Below are positions 1 through 64,000 of a stretch of 64,000 nt of DNA, piece after piece (the stretch's first letter is position 1; every line of letters starts with the position of its first letter). Below the pieces are notes generated by a model, which ran no database searches, was not told the DNA's origin, and worked only from the letters and a program-made list of their open reading frames with translations. Source of the stretch: Lycorma delicatula (lineage: Eukaryota > Arthropoda > Insecta > Hemiptera > Fulgoridae); the NCBI RefSeq assembly GCF_047948215.1, contig NC_134455.1, positions 293,347,647 through 293,411,646 on the forward strand. Direction: 5' to 3'. Both the position numbers and the translations under genes were made by a program.

Positions 1-484
1 AAAACAACAATTATAATAACCAAAATCAAAATAATTATAATAACAACCAGAATAAAAAATTAGTTAAATAAAAATAACTACAATCAAAATCTGAACAACA
101 ATCAGTACTATAATCAAAATTATCAATTTAACAACAATAATAACTGCAAAAACCAAAATCAGTATGATCACAATATAAACAATAACAACAGTTACAACAG
201 AATAGCAACAGTTAAACAATCAAAAGTGCAATCAATACAACAAATATCAGAATAACAACCAGAAAAATAATAACCAGATCAATCAGGATGACAACAACAG
301 CCTGCAAAACGTGCTCTACAACCAAAACAACTATAACAACCAAAATAATAACAATCAAAATCAAGCCAACAGCTATCAGATTAATAACCAGAACCAGTGC
401 TACAACAATAACAATCAAAAACAAAACAAAAGTCAAACTCCAGTTATCAGTAGCTATTTTCCCTCATTGATATGGACTAACTAA
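1..484 (+). pseudogene. Decayed exon 2 of the Asn/Gln-rich secreted protein family (copy F)
   Basis: The plus strand reads as broken AAC/AAT/CAA/CAG/TAT runs, the composition of exon 2 in the intact minus-strand genes, but with many in-frame stops and shifts. The end is diagnostic. At about 433-484 it reads TPVISSYFPSLIWTN then TAA, which aligns with the SSSWFQSLKWAV end of gene A. The tail therefore marks the true family frame and stop. The 5' part lies outside the window. Its orientation is opposite to genes A-C. I infer a dead paralogue; no long open frame remains. Confidence 0.75.
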
Positions 485-1000
485 ATACATTATTTTCATA
501 TTCCTCTGATTAATCTCATGAAATGTAACATCATTTCCTCTGCTTTAATAGAGTAAATAACATGTTTCAGTATTTATTTACTGCAATCTTTTTTTTTACT
601 TGAAATTATTTCTTTTTACTTTCTTTATTAATAATTCATTTACAGAAAAAACTTATTGTAAATTATTTTAAGCTTTTGGTGAAAAGACAACTTGAAAATG
701 CAGTATTGATGGTTTATCATTAAAACTGTTTTGCGAGTTTACTTTTTTTTTGTTTAACATAGCTGTTTTTAGTATTGTTTTGCTATTAGCTGTTTGTTTT
801 GTTTAGTTTTCATCATTAAATTAACAAATAAAAGTTTTATGTACTCGCATATAAGTTGTATAACCTCTATGCTGTTATTCATTGACGATCCTATAATCAT
901 TTTTATAATGCTGTATAGTGTGACATCTAGAAAATTATTATACTTAAATGCAATAATTTTCATCGCTGTGAAAATATAATTTTTATTAACCTCTTTTTTG
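485..1000. other. AT-rich spacer downstream of pseudogene F
   Basis: AT-rich sequence with no coding signal that I can support. Small open frames here on both strands are unrelated to any family I recognise and have chance-like composition. Confidence 0.4.
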
Positions 1001-2400
1001 AAGTATTTAAAACTACTTAGATTATACAACTGGTGTGTAATATTTACAAAAAAGGGTGTTCCATCAGACTTCAAAAAGAGTATTACAGTCATGATACCAA
1101 AGAAAGCAGATGCAGATAAATGTGAAGAATACAGAACAATAAACTTAACTAGTCATGCATCAAAAATCCTAACTAGAATTCAGAAGAATTGAGAGGAGAG
1201 TGAAAGAAGTGTTAGGAGAAGACCAATTTGATTTTAGGAAAATCATAGGGACAAGGGAAGCAATTTAAGTGCTCAGATTAATAGTAGAAGGAAGACTAAA
1301 GAAAAACAAACCAACATACTTGGCATTTATAGACAGAAAAGGCATTCGATAACGTAGACTGGAATAAAATATTCAGCATTTAAAAAAAAAATAGAGTTCA
1401 AGTTCAGAGATAGAAAAACAATTGCTAACATTTACATGAATCAAACAGCAAGAGTAATAATTGAGCAACATAAAAAAGAAGTAGTAATAAAAAAGTCGTC
1501 TTACAAGGATGTTTCCTTTCCCCGTTACTTTTTAATCTTTATTTTACTATTTTTTACTTTACTTTACTTTTTAATCGAACAGAACTAGCAATTAATAATG
1601 TTAAACAACAATTTAGTCCAGAGTAACAGTACAAGGTGAAAGGATAAAGATGCTACGATTTGCTGATGATATAGTAATTCTAGCTGAGAGTAAAAAAAAT
1701 TTAGAATAAACAATCAACGGCATGGATGTTGTCTACATAAGAACTACCGCATGAAAATAAACAAGAGCAAAATGAAAGTAATGAAGTGTAGTAGAAATAT
1801 TGTAGATTGACCACTGAATATAAAAATAGGAAGAGAAAAGATTACGGAGGTAGAAGAATTTTGTTATTTGGGAAGTAGAATTACTAAAGATGGATGAAGC
1901 AGAATAAAATTCCGAATAGCACAGGCAAAACGAGCCTTCAGTCAGAAATACAATTTGTTTACATCAAAAATTAATTTAAACGTCAGGAAAAGATTTTTGA
2001 AAGAATATGTTTGGAGCGTAGCTTTATATGGAAGTAAAGCTTGGACGATCAGAGTACCTGAGAAGAAAGATTAGAAGCTTTTGAAATGTGGTGTTATAGG
2101 AGAATGTTAAAAATCAGATGGGTGGATAAAGTGACAAATGAAGAGGTATTGCGGCAAATAGGTGAAGAAAGAAGCATTTGGAAAAATATAGTTAAAAGAA
2201 GGAACAGACTTTTAAGGCATCCTCTAATAATCGCTTTGATATTGGAGGAACAGGTAGAAGGAATTGTGCAGGCAGGAATACGTAAAAGAAACTGTTAGGG
2301 ATGTAGGACGTAGGGGGTATACCGAAATGAAACGACTGGCATTAGATAGGGAATCTTGGAGAGCTGCATCAAACCAGTCAAATGACTGAAGACAAAAAAA
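1000..2400 (+). mobile_element. Degenerate non-LTR retrotransposon (LINE), reverse transcriptase to 3' end
   Basis: Conceptual translation in shifting frames gives a 5'-truncated reverse transcriptase. An early RT block (PKKADADKCEEYRTINLTS) is at about 1090-1155. A LAFIDRKG block near 1320 corresponds to the catalytic motif A region. LRFADDIVILAE (the F/YADD box) is near 1650. A C-terminal block CYRRMLKIRWVDKVTNEEVL is at about 2090-2150. The end reads SWRAASNQSND at about 2355-2390, followed by an A-rich tail. This C-terminal block is typical of LINEs commonly annotated as endonuclease-reverse transcriptase. Many stops and shifts show that it is long dead. ORF1 and the endonuclease are missing, consistent with 5' truncation. 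Confidence 0.8.
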
Positions 2401-2474
2401 CAGCCTACTTATTTAACATACTGTTATAATTGTATTTTTCTTTTAACTTTTGCTTCTTCAGTGTATTTTTCCTA

Positions 2475-2769
2475 CCCATAATATGAGATAAACCTCTCAT
2501 CTGTTTAGCCTCCGGAACCACCATAAGGTACTTCTTCAGAGGATGAATGAGGATGATATATATGTATGTATCTATGTAGTGCAATCTCAAAGTTGACCAT
2601 TCCTGAGATGTGTATTAACCCAAGCATCAAAGAACACCGGTATCCACGATCTAGTTCTCAATCCGAACAAAAATTATTGCCTTTACTAGGCTTTAAACCT
2701 TAGAACTCTCGACTTCATAATCAGCTGATTTGCGATGTCAAGATCACCACTATACCAACTCGGTGAGTT
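2475..2769 (-). mobile_element. tRNA-derived SINE, copy 1
   Basis: On the minus strand from about 2769 there is a tRNA-like head with an A-box-like TGGTATAGTGGTGA and a degraded B box (GAGAGTTCTAA). A body follows containing ATACCGGTGTTC, CACATCTCAGGAATGGTC, ATCCTCTGAAG and GGAGGCTAAACAG. The same body blocks recur on the plus strand near 12.9 kb and 51.9 kb, which defines a family within this window. The copy lies back to back with the LINE that ends at about 2400. Confidence 0.7.
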
Positions 2770-2920
2770 AAATTATGGGATAAACCTGAAATAATTAAAA
2801 TTAAAACAAACAAATAACCTTTTATAATTCCCATGGAAATGATTGTTAGAGAATTTTAATAGTAATTTGGAAGTCATCATATTGACCTTAAAATTACGAG
2901 ATTTAAGTGTTACTTAGCGG

Positions 2921-5880
<2,960 letters not shown>

Positions 5881-5883
5881 TTC

Positions 5884-5889
5884 TTTATT
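5884..5889 (-). terminator. Polyadenylation signal of gene A
   Basis: AATAAA on the minus strand (TTTATT on plus), about 58 nt after the gene A stop codon. Genes B and C have an AATAAA at comparable positions after the equivalent of that stop. The cleavage site itself cannot be seen. Confidence 0.55.
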
Positions 5890-5946
5890 TACTCAATTAA
5901 AACAGAGGAAATTTTTTTACGTTTTACAGAAAGAATCAGACTGCAT

Positions 5947-7292
5947 TTATACTGCCCATTTCAGTGACTGAAACCAGCTACTGCTATGCGGAATTTGATT
6001 ATTATTTTGCTTGTTTACATTCTGGTTATTGCTCTGGTTCTGATTATTCTGATTGTTGTTAGATTGATTCTGATTGTTTTGGTTGTTATTGTTGTTGTAG
6101 AAAGCGTTTTGGTTATTGTTCTGATTTTGATTGACCTGGTTATTGTTCTGGTTGTAGTTGTTGTTCTGGTTCTGATTATTGTAGTTGTTGTTGTTCTGGT
6201 TTTGGTTACTGTAATTGTTGTTATTATTTACATTGTAGCCATACTGGTTATTATTGTTGAAATTATTATTATTTTGATTGTTCTGATTATTATTCTGATT
6301 GTTGTTGTATGAGTTCTGGTTGTTGTTATTGTAGTTGTTTTGGTTTGGGTTATTGTTGTTCTGGTTCTGGTACTGATTGTTATTGTAGTTGTTTTGATTA
6401 TTGTTGTTATTTACATTCTGGCCATACTGATTTTGATTGTTGTAATTATTGTTCTGGTTTTGATTGTTGTAATTATTGTTCTGGTTTTGATTGTTGTAAT
6501 TATTGTTCTGGTTTTGATTATTGTAGTTCTGGTTGTTGTTATTGTAGTTTTGGTTATTATTGTTGTAGTTGTTGTTCTGGTTTTGATTATTGTAGTTCTG
6601 GTTGTTGTTATTGTAGGAGTTTTGGTTATTATTGTTGTAGTTGTTGTTCTGATGGTTGTTATTGTAGTTGCTTGCATTCGGGCCATATTGGTTCTGGTTA
6701 TTGTTCTGGTTATTGTTATTGTAGTTGTTTGCATTCGGGCCATATTGGTTCTGGTTATTGTATTGATTGTTGTTATTGTTGTACTGATTATTTTGGTTGT
6801 TGTTCTGGTTATTGTAACCATTATTATTGTTGTACTGGTTCTGATTGTTGTAGCCATTCTGGTTTTGATTATTGTAGTTGTTGTTATTGTTGTATTGGTT
6901 GTTTTGATTATTATGACTGTTGTAATTTACATTCTGACCATTCTGGTTCTGGTTGTTGTTGTAGCTGTTTCCATTGTTGTAATTACTGTTGTACTGGTTT
7001 TGATTGTTATTGTTATTTTGATTCTGTTGTCCATTCTGGTTATTGTTGTTATTATATTGATTGTTTTGGTTGTTCTGGTTGTTGTTGTACTGATTATTAT
7101 CGTTGTAGTTGTAATTGTTATTTTGATTGTTGTTCTGGTTATTATACTGGTTATTATTTTGGTTCTGGTTGTTGTTATTGTTATTCACGTTTTGGTTTTG
7201 GTTGTTATTGTTGTATTGATTACTGTTCTGGTTGTTATTGTTACTGAATTGATTGTTGTTGAACTGGTTTTGGTTGTTTCCGAACACGTTTT
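5947..7292 (-). CDS. Gene A exon 2: Asn/Gln/Tyr-rich secreted protein, low-complexity body
   Basis: Exon 2 starts after TTTTCAG at 7293 with ENVFGNNQNQ and runs uninterrupted to TAA at 5947-5949. With exon 1 (295 nt) the CDS is 1641 nt, 546 residues plus stop, and the phase-1 junction keeps frame. The body is almost entirely N, Q and Y with rare G, S, V, F and P. It is built from short variable units such as YNNQNQNNN (three in a row, coded at about 6430-6515) and a recurring YGxNxNN module. The end is IPHSSSWFQSLKWAV, whose conservation with gene C argues that this is the true C-terminus. No enzymatic domain is visible. By composition it is a prion-like, nearly uncharged polypeptide. A secreted structural, adhesive or fibre-forming role is my inference only. 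Confidence 0.85.
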
Positions 7293-10089
7293 CTGAAAAC
7301 AAAGAAAGATTATTTTTCACCACATTTAAAAAAAATATATATATTCAAAGTAGATAAAAATAGTATTTTAACAGTAAATGTAATATTAATCTGTATAATG
7401 TTTTAACATAAATGAGTATTTCTGTGCTCAAATAGTTCTACTCATATATGAATAAATGCTACAATCCATTTTATATTAAGACAAGTTTCAGAGAAAAATA
7501 GAACATCATCATTTGTTTTTAAATTATTTCTTGGAATCCTTTGAAAACTGAACAACTTTACATATGAATACTACTTCAAGTATGAATTCATAAATTAGAA
7601 TAATTCTTCAAGTTTGAATACATAAATTTGATGTTATATTTATTAATTAACATCTATACGTATAAAAACATTTCCTGATAGAATGATTCATTACCTAACA
7701 AAAACTACTGAAGATAAATTGATGAAAATTTGTATATATGATCTTGTTACAGTGTAAATGCATATTTAAAAAGATTTTTTCTAAATTCCGAGTTTAAAGG
7801 GTTAAAATAGATTTTCAATTTTTTTGAAACCTGATTATTTTTTTTTTTAATTTTTCGGCAACAAATGATGATATTAACTTAACTTTTGGTGTGTGTAATT
7901 TTCGTGTAAATATCTAAAAATTAATTTCTATATTTTTTTCAAAATTTAATCTTGAAATCGATGATGAAAGGTAAAAAAATGTGAACAATGCTTGCAAATT
8001 TTCACCGTTTCCAACTATACTAAACGAACAAACAATTTTATTTAATAAGAAGTTTACTTTTATTTATTTATTTTTTATTCGTTGTAATTAAAATAAAAGT
8101 AATTCATTAGATTGGGGGTTGCAAATAACTTCAGATAAAAATCTAAAAACCAATTTTGGGGTTTTATTGAATTTCATTATTTTAAGAAGAGCAATGTTGT
8201 CTGGTCCGACGGTTCAACCAATATAACCAATGTTACTCTTTGTACGACGCTATCAGCTGCATAAACAAACAAAAAAACAAAATAAATGTAATTAAAAATT
8301 TTTAAAACGGTCACTTCCGGTTTTTTTTTTTAAAAAGGTGTTTGTCGGATAAAGCTAAGACCGGGCAAAATACATTTATACCCGTACAAATGATGAGTAA
8401 CAAGTTATATTTTTAAGATGTAGGCCGACTGTTTTGAAAGCCGTATTGTTAGATCACTCAAAGTTAAGGCCTATACTGAGGTGAAACTAGCTGAGAAGAA
8501 ATTACAATACACTGACAGTTTTTATAAATTGAGTTTTATAAATTTTATAAATCGAATGAAGCGAGCCCTGACTTGTTAAACATCCCCTGACCATGAGGGA
8601 AACCGCAAGAAACTATATAGCCGGGGGAATCCGCAACGGAAATGCTAGTATATATACAGTTGTCATATCATATATATATATATATATATATGATATTTTA
8701 CAGGTAAATATTATTAAACATATTATTACAGATAACTGTATTACAAGTAAATTATTATTTTATTTACAATACATAAATAAAATTAGGGATTTCTATCTAT
8801 CTGTACTTTTTAAATCATCTAGGATTTCATTTATTTCATAAATTTACCCTACCTTTTAAGATATAAAATATAAAAATACAAAAGTATTATTTGTGAAATA
8901 TGCAATAATAAATTATTGCATTATAATTATAATAATTACATTGTAATCAATTAATCTTATTAAATGCATAAGAATAAATAAATTATCCATTATTCATTAA
9001 TTTATTATTACTATAACAAACTACATAGATTAAAATTAATTCTCGTTTTCTGTGTACCCCAATAACTCAAAAACTACATAACCGATTTCGCTGAAAATTT
9101 CAATTTTTTTTTTATTACTTGTCCCGGGAGTGTTTACATCTTATTAGTTTCATAATGTTATAATAATTTAATAACATAATATTTAATCACATAATAGCTG
9201 TCTGAGTAAGTCGATACTGATATAGATAACGATTAATATAGAAATGACATTCGATATAGATGATATCTCACGATATATTCAATGATATTAAATTTAGTAA
9301 AAGAGATTTTAAGTTATTTATTTATACTGTTTTTTTACGGTTTAATTCATACACTCAAATTTAGCAATAGTGAAGTATTTCCGTGTCAAGTCGTAAATAA
9401 TTCTTATGCATATAATTAAATACATGTATAGTATTCCATTTTGCATTGCAAGAAATCTGACATATTTAAAAAAATTTAACTCTGTTTAAAATTAACAAAA
9501 TCATTAAAATTATAAGATTTGATTACATGACCAAATTTTATTAAAACAATATTTATTTTTTTAAATTAAATCAAACCATTTTAAACTATCCTTTTTTGTT
9601 TTGTAAGAATACATTTTTCATAGAAATTAATTTTTTACTGCATACCCTACTTTTAAATTCTGCACGAAACTAAAACGATGGGTATATTTTAATTCAAATG
9701 TCACAAAAAGTATTACCGAATTTTTTTTAATTCAACGAAAACAAAATTTTAGGAAAAAAGAAATGCAGTTTATTTTTAATACTACTAAATAGAAATATAA
9801 ATTATTTTTTATAATTAAAAATTATAAATAACATATTTATAATAACTAATTATTAATAATAAAGATATTATAGTTAATCTTCTGTCTGCTGTTTTTTATT
9901 TCCATTATTTTATTTTTTATTATCATTATTTAATAATAATCAAATATATAGATAATAATTTTGGTGTGAATAATCAAAATGTGATAAACGTAATTTTGTT
10001 ATAATTAATTTATTTTAAAATATTTTCAATATGCAATGTATCATTTAAGCGATTGTACAATTTTAAAATATGCATAATCATGTACTCAC
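7293..10089 (-). other. Gene A intron 1 (2797 bp)
   Basis: Donor ATG|GTGAGT at 10084-10090 and acceptor TTTTCAG next to 7292. Phase 1: the last G of exon 1 joins AA of exon 2 to give Glu. Stretches near 9500-9640 (for example TTTTGTTTTGTAAGAATA) match the gene B intron near 25.0 kb and the gene C intron near 63.6 kb. The intron is about 1.1 kb longer than that of gene B. The extra length probably corresponds to the repeat-like region at 8050-9150. Confidence 0.8.
8050..9150. repeat. Repeat-like insertion within gene A intron (unclassified)
   Basis: This block is less AT-rich than the surrounding intron and holds phrases common in dispersed repeats, such as AACTCAAAAACTACATAACC near 9064 and AGCGAGCCCTGA near 8560, plus a (TA)n run near 8670-8692. 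Its size matches the excess of this intron over that of gene B. No terminal repeats or coding domain were recognised, so the class is open. Confidence 0.35.
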
Positions 10090-10384
10090 CATTTTGGTTC
10101 TGGTTGTTGTTTACATTCTGTCCATTCTGGTTGTTATTTTGATTCTGGAACTGATTGTTGTTCTGGTTATTTCCATTTTGATTATTGTTGTATTGGTTGT
10201 TGTTGTTGTTGTTGTTGAAGTATTGGTTGTTGTTCTGGTTTTGTTGTTGTTGTTCACTTATTGGAGAAACTTCATTCTGGTTGTTGAAGAAACCGCTGAA
10301 GCACTGTCGTTTGGATTGTCCATAAGGATGGACGGCAGCAGCAGCGAAGCCAACGAGAACCAACAATACCAATGAGGACTTCAT
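10090..10384 (-). CDS. Gene A exon 1: signal peptide, KR site, single cysteine
   Basis: The ATG at 10382-10384 opens MKSSLVLLVLVGFAAAA, a clear secretory signal peptide (n-region lysine, hydrophobic core, small residues before the likely cleavage near residue 17). VHPYGQSKRQCFSGFF follows. Lys25-Arg26 is a possible dibasic processing site that would leave Gln27, able to cyclise. Cys28 is the only cysteine in the protein. From about residue 44 the sequence becomes Q/N-rich. The exon ends in QNQN plus one G before GTGAGT. The start is supported by the signal peptide, by near-identity with gene B, and by a TATA box about 33 bp upstream. Reading past the donor gives EYMIMHILK, which is intronic. 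Confidence 0.88.
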
Positions 10385-10416
10385 GTTGAAGGTGACGATA
10401 CCATACCCGTCGACGT

Positions 10417-10424
10417 CTTATATA
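10417..10424 (-). promoter_or_regulatory. TATA box of gene A
   Basis: TATATAAG on the minus strand, 32 nt before the ATG. The same octamer stands at the same distance in gene B, followed by the shared stretch GTATCGTCACCTTCAAC up to the ATG. A TCAC initiator-like motif near 10392-10395 would put transcription start only about 10 nt before the start codon. Confidence 0.7.
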
Positions 10425-10462
10425 GTATATTGTTATCATCCCTATTCGGTATCAATTGTTAA

Positions 10463-10482
10463 GGTGATAGGTCATCCGACGT
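10463..10482 (-). promoter_or_regulatory. Conserved upstream box of gene A
   Basis: GGATGACCTATCACC on the minus strand about 80-95 bp upstream of the ATG. It is identical in gene B at the matching position, while the sequence around it has diverged. It is a candidate transcription-factor site; the factor is unknown. Confidence 0.45.
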
Positions 10483-10489
10483 TGATATT

Positions 10490-11950
10490 AAATTATTATT
10501 TTCAAAAATAAAATTGAAGAAAAACATTTACAAATTAAAAAAAAGTAGCATAATTAAATTTCGTAATTTATCTTTCCTACTCATGAAATAATTTCTTTTA
10601 TTAAAATAAAATAAAAAAAAAAACATAAAATACACAGAATAAACTTACTATGATGCCTCTTATTCTTTATTAAAAAAAAAGAAAGAAATTTTTTAATCGC
10701 AAAAACCAGGCCTTTCCCAGCACCTTTTTGTAGTATTTCACATTTAGACATTTAAAATAATAACGTACCCTATCTATTCTATTATAAGCTTTCTATAATT
10801 TACTTTTTCTATTAAATTTTATAAAAAAACGTTAAAGTGGTATTTTATTGTTGAATTCAGTACGATTTACATTAATACTTTCAACAAAAATGACGTTAGT
10901 AACATTTATATTGTACTTAATTTATAGGATTAAAAATTCGATAAAAAAGGAATATTCAGCTTAAAGGTTTTTACTTTCTTACTTATAAATAAGCCTACTT
11001 ATCATTTCGTTATTTTCGTTTATGCTAAAAATTTCATCACATTTAGCTAATGGCTGTTCTCCTCTGTTACTTTAGACATCAATCTTCTAATTTAATATTT
11101 ACAATTACCGATCGTGTAGTAGTGTAACACTATATAGCAACTATTAGAATGATTCGTATTAGTTAAAGAAATCCTTTGTTATAAAAAGGCTGACAACCAT
11201 GCAAGAGGGATATTTTCATATTTGTTACAGCTTCACTTCCTTGATAACGGTTGCAAATAATTTTAATTTTAGACGTTAGTTTAATATTAATAATTTGCTT
11301 ATATTTTATCTACGGAAAATGAATATTTGTGTTACATTGATTTTTAAAAATAAGGAAAAAATCATTTATATTTGCAGAAAATGAATCTTATGATAAACTT
11401 GATAACGTAAAAAAAAAATAAAAAATTTTTAAAATAAGTATTAGATGAGTGGTTGCTTTTGCAATTTAAATACCTTTTTTTTTTAATTTTACATCAAAAA
11501 GCTAATATTTTCCGATAAGATATTGTTTTTGAATTATTATCTACACTTTCTGTCAGTATATTTATTAGTAGAGCCAATGACCCAAACCATTAAATTAAAA
11601 AATTAAGTTAAAAAAAATGTTAAATTTGAGAAAATATGTTTTAATAACATTAAATAAATAAGGTTATTTTTTCTTATAGTCAAAAAAATAAAATTGGTTC
11701 TTCATAGAAATCTTATTTGATTGAAAATTTATGTTAACTAAAAAAAAAAAATCATTACAAAAAGCAATTGAAGCATATACTTTGTTTATAAAAAAAATAT
11801 TATTTATATAATATATAATTTTTTTTTTTCTTTTTAGAATTTAAAATCTAACATTAACGGTTAGTAAGTGATGATAAGAGTTAATTTATTTTGCATTCAG
11901 TGAGATTGAAAAAATTTGAATAATTACATAATTTGACCCGTAACAAAAAA
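10490..11950. other. Upstream spacer of gene A, duplicated at 55.8-56.85 kb
   Basis: No gene seen. From about 11200 the sequence (GTTACAGCTTCAC, TTTATCTACGGAAA, ATTTGCAGAAA blocks) aligns by eye with 55890-56040 and onward to 56850, so it belongs to the duplicated unit of the array. Confidence 0.6.
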
Positions 11951-11953
11951 TTT

Positions 11954-14900
11954 CAAAATCATCATGTGGTATTTTGCATTCTCCAGGTCGCTGGCATCAC
12001 TCTCATCTCCATTTGTTTCTGTCACATGATTCTCTTTTCGTCTTATGACAACCTTCACTACCCTTTATGTCACTTATTAACTTCAGCCTCTTCCTTCCTC
12101 TTCTTTCTTCATCATCAATGCAGCCTTAAAGAACTGTATTTATTATTCCTTTTCTCTTAATTATATATCCGATTCAGTTTCCTTCCCTCCCTCCTTCTGA
12201 TAGTCTTCAATATTGTTCTATCTTCATTAAATCTTCTTAATATTTCTACCTTAGTTACTCTGTCCATCCACTTTATTTTCTCCATCCTCCTTTTGACCTA
12301 CATCTCAAAAGCCTCTATCTTACCTTTTTTCTTTCTATCCAGTGTCAATGTTTCACACCGTACTAAAGTACAATCCAAATATAGCATTTTGCCAATCTCT
12401 TCCTCAGGTTCAGAACCATGTCGCTGCAGAGTAGGATTTTTTTAATAAAAAAGGATTCATTTACCATTACAATTCTCGTCTTAATTTCTTCTTTACTCCT
12501 CCATTCTTCAGTCAGTACTGTCCCGAGATATAGGCATCTTTTTCCTTGTTCCATTTTCCTTCTGCTGTTATAACATCCATATCTTTTCTCTCATTCAACT
12601 ACATTAATTATGTTTTCATCACATATTCCTTCATTCTTTCTTCCAACGCTTTTACCAATCCTTGTAATGTCTGAGTGTCTTTAGCTACAATCAGCAAATC
12701 ATCAGTAAATCTGACTAAGTTATATTTCTTCCACCTATACGTACTCCTTTTTGGCCAGACAACATTTCTTTCAAACTTTTCCTCGGCATAAAGGGTGAAC
12801 AGTATTGGTGGTGATAAACAGTAGCAGCCTTTCCTCACTCCTCTCCCTAATACTAATGAATCCTAATAAAGCCAGTTTCTTTTATAAGGATTTGAATACT
12901 AGATCATGAATACCGGTGTTCGTTGGTGGTTGGGTTTCAATTAATCACACATCTCAGGAATGGTCGACCTGAGACTGTACAAAACTATACTTCATTTTAC
13001 ATTCATACATATCATCCTCTGAAGCAATATCTTACAGTGGTTTTCCGGGGGCTAAACAGAATTTAAAAAAAGAGAGAGCCAAATACTAACCAATTTGTGT
13101 GATTCACATTTATTTTCATGCTACTTTTTCCTTCAGATACAATTTTCTGATCAATCTCCTATCCTTCCAATCAACTCTCTTTTGTTTGAAAATCTCAAAT
13201 AGCTTTCCCCCCAGTTCTCTATCGAATCCGTTTCCATATTTATAAAACGCGAGCTCAATCCTGTACATCTTTCAAAAGAATTCTCTACAATCAATTACCA
13301 ATCACATATATCATTAATGTTTTAACAAGCTCTTCTGGCCATTCTCCAGTATTATAAATTTATTGCACCTTGAGAGTATTTCATTTACTCCTTCATCTTC
13401 TAAACATTTAAAGATTTCAATTAGAAGTTAATCTATTTCCGTTTCTTTCCTGTTCTTCTTGTATTTCATAGCTTGTATACATTCAGATCTCAAAACAGGC
13501 GGACTTTTCTCGTCTTCCATAACTTCTTCTTTCACTTCAGCTTCTTGTGCTTTTCCGTTTCCTTTTCCCTATGTACAGGTCTTCAATATACTCTTCCCAC
13601 CATTTTTTTATTTCACCTTCTATAAACCCTTTTTCCATCTTTCTTCTGAATTTCTCTCATTTTGTAAATAAAATTTCTTCCATCTCATGTAGATATTTTT
13701 TACCTTCTTATAAAATATATCATACTTCTTTTTCTTTTCTAAATCTTCCATTTCTATGGCTATATCTTTAAATTCTTCTTTTAGACACCTTTTCCTAGCT
13801 ATATGTGTTTCTCTTTTTAATTTGTTGTTCAATTATCGATAGATTACTCTGTTGTATTCTCCTTCTTTATTTTTATATTTTTTCTTTCTTCATTTTTCTT
13901 ATCATTTATTTTGTTGCCCAAGGTTTCTTTGCCTGGATGCCTTTGTAGAAACCAATTGCTTTCTCTACAGCTTCCCTCATAGATGATTTTATCCTTGACT
14001 ACGACTTTTCTGCAGGTTCATTTTCTCTTTTACCTTCAGTAATTGCCTATCAGCATTTCACCTCTTTTAGTCTAACTATGCCCTCAATACTCCTCTATAT
14101 TCTATTTCTTCACCTACATTGAAGTTAAAATTCTTTTTAATCTTATTTTCATTTCCATCATTAACAGAATATTACCACTTTATTTGTCGGTTTCTGGAAC
14201 CTCATTTTCCTTTTTAACAGTTCCTGTATCTATTTTCAACAAAAGATTATCTATCTAAAAGCGAGATCCATTTTTTGATCTTGTCTAAGTATATGTTGTT
14301 CTTTCATGAATCTTAAAAAACGTTTTCGTAACGAACAACTCCTTCTCTTAGAATAATTCAATCGACCTGTTTTCTCTCTTATATCGTGTACCCAATCATT
14401 ACTTGCCCACTTTCTTTCAATTTTCACCTTCTACCACCACTTCTTTCCAGTCCCCCATAATTATTTTACAGCAATCTTGTTGATTTGCTAATAACTCCTC
14501 AATGGTACTGTACATCTTTTCAATATCTTCATCTTTGTACTCCGACGTTGGCCTGTATGCCTGACTATTACTACATTTTTTGACATCATTCCAATCCTTA
14601 AACTCATTACTCAATCATCCAGATAGATTACTTTTTGTATTCTACTTGTTATACTATTTTTTAGTTATTCTTACTCCGTATATTCCTCTTTCAATTTTTA
14701 AGTAATATAAGGTCGAATGGGAAGTCATTTTATCTGCGGAATAATTAACAAAAGACAACATTACCATGATTCCTGACTAGGAAATAGTAATACAGTGGTA
14801 TTCTGTTGCCTTCTGAATCCTAATGTGATTAACTTCCTATAATTATTTCTCCCAAGCCTCCGAAAAGGACGTTGGTACTTATAGATACGGAGCTCCTTAT

Positions 14901-15069
14901 CCCGGGAGCCATTCGGTCCCATAGTTAGTTAGTCGCTTGTATACACCAATCAACTATAATATGTACAGTCATTACCACTCTCTACCGTGGGGAAGTGAAT
15001 ATCAGGATTTTCCTTTATGAAATATAAGACCTAATTAGCATTTCTTAGACTCTCTAGTACTTTTAGAGA
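11954..15069 (-). mobile_element. Degenerate LINE with endonuclease and reverse transcriptase remnants
   Basis: Reading the minus strand from about 14.6 kb, an endonuclease remnant has YRPTSEYKDEDIEKMYSTIE and CKIIMGDW (14417-14614). A reverse transcriptase remnant has CYCLSPPILFTLYAEE and VRFTDDLLIVAKDTQTLQG (12608-12838). A post-RT block has YLGTVLTEEWRSKEEIKTRI (12363-12554). Frames are broken repeatedly. Comparison with the paralogous spacer at 56840-56900 brackets the insertion: GACCCGTAACAAAAAATTT lies on the 3' side near 11953, and ACACAAAGTTTACC at 15071 on the 5' side. The element is of the same broad clade as the one at 1.0-2.4 kb but a different family. The GC-richer stretch at 14.84-15.0 kb is probably its 5' leader. 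Confidence 0.75.
12880..13065 (+). mobile_element. SINE, copy 2, nested in the LINE
   Basis: Contains ATACCGGTGTTC, CACATCTCAGGAATGGTC, CATATCATCCTCTGAAG and GGGGGCTAAACAG, the body blocks of the SINE at 2.5-2.77 kb, then an A-rich tail. It interrupts the reverse transcriptase region of the LINE and is in the opposite orientation, so it inserted later. The tRNA head is truncated here. Confidence 0.7.
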
Positions 15070-15070
15070 G

Positions 15071-18000
15071 GACACAAAGTTTACCAAATTTTATTTCATA
15101 ACATTATTAAAATAATTATGCAATTACATAACAAAATAATATATTGTACACAAGTTTAAATGATAGTACAATTGGTTAAAGTAGTGAAAATACAGAGTAA
15201 TATTTTAGATGTAGGATTAAAGTTTACAGCAATTTATTCAAATCTATTTCTGATTGATTATTTCCTGATTTCAAAAAGAGAGTAGGTTCCCACTTCGATA
15301 CTTTCTTAATTTTATTTATGAACATAATTATTCTTACCAAATTCCAACTGGCTACTTAAAGTACACAACTATGATCCACACAACTAATCGCCATCAAATC
15401 TGAAATCACCTCCAATTCAAACGTTAGTAAGTTACTGGTCTTTTTTCTTTTAATTTTCTATTGACATAAAGTGAAGATCTTAATAAAAAGAAATTGGAGG
15501 ATAACAGAAACTTTAACTTGGATATTTTTCATTCGTATTATTAAAAATGAATAATAACGACGAAAAGTAAAGAAAGTGTAATATTCTTGACAGTTATAAG
15601 GAGTTTTTCACGTCTAATTTTACTCTTTTAGGTATGTAAAATGACGGACCAGTTGAGCACGTTCTGTTTATTTTATTTAGTTTTATAAAAGTTTTTATTT
15701 GACTGTAATTTATTATAAAAATTTTCTTTTAAAAAATTTATAAGTCGAAAATTTTAATGAAATATTTTTTTTAACAAAATTATCAGGAGAATTGTTAAAG
15801 CTTCAAAATTCAAAAGAAAATTATGTTTCAGAAATATATTTACTTTAGTTGTTTTCTTGTTTATTTATTCTTGTTTTATTTGGTATACAATTACCGCTTA
15901 ATATGATATGGACAAACACCAATTTGCAAAAATGTTCAATCTATTAAACATTGTTTCAACTCTTTCTTCCTTTTTTTTTATATTATTTTTTAAAATGGAA
16001 TGCTGGATTGTTGTACGCAATTTTTACACATTCGTGTACCTTTCAAAGTAAATTCAAGAAAAAAATATTATAATTATTTATTAATCGTAACGGTTGAACC
16101 AAGTTTCTCCAAAGTGTAGCAAGCATTATTTAATATCATTATACAGTTGAAATACATTATTACTTTTGAAAAATACTTGAAGGAGATAATGGTGATGCAC
16201 GTAAATCTTAATAAAACAAATTATGAAAAAAAAAATTTCTTTTAATAATTGCTAAATTAATGGGTAAAAACCCCTACATAAATATGGTAAGAGATATAAA
16301 AAATTCTTGGGTGAGCTGCGAAAAGTGGTACGGGTTCTTGTCATAATTGGGTTTTTTAATTGCAAAATAATTCGAAAATTTAATTAAAGATATTATTTGG
16401 TTCATTTATTATTATTGAAAGATTAGTTTTGAAAAAATTACTTTGTTCATCATCTAAAAGAGAAATATACTGATAATGATTTATCATGTTCAAAAAATTT
16501 AATAATTATGTTAATTTATTTTTACAATAATATTTTTTAAGAAAGAATATAAATGGAAAAAAAATCGAATCATTACATTTCTTTTGAGATAAAATATAAA
16601 AAACAAATTAATAATAACCGTTATAATTAAATTGAATTAGTCTGATGCAACTAAATGTGCTATATCTCATAATGCTTATATAAGTCGTGCTTATCTTTTC
16701 TTTTTCAAAACTAATAAAATACGTTTTCAGAATTCTAAGTACTGCTTAAGGCGACTTAAATTTATACGCATTGTAGAGAGATAACTTTTCTTTAGCCAGT
16801 TTACACGCCACAGTTCTTTAAATGTAATTTCTCGTCCTCGTTCGTGTGCCTCGATTGGTATGAACACACGTTGAAAGGATAGTCTGTCTTTCTCTAAAAA
16901 TCAGTAATGTATGTATTTTTAATAAAAGTAGTTGTTTAATTTGATCTTCTTTTTCGTTTAAATTTAGATTTGTTATAAATATAACATAAGCCGGAGATCG
17001 CAATAACCTCTTAACCAACACCATTTGTTTCTAGTTTCTCACCTCATGCCAGATCCATAAATGTCTTTATTAAAATTGTCTCCAGAAAGAAAACTTAATT
17101 GTCGAAGTTTAACTTAAGATATCATCTGGTTTAGTTCTTATGGTTTTTGGTAGGTATGCAAAAGCTTACTAACTCGAATCACAGGTAAACATTTCATAAT
17201 TTTATCTTCCTTAACAAGTGGAATATTCTTTGTTGTAATGGAATCCATATATAATTTTCTTGTTTTACTAATTTCTCTTATCTAGCAATATTTTATTCGA
17301 TTAGTAGATTGAAATTCTTAGATTATTAAATTTCATGGGGTATTTCTTGGACATAGGAAACCAAATTTTGTCTCAAGTTATCATTTTCATCTGGATTCGA
17401 GTAACTACCCATAGTAGAGAATTTTCTACAGTTGTAGGGAAAAACAAATTCTGTGAATGCTATCTGAGATTGTATTATTATTATTAATTTTTAATTGCTT
17501 CTTTGTATTAGTTCCCTTTAATGTGAACAGTAAAATAATTTCCTTGCTGATTACTTTGTTGAGATAATTAAATTATCGTAAACAGTTTTTTTCTAGTTTC
17601 AACGTCCAAGTAAAGTGATTTAAAACACTTCAGGTCAGTTGAAGTCGTTGATTAATCTATGAAAAGGAAATTATTTCGAAAAAACTGAAAAATTATATAA
17701 AAATTGGCAAGGAAAGAAAATGACTACGTTTTTTTAAATAATAAACTACGTAACAGGACACAATTTTTCAGTTTATTTCATTGATCTAATAGTGTTTGTA
17801 AGGTATCTTATGTTGTATTTTCATCTTTCTGGAAGATTTTCATTAGTAGAAGATAATAACTTTTATTTTCTGCAAACAATGTTAGATTCGTTTTTATAAA
17901 ATGTAAGCTTACATTTTAAATTCTATTTAATTCTATTTTTTAAATCCTATTTGTTTATTTTTTTTTAATTTTATTTTTTATTCTATTTTAATTTAATTAA

Positions 18001-18290
18001 TTTATTCTTTTTATTTTAAATTCTATTTAACATTTTCCTTAGACCTTACTCATAACTGGATAACATTTTCTTTATTAATTTGTTGATAAAGTTACTGCTA
18101 TGGTTCTGAGGTAAACTTTTTCTTAATAACAATGAATTTTTTTTACAAATAAACAGGTTTTAACATTTTTCCTTTATCATAATACAAATAATTTAATTTT
18201 TTTATACCGTAATGATGTACACAAGTTGACTTTAATAATAAGAAGTATTATTATTATAATTTACTTGTTTTCAAAAATTGTACAATATAG
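15071..18290. other. Duplicated spacer (matches 56.87-58.77 kb)
   Basis: No gene is supported. Shared blocks with 56.87-58.77 kb include CCAAATTTTATTTCATAACATT near 15090, the GTAAGTTACT area near 15430, TCATAATGCTT near 16670 and AATGTCTTTATTAAAATTGT near 17060, always in the same order. This is spacer duplicated with the gene family. The short frames here are not conserved between the two copies. Confidence 0.6.
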
Positions 18291-18299
18291 TGTTCCGCT

Positions 18300-18503
18300 A
18301 AGACATAACTCTTATCAACAGGACCCCGTATTACCATGAATTCAATAAAAATAAGTTACACAATACAATACAAAAAATACAGTCAAATACGAAAAAACGT
18401 GACAATTTTGTAGCATGTGAAATTGCTATGCCTGAGGGGGATTCGAACCAGAGACCTCTGCATGAAGGCTTGAGACGCTACCACTCGCGCCACAGAGGGC
18501 GGC
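18300..18503 (-). mobile_element. tRNA-derived SINE (second type)
   Basis: The minus strand from 18503 reads GCCGCCCTCTGTGGCGCGAG then TGGTAGCGTCTC (A box) and, after about 25 nt, GGTTCGAATCCCCC (an intact B box). The acceptor ends do not pair as in a working tRNA, and an A/T-rich body follows. I therefore read it as a SINE head rather than a tRNA gene. A plus-strand GTAGCCGAACGGATTAAGCC at about 18612 looks like a further tRNA-type A box. Confidence 0.6.
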
Positions 18504-18824
18504 TAATGAGTAGCAGTTAGAAAAACAATAAAATAAATAAAAATTTCTCATTCACTCAATCAAAATAGCCTTAGGAGGAATTTTCAGTAGTTACTAAAGG
18601 TATGAAGCTGGTGTAGCCGAACGGATTAAGCCGACAGTTACTAGACGTGGATTTCTTTAGTCATTTCTTATTTCTAGTAGTGTGAAATTTTTTCGACTAT
18701 AGAGTTTACCATAAACCGATTTTCTCTGTCTGCTTGTGTTTTCTGTAAGCCTTCTAGTATCATAATGAAAATAAAATCCTAATTAATTTTTAATATAAAC
18801 TTTTAAATGCAAAATATATATATA

Positions 18825-19794
18825 CGAAGTCTGCAAATAAAGTAATGAGACTAGTTTTTTTTTGGCAGCCAAAGTGGCAACACTGTAAGTTACTAGTAAA
18901 AATATGGTTATATGAACAGCTATTTAAATTAGGTATTAACGTTTTTAATTTATTGTTGCCACGTGAGATGTAAACAAACTTTTCGCGAAACGAGTTTTTG
19001 TTGTGCGTTACTAATTATGATCAAAGTTGTGCAACTAAGTTTTATGTTAAACTCGGTGAGAATGCTACTGAAACATTTCAAAATTAAAAAAGGAATGTTT
19101 TTAGGTGGTTTAAAGCATTTTCAGATGGCCAGGAATCAGTTGCGGGCGATTCACGGTCTGGAAGACCGTTAACGTCAAAAAATGACGACATGTTCAGCGA
19201 ATCAGAGACTTGATACGGTACGACCGGGGAATAACTGTCAAAATGATTGCAGAACAATTGAATTTGAACCATACCACAGTCCATCAAATTTTGACAAACG
19301 AATTGGACATGAAAAAAGTTTGTGCAAAATTGGTCCCAAAAAACCTCACTGTTGAAACAGAAAAACAACGGGGCGGAAGTGTGCCGCGATCTTCTAGGGC
19401 GAATTTAAACTGATCCTGATTCTCTAAAAAAATGTTATTATCTTCTGTAAATCATCTTGGATATTTGAGTACGACCCAGAAACAGAACTTTAAAAATGTA
19501 AAACTGACAACTTTCTCTCATAAATCAATGAAGCTAAATAAACGCCATTTTTTCTTTAATCTTATTTTTACAATGCTTTTTCATAATTTCAAACATAAAA
19601 AAAAATATAACCGACCATCTGAAGAATATTCCATTTTCTCAGTTTCAACACTGCTATGAAGAGTGGGAGAACCGTTTGAAGCATTGCGTGGCTTTCCAAA
19701 GAAACTGTTTCGAAGGTGATAGGGTCCATGTACAATTGAATTGTAAATAAAAACTTTTTCTGAACCAGTGTCATTACTTTAATTACTGACGTCG
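18825..19794 (+). mobile_element. Mariner-family DNA transposon, decayed
   Basis: Imperfect terminal inverted repeats: CGAAGTCTGCAAATAAAGTA at 18825 against CGACGTCAGTAATTAAAGTA read inward from 19794. Between them is a broken mariner transposase. Its N-terminal part has the mariner-like WFKAFSDGQESVAGDSRSGR (about 19107-19165) and IRYDRGITVKMIAEQLNLNH, a helix-turn-helix region (19210-19270). Its end has CYEEWENRLKH and FEGDRV near 19654-19725, the usual C-terminal motif. The catalytic middle is deleted or scrambled and at about 970 bp the copy is shorter than a full mariner. A TA precedes the left end; the right flank has become a TG microsatellite. Confidence 0.85.
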
Positions 19795-21980
19795 TGTGTG
19801 TGTGTGTGTTTGTGTGTGTAATTCAATTTTTTAAGTCAATCCCTAACCTATTTTGTTAATTCTCACTACTTGTTTATTTTATACTTTAATTTGCTACTGG
19901 ATGCAATGAACCTATGTCTAGAGAAGTATTAAAGATTATTTTTTTCTAAGTTGGATCAAGTTTTTTAAGTTTATTTAATTAAAATTGAATATTCTTTTCG
20001 CGTTCGTTTAATTTATTCTTAATATTTTGTTACCTGTCCCTTTTTTTATAAAATTATTTCGGAAATAAAATTTGTTCATAACACAAGTATAGACATCATG
20101 GCTGTGGAGCTGGTACAGAGTTGTCAAAACCTTTTTCTTATTAATCTATTTTTCCATTTAAAGGAAGATATATAGAAGGGTAATCTCAATTTATCCCATA
20201 AAAAAAATTAAATAAAAAAAGTCAGAGTTTAGAGTTTCATTAATATAATAAAAGTTAAATATTGATTATAAAATAAACACCACATCTTTAGACTTTCTTA
20301 TTTCTATAAAAGAAATTTTGACTTACCAATAAAATATTGAAGGCTATCTTAAATAAGTAGACATAGAATTTCTCTACTAACAAGCATCAGATGTACCTTT
20401 AGGATGTAAATTAACATATAATCTACAAATGTGCATTTTTTAAAGCAGGTATTAAAATTTACAATTTTCTAATACCAACCATGTTTTTGATTTGCACTGA
20501 ATGTAGAATGAACCTTAACTACTCTTAAAATACAATTAACTAATATCAGTTAATTATATTTCCTTATAAATTTTCTTTAAATCTTAGAAATTGGTTTAGA
20601 ACTGTAACAATTTTTTATATTTTCACACCTACGTTTTTTATAATGAAGAAAGAAAAATAGATGATTTGAACGAAATTTTGTTGTATGAAAATTTCTGTAA
20701 AGACTAAGAGATTGCAACAAGATTGAAAGTTAAGGAGAAGTGCTCCAGCCAAGTGGCACCGATGATAGACGATAATACGAGAAATTTAACTAGTTCTCGT
20801 GCAATATATGCGTTCATTTTATTGACTGTACCTTCCCCCGCTCAAAGAAAGCAGGCTTTATATCAGGCTATTGCAGAATAGGCTCGTAACAAAATATTCG
20901 ACGGATAAAAGTTAAATATGAATTTTAACTTCTTCCTAGAACGATTGTAATACTAAGAATATATCAAAACCTAAATCAAATTTTAAAAATTAATGCCTCT
21001 TTTTTAATATTTTTAAAGAAGTTTACCATTTCTGGTATGTTTTTAGTTACGTGAAGGATATTAAATGTTTCAATTATTGATAAATGGGCTGTAACAAAGT
21101 AACATAATTATTTTTCCTATATTCATTGAATCGTAAGAATTGATAGGTTAACAAAAAGTTTCAAGTAATTTATGTCTAATTCAGACGGAAAATATCCCTT
21201 TTATACATAGGAAAAAAATGTATTTTCTGCATTTCTCAAATTTGCTGCTAAGTAAAGGAAAACTATGTGAAAGCTATATATAAAAATGTCATCAACAGTA
21301 TGTGGATTGTAGAATTCAATAATAAAATCCATTTCTCTGTATCCATGTCACCATAGGTCTGGTCTTCATAGGTCTTTAGGTTTGGCTCTAAGACGTTCAT
21401 TTTATTACCTAAATATCATTTAAAATTTTACGCAGTAGAACCACTATGAAATTCGTAAATACTTCAAATTTTAATCATTACTAGCATTACTTTAATATTA
21501 ATATTATAATATAATTATAATCAGAGAGAGCAAGCAGATTTTCAGAGTATACAGAATTAGAAAATAAAAAATCCATTGTAGAAAATATAAATAAATTAAG
21601 CATAAAAAACGTATTTTAATGAAGAGATAGTTCCATTTAACTTTAATATAACACTTGATCCTAAAAAGGATTGAATGTTTTAATTTACATTAAATTTAAA
21701 AACAGTTATGTAAAATAACTAAATTTAAAATAATGACTAAATTTACAAATATTATTTTTTAGGATACAAGTAAAATACTTATTATTTAAGGATATTCTGA
21801 AATTTATATATTGTAGCCTAATCATGTGTAATTATTACTACAATATTGAAAGACATTAAAAAAAAATTGTTTTTCCGTTGACACATCAAAGAAGATTATA
21901 ATAAATTTTTCTGTAAACGAAAGATTGTTGAAGTGGTAAAAGGTTTTGTGGAAAATAATAATGAAGTATTTTATTACTTA
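19795..21980. other. Spacer 3' of gene B, duplicated at 58.98-60.87 kb
   Basis: No gene seen. Blocks at 20590-20930 (for example AAATTGGTTT, TTTAACTAGTT, TCAAAGAAAGCA) and 21190-21290 (CTGCATTTCTCAAATTTGCTG) correspond in order to 59100-60320 and 60540-60600 upstream of the gene C stop. Confidence 0.6.
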
Positions 21981-21984
21981 GTTT

Positions 21985-21990
21985 TTTATT
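21985..21990 (-). terminator. Polyadenylation signal of gene B
   Basis: AATAAA on the minus strand. It sits downstream of the ancestral stop region of gene B (about 22050), at the position matching the signal at 60876-60881 in gene C. Confidence 0.5.
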
Positions 21991-22044
21991 AAGATATATT
22001 TTGTTAATACACAGTAAATCAAGTTAGGTGTTATAAAAATAATC

Positions 22045-22183
22045 AAGCTTATTTACATAGCCCATTTCAGTGACTGAAACCAGCTACTGCTAAATGGTAT
22101 TTGTTTTTTTGCATTCTGTTATTGCTGTCTTGGTTTTAATTGTTCTGGTTGTTGTTGGCTTGATTCTGATTGTTGATGATGGC
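22045..22183 (-). pseudogene. Lost C-terminal segment of gene B
   Basis: Downstream of the gene B stop, the minus strand continues with Asn/Gln codons, a second in-frame TAA and a shifted frame carrying the tail block that matches SSSWFQSLKWA of gene A. This shows where the ancestral coding region ended, at about 22050. Confidence 0.65.
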
Positions 22184-23790
22184 TTAATTCTGATTGTTGT
22201 TGTTTTGATTCTGATTGTTTTGGTTATTGTTATTATTGTAGACAGCATTTTGGTTATTATTGTTCTGATTTTGGTTGATCTGATTATTGTTCTGGTTCTG
22301 GTTGAAGTTGTTGTTGTTTACATTCTCGCTATGCTGGTTATTGTTGTTGAAATTATTATTTTGGTTAGTGTACTGGTTGTTGTTCTGATTTTGATTGTAC
22401 TGATTATTGTTCTGGTTGCTGTTATTATTGTTATTCTGGTTTTGGTTGTTGTTATTGTTGTTCTGATTTTGGTTGTTATAGTTCTGGTTGTTGTAATTGT
22501 TTTGGTTCTGGTATTGGTTGTTATTGTTGTAATTGTTCTGGTTATTGTTATTCTGGTTCTGGTGATTATTCACATTCTGACCATACTGGTTTTGGTTGTT
22601 ATTGTAGGAGTTTTGGTTATTATTATTATTGTAATTGTTCTGATTCTGGTTGTTGTTGTTATTGTAGTTGTTGTTCTGATTTTGGTTGTTGTTATTGTAA
22701 TTGTTGTTCTGGTTTTGGTTGTTGTTATTGTAGCTGTTGTTCTGGTATTCGTTATTGTTGTTATTGTAATTGTTCTGGTTGTTGTTGTTCACATTCTGGC
22801 CATTTTGGTTCTGGTTATTGTTGTTGTTGTACTGGTTGCTTTGGTTGTTATTCTTATTATTATTGTATTGGTTCTGGTTGTTGTAATCGTTTTGGTTCTG
22901 GTTATTGAAGTTGTTGTTGCTGTTGAATTGGTTATTCTGGTTGTTGTTGAAATTCTGACCATATTGGTTCTGATTATTGTTGTTATTGTAATGGTTTTGA
23001 CTGTTGTTGCTGTTCTGGTTCTGTTGTTGATTCTGGTTATTATTGTTGTTGTAGTTGTTCTGGTTTTGGTTGTTGTTATTATAGTTGTTGTTCTCATATT
23101 GGTTGTTGTTATTGTAGTTATTGTTCTGGTTTTGGTTGTTGTTATTGTAGTTATTGTTCTGGTTTTGGTTGTTGTTATTATAGTTGTTGTTCTCATATTG
23201 GTTGTTGTTATTGTAGTTATTGTTCTGGTTCTGGTTGTTGTTCACATTCTGGCCATTTTGGTTCTGGTTATTGTATTGATTGTAGTTATTGTTGTTATTG
23301 TTGTACTGGTTATTTTGGTTGTTGTTCTTATTGTTATAAGCATTATTATTATTATTGTACTGGTTCTGATTGTTGTAATCGTTTTGATTCTGGTTATTGA
23401 AGTTGTTGTATTGGTTATTCTGGTTGTTGTTCACATTCTGACCATACTGGTTCTGATGATTGTTGTTGTATTGGTTTTGAATATTGTTCTGGCTCTGTTG
23501 ATGATTCTGGTTATTTTTGTTGCCATATTGATTATTTTGATTGTTCTGGTTGTTGTTATTTTCGTACTGGTTCTGATTGTTATAATTTACATTTTGTCCA
23601 TTTTGGTTGTTGTTATAATTGTAATTTTGATTATTGTTCTGATTATTAAATTGGTCATTGTTTTGATTCTGATTGTTGTTGTTATTGTTATTATAGTTGT
23701 TCACATTTTGGTTCTGGCTGTTGCTGTACTGACTACTGTTCTGGTTGTTATTATTACTGTACTGATTTTGATTGTTTCCGTACACGTTTT
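22184..23790 (-). CDS. Gene B exon 2: Asn/Gln/Tyr-rich body, prematurely ended
   Basis: Exon 2 begins after TTTTTCAG with ENVYGNNQNQYSNN and is open to TAA at 22184-22186. With exon 1 it encodes 638 residues. The body is N/Q/Y repeats with recurring YGQNVNNNQNQ and YENNNYNNNNQNQNNN modules, the latter in near-identical tandem blocks at about 23050-23230. Beyond the stop, the family tail is still legible in the DNA at about 22050-22090 (SSSWFQSLKWAM-like) but is out of frame and preceded by a second stop. Compared with A and C, this gene has lost its conserved C-terminus. Whether it still makes a working protein is unknown; the long open frame before that point argues for recent or tolerated loss. 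Confidence 0.8.
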
Positions 23791-25446
23791 CTGAAAAAGG
23801 AAAAAATCCATTATTTTTAACAGCGCCCATCTCATAAAAGCGTTAACCTATAAAAATTGATTTACAAAAACTGCATTTTGAACGTGTAAGCTATTCTGTT
23901 GTTTGAAGAAGATAGTTTAAAAATCTGTTCAGTGAGTTTTTTAATACTATTACGAAATAATGGACAATAACAATATCATATGATCTCTGAACCACCGTTA
24001 CTGTATCTAATCGACAGTAATTTTCACTTACACGGGTAACCGAAAAATTATGCAAAAGAATATTTAGCGACCTGATTGGTGATCACGAAAACGATCTTCT
24101 CGCTTACATTTTTCAAGAAATATTCTGATTAAAATTTTGTTATTCTATGATTCCGACTGTTATCTGATAAAGGAGAAAAAAGATATTTTGTCAGAATAAG
24201 CCAATAACCCGATGGCTTAGTATCCAACATTATTTTTTCGTATATTTATTTTTTGTTATTTAAATCTAAATTTCACATCATGTTTGATATACCATTATCT
24301 AACTATATTGAATCGGTGAATTTATTAATTAACAGTGAAAAAACAAGATAAGTCAATCCATGTCGGGATCACAGAAATATCCATAACTGAATTCAAAAAT
24401 ATATGTTGTTCCGCAGATGAATAAGTAAATGCTATAATAATTTTAAAAGTATTTATATTATTATTATATTAGTTTCATATTTTAGTATAAAAATTGAATA
24501 TGTTACATAGAAAAAAATACATATCATAATTACTTTCTTTTTTCAATATTTTCTTAGTATCTTTTGGGAAAGGATGAACATTTCAGGTATGAATTCTGTC
24601 TCCGGTACAACAGTTAGAATATTATTTTATTTGTCATAAATAACGATAATGGAAATTTCTGTGCATATATATTGTTTTAATCTTTCATGGTTTTTAATTA
24701 ACAGTATTGTTTTGACTAATTGAAATATAATATATGAAATTTGTGAAACATATAATCTATGATTTATTGGTTAGTATGTAAGGATTAATAGATTATTTAC
24801 TAATTTTATTGCTTTACTAATCACAATTAAATCTAAAGATAAGGTTTTATTTTCATTAGAACAAAGAAGAAGTACGAATACGTTAATACATGCCAAATTA
24901 TGCTTGTTAACTTAATTAAAATAATTATAAAACCATTTGAAAACAAGATCGAATTTTATCAAATAAAATTTATTTCCGGTAATTAAATCAAAATATATTA
25001 ACAATCCTTTCTTTGTTTTGTAAGAATATTTTCTCTTATTAAAGGTTTAATTAAAACGGTACACTTTTAACATTTCATAAAATTGAAATATTGTACTATT
25101 TTAAATATGCAAAACAGATTTATAGAATATTTTTTTGTAATTTATTAGTAACAGCGACCAGATTTTAGAAAACGAAATTCATTTACTTAAAAGTTTACAT
25201 CAATATCTTTCACACTAATAATTTAAAAATTATAACTAATAATAATCTATTATTATTATTAAACATTGGTAATAAAATATACAAAAAATCAATCTTTGTG
25301 GTGCTGTTATGCCTATCAATAATTATTTTGCTAATATTTATGAATAATAAGCATATGATATCCATGATATTATCGGTCCTAAAATAACTATAATTTAATA
25401 TTTTAAGTGATGGTACAAATTTAAAATAAGAGACCCAAGTACTCAC
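23791..25446 (-). other. Gene B intron 1 (1656 bp)
   Basis: Donor ATG|GTGAGT at 25441-25447 and acceptor TTTTTCAG beside 23790; phase 1 as in gene A. The segment from about 24540 to 25050 aligns with 63180-63660 in the gene C intron (shared TCTATGATTTATTG, GAAAACA-GATCGAATTTT and CTTTCTTTGTTTTGTAAGAA blocks). The small minus-strand frame at 25210-25449 is intronic. Confidence 0.8.
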
Positions 25447-25756
25447 CATTTTGGTACTGGTTGTTGTTATTTTGATTGTTGTTTACATTCTGTCCATTCT
25501 GGTTGTTGTTGTTGTTTTGATTCTGGAACTGGTTGTTCTGGTTATTTCCATTTTGATTATTGTTGTATTGGTAGTTATTGTTATTGTTGTAGTATTGGTT
25601 GTTGTTCTGGTTTTGTTGTTGTTCTTCACTTATTGGAGAAACTTCATTCTGGTTGTTGAAGAAACCGCTGAAGCACTGTCGTTTGGTTTGTCCGTAAGGA
25701 TGGACGGCGGCAGCAGCAAAGCCAACGAGAACCAACAATACCAATGAGGACTTCAT
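25447..25756 (-). CDS. Gene B exon 1: signal peptide, KR site, single cysteine
   Basis: The ATG at 25754-25756 opens the same MKSSLVLLVLVGFAAAA signal peptide as gene A, then VHPYGQTKRQCFSGFF and NEVSPISEEQQQ. Only a few residues differ from gene A before the Q/N-rich part, which varies in length. The exon is 310 nt (103 codons plus one base) and ends in YQNG at the donor, giving YQNENVYGNN after splicing. The near-identity of this exon against strong divergence of exon 2 suggests selection on the secretion and N-terminal part, or recent gene conversion. Confidence 0.88.
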
Positions 25757-25788
25757 GTTGAAGGTGACGATACTATACCCGTTGCTAT

Positions 25789-25796
25789 CTTATATA
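25789..25796 (-). promoter_or_regulatory. TATA box of gene B
   Basis: TATATAAG on the minus strand, 32 nt before the ATG and identical in placement to gene A. The sequence between box and ATG is also largely conserved. Confidence 0.7.
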
Positions 25797-25834
25797 CTAT
25801 ACGGTTATCATTCCTGTTTGATATCAATGGTTTA

Positions 25835-25849
25835 GGTGATAGGTCATCC
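25835..25849 (-). promoter_or_regulatory. Conserved upstream box of gene B
   Basis: GGATGACCTATCACC on the minus strand, the same 15-mer as upstream of gene A and at a similar distance from the TATA box. Confidence 0.45.
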
Positions 25850-25859
25850 GATATTGACA

Positions 25860-26644
25860 ATTAAAATATTTTTTAAAAATTATAATTGAAGAAAAAATGA
25901 CACATTATTACAAATTTAGTTTAATTACATATTGTAAGTTAACCTAATTTTCTCTTAACTAGCCTAACAGGTGATTCCTTTATTTAAATAAAAATTTAAA
26001 AATTTCACTTAATGGCGCTAATGTGATAGCTCATGGCTTCTGAAATAAAATTTAGAAAAATATTTTACTAATGCTTCTGTCTATTTCATACATAGCTAAT
26101 TAAAAAAAAAGGTAATCTAAGTGATTACCTTTCCATCACATAATTTTTTATTTTATGTTTTATTAAAAATTATCCTTTGGAAATGTTAGTATTGCATACT
26201 TTAAGTTAATAAAAAAAAGTGATTACTTTCAAAAAATAACGGAAATTAACAACGTTAATATTGTTTGTTTAATTTGTGTGATTAAAGATTTCATAAAACT
26301 GATTTTGTTTGATATAAAAATCTTTTCTTTTGGTTGGATAAATATATCCATTAATCATATGCATTTTTTCATTGTTTTTTTAAATTATTTTTATTAATAA
26401 TTTTTTTTGTTATTAGATGGTAGATTAGTTCCGTTAGATTTTTCCGTAAAAAAGTTTTTTTTTTTTTACTAAAGATTACTTGAGCATCTAATCGTTTTAA
26501 AGTACTTTTTTATTTTATTTTTTTGCCGTCTGACATATTTTATTTATATTGACTGATCGAAATTAGGATATAAATTAACGTGATTTTAAGTATATTCAGA
26601 AAAAAATAATTAGAAAATTTAAGATAAAAAATACTGATTTACGT
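25860..26644. other. AT-rich upstream spacer of gene B
   Basis: No gene or recognisable repeat. It ends at the left target-site duplication of the R1-like LINE. Confidence 0.4.
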
Positions 26645-26659
26645 ATTCTAGATTGGCTT
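26645..26659. repeat. Target-site duplication, 3' side of R1-like LINE
   Basis: ATTCTAGATTGGCTT, identical over 15 bp to 29570-29584. Confidence 0.9.
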
Positions 26660-29569
26660 CTTTTTCTATTTCTTTTTTTTGTAGAGGTGGGGAATCCATT
26701 TTACAGACGCCGAAGCAGTGTCGGGGTCGCTAACTGGTCCCGCTAAGTTTTAGAAAGAGCGTATGTATACCTGCGCACTACCGACTAAACCTCCACACCT
26801 GGCTATCCACCCTCCCTGGCATAGCTAATAACGCATTCCATCAGGTAGGAGGAGATCGCCCACACACAGTCATACGTCACATCATACTACAAGTACAGAT
26901 CTTAAGTTAAAAACACAATATAGATTCTTACATGTGATCATTAAATAGTCAGTACAAAACACAATATAAATTTTACATGATACATGTACAAATACAGCTA
27001 ACCATATACAACAAACAATGTAATACCTAAAGCTAAACGTTATGTAAGTACTAGAAGATAAAAACAAAAATACAGAGTATGTCACACCAGAAGCGCAACC
27101 CACAGAAGCTGCACACAGCTGTTACTCATTTCACAGATACAGTACCTACCTAAAATACCAAGCCACCCAGGCTGCCATCCAACACCTGTGCGAAGTGCCC
27201 GCAGCTTCATCGCGCCAAGGCGACCCCCACGCGCCCGGGGGGGGTCCGCCTAGGTGTTCGGCCGAGAACCTATCCGCCCACGTGTCCTCTGACGCCTAGC
27301 ACTTATGCGGGTCTCTGCCAGGTAATTAGGTCCTGCAGGACTGTCCTGGTATAGTCAGCGACAGCCTTCCAGTTCGTCTCCGAGTGCAATAATAAATCTT
27401 GCACTTCTTCTGGTGTGAACATATACTCTTTATGTAAAACATCTAATAGATCTTTTCTCTCACAATCGTATCTTGCGCACTTAGAAAACACATGGTAGGC
27501 GGTTTTCTCCCCGTGGCAGACAAGACATTCATCGGAATGGTCCAGGCAGAATCTGAACAGGTAGGACCTAAACCCTCCATGGCCAGTCAGGAACTGCGTT
27601 AAGTAATAAGCTAGGGAGCCGTGGCGTCTGCCGCTCCATCGCTTGACATCACTAAGCATCCGATGTGTCTAACGTCCCTTCTCGCACCAGTCCCATCTCC
27701 GCTGCCATATGTTGTTCATCTCGACCATTATGTTATTATTTTTCTGCCTTCTCTCTTCTGGTGAGAGAGCCCAATCTCCCACATCCTTGTCCGTTGCTCA
27801 CCACCAGGTCGATAAGAAGAAGTTCCGCTAGAACTTCTGCAGCCGCTCCTGAGACAGTCCGGTATCCGGATATGACCCGTAGACAGCACCGTCTGTGATA
27901 TGTTGCCAGTATTCCCCTGTATTTGGCGTATACCATGACTCCCGCCCACACCTCTGCACCGTACAGTAGTGTGGAGTGGGCCACGCTTACCAGGATTCTT
28001 CTTCGGTATTGCTTTGGTCCGTTTCAGTTAGGCAGCAGGGCGGCAACTAGCCCCATGACCCTGTCCGCCTTCTTGCTTGCCTCTACAGCATGCGTCCCAA
28101 ATCGCAGCCTGGTATCAATCCAGATGCCTAAATCTTTTACGGCCGGCCTGGATGTGATGCGCTGTCCTTCGATGGTGATTGTCAGCCTGGGTCGCCTTTT
28201 AGCTGTTGATATCATATCCGCCTCTGTTTTCTCGGGTGACATTTGCAACTCGACTTCTTGCGCCCATTCTTTGATGCTTTCATAGCCGTTGTATATCTTT
28301 CCCACCGCCTCTCTTTTGGTAACTGCATCGACCACCATGACGAGGTCATCCGCATATCCCGTTAGTGCAACTCCTAGGGGCAGCTGCAGGCGGAAGACTC
28401 TGTCATATGCAAGGTTCCAGAGGGTTGGTCCAAGGGCCGACCCCTGAAGTACTCCCCTATCCAGTGCACGTTCCACTACCCCATCCTCCACTTCGCAGAT
28501 TAATTTACGCCCAGTCAAATATGAAATTATTATTCTGGTAATGTATCCAGGTATCCCACAGGATATTAAGGAATGCTTAATAGCTGCGTGAGTGATGCTA
28601 TTAAAAGCATTCCTGATATATGGTGACCAATACACACATCCTGCTTGTGGTCCGGCCTCAGTCATCGCGTGTAATTCTGCGAGTCATCTCGCATACTGTA
28701 GTTACCGCGTCTAGAGCAGACTTACCTCTCCGGAAACCATATTTTTTCGAAGAGAGTCTGGCCATCCCTTCAACAGCCTCAACAAGCCTGTGCTGTAGCA
28801 TTCGCTCTAAGAGTTTGACAACTGCATCTATCATTGCGAGTGGCCTGTACGAAATGGGGAGCTCCGGATCTTTTCCTGGTTTGTGCACTAGTTCGAGCCT
28901 TTGTCTCTTCCATACTTCTGGGAACACTCCTTCTACCAGACAGGTGTTAAACACGTCGAGGAACATTTCCGGTTCGGCCCTGGCCGCTACTTTAATAACT
29001 AAGTTAGGCAGGAGTTGTGGCCCAGGTGACTTATCTGCTGGCATCCGTACTACAGCAGCAGCCAGCTCCTCTTTGGTGAAGGGTGGTGGGGTCATTCTTG
29101 TTCTTCCATAGCGATCATATCCCCACGAGGAAATAGACCATCGATGATACGTGTGATTTCGTTACGTTCCCTTGTAATGGGTTCCCTGGGTCTCAGTCCT
29201 TTTTACTAAAAGTCTATAAGATCTCCCCCATGGGTCTGTGTCTATTTCCGCCAATAGTCGCCGCCAACAGGATTTCTTGGAGTCCTAATCATCGCTCTGA
29301 GTTGCCTCCTGTGTTCTTTAAGTTGGGCCTTGTATAACTCTCTCGGCGAATCCAGGTGCGCACGTGTTGTCAGCCTTCTAAATTTATGGCACTCTTTTCT
29401 ATTCTCTCCTATTTCTGGGGTCCACCAGTACACAGGTGGATGTCCCCTGCAAGGATATCTTCTTGGAAGTGTGTTAACACACACATCTCTGAATGAGTTG
29501 ATCAGGTACTTTGCTTTCCCTTCAGCTGTAGCTATCGCAGTAGTGCCCCGTAAGTTAAGTGTCCCAGTG
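26660..29569 (-). mobile_element. 5'-truncated R1-clade-like LINE, relatively young
   Basis: A block of markedly higher GC than its surroundings, bounded by a perfect 15-bp target-site duplication, with an A-rich 3' tail next to 26660. Minus-strand coding order: a pre-RT segment (29242-29484); RT N-terminal part with KSPGPQLLPNLV, SYRPLAMIDAVVKLLER and KKYGFRRGKSALDAV (28658-29095); RT C-terminal part with YADD at residues 104-107 of its frame (28024-28665); a post-RT thumb-like part (27736-27984); and a C-terminal part with a CLVCHGEKTAYHVFSKC zinc-knuckle-like motif (27303-27659). ORF1 and the endonuclease are absent, as expected for 5' truncation in target-primed reverse transcription. Only a few frameshifts separate the parts, so the insertion is recent compared with other LINEs here. 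R1 assignment is by motif impression. Confidence 0.88.
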
Positions 29570-29584
29570 ATTCTAGATTGGCTT
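29570..29584. repeat. Target-site duplication, 5' side of R1-like LINE
   Basis: Second copy of ATTCTAGATTGGCTT; the flanking bases on each side differ, so the duplication is exactly 15 bp. Confidence 0.9.
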
Positions 29585-29803
29585 AGCTCGTACTATCTTA
29601 CAGTTAAAGGCATTTTGATCTGTTTCAATACTTTTATAATATTTGCTTTTTTGATTCTTGCAAACAATGTTTGTCATGTGGTCGTTTGATTATTATAAAA
29701 CTATCCATGTTTTATAAGAGATAAATCAAAAATATTTTATTTGGAATAAAATTTTAAAACTATTAAAAATATAACTTCTACGTGTCTATTAAAATGTGAA
29801 ATA

Positions 29804-30174
29804 TGTTAAGATTCATATGTTTTCTTTGTCTTCTTGCTTATTGTAAACATCTCCTGTCATTTTCTTATTTGTTAATGAACCAACTGATCTTAATAATTGT
29901 TAGAATTAATTATATGAATTTACTTTCCTTTAAGATGTAGTGGCAACAACATCACTAAATTTTTATTGTTCTAGCTAGACACATTTAATATATATTCAAA
30001 ATGTGAATAAATATGATTGTAACTAAAAACATAAATTATTATAACTCATTGCAACGTTTAATTCCAAATTTTTAAAGTAAATAAAGGAAGTGATTATTAA
30101 TTGGTTATCCGGCATTACTTAACGTATACAGTTTACACAACCAACGAATTGCTACCGGCTGAAATTGTTGTACA
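29804..30174 (+). repeat. BEL/Pao LTR, left copy
   Basis: About 371 bp, TGTTAAGATTCAT to GAAATTGTTGTACA. It is the inverted counterpart of 35078-35468 with the same internal order of blocks (for example CTAGCTAGACA, AATATATATTCAAAATGTGA, AAATAAAGGAAGTGATTATT). It has TG...CA ends as in LTRs. It is followed directly by GTAAT, the reverse complement of ATTAC, and then by pol on the opposite strand. Confidence 0.8.
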
Positions 30175-31224
30175 GTAATCGGGTTCAGGTAAAGACATAA
30201 GTGGACAACCGATAAGAGAATGTCCAGGCGACAGTGGTTCGGATCGCTATGACCTGTAGAAACAGTAAGAATGGGACGAGAATTAAGATAGGCGCTTGAA
30301 CCTGTGTTAAAACCGTATTCAATTCTTCAGAGTTCAAGATTGTCCCACTACTCGACGTAGGTGATATTTTACGACGAAGAAGGTGGAATGAATGACCATG
30401 ATATATTTTGTTTGGTTGAAAAGAGTTGAATGTTTGATAGTTTCCGAATTTAAGAATTTAAATAAGTCATACAAAATATTTTCGGAAATATTCAACAGAA
30501 ATTGGAACATTATCGGAAAAGATTTGGGTAGGAATAACTCTTTGTGAAATAAATCTCTTGAGTGTTGCTATGAATGACTGTGTAATCAAATCAGAGACTG
30601 TCTTAATGAATTGCCTTAGTATTGAGGCATATAAAACGATTTACTTAAGGCTTTGGACTTCTGGCCGCCATGAATAAATGTAACTGGACCTCCATAGTCT
30701 ATTTCACAGGCAGAGAATGGACGAGATGGTATTACTTTGAAAGGTGGTAACTGACCCAGTTTTTGTATTTGAGTTTTTGCGTTAAAACGAAAAAATCAAA
30801 TACTTACTAATGGTTGATGAAATGCTTCTTTTAGCATTTAAGATCCAGTATTTCTGGCGTAATGAATGATGCGTCAATTCTATACCAGATTGTAATAGAC
30901 GTAAATGCTCAGTAGTAATAATAAATTTAGTTATATTTGCATTTGAGTGGAGGATAATAGGATGTTTAGCTTGATAATATAATAAAGAGTGTTGAAATCT
31001 ACCTCTCACTCGTAATAGTCGTAAGTCATCCAGAAGTGGGTCAAGTGAAATGATTTTACTTTGATTAAAAACAATTTTATTTTTTTTTTTTTAAGTTTAT
31101 TTATTTCATCACTAAAATTTACACGTTGAGACTGATTTATGAAAAAGGTAAGGGTCTGATTTAATTCCCTTGTAGTTAAATTACCAGTGATTCGTAACGA
31201 CCGATTTAATTTAAGATTGTTCAT
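30175..31224 (-). pseudogene. BEL/Pao pol: integrase region, cut off at an LTR junction
   Basis: Minus-strand fragments include a zinc-binding-like stretch (HHSLRQKYWI at about 30850), PFKVIPSRPFSACEIDYGGP at about 30690-30750 (the integrase core start in BEL elements) and SPGHSLIGCPLMSLPEPDY at 30175-30231, a hallmark near the end of BEL integrase. The frame stops being pol exactly where the left LTR begins; its continuation is found on the plus strand at 35469. Several frameshifts and stops are present, so it is inactive. Confidence 0.8.
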
Positions 31225-31299
31225 AAATCGGAAACAAAAGCTAAATGTAAGAATTAACTGATATAAAAATGAAAATTATTGTGTATGGTCAACTAAAAC

Positions 31300-32830
31300 C
31301 GTATGTATTAAGGATGTTGATATATTCTTAATTTTTTCTATAAGACATTTCCGATCCTTACTATAATTAATAAAGTTAATATGAACATTTGGCCGATGAG
31401 GTGAAAATTGTAAGAGCCAAGAGGTAAATGCCACCAAAGCGACATATCAATTAATTTACTTTGGTTACAATCCCCAGACAATACATCATCTGGATTTTCC
31501 AAAAACTTAATTATAGTGTCATTTAGCATTTGAGGTATCTCTTTGAATTTCAGTAATTCTATTCTAATAAATACCTTCCAAGCAGACCGATGTCCATAAA
31601 TCCAGGACAATATTATTGTTGAACCTGAATACAAATTTATTTCATTAATATGTATATTCAAAGCATTGATTATTTTCACTAATAAACGTGAGAGTAGTAA
31701 ACAACCAGATAATTAAAGTCTTGATAGTGTTATTTGCTTTAAAAGAGCAAGTCTTGATTTGAAACAAAGTAAATTACAAGAAATTTTTTGATTAGAAAAT
31801 AAAGTTCGAATGTAGATACAACAGCCGTAACCCTTTTTGGAGGCGTCTGAAAATCCGTGTATTTGGGATGAGTTAACCTCAGCTCCATTGCTGAATTTAA
31901 TTAGACGATTTACCTTATTCACTTAAGTGCAACTGATTGTATGCCAGAGATAACATTGTTGTGGATAATCTATCATTCTAATTAATTTTAAGTTGCCATA
32001 AAGATTGCAGAAAACATTTATGATAGAAGACAATAGGACCAATAAGACCTAATGGATCAAATACTCCTGCAATAATAGAGAGAATAATTCTTTTAGTATC
32101 AATAGAAGAGTAATTTGAGATAATGTGTCTAGAATTGTAATTCATGTTCCTGTACTAAAGGAATAGAACAATTATGCTCAGGAGTAGAAATATTGAGATT
32201 ATTAGAGAACCATTGAAGAAATGAAAAACCATAACGTTGGAGTAGATTAGAAACAGCAACCTTTAGTTGGATAGCTTCATCTAGATGGTCAAAACCTGAA
32301 ATAAAATCAACATAAAAATCATTTCTAATAGCATTGCATGTTAATAGGAAATCTCTTTGGTTTTCATTTGATATTTGAACTTGGCATCTAGTGCTAATTA
32401 TGGAGCAGAATCGGTTCCATTTGTTATTGTCCTAAGTGCAAAATGTTGTTGATTTGGAGATTCACGCCACAAAATGCGTTGTAAATTAATGTCATAAGGT
32501 TTAACTAGTATTCATTTTCGACGATTCATTTTCGCTATGTCTGATGTAATGGTATAGTTATGAATTCTAAATCTAAGTATTATTGAGAATAAATCCTGTT
32601 GGACAACAGGCCCACTAATAATGTATCATTAAGAGATAAACCATTAGAGGTTTTAGTTGAGCCATCGAAGACAATTCGCATTTTAGTAGTTAGATTTGTG
32701 AACTTAAATACTGGGTGGTGAGGAAAGTAATAAATATCTGATTTATTAGTTAATAAATCGTCAGAATTAAATAATGACATATGACCTAATCTTAAGTATT
32801 CTTGCATAAAGGCGGAATATTCCATTTTAA
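31300..32830 (-). pseudogene. BEL/Pao pol: reverse transcriptase and RNase H-like region
   Basis: Fragments read MRIVFDGSTKTSNGLSLNDT (RT start typical of BEL/Pao, about 32620-32690), IHGFSDASKKGYGCCIYIR (a conserved FSDAS block, about 31800-31860) and LSWIYGHRSAWKVFI-like sequence (31560-31610). Stops and shifts break the frame throughout. It lies downstream of the protease in the usual gag-protease-RT-RNase H-integrase order. Confidence 0.75.
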
Positions 32831-33081
32831 GATTAGAATTGTTGCATAATCTTCATCCCAGATATAAGATCCCATTTTTAGCATTAATGAAAGGATCACC
32901 TAGCCGTCGTTTATCGGATCAGAATCAGTTTCATGAATTTTCCAAAAATTTTAAATATAGTTGAATGATCTGAGATATTTTTGCTTGTAAAAAGGAATGT
33001 AACAGTATTTTTATGTTTAAATTTATTAGGAAGACAACCACTAAGAATATATCCTAGCTTAGTCTCTTGAATAGGATATCT

Positions 33082-33483
33082 TTAATCTCGAATAAATTTA
33101 CGAGGTAAAATAAGATCTAAATAAAATTGGCCTCCCTTTAAAATATCAATATTATTTGATATATTAAATTTAGGATCTGTAAAGAGTAGATTTTGAGGTA
33201 GATTAATATGAGAAGTTTCAAATGTATGTAATGGAAGGTTATTAGTTAAGACTGACAAAACAGCACGATGCGTCTTGAATGAAATGTTTTTGTATCGTGA
33301 ATGCAATGTAAATACTACACTGTAATCAGATTTGGCTAATACATTCTTTATGCTTGAAATAGGCAAATCTTCTTTATTGAGTTGAAGTTCCAATTTGCTA
33401 GCAAACTTATGTGTGCAAAAGTTTAATTGACTGCCTGAATCTAATAAGATTCTACAGATATGAGAAATGATCAAAAAATTCAT
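33082..33483 (-). pseudogene. BEL/Pao aspartic protease region
   Basis: RILLDSGSQLNFCTHKFASK near 33390-33445 carries the D-S-G active-site motif of retroelement aspartic proteases with the Q-N-F context of BEL/Pao. About 130 residues remain open, ending in LPRKFIRD. It is flanked upstream by gag remnants and downstream by RT on the same strand. Confidence 0.75.
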
Positions 33484-33689
33484 CTATATTACATACAGCA
33501 GTAGACAAAGTTACATTTTTGTTTAATTGCGAACAAAAATCATTATTACTAAATTTATCATTACTTAATTTATAATCATTAAATTTATCACTATGAACGA
33601 GTGTGTTGTGTCTTTGTTGACATAAATTACGTAAGTTATTTAAGTAACATTGATTGTTAATATTTCTTTGTGAAAACACACGAGACAAA

Positions 33690-34750
33690 AATTATTATGT
33701 TATTATTATGTTCTAAAAAGTCTCTTCGTTCATCATTGGAAAATTAAATTTTTTTTTTCATTTTTGTAATTGATGATTGAGATTACAAAATAAACAAGGT
33801 TTAAAGTTAGATCTAGAATAATAAGTTACAGTATGTTGTTTGTGATTCTTGTTAACGTTTGAAGTAGGATGTTTGCGATGAGATTTAAACGCACTGTTGT
33901 AATGTTGTCCTTTAATATTTCCAATACTGAATTGTGATTTTGTAGCTCTTAAACTAAGATTTTCCAGGTTGTGTCATCTGGTCTCAAAAAATTCTAGGAA
34001 CTCTTGAAAGGTTGGACATCCCTTATTTGATAATCTTTTCTTTCATAATCTGCCAGTATTATAATCTAAGCTTGTTGTTAGAAATTGAATTACAATGAAT
34101 TTGAATACGTTAACCGGAAGTTGCATTGCTTCAAGTGAGTTGACAAATGAAGAAATGTCTAATGAATCTAGATAGAAGATCTAATGATTCCGTTTAAAAA
34201 ATTTTTTTAAATGCGATCTGCATTAAAATATGCAATCATAAGTTTATAATCAAATTGTTATCAATAAATATAATGCGATTTTATAATTTTCATTTATTAA
34301 TGGAAGATTTTTAATAAAGGCTAATGTTTCATTTCTTATTTTTGAATATATTTTAATTCTTTTCGAGTGTGGATTCAAGAATTTCGTCTTTAAATAATGG
34401 TGAATTGATAGGTTGCAATTTTAATTGTTTAATAGCTGTGTCTGCAGAATGTTCTTGATTACTTTGCATATGCTGATTATTTAATAAATGTTGCAACTTA
34501 CATTCTGTGTTGCATAAATTTTCCTCACTTGTTCTCGATCTGAAGATAAACTATCATTATCAACGTCCATTTCTAATTGTATCTGAATGGAATCATATTT
34601 GCGTGCAAATCAAACAGATTTCGTAATTCGACTTTCAAAGCGTAGTTGTCATCTTGTAACGCGTCAAATTTATCCGCGAGTATTCCAATTCTTGTAAAGA
34701 AAGCCTTAAGTGATTTTCTTTGTCTTAATAATTGTTATTTATCCATAATG
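33690..34750 (-). pseudogene. BEL/Pao gag region
   Basis: The minus strand starts at about 34745 with MDK and RKSLKAFFTRIGILADKF, resembling BEL Gag starts. Later blocks are FLEFFETR near 33985 and a zinc knuckle start KPCLFCNLNHQ near 33790-33815. Stops are frequent. The order and strand agree with the protease and pol remnants downstream. Confidence 0.65.
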
Positions 34751-35077
34751 ATTACAATAACTAATATAGCTGACAAAACAAAGTAAAATTAAATTACATA
34801 AATAATATTATATAGATTGTGGTGTTAACGTAAATTACGAACCCAGTTCCAATGTAGTGAAGAAAACTGTAAAATAATATTTTCGTTCATTCATAAGTTT
34901 ATTATTATTGAAGCTCTCCAATGAAGATTTAATTTGCCAAGCTGCAGTGTATTTAAATATATCACAATACTAGAACTTCACAAGTTCTAGTATATATTAT
35001 AAATATTCCATGTAATTATTTAATTATCCGGTCTTATCCATATTTTTTTATTATCCAGCCCGGAGGATCAAAAATAA
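34751..35077 (-). other. BEL/Pao 5' leader
   Basis: Non-coding stretch between the LTR and the gag start. Just inside the LTR the minus strand reads TTTTTGATCCTCCGGGCTGG, similar to leaders next to BEL LTRs. The primer-binding tRNA cannot be assigned with confidence. Confidence 0.45.
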
Positions 35078-35468
35078 TATACAACAATTTCAGCCACGGA
35101 GAAATTCATTGGTTGTGTAAACTGTATATATTAAGTAATGTCTGATAACCAATTGTTAATAATCACTTCCTTTATTTACTTTTAAAATTTAGAATTCATT
35201 AATTAAACGGCAATGGGTTATAATAATTTATGTTTTTAGTTACAATCATATTTATTCACATTTTGAATATATATTAAATATGTCTAGCTAGAACAATAAA
35301 AATTTAGTGATGTTGTTGCCACTACATCTTAAAGGAAAGTAAATTCATATAATTAATTCTAACAACTATTAAGATCAGCTGGTTCATTAACAAATAAAAA
35401 GAAATAAGAAGATGACAGGAGATGTTTACAATAAGCAAGAGGACAAAGAAAACAAATGAATCTGAACA
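35078..35468 (-). repeat. BEL/Pao LTR, middle copy (5' LTR of the minus-strand gag-pol)
   Basis: About 391 bp, inverted relative to the LTR at 29804-30174. The minus strand reads TGTTCAGATTCATTTG to CAATTTCTCCGTGG... ending in TTGTATA, where the last bases have mutated from TTGTACA. It is placed as the 5' LTR of the gag-pol remnants at 30175-34750. On its right it is followed immediately by ATTAC and the missing pol C-terminus on the plus strand. Confidence 0.8.
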
Positions 35469-35795
35469 ATTACAAAGAAATTGAAATTAACCGCCTAGGT
35501 TGTTGGAATTTACTCCAGAAATTCGTTCAATCCATCTGGAAATGATGGTCCAAGGACTAACTTCATTATCTCCAGGAGAGAAATAAATGGCGTTTCCCTT
35601 CGCCAATCTATCTGTTGGAGACTTAGTATTAATCTCTAAGGAGAACTGTTCACCAATACAATGGAAATTCGGAATTATCACTAAGTTTATCCAGTTCCTG
35701 ACCAATTAGTTCGAGTCGTCGATTTAAAGACTGCTAATGGTCAGCTCCGAAGACCTGTATATAAATTGTGTTTGCTGCCAGTTGCTGACAATTAA
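35469..35795 (+). pseudogene. BEL/Pao pol C-terminus, separated from the rest of pol
   Basis: After ATTAC at 35469-35473 the plus strand reads YKEIEINRLGCWNLLQKFVQ, then LHYLQERNKWRFPSP, VGDLVLISKENCSPIQW and at the end LCLLPV-like sequence. These are the last parts of a BEL integrase (RLxRW, LQxRxKW, GDLVLI). The text continues the minus-strand pol exactly where that breaks at LPEPDY. It has one or more frameshifts and stops. Confidence 0.8.
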
Positions 35796-35799
35796 TTGA

Positions 35800-36149
35800 A
35801 TATTGTTTATTTTTAAAAAAACCTTTCACATCTTACTAATTGAGAATATTTCTAAAATAATAATTTTATCGATCGATATTATACCTTATTATTGTAATTT
35901 ATATATTATATTTTATTAATATGCTTTCAATTGTGATTTATACAATGGTCATAAATTGTATATACTGTTATCGTAATGTAATATTCTGTATTTATATCAA
36001 TATATTTATATCTTACTCATTTGCTCTTAAACTTCTAACACTGTACTCTATAGACTAATTATTAAACTACATTTACATCTACTTATATACTACACGCAGG
36101 CACATACGTAGACAACACATACAACACACACACACAATGCGATGTTTAA
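35800..36149. other. Sequence between pol C-terminus and right LTR end
   Basis: AT-rich with a short CA run near 36122-36136. It should hold the 3' untranslated part and the start of the 3' LTR, but no boundary can be seen. Confidence 0.35.
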
Positions 36150-36274
36150 TTAATGAAGTGTAAATTTTGAAATTAAATAAAGAAAGTGATTATTAAAAAT
36201 TTGTTATCCGGAATTACTTAATGTATACAGTTTACTCAACCAACGAATTGCTCCGTGGCTGAAATTGTTGTACA
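36150..36274 (+). repeat. BEL/Pao LTR end, right copy (partial)
   Basis: About 125 bp ending in CTGAAATTGTTGTACA, in the same orientation as 29804-30174, with matching AAATAAAGAAAGTGATTATT and CAGTTTACTCAACCAACGAA blocks. Upstream of about 36150 it no longer resembles the other two LTRs, so either its other part has diverged or it belongs to a related subfamily. Confidence 0.7.
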
Positions 36275-36284
36275 GACGTCTCTA

Positions 36285-37555
36285 TATATTATCAAATTTG
36301 AAATCATTGTTAAATTAGAGGTAATAAGTTAGTGTCTAATTCTTTTAATTTTCTATTTATATGAAATCATCAAAATGTAAAAATAGATCATTGGAGGACA
36401 CTACTTTTTTTACTTTTGAGTGTTTTTCTTGCCATGAGTTTAAATAAAAATATTTTTTTAAATTTAAAAATAATTTATATTTCCGTTAGGGTTATGGTAA
36501 TTGATTTGATCGTTGTTTTCTGCCCTTGGCACTGTCGCTCTAACTTTGTAGTTAACGTGTTTCGGAGTACCTCCCATTCTCAAAACTACTTTTAGCACTC
36601 TAAAAGGAGTAAAACTACTTTTAGAAAACTGACTTTTAGGACTACTTTTTTATTTTTATTTATTTTTAAACAACTTTTAGAAAAGGTAGAGTGAAAATGC
36701 TAGGAAGGACAGAAAAAAACTCAAATCAAGTAATTTTTTAAAAACTATGTTTTATTTTCTACAAATATTTGAATTTTTTTACATAGTGAATTTAATATTG
36801 GGATGTAGTAAATTTTCAACAGTTTAAAAACAATTTTTTATTAAGTGAACCTCTACATTATTTAACATTTTCTCAATTGAGAATTTGTGTCCTTTGGGAC
36901 AAACGATTTTAAATAAAATTATAGAAACCATTTCAAAACCATAAAATAAATATCTCCCCCATTAATTTTTGAATCTATTTTATATACAATGATATTTCCA
37001 TTTATTTATTACCTTTTTTTTTGTTTAATTTTGTAATAGAATAGTGGTGGTATAGACTGCTTGTATAAAAAATTATGTTCATCAGAATTATTTCAGTTAT
37101 TTACAAAGTTTTAGTTTCTTTTATAAATTTCAGAAAATTTTCATGTTTTTAGATAATCTTGTAGATTGACTGTTATTCTCTATAACTCTATTCAGACTCT
37201 ATTTAGTTCTCTTATAAATTAATATGATAATTTCGTTTCTGTACATAAAAAACTTGTCTTATACATAAATTGTTTATTTAAAACTTATTATGATAATAAT
37301 TAGGTATTTTATAATTTTACATTAGATCAGAGAATTAATATTACTTTTATATGCGACCATCATTTTATTTCTACTCATATCTTTGATTTGCAGTCTAGCC
37401 TTATTTACAAAAACTTTTATCTGTAAAAAAAACACTTTTTTCGATAATTAAAATTATTTGATTGCAAATAAAAATCTAATAAATAAATTTATACAAATCT
37501 CGAGTACAATGTTTCCTTTTACAAATTAAAGTATTTTTCAAATAACACTGTTTTA
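36285..37555. repeat. Duplicated non-coding segment, copy 1
   Basis: Aligns by eye, in order and orientation, with 41175-42105: CAAATTTGAAATCA, TTTTCTTGCCATGAGTT against TTTTCTTGATAGAAGG, the TTTTATTTTCTACAAAT area, and ACAAATTAAAGTATTTTTC near 37525. No coding sequence recognised. Confidence 0.65.
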
Positions 37556-37559
37556 TATA

Positions 37560-40500
37560 CGGGTGTTTGATTTTTGTTCATCCTGACCCTCGTAGGGGAA
37601 GACACCCTCCGCCACCCATTCCGTTCCGAGATCTTATGGGCTTTACCGGAGTCATCTTCAAATCCTCGGCTTTTGACATATTCCAGTTTGCCTCGGCCAG
37701 GATTCCATCAATGCGAATGCCATGAGTGGTGACATTCCCATCGGTGTAATACTATTTAATGAACTAAAAAAAAAAACACATCTCACCGAGTCTTAAATAA
37801 CACAGAAAGAACCTAACTAAACAAAGGAATTGAAGTATCAACCCGTAGAAGGAAAAAGTGAGTTCGGGTAGGTGCAAGGCGGAGCGCTACCATGGGATTT
37901 TTGAGGTTAGTCCTAAACTTTTCGGCAGCTTCACTGCAGATGGCAGGTTGTTCGCAACCTGCCCTCTACAGTGAAAAAGGGCAGGTTCTTACCCTTCGTG
38001 TAAGGTCAAGAAGTATTTAGATGTCCCGCGCTGTTGTAAGTGCTGCTAACTTTTGAGTAGTAAAGTGCAGGGCTAACCTTTGTGAACATCCTGCAGTTTG
38101 CGCTCATTGTGGTGATGAAGGACACGTGCGTGAGGAGTGCCCAAAGAAGTCGGAGGGTCCGACTTGTGTTAATTGCAAACGTCTTCGGACGGATCATAAG
38201 CACCCTGTGAACAGTAAAGATTGTGGGTGTTATCAGAGAGTTCTCGATATGTACTACAATTTTATTTCATTAAATGATTAGATTAGGTCAGTTGAATCCT
38301 TAGGGTGCTTACATGACTCAGGTTGAGTTTGGAGAGATTGCATCGTAGCGGTTTGGATATTGTTTTGTTGCAGCATCCATATGTTGTGTCCTGTGATCTG
38401 CCAGGTTTTTCTCCTTGGAAGAGGTTCTACTGTGGTTTTGGAAGCATGTCCGCTGTTTCGTGCAGAAGGAAACTTTATTGTGTCTTTATTCGACTACTCT
38501 CGGATAATCATGTCGTTGTCCGTGTGGTTATTCAGAACTTTCATCTATATGTTGCTAGTTCATATTTCCAGTAGAGATCCTGCTGATAGTCACCTTGAGT
38601 TCTGGGATAAAATCCTGCGATTCCCTGGCACTGGTCCAATCCTTATAGCTGTGGATATGAATGCTTAGTTACTCTTGTGGCATGGCGGTTTCACCGATGT
38701 TGGCGCTGAATTAATAGAGAGGTTTTTAGCCCAACATGGTCTACAGGTATATAATGTACCAGGTGAGTTGCTCACCTACATAGGCATGGTAGATGGGCGT
38801 CGATTGTTAGGTGGAATGAACATCGATGTTACCGTTGGTAGATTTATCCCTACGATTGTTTGTAATTGGAAGGTAGTGATGATTGCTTGAGTGATCATCG
38901 ATTGATTGTCTATGATATTTCTGGTGGCTTGAGTGAGCTCTACCGATGTAACGTTTCGGTTCAGCAGAGTCATTTTCTGCACAGACGTGCGGACTGAAAG
39001 AAACTTGTTGATTTACTTTCGACCAGACTTTAAGTTTTGGATCGGAGTCTGGATGTCTTAGATTTGGAAGATCTGGCAGTTTGTTATCGGCGGCTTTTCT
39101 TGATGCCACTGAGTGTTCAATTCCCCAAAGTTCCAGTCGAAAGAGGACTGCATCGTGGTGAAATAGGGAGCTTTCCGGCATGAAGAGGGTGGTTTTTTGT
39201 TTGCGGAGGGCTTCTCAACGTGAGAGGGATCCAGAACGACGCGCAGTTCTTGTTGCTGAATACAGGACCCTGAGATGTCATTACTTATTTGTCATTACGC
39301 AGTCCGGACTGCGAAAAGGGACTCCTGGCGTTCCTTTGTTCATGAGCAGGGGAACAGGGATCCCTGGGGCGTACTATATAAGATCTTGGGTAACAAACGA
39401 CGAAAGGACGTTCTTCTGTCTGCTCTCTTGACCAGGTTTGGTGTAATTTCAGATACTTCTGAGATTTTATAGAAATTACTAGACGATTTACTGCCTGACG
39501 ATAGCAAAGCTGGGGAGACTGCATACCATCTGCGGGTACGGCGAGAGGTCGCTCAGTTCAGTTGGAGTGCAGTGTCTTTGGAGATTACCGAGGCTGAGGT
39601 GCTTCAAGCTATCTGTAGTTTAGGTAGGGGTAAGGCCGTAGTCTTTGATGGAATAACAGCGAAGCTTCTTGTTCACTAGATTAGGATGAGTGTGAGAGGT
39701 ATCACATGTGTATTTAATAAATTGTTGTTTGGATGATACTTCTCTGTGTGTTAGAAGAAGGGGATTGTGAAATTGTTGTTTGAAGGTGGTGACGAAGATC
39801 CTACTGTTAGTTCGTCGTATAGACATCTGACGTTACTTCCGGTTATTGGCAAGGTCTTTTAAAAGGTTCTGTATCTGCGTATAAACGAGAAGTTAACCTC
39901 GCAAAAATTTTTGATGTAGAATCAGTACGGGTTTCGTCCTGGAAAGGGTTCTGAGGATGCCATACTCCGTGTGATGAGTGTGGTAACGACCAGCGAAACG
40001 GAATATGTTCTGGGATTTTCCTAGTCATTTCAGGAGCATTTAATAATCTATGATGACCTTCTGCTATTTACCAATTCCAAAAAATAGAAAATGTACTGTA
40101 AGTGAATTGCAAGTTATGAAAAGTTACTTCAGTTATCAAGATGTGCTGCTCCGCGAGGGCAGCCGTGAGGTTGGCTAGGCGCTGTCTAAGGGATGTCCCC
40201 AGGGTAGCGTGTTGGGTCCATTATTGTGAGTGGTAGAGTTTCATTCTCTCCTGTGGCTGAAGTTACCCAGCGGATGTTGAATCGTGGCTTACGCTGACGA
40301 TGGGCTCCTGCTGATCAAAGGAAGCTCGCGGAGGGAGATTGAACTCCGAGCAAATCAGGCTTGCAGGATGCTTGAGCTGTGGGGTCATCAACACAAGATG
40401 ACGTTTAGCCCGGAAAAGACCACGATGAAGCTCCTCAAAGGCCGTTTGGCAGTGAGTCGGCGTGTCCGTGTTTCGATGGCATGCTATCGTATAAAGTATG

Positions 40501-41080
40501 TTCAGGTTCAAAAGTACCTCGGGGTGTTTCTTGTTGAGAAACTGCAATTTAAGAAGCACCTTCAATACGTCGTGGAAATAGCCTGCAATGCCTTCATCGG
40601 TATTCGAATTTGTGCTCAATCCTGATCGGAGTCTTAACTTTAAGACCATGAGCACGCTGTATAATAGAGTGTGCGAGGCTATTATGTTATATGCGGCGCC
40701 TGTTCGGGCGGATAGGTTAAAATACAAAAGTTATTGGGATATATTAACGGCTAATCGCCTAATATTGTTAACGGTAACGGGTGGTTACTGTACTATTTCA
40801 CGGTAGGCAGTCTTAGTGAATGTTGGCGTGAAACCGACAGACTTGATTGCGTCTGGGAAGCAGTAACGGTATGTTGCTAAGAAGTCCGGTGAGTTGACTT
40901 CGGATAAAGTTCGAGAAATTGAACAACATGGCAATGCCTTGTGGTAGACCAGATGGGATGAGACAAATGGTGGGCTTTATACGCATAATTTCTCTCCAAA
41001 TGTTGTTGGTTTGCAGGACACCTCTTGGGTGCACCCTATTAAATATGTGACACAATACCAACCATGTTTGAAGTAGAGAT
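37560..41080 (+). mobile_element. Degenerate R1-clade-like LINE with ORF1 and ORF2 remnants
   Basis: ORF1 end at about 38060-38225: two zinc knuckles, CAHCGDEGHVREEC and CVNCKRLRTDHKHPVNSKDC. ORF2 follows in broken frames: an endonuclease start (LHRSGLDIVLLQHPYV and LPGFSPWKRFYCGFGS, 38323-38440), FPGTGPILIAVDMNA (38620-38668) and MVDGRRLLGGMNIDVTV (38787-38850); a reverse transcriptase with AYADDGLLLIKGSSRREIEL (40287-40345) and MTFSPEKTTMKLLKG (40400-40444); and a post-RT segment to about 41060. The tandem zinc knuckles in ORF1 and the order fit R1-type LINEs. Numerous stops and shifts make it a fossil. It lies between two copies of a duplicated spacer. Confidence 0.82.
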
Positions 41081-41174
41081 AAAATAAAAATATTTTATTT
41101 GAAATAAATTTTAATAACTATAGTGAATAAAATTTCAAAAAGCCAATTAAAAATAAAAGATTTTTCTTTTTAAT

Positions 41175-42105
41175 TTCAAATTTGAAATCACTGCTAAATT
41201 AGGGATAGTAGGTTTGTAGTATTTGTTTCTTTTAATTTGCCTTTGACATGAAATCACCGGACGTTAAAAAAAAGTTTGGAGAGTACTATTTTTTTTTTTA
41301 GTTTTCAGTGTTTTTCTTGATAGAAGGTGTTTTATTAAAAATATTTTTTAAAACGGTGTTTTATTCTCAACAAATAATTGAATCTTCTTTAGGTGTGAAT
41401 TTTACTATTGTGATGCAATAAAATTGCGAGCATTTTAAGAAGAACTGTTCAAAATTTATAATTTTTCCGTTGAAAAATTTGCCAATTAGAAATTTTTTTT
41501 TCATAGAATTGTGGGAACCATTACATAATTATAAAATTAAAATTAAAAAATTCAACCCCCTCCTCCCATAAATTTTATGATTCTATTTTAAACACATGGA
41601 TATTTTTTTCTGTATCGTATCTTATTTTTTGTTTAAATCGTAACATATTAGTAGTATAGTTAGCATATATAAAAAATTATGTCAAAAAATTATCATCAGA
41701 ATTATTTTAGTTATTTACAAGTTTTTAGTATTTTTATCAATTTCAGCAAATATCGCAGTTTTTTACTCTGAAGATTAACGTGTTTAATATGTTTACTTCA
41801 TTTTTCTACATAAAAAGATTGTCCTATAAATAAATTGTTTATTTAAAAATTATAATAATTAGCTATTTTATAATTTTACATTAGATTAGAATGTTAATAT
41901 TATTATTACTTTGTTGCGCAATCATCATTCTCTTTCTATTCAGATTTCTCATTTACAGTCTAGCCTAATTTGCGGAAACTTTTATCTCTATTTAAACAAA
42001 AAAGAAGTATTTAGTTCGATAAAACTATTTCACGCCAAATAAATAAATTTATACAAAATTTGGAGTATAATGTCTCATTTTACAAATTAAAGTATTTTTT
42101 TTTAA
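41175..42105. repeat. Duplicated non-coding segment, copy 2
   Basis: Second copy of the segment at 36285-37555. The adjoining 41065-41160 (GAGATAAAATAAAAATATTT onward) also matches 29695-29800, just left of the BEL LTR. Copy 2 is therefore continuous where the other locus is split by the BEL composite. Confidence 0.65.
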
Positions 42106-42109
42106 TTTT

Positions 42110-44307
42110 GAGCACAATTGAAAAAATAATATAATTAACACAAAACTGTAGTTTTTGAGCTTTTCTCAAAATTAATAGTTTTCTCAATTTTTCTGTTTTA
42201 TAAATTTTCAAAACATTATACTGTTTAGAGAATAAAACTATAAATAAAATCAATAACATCTAACTACTATAAAAAGTTTACCGCAAAGAAAATAAAACAA
42301 AGGAGGAAGAAATGAAATTTAATAAGTCTATGTGAGTTTAGGTACATTACTCATATCTTGCGTCTCTCCAAATTTGGCTACACTACTGTTGTTAGGAAAA
42401 CAGAATTTTCTAGTTACTTTAGATAAGAAATTTATCATTCAGCAATGGATGCTTTCACAATGAATTTTTCTGTTTGATTTTAACTAGTTTTACAATATCA
42501 AATCTACCTTAGCCAGTATAGTCTTCCCTGATAGACAAATCACAATTCAAAATATTTCCAGTGTATATTTTTCAATAAAGATTTCCAGTTAATTTGATAC
42601 AATTTTAATATGTTTATTTTTATTTCGACTAACTTTTCATATAATTTTTGCACCTTCAAATAATTTTCTTTAAATTGAGCAAAATAATAGTTTATTTGTT
42701 ATTTCTTAAATGTAATTTACAAAATTTTTAATCTCTCAAAAAGAGTTTATTTAAAAAAGTAATACATTTATTATTCTGTCAAGTAATTAATTCCTTAACA
42801 TTTTTTTATCTCTAGCCGATCATGTACTGAAAGAAAATTACTTTTTCCTCTTTAATGTATTACTATTGTTGGATATAATAAATCATTTTTTTGGTAGACT
42901 TAACATGGGTACAGTATCGAGGTTTTACTAAATATTTTATTAAAAACAATATAAAATCATTCAAATAACTTCTACTCTAATAAATAAACCCGTACTCGGA
43001 AACCAAAGACATATATTAACTATCGGTAGAGTACCAAAGGGGGGTGCAAAGCATGCTTCGCTTTTTTTCTTTTTATATGAAAAAAAGAAAATTTCCAAGA
43101 AATTGCAGCTTTTGGTAATCCTTATAAGGATTACCTTTTTTACGTGTAGGCCTTGTTATTATCCACAAACAGAAAAATAAAAAAAAAATGTTTAAAAAGA
43201 ACTCGTAAGCCTATCAATTAAAACTTTTTATGGTATATTAGCTTGTTAATTTGTTGATGTAAAAGTATTAAATATTGAAAGAAAAAATATGTTTATATTA
43301 TTCCGGTAACCATAATAATTATGTATTAAAATTTATTTTTAACTTTTTTATATTAAGGATAAAAATAAAATAGCTTGGAATAAAATAATAGAATATAAAA
43401 TATGTCTAATAAAATAAATAAAATGATAGTGGTTGCACGTAACTAATTTGATGCAAAAAATATAGAATTTCATCAATATACTTATTTCCTTACGCTTCTC
43501 TTTTATTAAAAATTAATAGAAAAAGAAACAATGTCTTCAAATAATAATCAAAAATTAAAATAATTCTTAAACTCATTAAATTACATAACAGTTAAGTAAA
43601 ATTTAATTTATTATGGTGGAGTCATGTACCTTCTGCCTTTAGACGACCCTGAAGTTTACGGATCCTCTTCCTTTTTTAAATGAACACATGATTATTCATG
43701 TCTAAAAAATCATCAACCTTCAAAACTTACAAATATTTCTGAAACTGTGAGATTAATTTAGTTAGAATTAGCTTTATAATAATTAAAAAATATTCTGGAG
43801 GACGCCATCCTCCTCTTGGTTAACTTGTTTGCAATTTTCTTGTCTTAATGGCATTTTTAATAAATATTTTTGATTAAAATAGATTTTAAAATAAAATTTG
43901 ATTGATAAAGTATGTTTTAAGAATTGCGGGTTTAGCTAAATCGGTTTAGGAAACAAAAAAAAATTATTTTAAGAAGCATGATGTCGCTACTTTCAAAAAA
44001 AACTTAGTTGAATGTCCAGTAAAAAGCTAATTATTCTTTAGTGAAATGGTACCTAAAGATATCTTTTTGTTTGCGTGACCACTACTTTGACAATTGTTTT
44101 GTTGTTTATAATTTGGAGTTATTTTAATTGTGCAATATCTTTAGACTGTAACCTAAGCATAACACTTTTACACTTACATAATTTTACGAAATATAAAAGT
44201 AAAGGATTTTCAAACGAAGGTGCAGGCCGAGAAAATACTTCTGACTTTCTCTAATAATTACATGGTTTTCAATATTTCAAAATAAAAAATGAAAAAGAAT
44301 ATCAAAA

Positions 44308-44348
<41 letters not shown>

Positions 44349-45590
44349 TTCTTTTCTTTATATACACATTAACCTCCTTCAATTTGACTTAAAATCAAAT
44401 TTCTCCCTAGTCATTAATCTGAAACTGCAGACCTTGTGAGTTTACCGATTGCTCTTTTCTCATTAAAAATAAAAAAACAAGCTTAAGCTAAAGTACGATA
44501 ATTTATTCAGTAAAAGTCACGAAACTACGAAAGTTTATTCTTCTTTTAGATGTTTACTTCTTAGGTAAATGCTTTAAAATTACTAAAATGGCAATGTTTT
44601 GCGATGTTTAAAAAAAATTGTCTTGTACGGTCTTCCACAGTAATAAAGACAAATATTGATAACAATATCACTTCACTTTTAACCCTTCAGTCAATGAAAA
44701 TAGATTATAATTAATATGTAATATGAATTATAAATAAATAACTGATTAATTATATAATAAGTACATAAATAAATTTGATAATTATTAAAAAAATGTTTTT
44801 CAAACCTCTTATTTTCAGTGTTATTCAATGGTATACTTTATTATGCAGAGAATAGATATTTTTATCTTTTCTAGTATATTCAGATAAACAGTATATTTTA
44901 AACCTAAAATATTCCAGCTTTACCTTCATTCCTAATCAACCCTTAAGAAAAAGATATCGCCGTTCAAGTTTAATTAAAAAAAAGGTAACGAAAAACTCAA
45001 TTTCTCATTATATTGATTCATCAATCCACAGTAGATTTGGTACCAAAAAATGGAAATCCAACTATAACTAAAACGTTCGCAAATTTTATTAGTAAATATT
45101 GAATCAAACACTTTACTGTATTTGTTGTTAATTAGTCGTCAGATTACAAAAGCTAAATACTGTGAAGACATATATAGGTAATTCAAGAATACTATAAGAA
45201 CCTTTCAGGATTTGTTCTACTGGTGAAAATAAAGAAAAAAGTTCTTATAAACACGGTTAGGGGAACGCTTCTTTTGCGAGTGTCGGCTGACAAGAGAATT
45301 TGCTCTTATTTCTGCGCTTTCGGTAAAATTAAGCTAGACCATAATTCTTAGGAAAAAAATATGGAATAAATTTATTGGTTTTATATAAAATCTGACTTGA
45401 AAATTTTGAAAAAAAAATAGGTTCCAGTACAGTATTTTTAATAACTTTTGAAAACATTTGGGTAAGATACAAAAAATTGGGATCGAAAAGCAAACTTTTT
45501 TATGTTTAGTTTAAAATAATACGTTAAATGCAAAATAAACACACAAAAGTTTTAACATAACTTGTATAAAAATTAATACTGATTAAAATT
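42110..45590. other. Duplicated AT-rich spacer, unit 1 (matches 49.7-53.6 kb)
   Basis: No gene seen. Blocks from about 42600 recur in unit 2, for example AATAAACCCGTACTCGG against AATAAAGGCATACTT, TGGTAATCCTTATAAGGA near 43115 (50153), GGTGGAGTCATGTACC near 43615 (52375), and the GCGAGTGTCGGCTGAC stretch at 45278 (53510). Confidence 0.6.
44311..44346. repeat. (AT)n microsatellite
   Basis: 36 bp of uninterrupted AT, present in unit 1 and not seen at the corresponding place in unit 2. Confidence 0.9.
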
Positions 45591-45599
45591 ATATAATAA

Positions 45600-45734
45600 T
45601 ATCCGCAGAAATTATAACAACTACAGCAACATAATCAACGACCAATCACAACAACAATAATTAGAATAATAAAACAACAATAAGAATGGGCAGTATTTAA
45701 ACAACACCTGAACAATAACAATAGAACCAAAATG
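45600..45734 (+). pseudogene. Copy D exon 1 remnant of the Asn/Gln-rich family
   Basis: Asn/Gln-type codons with stops end in ACCAAAATG|GTAAGT, matching the exon 1 end and donor of genes A and B (CCAAAATG|GTGAGT). The signal peptide part is not recognisable. It lies 1.29 kb before a matching exon 2 acceptor on the same strand, close to the 1.66-kb intron of gene B. It is therefore the exon 1 relic of a dead gene in the orientation opposite to genes A-C. Confidence 0.7.
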
Positions 45735-47025
45735 GTAAGTGCATGATTGATTACACTATTTTAAACTTGATTACTTTTTAAACGGTAAGTTTTCAACCAA
45801 TTATGAAATTAGAGTGTCATGAAAAAGACAACTTCTCGTAATAGTATATAAAATAATAATAATAAACAGCAGAAATTAAAAAAAAAAAAAATAAGAAATT
45901 TTAATTAAATGCTTAATAATTCGTTTAGAAAGAGCTAAATAATTTTTGTTTAAATACCTTTGTTATTTGTTACAACAGTTTTATTTAAATTGTGTACATT
46001 ATTTTCAATTGTACGGTTAATCTTTAGATTTTTAGGCAAAAAAAATCTTAAAATAATAAATCAAAAATTATATTCACTTATTTAAAGAAAAAAATTGAAA
46101 TCAAATAAAATATTGATAACTTTCTTAGAATATTTTTTTACAAAGTAGTTTGAATATTTATTTATGTGTATACTCTTAACTATTATGTATTTTATATTTT
46201 ATCATTATTTTACATATTCTTTGTTATAAGTATCCTCGTTATCGGAAATTTAATTACTTTTTCAATTATAAATAAATTATCATTAATAAGTAATTATTTT
46301 TTATTTTATATATTAATTTAAAAAATCTTACTACACGAATAAATTATTTATATTTTAATAATCAAAATTTCATATAAAATGAAAAAAAATTTACACTCTA
46401 TTTAATTAAGGTAAATAAAATAATATTCATATTTCGTGTTACGTGATAACCGCAATGTTCTTATTCGATCTGATCGATTTATCTGAGACAAAATCATGTC
46501 ACGTATAAACATTAGTTTTGAGTAGATGCTCTGATTTCTAGCCATAGTGAAGTTTTTTGCTGTTACAGTTTTATTTGTTGGGATTAGTAAGTATTCTTTA
46601 AAATAAATTCATTCATATATTCCGTAATATATTTAATAAACATGGAGGTAATTTAGTTAATAATTTTTAATGTTAAGAAATAAAGAATACTGAAGTAAAT
46701 AATTGAATAAATGATGCAGGAAGACCATCTATTAGTTTAGTGGATATTCAGACGCAGGGAATGTAGTACGATCCACCAGATAACGGTTGAATTTTAACAG
46801 AACTACCATATGTTTTTCGGAATATTTTTACAAAACTTTATTGCGAATTTTGATAAAATTGCAACCTATTAAGATACTAAAACACCTATGATTCACCATA
46901 TAATTCCTCCAGTACGAGGAAACCACTTTCCATTATATACATTACAACGGGGCGTCATATTTATTATACATAAGTATAATAATTGAAGGACATTATACAA
47001 AAATGTAAAACTTCTTTTTTTTCAG
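45735..47025 (+). other. Intron remnant of copy D
   Basis: About 1.29 kb between the relic donor GTAAGT and the relic acceptor TTTTTTTTCAG. AT-rich, no other feature. The part 46550-46960 is shared with unit 2 (53580-53970). Confidence 0.6.
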
Positions 47026-47340
47026 AGAAGGTGTTCGGGAACCACAAAAACCAGTTTAATAACAACAATAACCGATAGAACAGTAACAATAACCAGAACC
47101 AAAAAACAACCAAAATAATAACAACCAGAATGGATAGAATGAACGAGTAAATAATTACGATTAGAACTATTAACATTGTGAGCAATTATAACAACCAGAA
47201 TAACCAACACAATAAAAATAATGAAAACGATTGCAATAACAAGAACCAGAACAATTACAACAATCAGAACCAGTACAACAACAATAAATAAAAAATAATA
47301 AAAATCGACAACATGGAAAATTTCAATAATAATAATAATA
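47026..47340 (+). pseudogene. Copy D exon 2 remnant
   Basis: After TTTTTTCAG the sequence GAGAAGGTGTTCGGGAACCA corresponds to the ENVFGN start of intact exon 2. Broken Asn/Gln/Tyr codons follow (AACAACAATAACC, AACCAGAA). Stops and frameshifts are abundant. The similarity ends at about 47340, where jockey-type LINE sequence begins. Confidence 0.75.
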
Positions 47341-47349
47341 AATCAGGGT

Positions 47350-48834
47350 GTTAACAAGCAGTGACATAAATACAATACATATAGCTGGTTTTAACTGGGC
47401 TTCGAGAAGTTTTCTCAGAAATGTTATCATACTTTTGGCCTGGCTTCCATCGTCAGGTCACTACACGGATTGGACGTTTCGGTCACTTGTAGATGATGAA
47501 AAATGGAAAACGATTTTGGAAATGGACTTACACCATCTTCCAGAGCTGGCAACGCAGCGGACAGGGTCGATGTGATAGCAGGTGTAACAGAGACCTTACC
47601 ATTGTTCACATGTCCCCCACCGTGACAAGCATGTAGTAAGGTGCCCATGTTTGTCAGTGCTTTGAATCCCTGATAGCTTCGGTGTTTAGTGCGTGGAGCC
47701 AGTGCAGAGATTTCATATCCACTCTCTGCCAAGACATATGCCGCCGGTTCCACCGGAGTATCGGGCCAGACTTCCAGGTTTGGTAGCCCTGGAGGGGGTT
47801 GCTCGTGCGGCTAGCTTTGCTACAGAAGGAATTAATTCATCATGCAAGTTGAACAATCTATCATAGCAAAGGGTTCACTTAAACACCCTCCTTTCGATCC
47901 TGAAGTCACCGGAAGTGAAACGGAGGAAGAGTATTGAGACAATAAGAATTCTTAATGAGGCGAAGAGTGTAGAGAATCAAACATCAAGAACAGTTCATCC
48001 ACACCTAAGTACCTGGTAATTAAGAGAGAAGATATAACTGCACGAAGGTAACCCCTTTTCTAATCTCTCGTGAAATAACTAGTTGCGCTGGTAAAAATAA
48101 ATAATACGCAAAACTTTTCAATCTCTACGTCGAGGCAATCAACTCCAGTCGCAGAAGATTCTTACTCTAATCGAAATAGTTGAGTTTGCTGTAAATGTCG
48201 ATCCTCATAGCACTCTAAGTACGTCGATTGGTATTGTGGTTTGTCGTATTTATTAAATTTTTCAGAGCAAGAAATTGTTGAGGATTGTCCACACAGCGAG
48301 TGTGACAACGGCTGACCATGAGAAGGAAAGGGAAGTTTTACCTTTTGCCTCTCATATTTTCACGCTTAATAGATCTCTTCCCTGCTGTAGAAAGTGCGCA
48401 CTCGTATAAACCATATGAATTGAAACCACATTTCGTGCTGCAACTCATGACGCGCTTCGTATGCCAGCGATTTGGTCACACCGTGGTCCGATGTGAGAGA
48501 TTTCAAGTATGTGTGTGTGGTGAAGAAACTCACGAAGAGGAACCAAGTAAGGATACTCCCATACGTGTTAAATGCAAAGGATAGAATTCATGTCGATCAA
48601 GAAAATACTCTGCTTACAAAGACAAAGTAGTTGTTGAAGAAGTAAAAACCTTACAGGTCAGTTATTTCGAAGTTAAAAAAATTATAAACAGCAGCAAGAC
48701 AATATATACACTGGCAGCGGCCACTTTTCCTACATTTGTTAATAGAAATCAACTAATCAGTAACTTTGCTCCAACTTTGGCTACTATGATAGAGCGAATA
48801 ATTGACAATAAAATAAAATTTCTTCCTCCCTCAA

Positions 48835-48885
<51 letters not shown>

Positions 48886-49110
48886 AGGAAGCAACAACAC
48901 CATCTAACGTACAGCCATCAGTAAACCTAAATCACAGAGACCACCTAAAACCTCACAAGGGGTGAGGTTTTACCCTGTTTCACCCTTTTATGATGCGGCG
49001 ACTTGTGCAACCCCCTTCGTGGGTGTCTCTCCTTTTCCCGCCTCTATGTAGGCGCCTACACAGAGAGGCTACATGCCGTTCTCGCCCACCGACCTCCGAC
49101 TCTTGCTTCG
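47350..49110 (+). mobile_element. Jockey-clade-like LINE fragment with ORF1
   Basis: At 48420-48580 the frames give HFVLQLMTRFVCQRFGHTVV, RCERFQVCVCGEETHEEEPS and IRVKCKG, the CQRFGHT...C...H pattern of jockey-type ORF1 zinc knuckles. After that come a Lys-rich part and a segment ending HRDHLKPHKG. The stretch 47350-48300 has the position of the 5' part and shows no clear domain. A (TC)n run at 48841-48882 sits inside the ORF1 remnant. ORF2 is missing here. Confidence 0.65.
48841..48882. repeat. (TC)n microsatellite
   Basis: About 42 bp of uninterrupted TC, reading as Ser-Leu repeats in the overlapping LINE frame. Confidence 0.92.
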
Positions 49111-49329
49111 TACAAGAAAGTAAAAATGTGTATATGTAATTTAATAGGCGTACAAGGAAGTCATGTGTTGTCCACATCAGATTTTTCTTTTTGTAATTAT
49201 TGCACACTCGAGTAACTTTAAAAAATAAAATCTTGAGAAAATATTTATTAATATTTCTTAAACGTAAGGTTTGAAATTAAGTTTCTCCATATCAAAATTT
49301 CTAAATATTTATTACGGCAGTTAATAAAA

Positions 49330-49630
49330 ATCCAATTTGTTTGAATTTAAGGCTTTTTTGGACACTTTTGGTCCAGTCGATTGCAATAAAAAGAGAAAAT
49401 GCACAACTAGACATTACAACAGTCCTAAATCCAAAATTTCAACATCCTAAGGCTAGTGGTTTTTGAGTTGTAGATACGATGTAAATACGTACATACGTAC
49501 AGACGTCACGCCAAAACTAGTCAAAATGGATTCAGAGATGGTCAAAATGGATATTTCTTTTGAAATCTGAAATTAGAAGTTTTTCGCGATCACAATAATT
49601 CCTTTACTTCGTACAAGGAAGTAAATAACA
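49330..49630. repeat. Dispersed repeat with CTTCGTACAAGGAAGT end
   Basis: Contains GTTTTTGAGTTGTAGATACG, GTACATACGTACAGACGTCA, ACTAGTCAAAATGGA and the terminal ACTTCGTACAAGGAAGTAAA, whose ends are self-complementary. I recall similar wording in dispersed insect repeats, but cannot verify it here. A related CTTCGTACAAGAAAGTAA lies at 49108. Confidence 0.45.
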
Positions 49631-49689
49631 AATACAAGTAAAATTTTCATAAATTCTGCCTCTTTTCTACATAAGGCCCTCTTAGATAA

Positions 49690-50900
49690 TTTTTTTATGT
49701 TGGGAAAAATAATCGTTTAAATGTACACAAAAATGAATTTTCAGACATTAAGATTTTGTCAATTAAGACAAAAGTCTTAAGTGTACTATACAAAAATGAA
49801 TTTTCTTTAAAAGAATTTAAGTATTATTGTTTATTATTCTACCAAGTACTTAATTTTAGAAATTCTTTTGTCTCTTAACAAGCCATTTATTGAAAGAATT
49901 TTTTTTTTTGTTTAATGAATTACTATTATCGGAGAAAATTAATTGGTTTGTAGTTTATTAAAAACAATTTAAATCGTTTAAAATAACCTCTGCTCTAATG
50001 AATAAAGGCATACTTAATAAATTTCAAGACATCTAACATTATACCTCATTCCAAGACATATATGAACTACCAATACGAAGGGAGGTAGAGGATCAAAGTA
50101 AACGTTGTTTTTTTTGTGAAAGAATGAAAATTTTCAAGAAATTCCACTTTTTGTAATCCTTATAAGGAATTTCTCTTATAGCTACAGGCAGTGTACCTTC
50201 CAAAAACCTTTTTTTTTTGCTGTAGATCTATCATTTAAATTGGTTTTCTGGATAAACCATAATAAAATATCACACGAGAGAGGGCCATTCAATCAATAAT
50301 GACTCTCCCTAACAACAAACAGTAATTGATTATAATAACAGTAGACGTAATACACTGTTTAATTAATAAGCACTATCATCACTGGGTTCTATAATTTGTC
50401 CTACATATGGACCACATGTTTCCAACAGATTCAATTCCCACCGATGTTTTTTATCAAATAGAAGTTCCTCATGCACATATGAGCCCAGGTACATATTACC
50501 ACACGTTATGTATAGAATCTGAGCTCATGTAACAAGCTTATTTGAACCCACGTAGGTTTAATATTTTACGAACGAAAAATTAAACACAGACATAAATAAA
50601 AGGCTGATAAGATAAGCGAATCTAGGTAAATGTAAAGCAAGAATACAACAAACAGTAATGGCATTAAATCAGCAAGAGTCAATAAGTAGCAACAATAAAA
50701 AAATAAAAAATAGTAATAGAAATAGGTAAACGCACAAGGTAAAAAAGTACCGAAAAAAAAATTAAAATAGAGTGACGATAATGAAAATGAAAACGATGAT
50801 ACGACACTCACTAGGGTCCAGCACATGGGCCTTCTCAATGGTCTAATGTCATAACCGTTGTCTATCAGGTTCAAAGCAAGGAGATTTACATGTCTAGTTA
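49690..50900. other. Duplicated spacer, unit 2 start
   Basis: Matches unit 1 near 42.6-43.2 kb (AAGTCTTAAG-type AT-rich text, then CCTTATAAGGA at about 50158). No gene seen in 50200-50900. Confidence 0.5.
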
Positions 50901-51770
50901 GCCTAATCATGTGTTTAGAACTGAAATAGTCAATCATCCCGAACATACGGGATCCCAAGGTATTCATATATTTCAGAACCAAGGAGGTTGGGTGACTTTC
51001 CTCATCATCTTGTTCTGTGACTTTTGGATCGCTTTAATAATCACTAGTCGTCCCCCAGGACTGAATACAATATGCCCATTTCGGTTTCAAGAAGGTCTTA
51101 TTCAAAAGCACTCTCAAAGGAAGTTTCTTCTTATAGGCCGTTTAGCAGGCTGCCGATTTTATCTAAGCTCTTCGAGAGACTTTTTCTTCGAAGCCTATGA
51201 ACTATGTTTGAAAGCGAAGATGATATATTACCCAATCATCAATTTGGTTTTAGAAGAGGCCACTCAATTACAGAGCAAACTCGTAGAATATATAATGTTA
51301 TTATCGGGTATCTCGAGAGAAAGCGGTACTGCTCTGCGGCATAATTGGACGTACAACAGGCCTTTGACAAAGTGTGGTTACCTGGCCTGCTCTTCAAGTT
51401 GAAATCTTGCCTTCCTCAACCTTACTATTTGATTCTGCAAAGTTATTTAGATCGTCGCTTCTCGCAGGTTAGGTATAATCCAGATTTATCTAACTTCTTT
51501 GAAAATGCCTCGGGAATGCCGCAGGCCTCGGTATCGTCACCAGATTTATTCCTAGTGTATATGTCTGTTGCTTCCTTGACTAGGAATTGTTGGAATTGCA
51601 ATCGTATGCGGGTGATACGGCGATCTTAGCAGCTGATAATGAGCGGATTGTAGCCTGCGAAAAACTTCAATTGGCGTTCGATGAAATCAGTACATGGCTG
51701 CACAAATGAAAGATTAAAAAGTCAATCCGGCGAAATCTACCCCAACTTGAGAAATAAAATAAAATTTCTT
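50900..51770 (+). mobile_element. Jockey-clade-like LINE fragment, reverse transcriptase
   Basis: Across frames: GRLAGC and LSSSRDFFFEAYELC (the YRPISLLP-to-LFERL region, about 51135-51210), INLVLEEATQLQSK (the QFGFR region, about 51238), DVQQAFDKVWLPGLLFKLKS (catalytic motif A, 51348-51406), GMPQASVSSPDLFLVYMS (51516-51570), a YADDTAILAADNE-like text at about 51605-51645 and FDEISTWLHK near 51680-51705. The order is right for RT; several frameshifts make it non-functional. Confidence 0.78.
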
Positions 51771-51894
51771 GTATAATAAAACTGTTAATTCTACTAATTA
51801 AACACTTATGATGTATTAGCTTATTCATTTGCTAATACAAAATTATTAAATATTGAAAGAAAAGGGTATTTATATTACACCGGTTTTTATATGG

Positions 51895-52045
51895 ATTTTA
51901 ATACTATGTATTGGATACCGGTGTACTTTTGCGGTTGAGGTTTAATTAAATGCACATCTCAGGAATGGTCGACCTGATTCTGTAAAAGATTACATCTTAT
52001 TTACATGTTATCCATATCATCCTCAACACTTATGCCATAGAAGGG
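51895..52045 (+). mobile_element. SINE, copy 3 (partial)
   Basis: GGATACCGGTGTAC, GCACATCTCAGGAATGGTCG and CATATCATCCTCAACACT repeat the body of the SINEs at 2.5-2.77 and 12.9-13.07 kb. The tRNA head and tail are not recognisable. Confidence 0.65.
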
Positions 52046-52059
52046 GTTGCTTAATTTTT

Positions 52060-53967
52060 TATTATATAATATTATTCTTTGTCTCTAATAAAGATAAATA
52101 AATATATTTATTTATTTGGAATAAAAATTATAAGGATATATAATATGCATACAAGAAATAAAGTGATTGGAATTTTAATGAATTAATTTGATGTAACGAA
52201 ATATAGAATTTCATTAATTTCCTCAATAGTGAACATATTTCTTAACGTTTCTCTTTAAAAATCAAATGACATATTAAAATATTAAATATTTAAACAATCA
52301 GAATTTCAAATAATTTTTAAACGCATGTAATTGCATAACAAAAGAAATAGTAAAATCTATTTCATTTCTCTGGATGGTGGAGTCACAATTTCCGGCAAAA
52401 GACTGTAAATGACTCTGAAAGGTTTATCCTTGGCTTTTTAAAAAAAACTTTTGTAATAAACACATGATTATTAGTTATAAGATCATCATTCTTTGACAAC
52501 TTAGAAATATTTAAAAAATCGCTGGAAAGGTCATTTATTTTTTGAATTATTCAAAATTAGCTATAGAATAATAGAAAAATTATTCTAAAGGGCACTATTC
52601 TTCTGTTGGATTAATCCATTTTGCCATTTTCTAATCATAAGGACAGTAATTAAACTGAAACTGCAGACGTTATTTGTTTACTGATTTTTTTTATTTTCTT
52701 ACAAGTATAAGCTCCGGTATGATTTTTTATTCAGTAAAAGTCACAAATTTACGGAAAGTTTATTCTTGATTTAAAATAGTTGCTTCTTAAGGTAAAAATA
52801 GTTTAAAATTCCTAAAATCCTAATGTTTTGTGCTATTTAAAACAGATTGTCTTCCTGAACAATAAAGACAAGAAATATTGATAACAATATCATTTCACTC
52901 TTAACCCTTCAGTCAATAAAGAATAGATAATTAATTTGTAATATAAGCTATAAATAACTGATTAATAATACAATTAAATAATAATTATATAAATAATTTT
53001 GATAATTATTTAAAAAAAATGTTTTTCAAAACTCTTATTTCCAATGTTATTCAAAGTAATATTTCATTATGCAGAAAAAAAGGCCTTATTTAACTTTTCT
53101 AGTATATTTAGATAAACAGTATTTTAAACCTAAAATATTCCAGCTTTACCTTTATTCAACATCTAATCAGCCCTCAAAAAGAATAAATCGCCAATCAATA
53201 TTAATAAAAAAAAAGTAATGAAAAACTCAATTTTTTCATTATATTGACTTCACCAATCCACAGTAAATCTGATACCAAAAACGGTACAGTAGACTATATC
53301 TAAATATTTGCAAGTTTTATTAGTAAATATTGAATCAAACCCTTTACTATGTCATTTGTTAATTTGTCGTCAAATTACAAAATATAAACGCTGTGAAGGT
53401 ATGTATACGTAATTCAAAGATAAAATATAGAATCTTTCCGGATACGTTCTGCTGGTGAAAATAAAGAAGGAAGTTCTTATAAAAATAGTTCGGAAACGCT
53501 TCGTTAGCGAGTGTCGGCTGACGAGAGATTTCGCCCTTACATCTGCGCTTTCGGTAAAATTAAGCCAGACTGGCTTCATTGGTACAGTTTCATTTGTCGG
53601 GATTAAGATGATTTATTAGGATGTATTCCTTGTGATACATTCATTCATAAATTCCTTGATGTATTTAATAAACATGGAGATAATTTAGTTAATTTTTATT
53701 AATAAAGAAAATTGCAGTAAATAAATGATAAAGAACGGAAATCTATTAGTATATTAGTTATTCTAACACAGGGATTTTAGTACTCTCCACCAAAAGACGG
53801 TTTAATTTTAACATAACCACATGTTTTTCAGAATATTTTAAAAAAAATGTAGGTGCGAAGTTTGATAAAATTGTAATTCATTTCAGATACTAGAAACACT
53901 TTTGAATTACTATATAATTCTCCCAGTACGAGGAAACCACTTTCCATTATATACATCATAAAGGGGT
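52060..53967. other. Duplicated spacer, unit 2
   Basis: Aligns with unit 1 at 43.3-45.3 and 46.55-46.96 kb (AACCCTTCAGTCAAT near 52902, AATATTGAATCAAACC near 53325, CGAGTGTCGGCTGACGAGAG near 53508, GTACGAGGAAACCACTTTCC near 53927). The piece corresponding to 45345-46550, including the exon 1 relic, is missing here. Confidence 0.65.
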
Positions 53968-53979
53968 ATAATATTTATT

Positions 53980-54837
53980 TAACTAAAGAGCAGATTCCGC
54001 TGCCAAAGAAGCGTGTATTCAACCTCCTTTCACCACCCGAGTTACTACCTTTGATTTTATCAATCGTATAAAACAATCACTGAGAGCAAGGTGGCAAAGT
54101 GACTGGGCGACTACCGTCGATAATAAACTCCGACGGATTAAAGATTCAGTGTTGCCATGGGGCTCCTCTTGCAGAAAATCTCGTCGTGAGGAAGTGGTCC
54201 TCTGCCGGTTTCGGTTACATCACACACGAATACCTAATGTCAGGAGAAGCCCCAGCCCTATGCACACGATGCAACTGCCGCATGACTGTGCACCACATTC
54301 TCGTGGACTGCATATGTTATGCGGCGTTGCGTCGTCAGTTTAATATACCTAGAAACATCCGTGATATCTTGTGCAATAATAACGGAATTTTGGACCGGAT
54401 ATTTCTCTTTTTGCATAGTACCAGGTTACGGCAAAGAGTTTAATATTATCATATATGTTTTTCTGTTAGAAGAGTTTTTTTAATAATTTTAACCTTTACT
54501 TTCAATTTTGATTTTTTTGGTTCTATGTATTTAATTTTACTATCCGGGGAGGGAACTTTTGCACAACCCATCGGAATTAGGTAAGTTTTATATAGTTTCT
54601 TTATTCGATTATTTTAACTTTTATATTTCATCAATTTCGTCTGTGGTATTAGTTTTGAGTTTTATTTTGCCTTCTTGGCTTGTTTTAATAAATTTTTATT
54701 ATGTGAATAATATTACATTTACACCTTATAAACTTTATTATTTTGGAGTTATTTTACCCTTTTATTAATAAAATTCCGGGCGATGATAACGCTCAGGCGT
54801 TTTTCGCCCACAAATAAAAAAAAAATAAATAAATAAA
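53980..54837 (+). mobile_element. 5'-truncated jockey-clade-like LINE, 3' end
   Basis: Carries the C-terminal part of ORF2: RARWQSDWATTVDNKLRRIK (about 54085-54145), RKWSSAGFGYITHEYLMSGE and ALCTRCNCRMTVHHILVDC (54182-54313), then RQFNIPRNIRDILCNNNG. A 3' untranslated region follows with TTCCGGGCGATGATAACGCT and an A-rich tail (54812-54837). It is flanked by the 12-bp duplication ATAATATTTATT (53968-53979 and 54838-54849). It lies in the intron-equivalent just upstream of the copy E exon 2 relic, and the same site in unit 1 (about 46955) lacks it. Confidence 0.82.
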
Positions 54838-54907
54838 ATAATATTTATTATATAGCTTAAGTTTAGAAGTCTGAAATACAACAATGCAAAAATCTTTTTC
54901 TTTTCAG

Positions 54908-55245
54908 AAAACCTGTTCGGAAACAACCAACACCAGTTTAGCAACAACAATAACCAGTAGCAACAAGCAGAACCTGAATGGATAATTGTAAATAATAACA
55001 ACCAGAATCGAAACAACAACAACCAAAATAATAACCAGAATTGATAGAATGTAAATCATAATGATGAGAACCAGTACAGTAATAATGAAAATCAGAATAA
55101 CCAAAATAATCAACATAATAACAATAATATAAACGATTGCAGAAACAAGTCTAGGACAATTACAACAATCAGAGCTAATCTAGTACAACAACAATAACAA
55201 ACCAGAATGTCAAAAATTTTAATAATAAAACTAATAGGGCGTTAA
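54908..55245 (+). pseudogene. Copy E exon 2 remnant of the Asn/Gln-rich family
   Basis: After CTTTTCAG at 54901-54907 the text AAAACCTGTTCGGAAACAAC matches the exon 2 start of gene A (AAAACGTGTTCGGAAAC). Broken Asn/Gln codons with stops follow, parallel to copy D exon 2 (the AACAACAATAACCAGTAG and AACCAGAATTGATAGAATG blocks). Its exon 1 is absent. Confidence 0.75.
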
Positions 55246-55249
55246 CAAA

Positions 55250-55800
55250 AATACATATCGGCGAGATCAACCGCCAAATATAAGATTTAGAGTTAGAGAT
55301 GCCACACTAGCGTCGACTAGAACTACCATCGAAGCGGTTAAAGTAAGTACAAATCTGCAAGGAATCGCAGTCAGAATGAAGCGTCCGCTGCAAGTCCCTG
55401 TCCGTAGCATATATTGTCCGAATTTTGATTGGAAGGATGATATAATGCATTTAGTTACCCAAATTTCCCCACCCATACTAATAGTGGGTAACTTTAATGC
55501 ACACAATCCTATTAGGGTGTTGGACCAAACTGATCCCTGGGGAAGAGTTGGAAAAGTTTCGTTTAAATTCTAAACCTATTATATTAAACAACGGCTGAGG
55601 TACTTCTTTTAATGCCAAAGGCGGGTTGACGTCCTGCATAGATTTATCATTTAAAAATGCATCAATAGCAGCAAGTACACTTTTAAGGTTTTAAACGATT
55701 TCTACAGAAGTGATCATTTCTGAAGAAAGAAGTCATATGTGTTTGAAGATCCTACGCGAAAAAGCACAACTTACTCCCAGTAAGTTATCGGTATTCAAGT
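55250..55800 (+). mobile_element. Jockey-clade-like LINE fragment, endonuclease
   Basis: Frames give VRSIYCPNFDWKDDIMHLVT and ISPPILIVGNFNAHNP (55397-55510), the GDFNAHN metal-binding block of apurinic-type endonucleases, followed by DPWGRV, NNG-GTSFNAKGGLTSCIDLS (about 55590-55650) and a degraded SDH region near 55705-55715. The fragment begins where the copy E exon 2 relic stops. Confidence 0.75.
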
Positions 55801-55809
55801 TTTAGAAGA

Positions 55810-58790
55810 ACAAATGCTACAATTTTTGTTAAAAAGTTATTTTTTTATAAAAAGATCTGACAATAATTTAGCGATATTCTTTGGAATATTAGTTACAGCT
55901 TCACCTCAAAGATAAAGTTGTTTAATATTGTTATTTTGCTTACATTTTTTTATCTACGGAAACATTAATATCTATGTTCAACTGATTTTTAAAATGAGGA
56001 AAAATATTTAATATTTGCAGAAACTTATTCATACGATAAACTTTTTAAACGTAAAGAAAATTTCTAAAATATATAGATTAAGTTGCTTGCTTACTTTATC
56101 AAAAAAAAAAAAAAAAATACTGTTTTTTAACTTCATATCAAAAAACTATTATTTTCCGATAATATTTAGTTTTTGAATTATCCTCTAGATTATCTGTTGG
56201 TACATTTATTTTTAGAAACGGATCAATCAAATCTAAGCAATAACTCAACCTGAATTAAAGCATTATATTTGCTGAATTTGGAGAATTTTTTATTAATAAC
56301 GTTACTTATAATTGATTATAATTCTTATAATCAAAATGTTTTAGGTAAATCTATAGAAAATTTATACTAATGTAAAAAAAAATTATCACAAAAAATAATT
56401 AAATATATATTTAGAAAAAAATTATTAATTCTATTTCCTTGTGACCTAATTATAATTTTAAATCAATCATAAACGATTAATAAATTATATCAATTACTTT
56501 TAATTTGCGTTCAATGAAAACGTTTAAATTTAAAAAAAATTGATTTTAACGTCTTCTTTATTTACTTTTAAGTTTTTTATATCAATTTTATTGAAAATAT
56601 GAATTTTATGTGTCTGTTTATCCCATAAAACAAAAAATGTCCAATTTTCGTATGTTTTATGAAGTCGCTTTTGCGAAACAGGTAAAATTAGTATTCGAAG
56701 GAAAAAATGTAATTCTGCTTGTCTTCGTAGAAGCTAAAAAAACAAGTACAATTAATTTTTTTTAAATCCAGCATTTTTCCTAAGTATTGAAATTCTTAAT
56801 AAGGCCTTTCTCAAAGTCTGTTAGAATAATAGTTTAATAATTCGACCCGTAACACAAAATTTATCAAATCAAATTTCATAACATTGGTAAAAGTATTATC
56901 CAGATACAGAACAGGATAGATTTATTGTACATATTTAAATAACAGTGCAGTTACTTGGAAGTAGTTAGAAAATAGTTACATATTTCAGATTTAGGCTTAA
57001 ATTTCTCAGAAAATTATTCGAAGTTATTTCTTATAGGTAGTTCCCTGATTTTTCAAAAAAGGGAGTTTAATGTAATTAGTCTTACAAAATTCCAAATGCC
57101 CATTTGCGCTGCACAATTATGGCTCACAAAACTACCTTTATTTTGGATCTAAAATCATCTTCAATTCAAACGTTTGTAAGTTACTTTAATTGTTTTTCTC
57201 TTTAATTTGCCGCAGACATAAAGTGAAAATATAATTAAATAGAAACTGAAGGATAACATAACGTAAACTTGGGCTTTTTCGTCGCTAAGTATTTAAAAAA
57301 TAAATAATAATAATAATAATACAACGGAACGTAATAAGAGTATTACATCGTTAACAATTATAAGGAATTGATCACGTTCTATACATTTATTCATTGGACA
57401 CAGTAAAATAAGGGACCAATTAAAAATACTTTCTATTTTCGGGTATTTATATTCGGTGTCATTTTTATTTACTTGTAAATTAACAAAATGTTCTTTAAAA
57501 TTTTATGAATAGAAAGAGTTAATTAAACACTTATTTAAGAAAATTAAAAGGAAAATTGTTACATCGTTGAAATTAAAAAAAAAGTTAAGTTTTTCTTGTC
57601 TGAACATTAAACTCCTCAAATTATTTTTCCTTCTGTGGATCATCTAGTAAGAATGTTAGTTTTTTCTTGTTTAAAGTATAATCGGTATTATTTAATTTCA
57701 TTATACTGTACAAATACGTTGGCTTTGAGAAATATTGAAGTAGACACTAGTGAAAGAGTAAGTTGTTATTACTACACAGAAGATGTAAACAATAAAAAGT
57801 TTTCTTTAAATAATTGCTAAATTAGTGGATAAAAACACCTACTGTATATAAACGTTCTAGTAGATATAGAAAATACTCATAGAGCAGCGAAATGTGCACA
57901 GAATTAAATCAGTTTTTTAATAATTTTTTTTTTCTTTAATTAAAAATAAATCAATATTTAATTATTAAAGATATTTAAGAAAAAGTTAAACTATCTTGTT
58001 CATCATCTAAAAGAAAATTGTAAAATATTTAAAGATAACATTTTATCATATTCCAAAGATCGAAGATTTTTGTTAATATATTTTTACAACAATATTTTAT
58101 AATGTAGAATAAAAATATTAAAAAAATCGATTTATTACATCTATCATGAGATAATAAATAAATAACAATAAAAAATATGAATAATAACTGTTATAGTTAA
58201 ACTGAATTAGTCTGATACAACGAAATGTACCATATCTCATAATGCTTGTAATACTAGTTCTTATCTTTCTAAAAACCATACAAAATAAATATTCAGAAAT
58301 TTAAATCTGCCTAAGGCTGCTTAAATTTATACATGTAATACATAAATAAAATTTCTTTTGTCACTTTACAAGCCACAAATCTTTAAGATAAGAATTTATT
58401 GTGAAAGGCAATTGGATCATGTATTTTTCTCGTTCTCGATGAAAATTCTTGAAATAGAGACGTGTTAAAAGAAAGGTTTCTGTTCCTAAAATTCAGCAAC
58501 AAACGTATTTTTAGTAAAAGTTGTTGATTAATTTGGTCTTGACCTTCGTTTAAATTTATATCTGTAATGAATTAATCATAACACGGTGCTGCAATACTCT
58601 CTTAATCAACATTACCTTTTTCCACTTTCTCACATAATGGTATATCAATAAATGTCTTTATTAAAATTGTTTTTAGAAATAAAACTTGATTGTTGGAGCC
58701 TAATTTTAGATATCAAGTTTAGTTCATATGTTTCTGGGTAGGTATGCAAATAGCTCATCAACTCTTGTTTAAGTTAAAAATTTTGATTTA
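55810..58790. other. Duplicated spacer (matches 11.2-11.95 and 15.07-17.2 kb)
   Basis: In order, this region matches the sequence upstream of gene A on both sides of the LINE at 11954-15069, so around 56850-56900 it shows the uninterrupted state. No gene supported. Confidence 0.6.
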
Positions 58791-58799
58791 TCATTATTT

Positions 58800-58980
58800 T
58801 TCTCACAAATATGAATTTAATGAACACATACGGATCCAGGGAGCAGAGCCCTCTGGCTAGACAGGAAAGGTGAGCAAAGCTATCTATAACCTGATCGTGA
58901 CGGGAAACACAAATAATCATGTTGAGGAGGTGAAACCGTGACGGGGATGCTACTATATTTATATAAATTTAATACATGAA
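58800..58980. repeat. GC-richer repeat-like fragment
   Basis: ATACGGATCCAGGGAGCAGA, GCCCTCTGGCTAGACAGG and ACCGTGACGGGGATGCTACT stand out from the AT-rich surroundings. The wording (gcgag/gccc...ctggctag) recalls repeats ending with (ATTT)-like tails, and a GTTT run follows near 58995. The class is unknown. Confidence 0.35.
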
Positions 58981-58984
58981 CGCG

Positions 58985-60870
58985 TAAGTTTGTCTGTTTG
59001 TTTGTTTGCTACACCATTATGCGAGCATCAACTGACCAATTGCTTCAAATTTTCAGGATATATTTGTTTTATCAGTTAATGTATTTCTTTTCCATTTTTA
59101 TAAATTGGTTTCGAATTGTTATATTTTCAACGTATATGTTTATACAGTGAGAACAGAAAAAGTAGACATTTCTATGAAATTTTATTATACGATAATTTCC
59201 TATAAAATTTGGTTTTACGTAAGGTAACTTTCATTTATAAAAGATTAAATTTTCTGATAAAGCATTTGCTAAATAAAGATTTATCAGAAATTTTTTTATG
59301 AGAGAGTCTCATTAACCAACTAACGGACTCTAAACGGAAGCCATTTTTTATTTATTCTTATTTTTACTACTTTTTTCAATATTTTAATATTATTTCTAGG
59401 CAAAATATATTCCAACGTTTGTGGTGAAGTATTTTGCCAGTTCATTAGGGCTGGATAAATTAGTTCTATTTCTTTTTAAATTTCATTATACAAATGGAAA
59501 ATTCTGTTTGTGTATTTGTCAGTATAAAATAAGTTGTAATAAAAGTACTTACCTTTTTATTTTTAATTAATATCTTACTGATTTATTCACCTTAGCAAGT
59601 CTTTATAACAGTTAACTTTTTTAATCAAAATTAGTCAATGGAATTAATCACTTTCTCACAAATTAATTAATAACTTTCAACTTGGATAAAAATCTTTTTA
59701 AGATCGATTGCCAAAGAGAGATTTTAAATTATCAAAAGGCTAAGGCTAGATAAAAAGTATTCAAATAATTATTTTTTTAAACAGTACATTATTAGGAATA
59801 GTTTATAAAAACCTTTTTAAAGTGTATTTCATGAATTGTTAGAGAAAAATATTTAAAAAAGCTCTCACAAAAAATGATGATATCTACTGAACTTTTTAAA
59901 TCGCTACGTAGTAGACCAGAAATTTTCCTAATATATCAGTTACCGCATTAAATAAAAAATTTCATGTAGGAAATTTTAATTAAAACAGATAGATACAGAA
60001 TCCTTTTTTATTAAAGTGGGATCATTTTCCTGGAGTGTAGCGATAATCTCTTAATTTTCCTGACTTTGTTGAAACATGAAGGTGTACTTCTCAACAACGT
60101 GAAGGGCAATGTATTCCTAGACGTATTTTAGGATCTGTTAGGTTTGTAATGACTAAGAGTTTGCTCCAATCATGTGGAATAATCGACAAAATACTAAGGG
60201 AAATTTAACCAGTTTTCTTGTAATTTATGTGTCCAATTTCTTAACTGTATTATCCCTCGGTCAAAGGAAGCATTACATTATTTCAGGACTGTATCAGAAA
60301 GGACTTCTAATAAAATAATCTACGGTTTAAAATTAGAATGAATTTTAACTATATTTTGAAACAAAGATCATACCAAGAATGTTTTAAAGTCTAAATCAGA
60401 TTTTAAAAATGAATTCATCTTCTTGTAAACTTTTTAATAAAGTTAAAATTCATGAATTATTACAGAAATTTTCAAGTAATTTATTTATAATTCAAATGAA
60501 AAGTGTCTCCATTACATAAAGGAAAAAATCCCTTTTCTGCATTTTTCAGATTTGCTGCTAAGGAAAGGAAAATTACATGAAAGATTTGTATAAAAATGGT
60601 ATCACACTATATCGACTGAAGAATTGATTAAAGAAAACATCCCTTTCTACGTGTAGGGCTTCATATTACCTTGGGCTTCATTCTATTACCTAAATATCAT
60701 GTGAAACGTTACTTAGTGGAAATGACTATGAAATTCATAAGTACCTCTCACTTTAATACTTCTTAACACTAGTTTAATATTTATATTAAAATTTTATCAT
60801 AAACAAAGACAGCAAAAGGTAAAATGTTTTGTGCAAAATAATAAATAATATTGAAATATGTTATTTACTC
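58985..60870. other. Spacer 3' of gene C, duplicated from the region 3' of gene B
   Basis: Corresponds in order to 20.58-21.95 kb. No gene seen. Confidence 0.55.
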
Positions 60871-60875
60871 AGTTT

Positions 60876-60881
60876 TTTATT
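60876..60881 (-). terminator. Polyadenylation signal of gene C
   Basis: AATAAA on the minus strand, about 61 nt after the gene C stop, in the same place as in genes A and B. Confidence 0.55.
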
Positions 60882-60941
60882 AAAATATATTCTATTAATA
60901 TAAAGTAAATCATGTTAGATGTTATAAAAACAATGACTTAT

Positions 60942-62470
60942 TTATATAGCCCATTTCAAAGATTGAAACCAGCTATTGCTAACTGGAATTTTGTTATTGT
61001 TTTGGCTTTTTGCATTTTGATTGTTGTTGCTGCTCTGGTTCTGATTGTTCTGGTTGTTGTTGGCTTGATTCTGATTGTTGTTTTGATTCTGATTGTTTTG
61101 GTTATTGTTGTTGTTGTTATTGTTATTATTGTAGAGAGCATTTTGGTTATTATTGATCTGATTATTGTTATTGTTCTGGTTCTGGTTGAAGTTGTTGTTC
61201 ACATTTTGGCCATACTGGTTATTGTTGTTGAAATTATTATTGTTTTGGTTACTGTACTGGTTGCTGTTCTGATTTTGATTGTACTGGTTATTGTTCTGGT
61301 TGTTATTCTGGTTCTGGTAGTTGTTATTGTTGTTTTGGTTGTTGTAATTGTTCTGGTTTTGGTATTGGTTGTTATTATTGTAATTGTTCTGGTTTTGGTA
61401 TTGGTTGTTATTATTGTAATTGTTCTGGTTTTGGTATTGGTTGTTATTATTGTAATTGTTCTGATTATTGTTATTATTTTGGTTCTGGTAGCTGTTTACA
61501 TTCTGGCCATACTGGTTTTGATTGTTATTAGTGTAGGAGTTTTGGTTGTTATTATTATTGTACTGATTCTGGTTGTTGTTTACATTCTGGCCGTACTGGT
61601 TTTGGTTGCTGTAATTGTTGTTGTTATTGTATTGGTTGCTGTAATTGTTGTTGTTATTGTTTTGGTTGTTGTAATTCTGGTTGTTGTTATTGTAGTTGTT
61701 CTGGTTGTTGTTATTGTAATTGTAGTTCTGGTTTTGGTTGTTGTTATTGTAGTTGTTGTTCTGGTATTGGTTGTTGTTATTATAGTTGTTGTTCTGGTAT
61801 TGGTTGTTGTTATTGTAGTTATTATTTTCATTCTGGCCATATTGGTTCTGGTTGTTTTGGTTATTGTATTCGTTGTTGTTGTAATTATTTTGGTTATTAT
61901 TGTTCACGTTCTGGCCATTTTGGTTCTGGTTATTGTATTGGTTGTAGTTGTTGTTGTTGTTATTGAACTGGTTGTTTTGGTTATTGTTGTTCTTGCTATT
62001 GTAAGCATTATTATTGTACTGGTTCTGATTGTTGTTGTCATTCTGATTCTGGTTATTGTAGTTGTTGCTGTTCTGATTATTTTGGTTATTATTATTGTAT
62101 TGGTTCTGATTGTTGTTGTTGTTGTTGTTGTTGTTGTACTGGTTTTGACTATTGTTGCTGTACTGGTTCTGTTGTTGATTCTGGTTATTGTTATTGTTGT
62201 ACTGATTATTTGGATTATTCTGGTAGTTATTATTATTGTTCTGGTTCTGATTGTCATAATTTACATTTTGTCCATTTTGGTTATTGTTGTTGTTGTTGTA
62301 TTGGTTGTTATAATTTTGATTGTTGTTCTGGTTATTAAATTGATTGTTGTTTTGGTTCTGATTGTTGTTATTATTATAGTTGTTTACATTTTCGTTCTGG
62401 TTGTTACTGTACTGATTACTGTTCTGGTTATTATTGTTGTACTGGTTCTGGTTGTTTCCGTACACGTTTT
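60942..62470 (-). CDS. Gene C exon 2 (partial gene): Asn/Gln/Tyr-rich secreted protein body
   Basis: Begins after TTTTTCAG with ENVYGNNQNQYNNN and stays open for 509 codons to TAA at 60942-60944, keeping the same phase as A and B. It is made of N/Q/Y runs with YGQNVNNN modules. Three successive identical 12-residue units (NNQYQNQNNYNN) are coded by a 36-bp repeat at about 61350-61450. It ends in KIPVSNSWFQSLKWAI, the conserved family tail. Exon 1 is not in the window: the intron runs past 64000, and intron sequence similar to that of gene B is visible to about 63660. The frame is intact throughout exon 2, so the gene is probably functional. Confidence 0.83.
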
Positions 62471-64000
62471 CTGAAAAAGAAAAAACATTTTTAACTGCAT
62501 CTATCTCACAAAAGAGTTAACCAGTAAAAATTTACAGTAGCACTATAATTTGAATATGTATGCTACTCTCTTGTTTGGAGAGAATAGTTTATAAATAAGT
62601 TTGTCAATACTATTATGAAATAATGGGCAATACACACATGCAACATTAATCACTATTACAGTGTCTATAATCTACAGCAGTTTTCCTTAAAGAAGTAATT
62701 AAAATATAATGTAAAAGAATTAGAAAAAAACGTGTAAAACGAATGGTTATAACTGTTTTCTGATAAAGGAAAACAAAACCATTTTATCAGAATAACCCAA
62801 TATTCTGATGGCTTAGTGGTCTTGTTTTATCGTTTTGTAATTTGTTTATTGTAAAAAGCACTCAAAGATTAACAGCTAAATTCCCGTCAGGTCAGTTGAA
62901 TCCAGTTTTATCTTACGATATTTACGCCACCAGTACTTTCAAAAGTAAAAAAATATAGTATTCTAATGGTGAATAATAAGATTAGTTAACACTTGATAAT
63001 GATCAGAGAAATACCTAATTACTTAACGCAAAAATACTTCCTGTTCCGTTTTTGTATTAGTAAATGCTATAATTACTTTAAATATATTTTTATATTAATA
63101 TAATGTTACTTCAGAAATTCCCTACGCCAGTACAAAAATTGAGAATATATTACAGAACAACGCCATATTATGATTTTCTTCTTTTTTTTCATAATGTTTT
63201 TGGGTAAAGGATGAACATTTTAGGCACAAATTCTGTCTCAGATATATCAGATAAATATAAACATATAAAATATTATTTTGGTTGTCATAAAAAAATAATA
63301 GAGTTATTTTACATATATATATGTATATCATTGTTGCATGGTTTTAATAAAAATTATTGTATTATCTTAGTAAAATTCAAATATATATTATTGGTAAAAC
63401 ATGTAATAATCTATGATTTATTGCTAAGTACATGAAAATTAGTAGATTATTATTAATTAATTTTATTATAATATTAGTAATCTCAATTAAATTTGTGAAT
63501 ACGTTTTATTTTCGATTAGAACAAACTGGAAAAACGTTAAAACTAGTTAATTTAACAATAAAACCGTTTGAAAACATGATCGAATTTTTATTAAATAAAA
63601 TTTATTTCCATTAATTAAATCAAAATGCTTTAAACAACACTTTCTTTGTTTTGTAAGAATAATTTCTTTCCTTGAAAATTTCATTTAAACAATACACTTT
63701 TAAACAATGCATAAAATTAAAACATTGTGCCTTTTTTATCGCATAATTGACTTAGAGAATAATTTTGTAATTTATTAAAACAGGACAAACAGGAATAAAA
63801 CAGGATAAATTTTATGAAAAAATTCATTTAATTTACAAACTTTGCACCAACGTTTCGGTATCCAAGATATTGGACGCTAGTAAATTAAAAATGAAGAAAA
63901 ATAATTATCTGTTATTATTTATTATTATTTTTTTTTTTTTTTTGAGGTTTTTAGGGGCATCGACTATTTTGGTCATTAGCCCATCCCACTTCAAAAAAAA
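62471..64000 (-). other. Gene C intron (runs off the window)
   Basis: Starts at the exon 2 acceptor and carries stretches matching the gene B intron (63180-63660). No donor or exon 1 is found before 64000. Small frames within it are chance. Confidence 0.7.
63925..64000 (-). mobile_element. Poly(A) end of a retroposon, cut by the window end
   Basis: On the minus strand, GGGATGGGCTAATGACC, then GTCGATGCCCCTAAAAACC and a run of A (plus-strand T at 63927-63943). This looks like the 3' end of a LINE or SINE inserted in the gene C intron. The family is not identified. Confidence 0.55.

Follow-up and report, generated by a model that had tools for sequence, protein, structure and literature searches.

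The window, a stretch of 64,000 nucleotides of DNA, harbours three genes, A, B and C, which are real members of a family under selection, as confirmed by their exact junctions, by conservation of promoter and leader far above that of the introns, and by low dN/dS values. The genes of this family are amplified on one contig and have a TATA-type promoter. We consider it rather probable that they encode bulk secreted structural proteins that would cohere via aromatic contacts in an Asn/Gln matrix; the host is an animal, probably an insect and possibly a lanternfly. The positions of the features are given in Table 1.

Gene design and composition of the encoded chains

The phase-1 two-exon design was present in all six copies modelled from cluster 1 (the clusters are described below), and the same copies contain the donor GGTGAGT and the acceptor TTTTCAG (6/6), with the proviso that the modelling script searched for these two words and kept the longest frame. 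The junctions named in the first-pass annotation (10090/7292 in A, 25447/23790 in B and the acceptor at 62470 in C) proved exact in the sequence models, and its statement that both splice sites are conserved was borne out in the modelled copies. It had also ascribed to A, B and C a common signal-type exon, a phase-1 intron and an N/Q/Y exon; this design stands, although exon 1 of C lies outside the window. The range of 509-535 open codons proposed for exon 2 is correct for B and C but not for A, in which exon 2 comprises 447 codons and a stop. The C-terminal tail, which is short, hydrophobic and conserved (WFQSLKWA), is in frame in five of the six modelled copies. Among the three genes it is in frame in A and C, whereas the frame of B closes early, at 22184, yielding a protein of 638 amino acids that lacks the conserved tail. 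The signal AATAAA occurs within 150 bases downstream of the stop (of the tail in B) in every one of the six copies, as read by eye.

Table 1. Coordinates of the genes, their parts and the decayed copies in the window
Feature	Position	Strand	Description
Gene A	ATG at 10384	-	two exons, one intron; product of 546 amino acids
Gene A promoter	10385..10530	-	TATATAAG at 10424-10417, starting 40 nt 5' of the ATG; GTCACCTTCAAC directly before the ATG
Gene A exon 1	10090..10384	-	295 nt, phase 1; leader MKSSLVLLVLVGFAAAAVHPYGQSKRQCFSGFF and beginning of the N/Q/Y region
Gene A intron	7293..10089	-	2797 bp, GT-AG, phase 1
Gene A exon 2	5947..7292	-	low-complexity core of N, Q and Y, with tail IPHSSSWFQSLKWAV; TAA stop at 5949-5947
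Gene A polyadenylation signal AATAAA	5884..5889	-	read from the sequence
Gene B exon 1	25447..25756	-	
Gene B intron	23791..25446	-	1656 bp
Gene B exon 2	22184..23790	-	534 whole codons open, then a stop
Remainder of B locus	22056..22183	-	further stop, frame change, tail letters IPFSSSWFQSLKWAM out of frame within 22118-22056
Gene C exon 2	60942..62470	-	carries tail IPVSNSWFQSLKWAI
Gene C exon 1 (leader)	66490-66178 (window numbering)		in flanking DNA, 2.2 kb beyond the window; loci L009 and L025
Copy D	1..475	+	decayed gene, 3' portion, with TPVISSYFPSLIW resembling the tail; leader at -1823..-1695 in L011
Copy E	46995..47340 (ends approximate)	+	decayed; short exon 2 after a TTTCAG acceptor, internal stops
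Copy F	54876..55236 (ends approximate)	+	duplicate of E; decayed exon 2 with several stops, after a TTTCAG acceptor

The leader MKSSLVLLVLVGFAAAA is hydrophobic and of signal type, as judged by eye, and is followed by a short conserved N-terminal segment. After the leader, the six complete genes encode chains containing 55.4-57.4% Asn, 18.8-20.6% Gln and 8.1-9.2% Tyr, such that Asn and Gln together make up 74-78% of the chain; Gly (1.7-2.7%) and Ser (2.7-4.4%) are minor components in cluster 1. With 8-17 charged residues per chain, the six genes conform to the earlier description of an N, Q and Y chain almost free of charge. The chains are prion-like, being long, Asn/Gln-rich, charge-poor stretches with aromatic residues, an assignment made from composition. 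The aromatic residues were spaced more evenly than in all 500 shuffles in 6/6 genes, and after repeats had been collapsed the spacing was still more even than in 981 to 1000 of 1000 shuffles.

Evidence that the frames are genes

It could be argued that there are no genes here, and that expanded CAA/AAC simple repeats are open by chance. In favour of this proposal, one antisense frame is likewise open in B and C, and an open frame alone is thus weak evidence. None of 1000 dinucleotide shuffles left any sense frame open for each of the three exon-2 sequences. In simulations of neutral evolution, however, two copies remained stop-free in none of 300 runs in each of six settings. In addition, exon-2 dN/dS was 0.077 (J/H) and 0.078 (A/G) in the two closest pairs of copies, compared with simulated neutral medians of 0.36-0.70 and a lowest single value of 0.19. 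Leader, splice sites, tail and promoter are, moreover, all conserved. The simple-repeat proposal is therefore extremely improbable, and the earlier assertion that these are real genes is upheld by both the simulation and the dN/dS of about 0.08.

TATATAAG and GTCACCTTCAAC are identical in all six copies, and the promoter (-150..-1) displays a mean identity of 74.6% over 15 pairs, compared with 55% further upstream; over the same number of pairs mean identity was 0.950 in the leader and 0.457-0.482 at the intron ends. The excess of synonymous change in exon 1 that had been anticipated among copies was evident between A and B (dN/dS 0.095). Counting against the proposal are the pooled pN/pS across the first 48 codons, 0.256, and the pair H/C, which differs at 0 synonymous and 3 non-synonymous sites. 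Two further signs between divergent copies, gap lengths divisible by three and a surplus of third-position differences, were dropped as evidence; codon-shuffled sequences nearly match both, which therefore weigh little for divergent pairs.

The gene array runs on leftward past the window. An insertion of a LINE was rejected as the reason for the shortness of the decayed copy E, because a decayed tail-like stretch, recognized by eye, follows its repeat.

The first-pass annotation had been unable to attach the genes to a named family, and this remains the case. Pfam returned 0 families at E 0.1 for the whole of A and exon 2 of B and C, and no relative was present among PDB sequences. The N-terminus, when compared with a database of 5.8 billion proteins, yielded three candidates, all of them weaker than E 1; this database seems poor in eukaryotes, as suggested by a reverse-transcriptase search in which only 1 protein among 557 candidates reached E 1e-10 or better. 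The literature contains analogues, considered below, but no named relative of this Asn-rich family was found in it.

Paralogous clusters and the predicted product

Genome-wide there are 25 copies of the leader, all on one contig (C1) and grouped 12 + 10 + 2 + 1; two leader queries retrieved the identical set. In cluster 2 both of the genes examined still have their intron in phase 1 and end in a related tail, and the gene spanning L035/L047 has kept leader, phase-1 donor and tail in two exons with one intron. Exon 1 measures 244-313 nt in cluster 1; in cluster 2 it reaches as much as 1303 nt. Exon 2 extends over about 1.1-1.9 kb. The residues set among the Asn vary by cluster: Tyr in cluster 1, more Phe in cluster 2 and, in the remaining clusters, probably Cys or charged residues. 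Cluster 1 has a single Cys and a KR pair; a general role for either was discarded, since the Cys is absent from cluster 2 and the KR pair nearly always so; neither a disulfide nor a propeptide step can thus be general.

Codon usage suggests that the family is highly expressed. In the six genes the fraction of C-ending codons was 0.63 for Asn (AAC), 0.83 for Tyr (TAC) and 0.83 for Phe (TTC), a strong shift relative to eight kinase loci, whose longest frames gave 0.26, 0.31 and 0.18, respectively. Pieces of actin genes used as a control, L051 and L052, also favour C (TAC 0.70 of 10 and 0.86 of 7), but as a control the actin pieces are few and give a mixed picture: C-ending codons are favoured in L051, L052 and L055, L054 is split, and no such leaning is seen in L053 and least of all in L050.

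We infer that the proteins have a role as an extracellular material, a view strengthened by the 25 copies on one contig, the codon preference, the even aromatic spacing and the leader-keeping paralogues with altered residues between the Asn. The protein would be produced in large amounts in a gland, where the uncharged Asn/Gln chain may remain soluble or liquid; outside, it would set to a gel, glue or fibre via Tyr-Tyr contacts and perhaps cross-links, with the conserved ends serving handling and end-to-end or nucleated assembly. Clusters with more Phe, and probably those with Cys or charged residues, would differ in their mechanics or cross-linking. The product could be the salivary sheath, an egg coating or egg glue, or a spermatophore. 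Secreted repetitive structural proteins are already a known kind, and the best-known silks and glues are for the most part based on Gly, Ala, Ser or blocks of charge. If the proposal is correct, this is a dedicated, amplified family of such proteins; it is built on an uncharged Asn/Gln matrix, in which the proposed cohesive residue differs by cluster while leader and tail are still related.

A bolder and distinctly tentative extension is that the paralogues on a single chromosome form a natural library from which extracellular materials are made, in which the leader (25 found) and, where modelled, splice phase and tail are kept, while the Asn matrix carries a different cohesive residue in each cluster (Tyr, more Phe, probably Cys, or Asp/His/Lys). 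Different clusters might then supply different layers of a single secreted product, or different stages of it, with their own cohesion and cross-linking, with aromatic spacing selected for liquid-to-gel setting outside cells. In phloem, Asn and Gln are among the leading amino acids; if the animal feeds on it, the matrix would also be among the cheapest for the animal to make.

Other functions can be envisaged for a bulk secreted product. The proteins could be a nitrogen-rich store or nuptial gift, digested by the mate, the embryo or the animal itself, their physical state being secondary. Asn and Gln, each with two nitrogens, constitute most of the chain, and the copy number and codon preference suit any bulk product; this explanation is nevertheless unlikely, as it does not account for the even aromatic spacing, the conserved WFQSLKWA tail or the shift from Tyr towards Phe across clusters. 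A gel secreted into blood or gut or onto a surface for defence or trapping, like Sgf1/Sgf2 of Drosophila, is consistent with the signal-type leader and with clustered, changing paralogues, and the shared promoter contains GATA-like words (by eye), such as are common in gut and fat-body promoters. Defence proteins that form gels in broadly this manner are on record: Sgf1 and Sgf2 are described as unglycosylated, mucin-like and able to glue fungal spores, but they are small and rich in Pro, Thr and Ser (PMC13373891), and we regard a defence gel as quite improbable. It is very improbable that the proteins have a non-structural function, as saliva effectors targeting the host plant. Secreted orphan families frequently turn out to be salivary, which would be pertinent were the animal a plant-sucking bug, but an uncharged chain of low complexity, 500 residues long and with no known domain, would make an unlikely effector.

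Comparison with known systems

The nearest published analogue of the proposed structural proteins, compared by description, is the Asn-rich group of male accessory gland proteins of Heliconius, which are abundant secreted proteins and candidate spermatophore components (PMC2621208). Similar to the genes described here (in which the signal-type leader was judged by eye), the members of that multigene group, several of them close paralogues, combine a predicted signal peptide, a non-repetitive N-terminus and an Asn-rich repetitive remainder, the last seen in H. melpomene, and are without known relatives; there are also Tyr-rich sister groups (PMC2621208). The Heliconius group is known from butterflies through abundant transcripts. 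It should be emphasized, however, that according to that paper the group was not detected in spermatophore extract, its structural role being the paper's proposal, and that the H. erato homologues are wholly without the Asn-rich repeat (PMC2621208), which indicates that the repeat need not be essential in Heliconius.

A further parallel, again by description, comes from the oriental moth Monema flavescens, whose hard cocoon is an insect-made solid with Asn-rich proteins as its most abundant part (PMC11241164). The two exons, single intron, long repetitive second exon and conserved ends also resemble the organization of FibH, the fibroin heavy chain of insects (PMC11241164). In FibH, however, exon 1 spans 39-45 bp and exon 2 7-29 kb, size limits outside which the present exons (244-1303 nt and about 1.1-1.9 kb) fall. 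Its leading residues are Gly, Ser and Arg in Trichoptera, and in Lepidoptera the six most abundant include Ala, Gly, Ser, Pro, Gln and Asn (PMC11241164); in cluster 1 Asn and Gln exceed 74% and repeats led by Ala, Gly or Ser are absent. The louse nit sheath proteins LNSP1/2, which are adhesive, share with the present family a secreted-type sequence, Gln-containing low complexity and a lack of known relatives, but are described as consisting of QA, GA and polyQ blocks with no Asn matrix (PMC6328571).

In composition and even aromatic spacing the chains resemble intracellular prion-like domains, from which the sticker-and-spacer model is borrowed. Such domains, composed of Asn, Gln and Tyr with evenly spaced aromatics, reside mostly within RNA-binding proteins, whereas here whole chains, in which no folded domain was found, follow a signal-type leader. 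If our proposal is correct, the family puts the sticker-and-spacer idea to a natural test in an extracellular setting, in which similar scaffolds bearing Tyr, Phe or Cys can be compared, and shows how a composition prone to aggregation stays safe at high rates of secretion.

Gene models and array

Three copies of one gene (A, B and C) lie on the minus strand of the window, and the splice junctions that the first-pass annotation had predicted for them are exact in the gene models. The flanks were read over 80 kb to the left and 40 kb to the right, and contain three further complete genes on the left (G, H and J); in the right flank, from 66.5 to 103 kb, no copy was found of either the leader (the conserved signal-type N-terminus) or the tail (the conserved C-terminus). 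A phase-1 intron of 1656-4160 bp, with a GGTGAGT donor and a TTTTCAG acceptor, is present in all six modelled genes, these being the words that the modelling script sought while keeping the longest frame. The C-terminus is WFQSLKWA plus one residue in five of the six. The exception is gene B, whose frame terminates ahead of the tail and is followed by another stop and a frame change, the tail letters being present in a different frame within 22118-22056. Visual inspection of the alignment shows two to three GATA-like words, such as ATGATAAC and TTGATA, just 5' of the TATA box in the majority of the six copies (window 10425-10475 and the equivalent place in the other five).

Family members and other elements (window numbering unless in Mb; negative values, left flank)
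Feature	Coordinates	Strand	Remarks
Window	bases 293347647-293411646		contig C1 of the 2.2-Gb, 14-contig genome
Gene A	exon 1 10384-10090; intron 10089-7293; exon 2 7292-5947	minus	546 aa
Gene B	exon 1 25756-25447; exon 2 23790-22184	minus	638 aa
Gene C	exon 1 66490-66178 (outside window); exon 2 62470-60942	minus	613 aa
Copy D	1-475; leader at -1823 (L011)	plus	decayed
Copy E	about 46995-47340	plus	decayed
Copy F	about 54876-55236	plus	decayed
Gene G	ATG at -21912		complete, left flank
Gene H	ATG at -33438		complete, left flank
Gene J	ATG at -56145		complete, left flank
Left-flank pieces	near -14.5 to -14.9 kb, -51.3 kb, -73.8 kb		decayed
Cluster 1	C1 293.19-293.41 Mb		9 leaders without stops, 3 decayed
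Cluster 2	C1 151.34-151.60 Mb		10 leaders
Cluster 3	C1 147.12-147.14 Mb		2 leaders
Single copy	C1 311.26 Mb		1 leader
Segmental duplication	20772-25147 / 60191-63777		carries B and C; self-comparison, matches patchy and discontinuous
Segmental duplication	11279-17175 / 55920-58764		stretch before B and C; self-comparison, patchy
Segmental duplication	42704-46965 / 49775-53979		upstream of E and F; self-comparison, patchy
LINE-type reverse transcriptase pieces	28024-29161; 40281-40625; 51345-51629		G+C-richer than surroundings; two of four Pfam matches to LINE-type pieces pass only below or near family cut-off
LINE-type reverse transcriptase piece	53987-54443		by eye only
Bel-Pao type retrotransposon-like remains	30782-33691		resemblance by eye; single weak protease match, short of its cut-off
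Presumed mariner-type transposase remains	19000-19750		resemblance by eye
GTGA tandem repeat	2920-3166		about 62 copies, nearly perfect

Evidence for selection

It had been proposed that these are real genes despite their resemblance to simple repeats. This view is upheld by frames open beyond those of shuffled sequence, by low dN/dS in exon 2 and by conservation of the leader and promoter over the introns. None of 1000 dinucleotide shuffles of each of the window's three exon-2 sequences retained any open sense frame. Exon-2 dN/dS between the closest copies was 0.077 (J/H) and 0.078 (A/G). In neutral simulations of these divergences the medians were 0.36-0.70, with a minimum of 0.19 for any single value; both copies remained stop-free in 0 of 300 simulations in each of six settings. 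The other 13 of the 15 exon-2 pairs are at or near saturation (pS 0.69-0.93); three still yield ratios of 0.063-0.073, and for ten of the 15 the ratio is not computable. Averaged over the 15 pairs, identity was 0.950 across codons 1-48. It was 0.746 for the 150 bases preceding the ATG and 0.622 for the 150 bases that follow the stop (for B, the tail), and 0.457-0.482 at the intron ends. Counted against the proposal were a pooled pN/pS of 0.256 in the first 48 codons and one pair with three non-synonymous and no synonymous changes there. For divergent pairs, neither gap length nor third-position excess was kept as coding evidence, since codon-shuffled controls showed both to be uninformative.

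In the six cluster-1 copies, codons 1-48 show far greater synonymous similarity than exon 2 does, and far greater identity than the introns. This suggests gene conversion or a constraint acting directly on DNA or RNA, although repeat slippage may also inflate the exon-2 synonymous figure.

Copies elsewhere on the contig

A 48-residue leader query against the whole genome gave 26 matches: 25 lie on C1, all with E at or below 0.0175, and the remaining match, on C3, is at chance level (E = 2.9). A composite of two cluster-2 leaders recovered the identical 25, together with a chance-level match on C6 (E = 0.97); according to the search tool's warning, such counts are lower bounds for large families. 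In a tree of all 25 leaders, grouping largely follows location, but only 7 of 22 inner branches are well supported. Cluster 1's three decayed leaders, at 293.241, 293.274 and 293.346 Mb (L039, L041 and L042), are on the plus strand, opposite to the nine intact ones. They form one group in the tree (support 90/83, below the tool's star), which would fit an older subfamily that is now dead.

Cluster 2 has its leader in common with cluster 1, but WQWF (RQWF in L030) replaces RQCF. Exon 1 of three cluster-2 copies contains NNQFQNN-type repeats, with 5.6-6.5% Phe. Exon 2 was sought for two of the ten copies, L035 and L030. In the former, a phase-1 intron joins exon 1 to an exon 2 in L047, giving a protein of 1065 aa that ends in SSSWFQSLRWAL. 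Downstream of L030 lies an N/Q/Y-rich exon 2 with SKNWIQSLKLAI at its end. Cluster-3 exon 1 is Asn-, Asp- and Gln-rich, and one of the cluster's two copies contains a stop. The second copy is followed, 5 kb downstream, by an open frame (L049, C1 147.145 Mb) with 62% Asn and, in an NNC/NGC pattern, 9.8% Cys; judged from position and composition, this frame probably belongs to the cluster-3 gene. Since this frame terminates at another donor-like site, cluster-3 genes may have three or more exons. The 311-Mb copy carries Asn/Asp/His/Lys repeats.

Putative role and known systems

The fraction of AAC among Asn codons in the six genes is 0.63, those of TAC for Tyr and TTC for Phe are both 0.83, and that of CAG for Gln is 0.55; the corresponding values in a kinase control (longest frames, eight loci) are 0.26, 0.31, 0.18 and 0.27. 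An actin-family control of six small pieces was mixed: C-ending codons are favoured in L051, L052 and L055, L054 is split, and L053 and above all L050, which by eye resembles an actin-related protein, have no such lean. The cluster-1 preference is repeated in the L035 gene and in exon 1 of three cluster-2 copies, and is weaker in cluster 3 and the 311-Mb copy. Each chain carries 8-17 charged residues and only 3-6 N-glycosylation sequons, against 277-356 Asn. The codon preference, few charges and few sequons can be read as signs of bulk secretion, and the best reading of the sequence is a putative role as extracellular material.

In each of the six genes, the aromatic residues of the core (the Asn/Gln/Tyr low-complexity region) show more even spacing than any of 500 shuffles. 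With repeated 10-mers collapsed, their spacing remains more even than that of 981 to 1000 of 1000 shuffles. Evenly spaced aromatics in low-complexity chains favour liquid-like over solid assembly inside cells, from which we infer that the chain may be kept as a fluid in a gland and that the stored chain would set outside.

No Pfam family matched A or exon 2 of B and C, the PDB sequences gave no match to the leader, and a protein database, apparently poor in eukaryotes, contained no relative of it. Comparison with known systems is by description. The genes resemble fibroin heavy chain (FibH) in having two exons, the second long and repetitive, and in their Gln/Asn content, these residues being among the commoner ones in Lepidoptera FibH; FibH differs in its 39-45 bp exon 1, its 7-29 kb exon 2 and the leading place that Ala, Gly, Ser and Pro share with Gln and Asn (PMC11241164). 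Asn-richness is likewise shared with the asparagine-rich proteins stated to be the most abundant component of the oriental moth cocoon (PMC11241164). Heliconius male accessory glands contain abundant Asn-rich secreted-type proteins. They make up one of three groups of repetitive proteins for which a place in the spermatophore has been proposed; the Asn-rich group was undetected in that paper's spermatophore extract, and its H. erato members are without the repeat (PMC2621208). As far as descriptions can be compared, these Heliconius proteins are the nearest published analogue of the Lycorma family.
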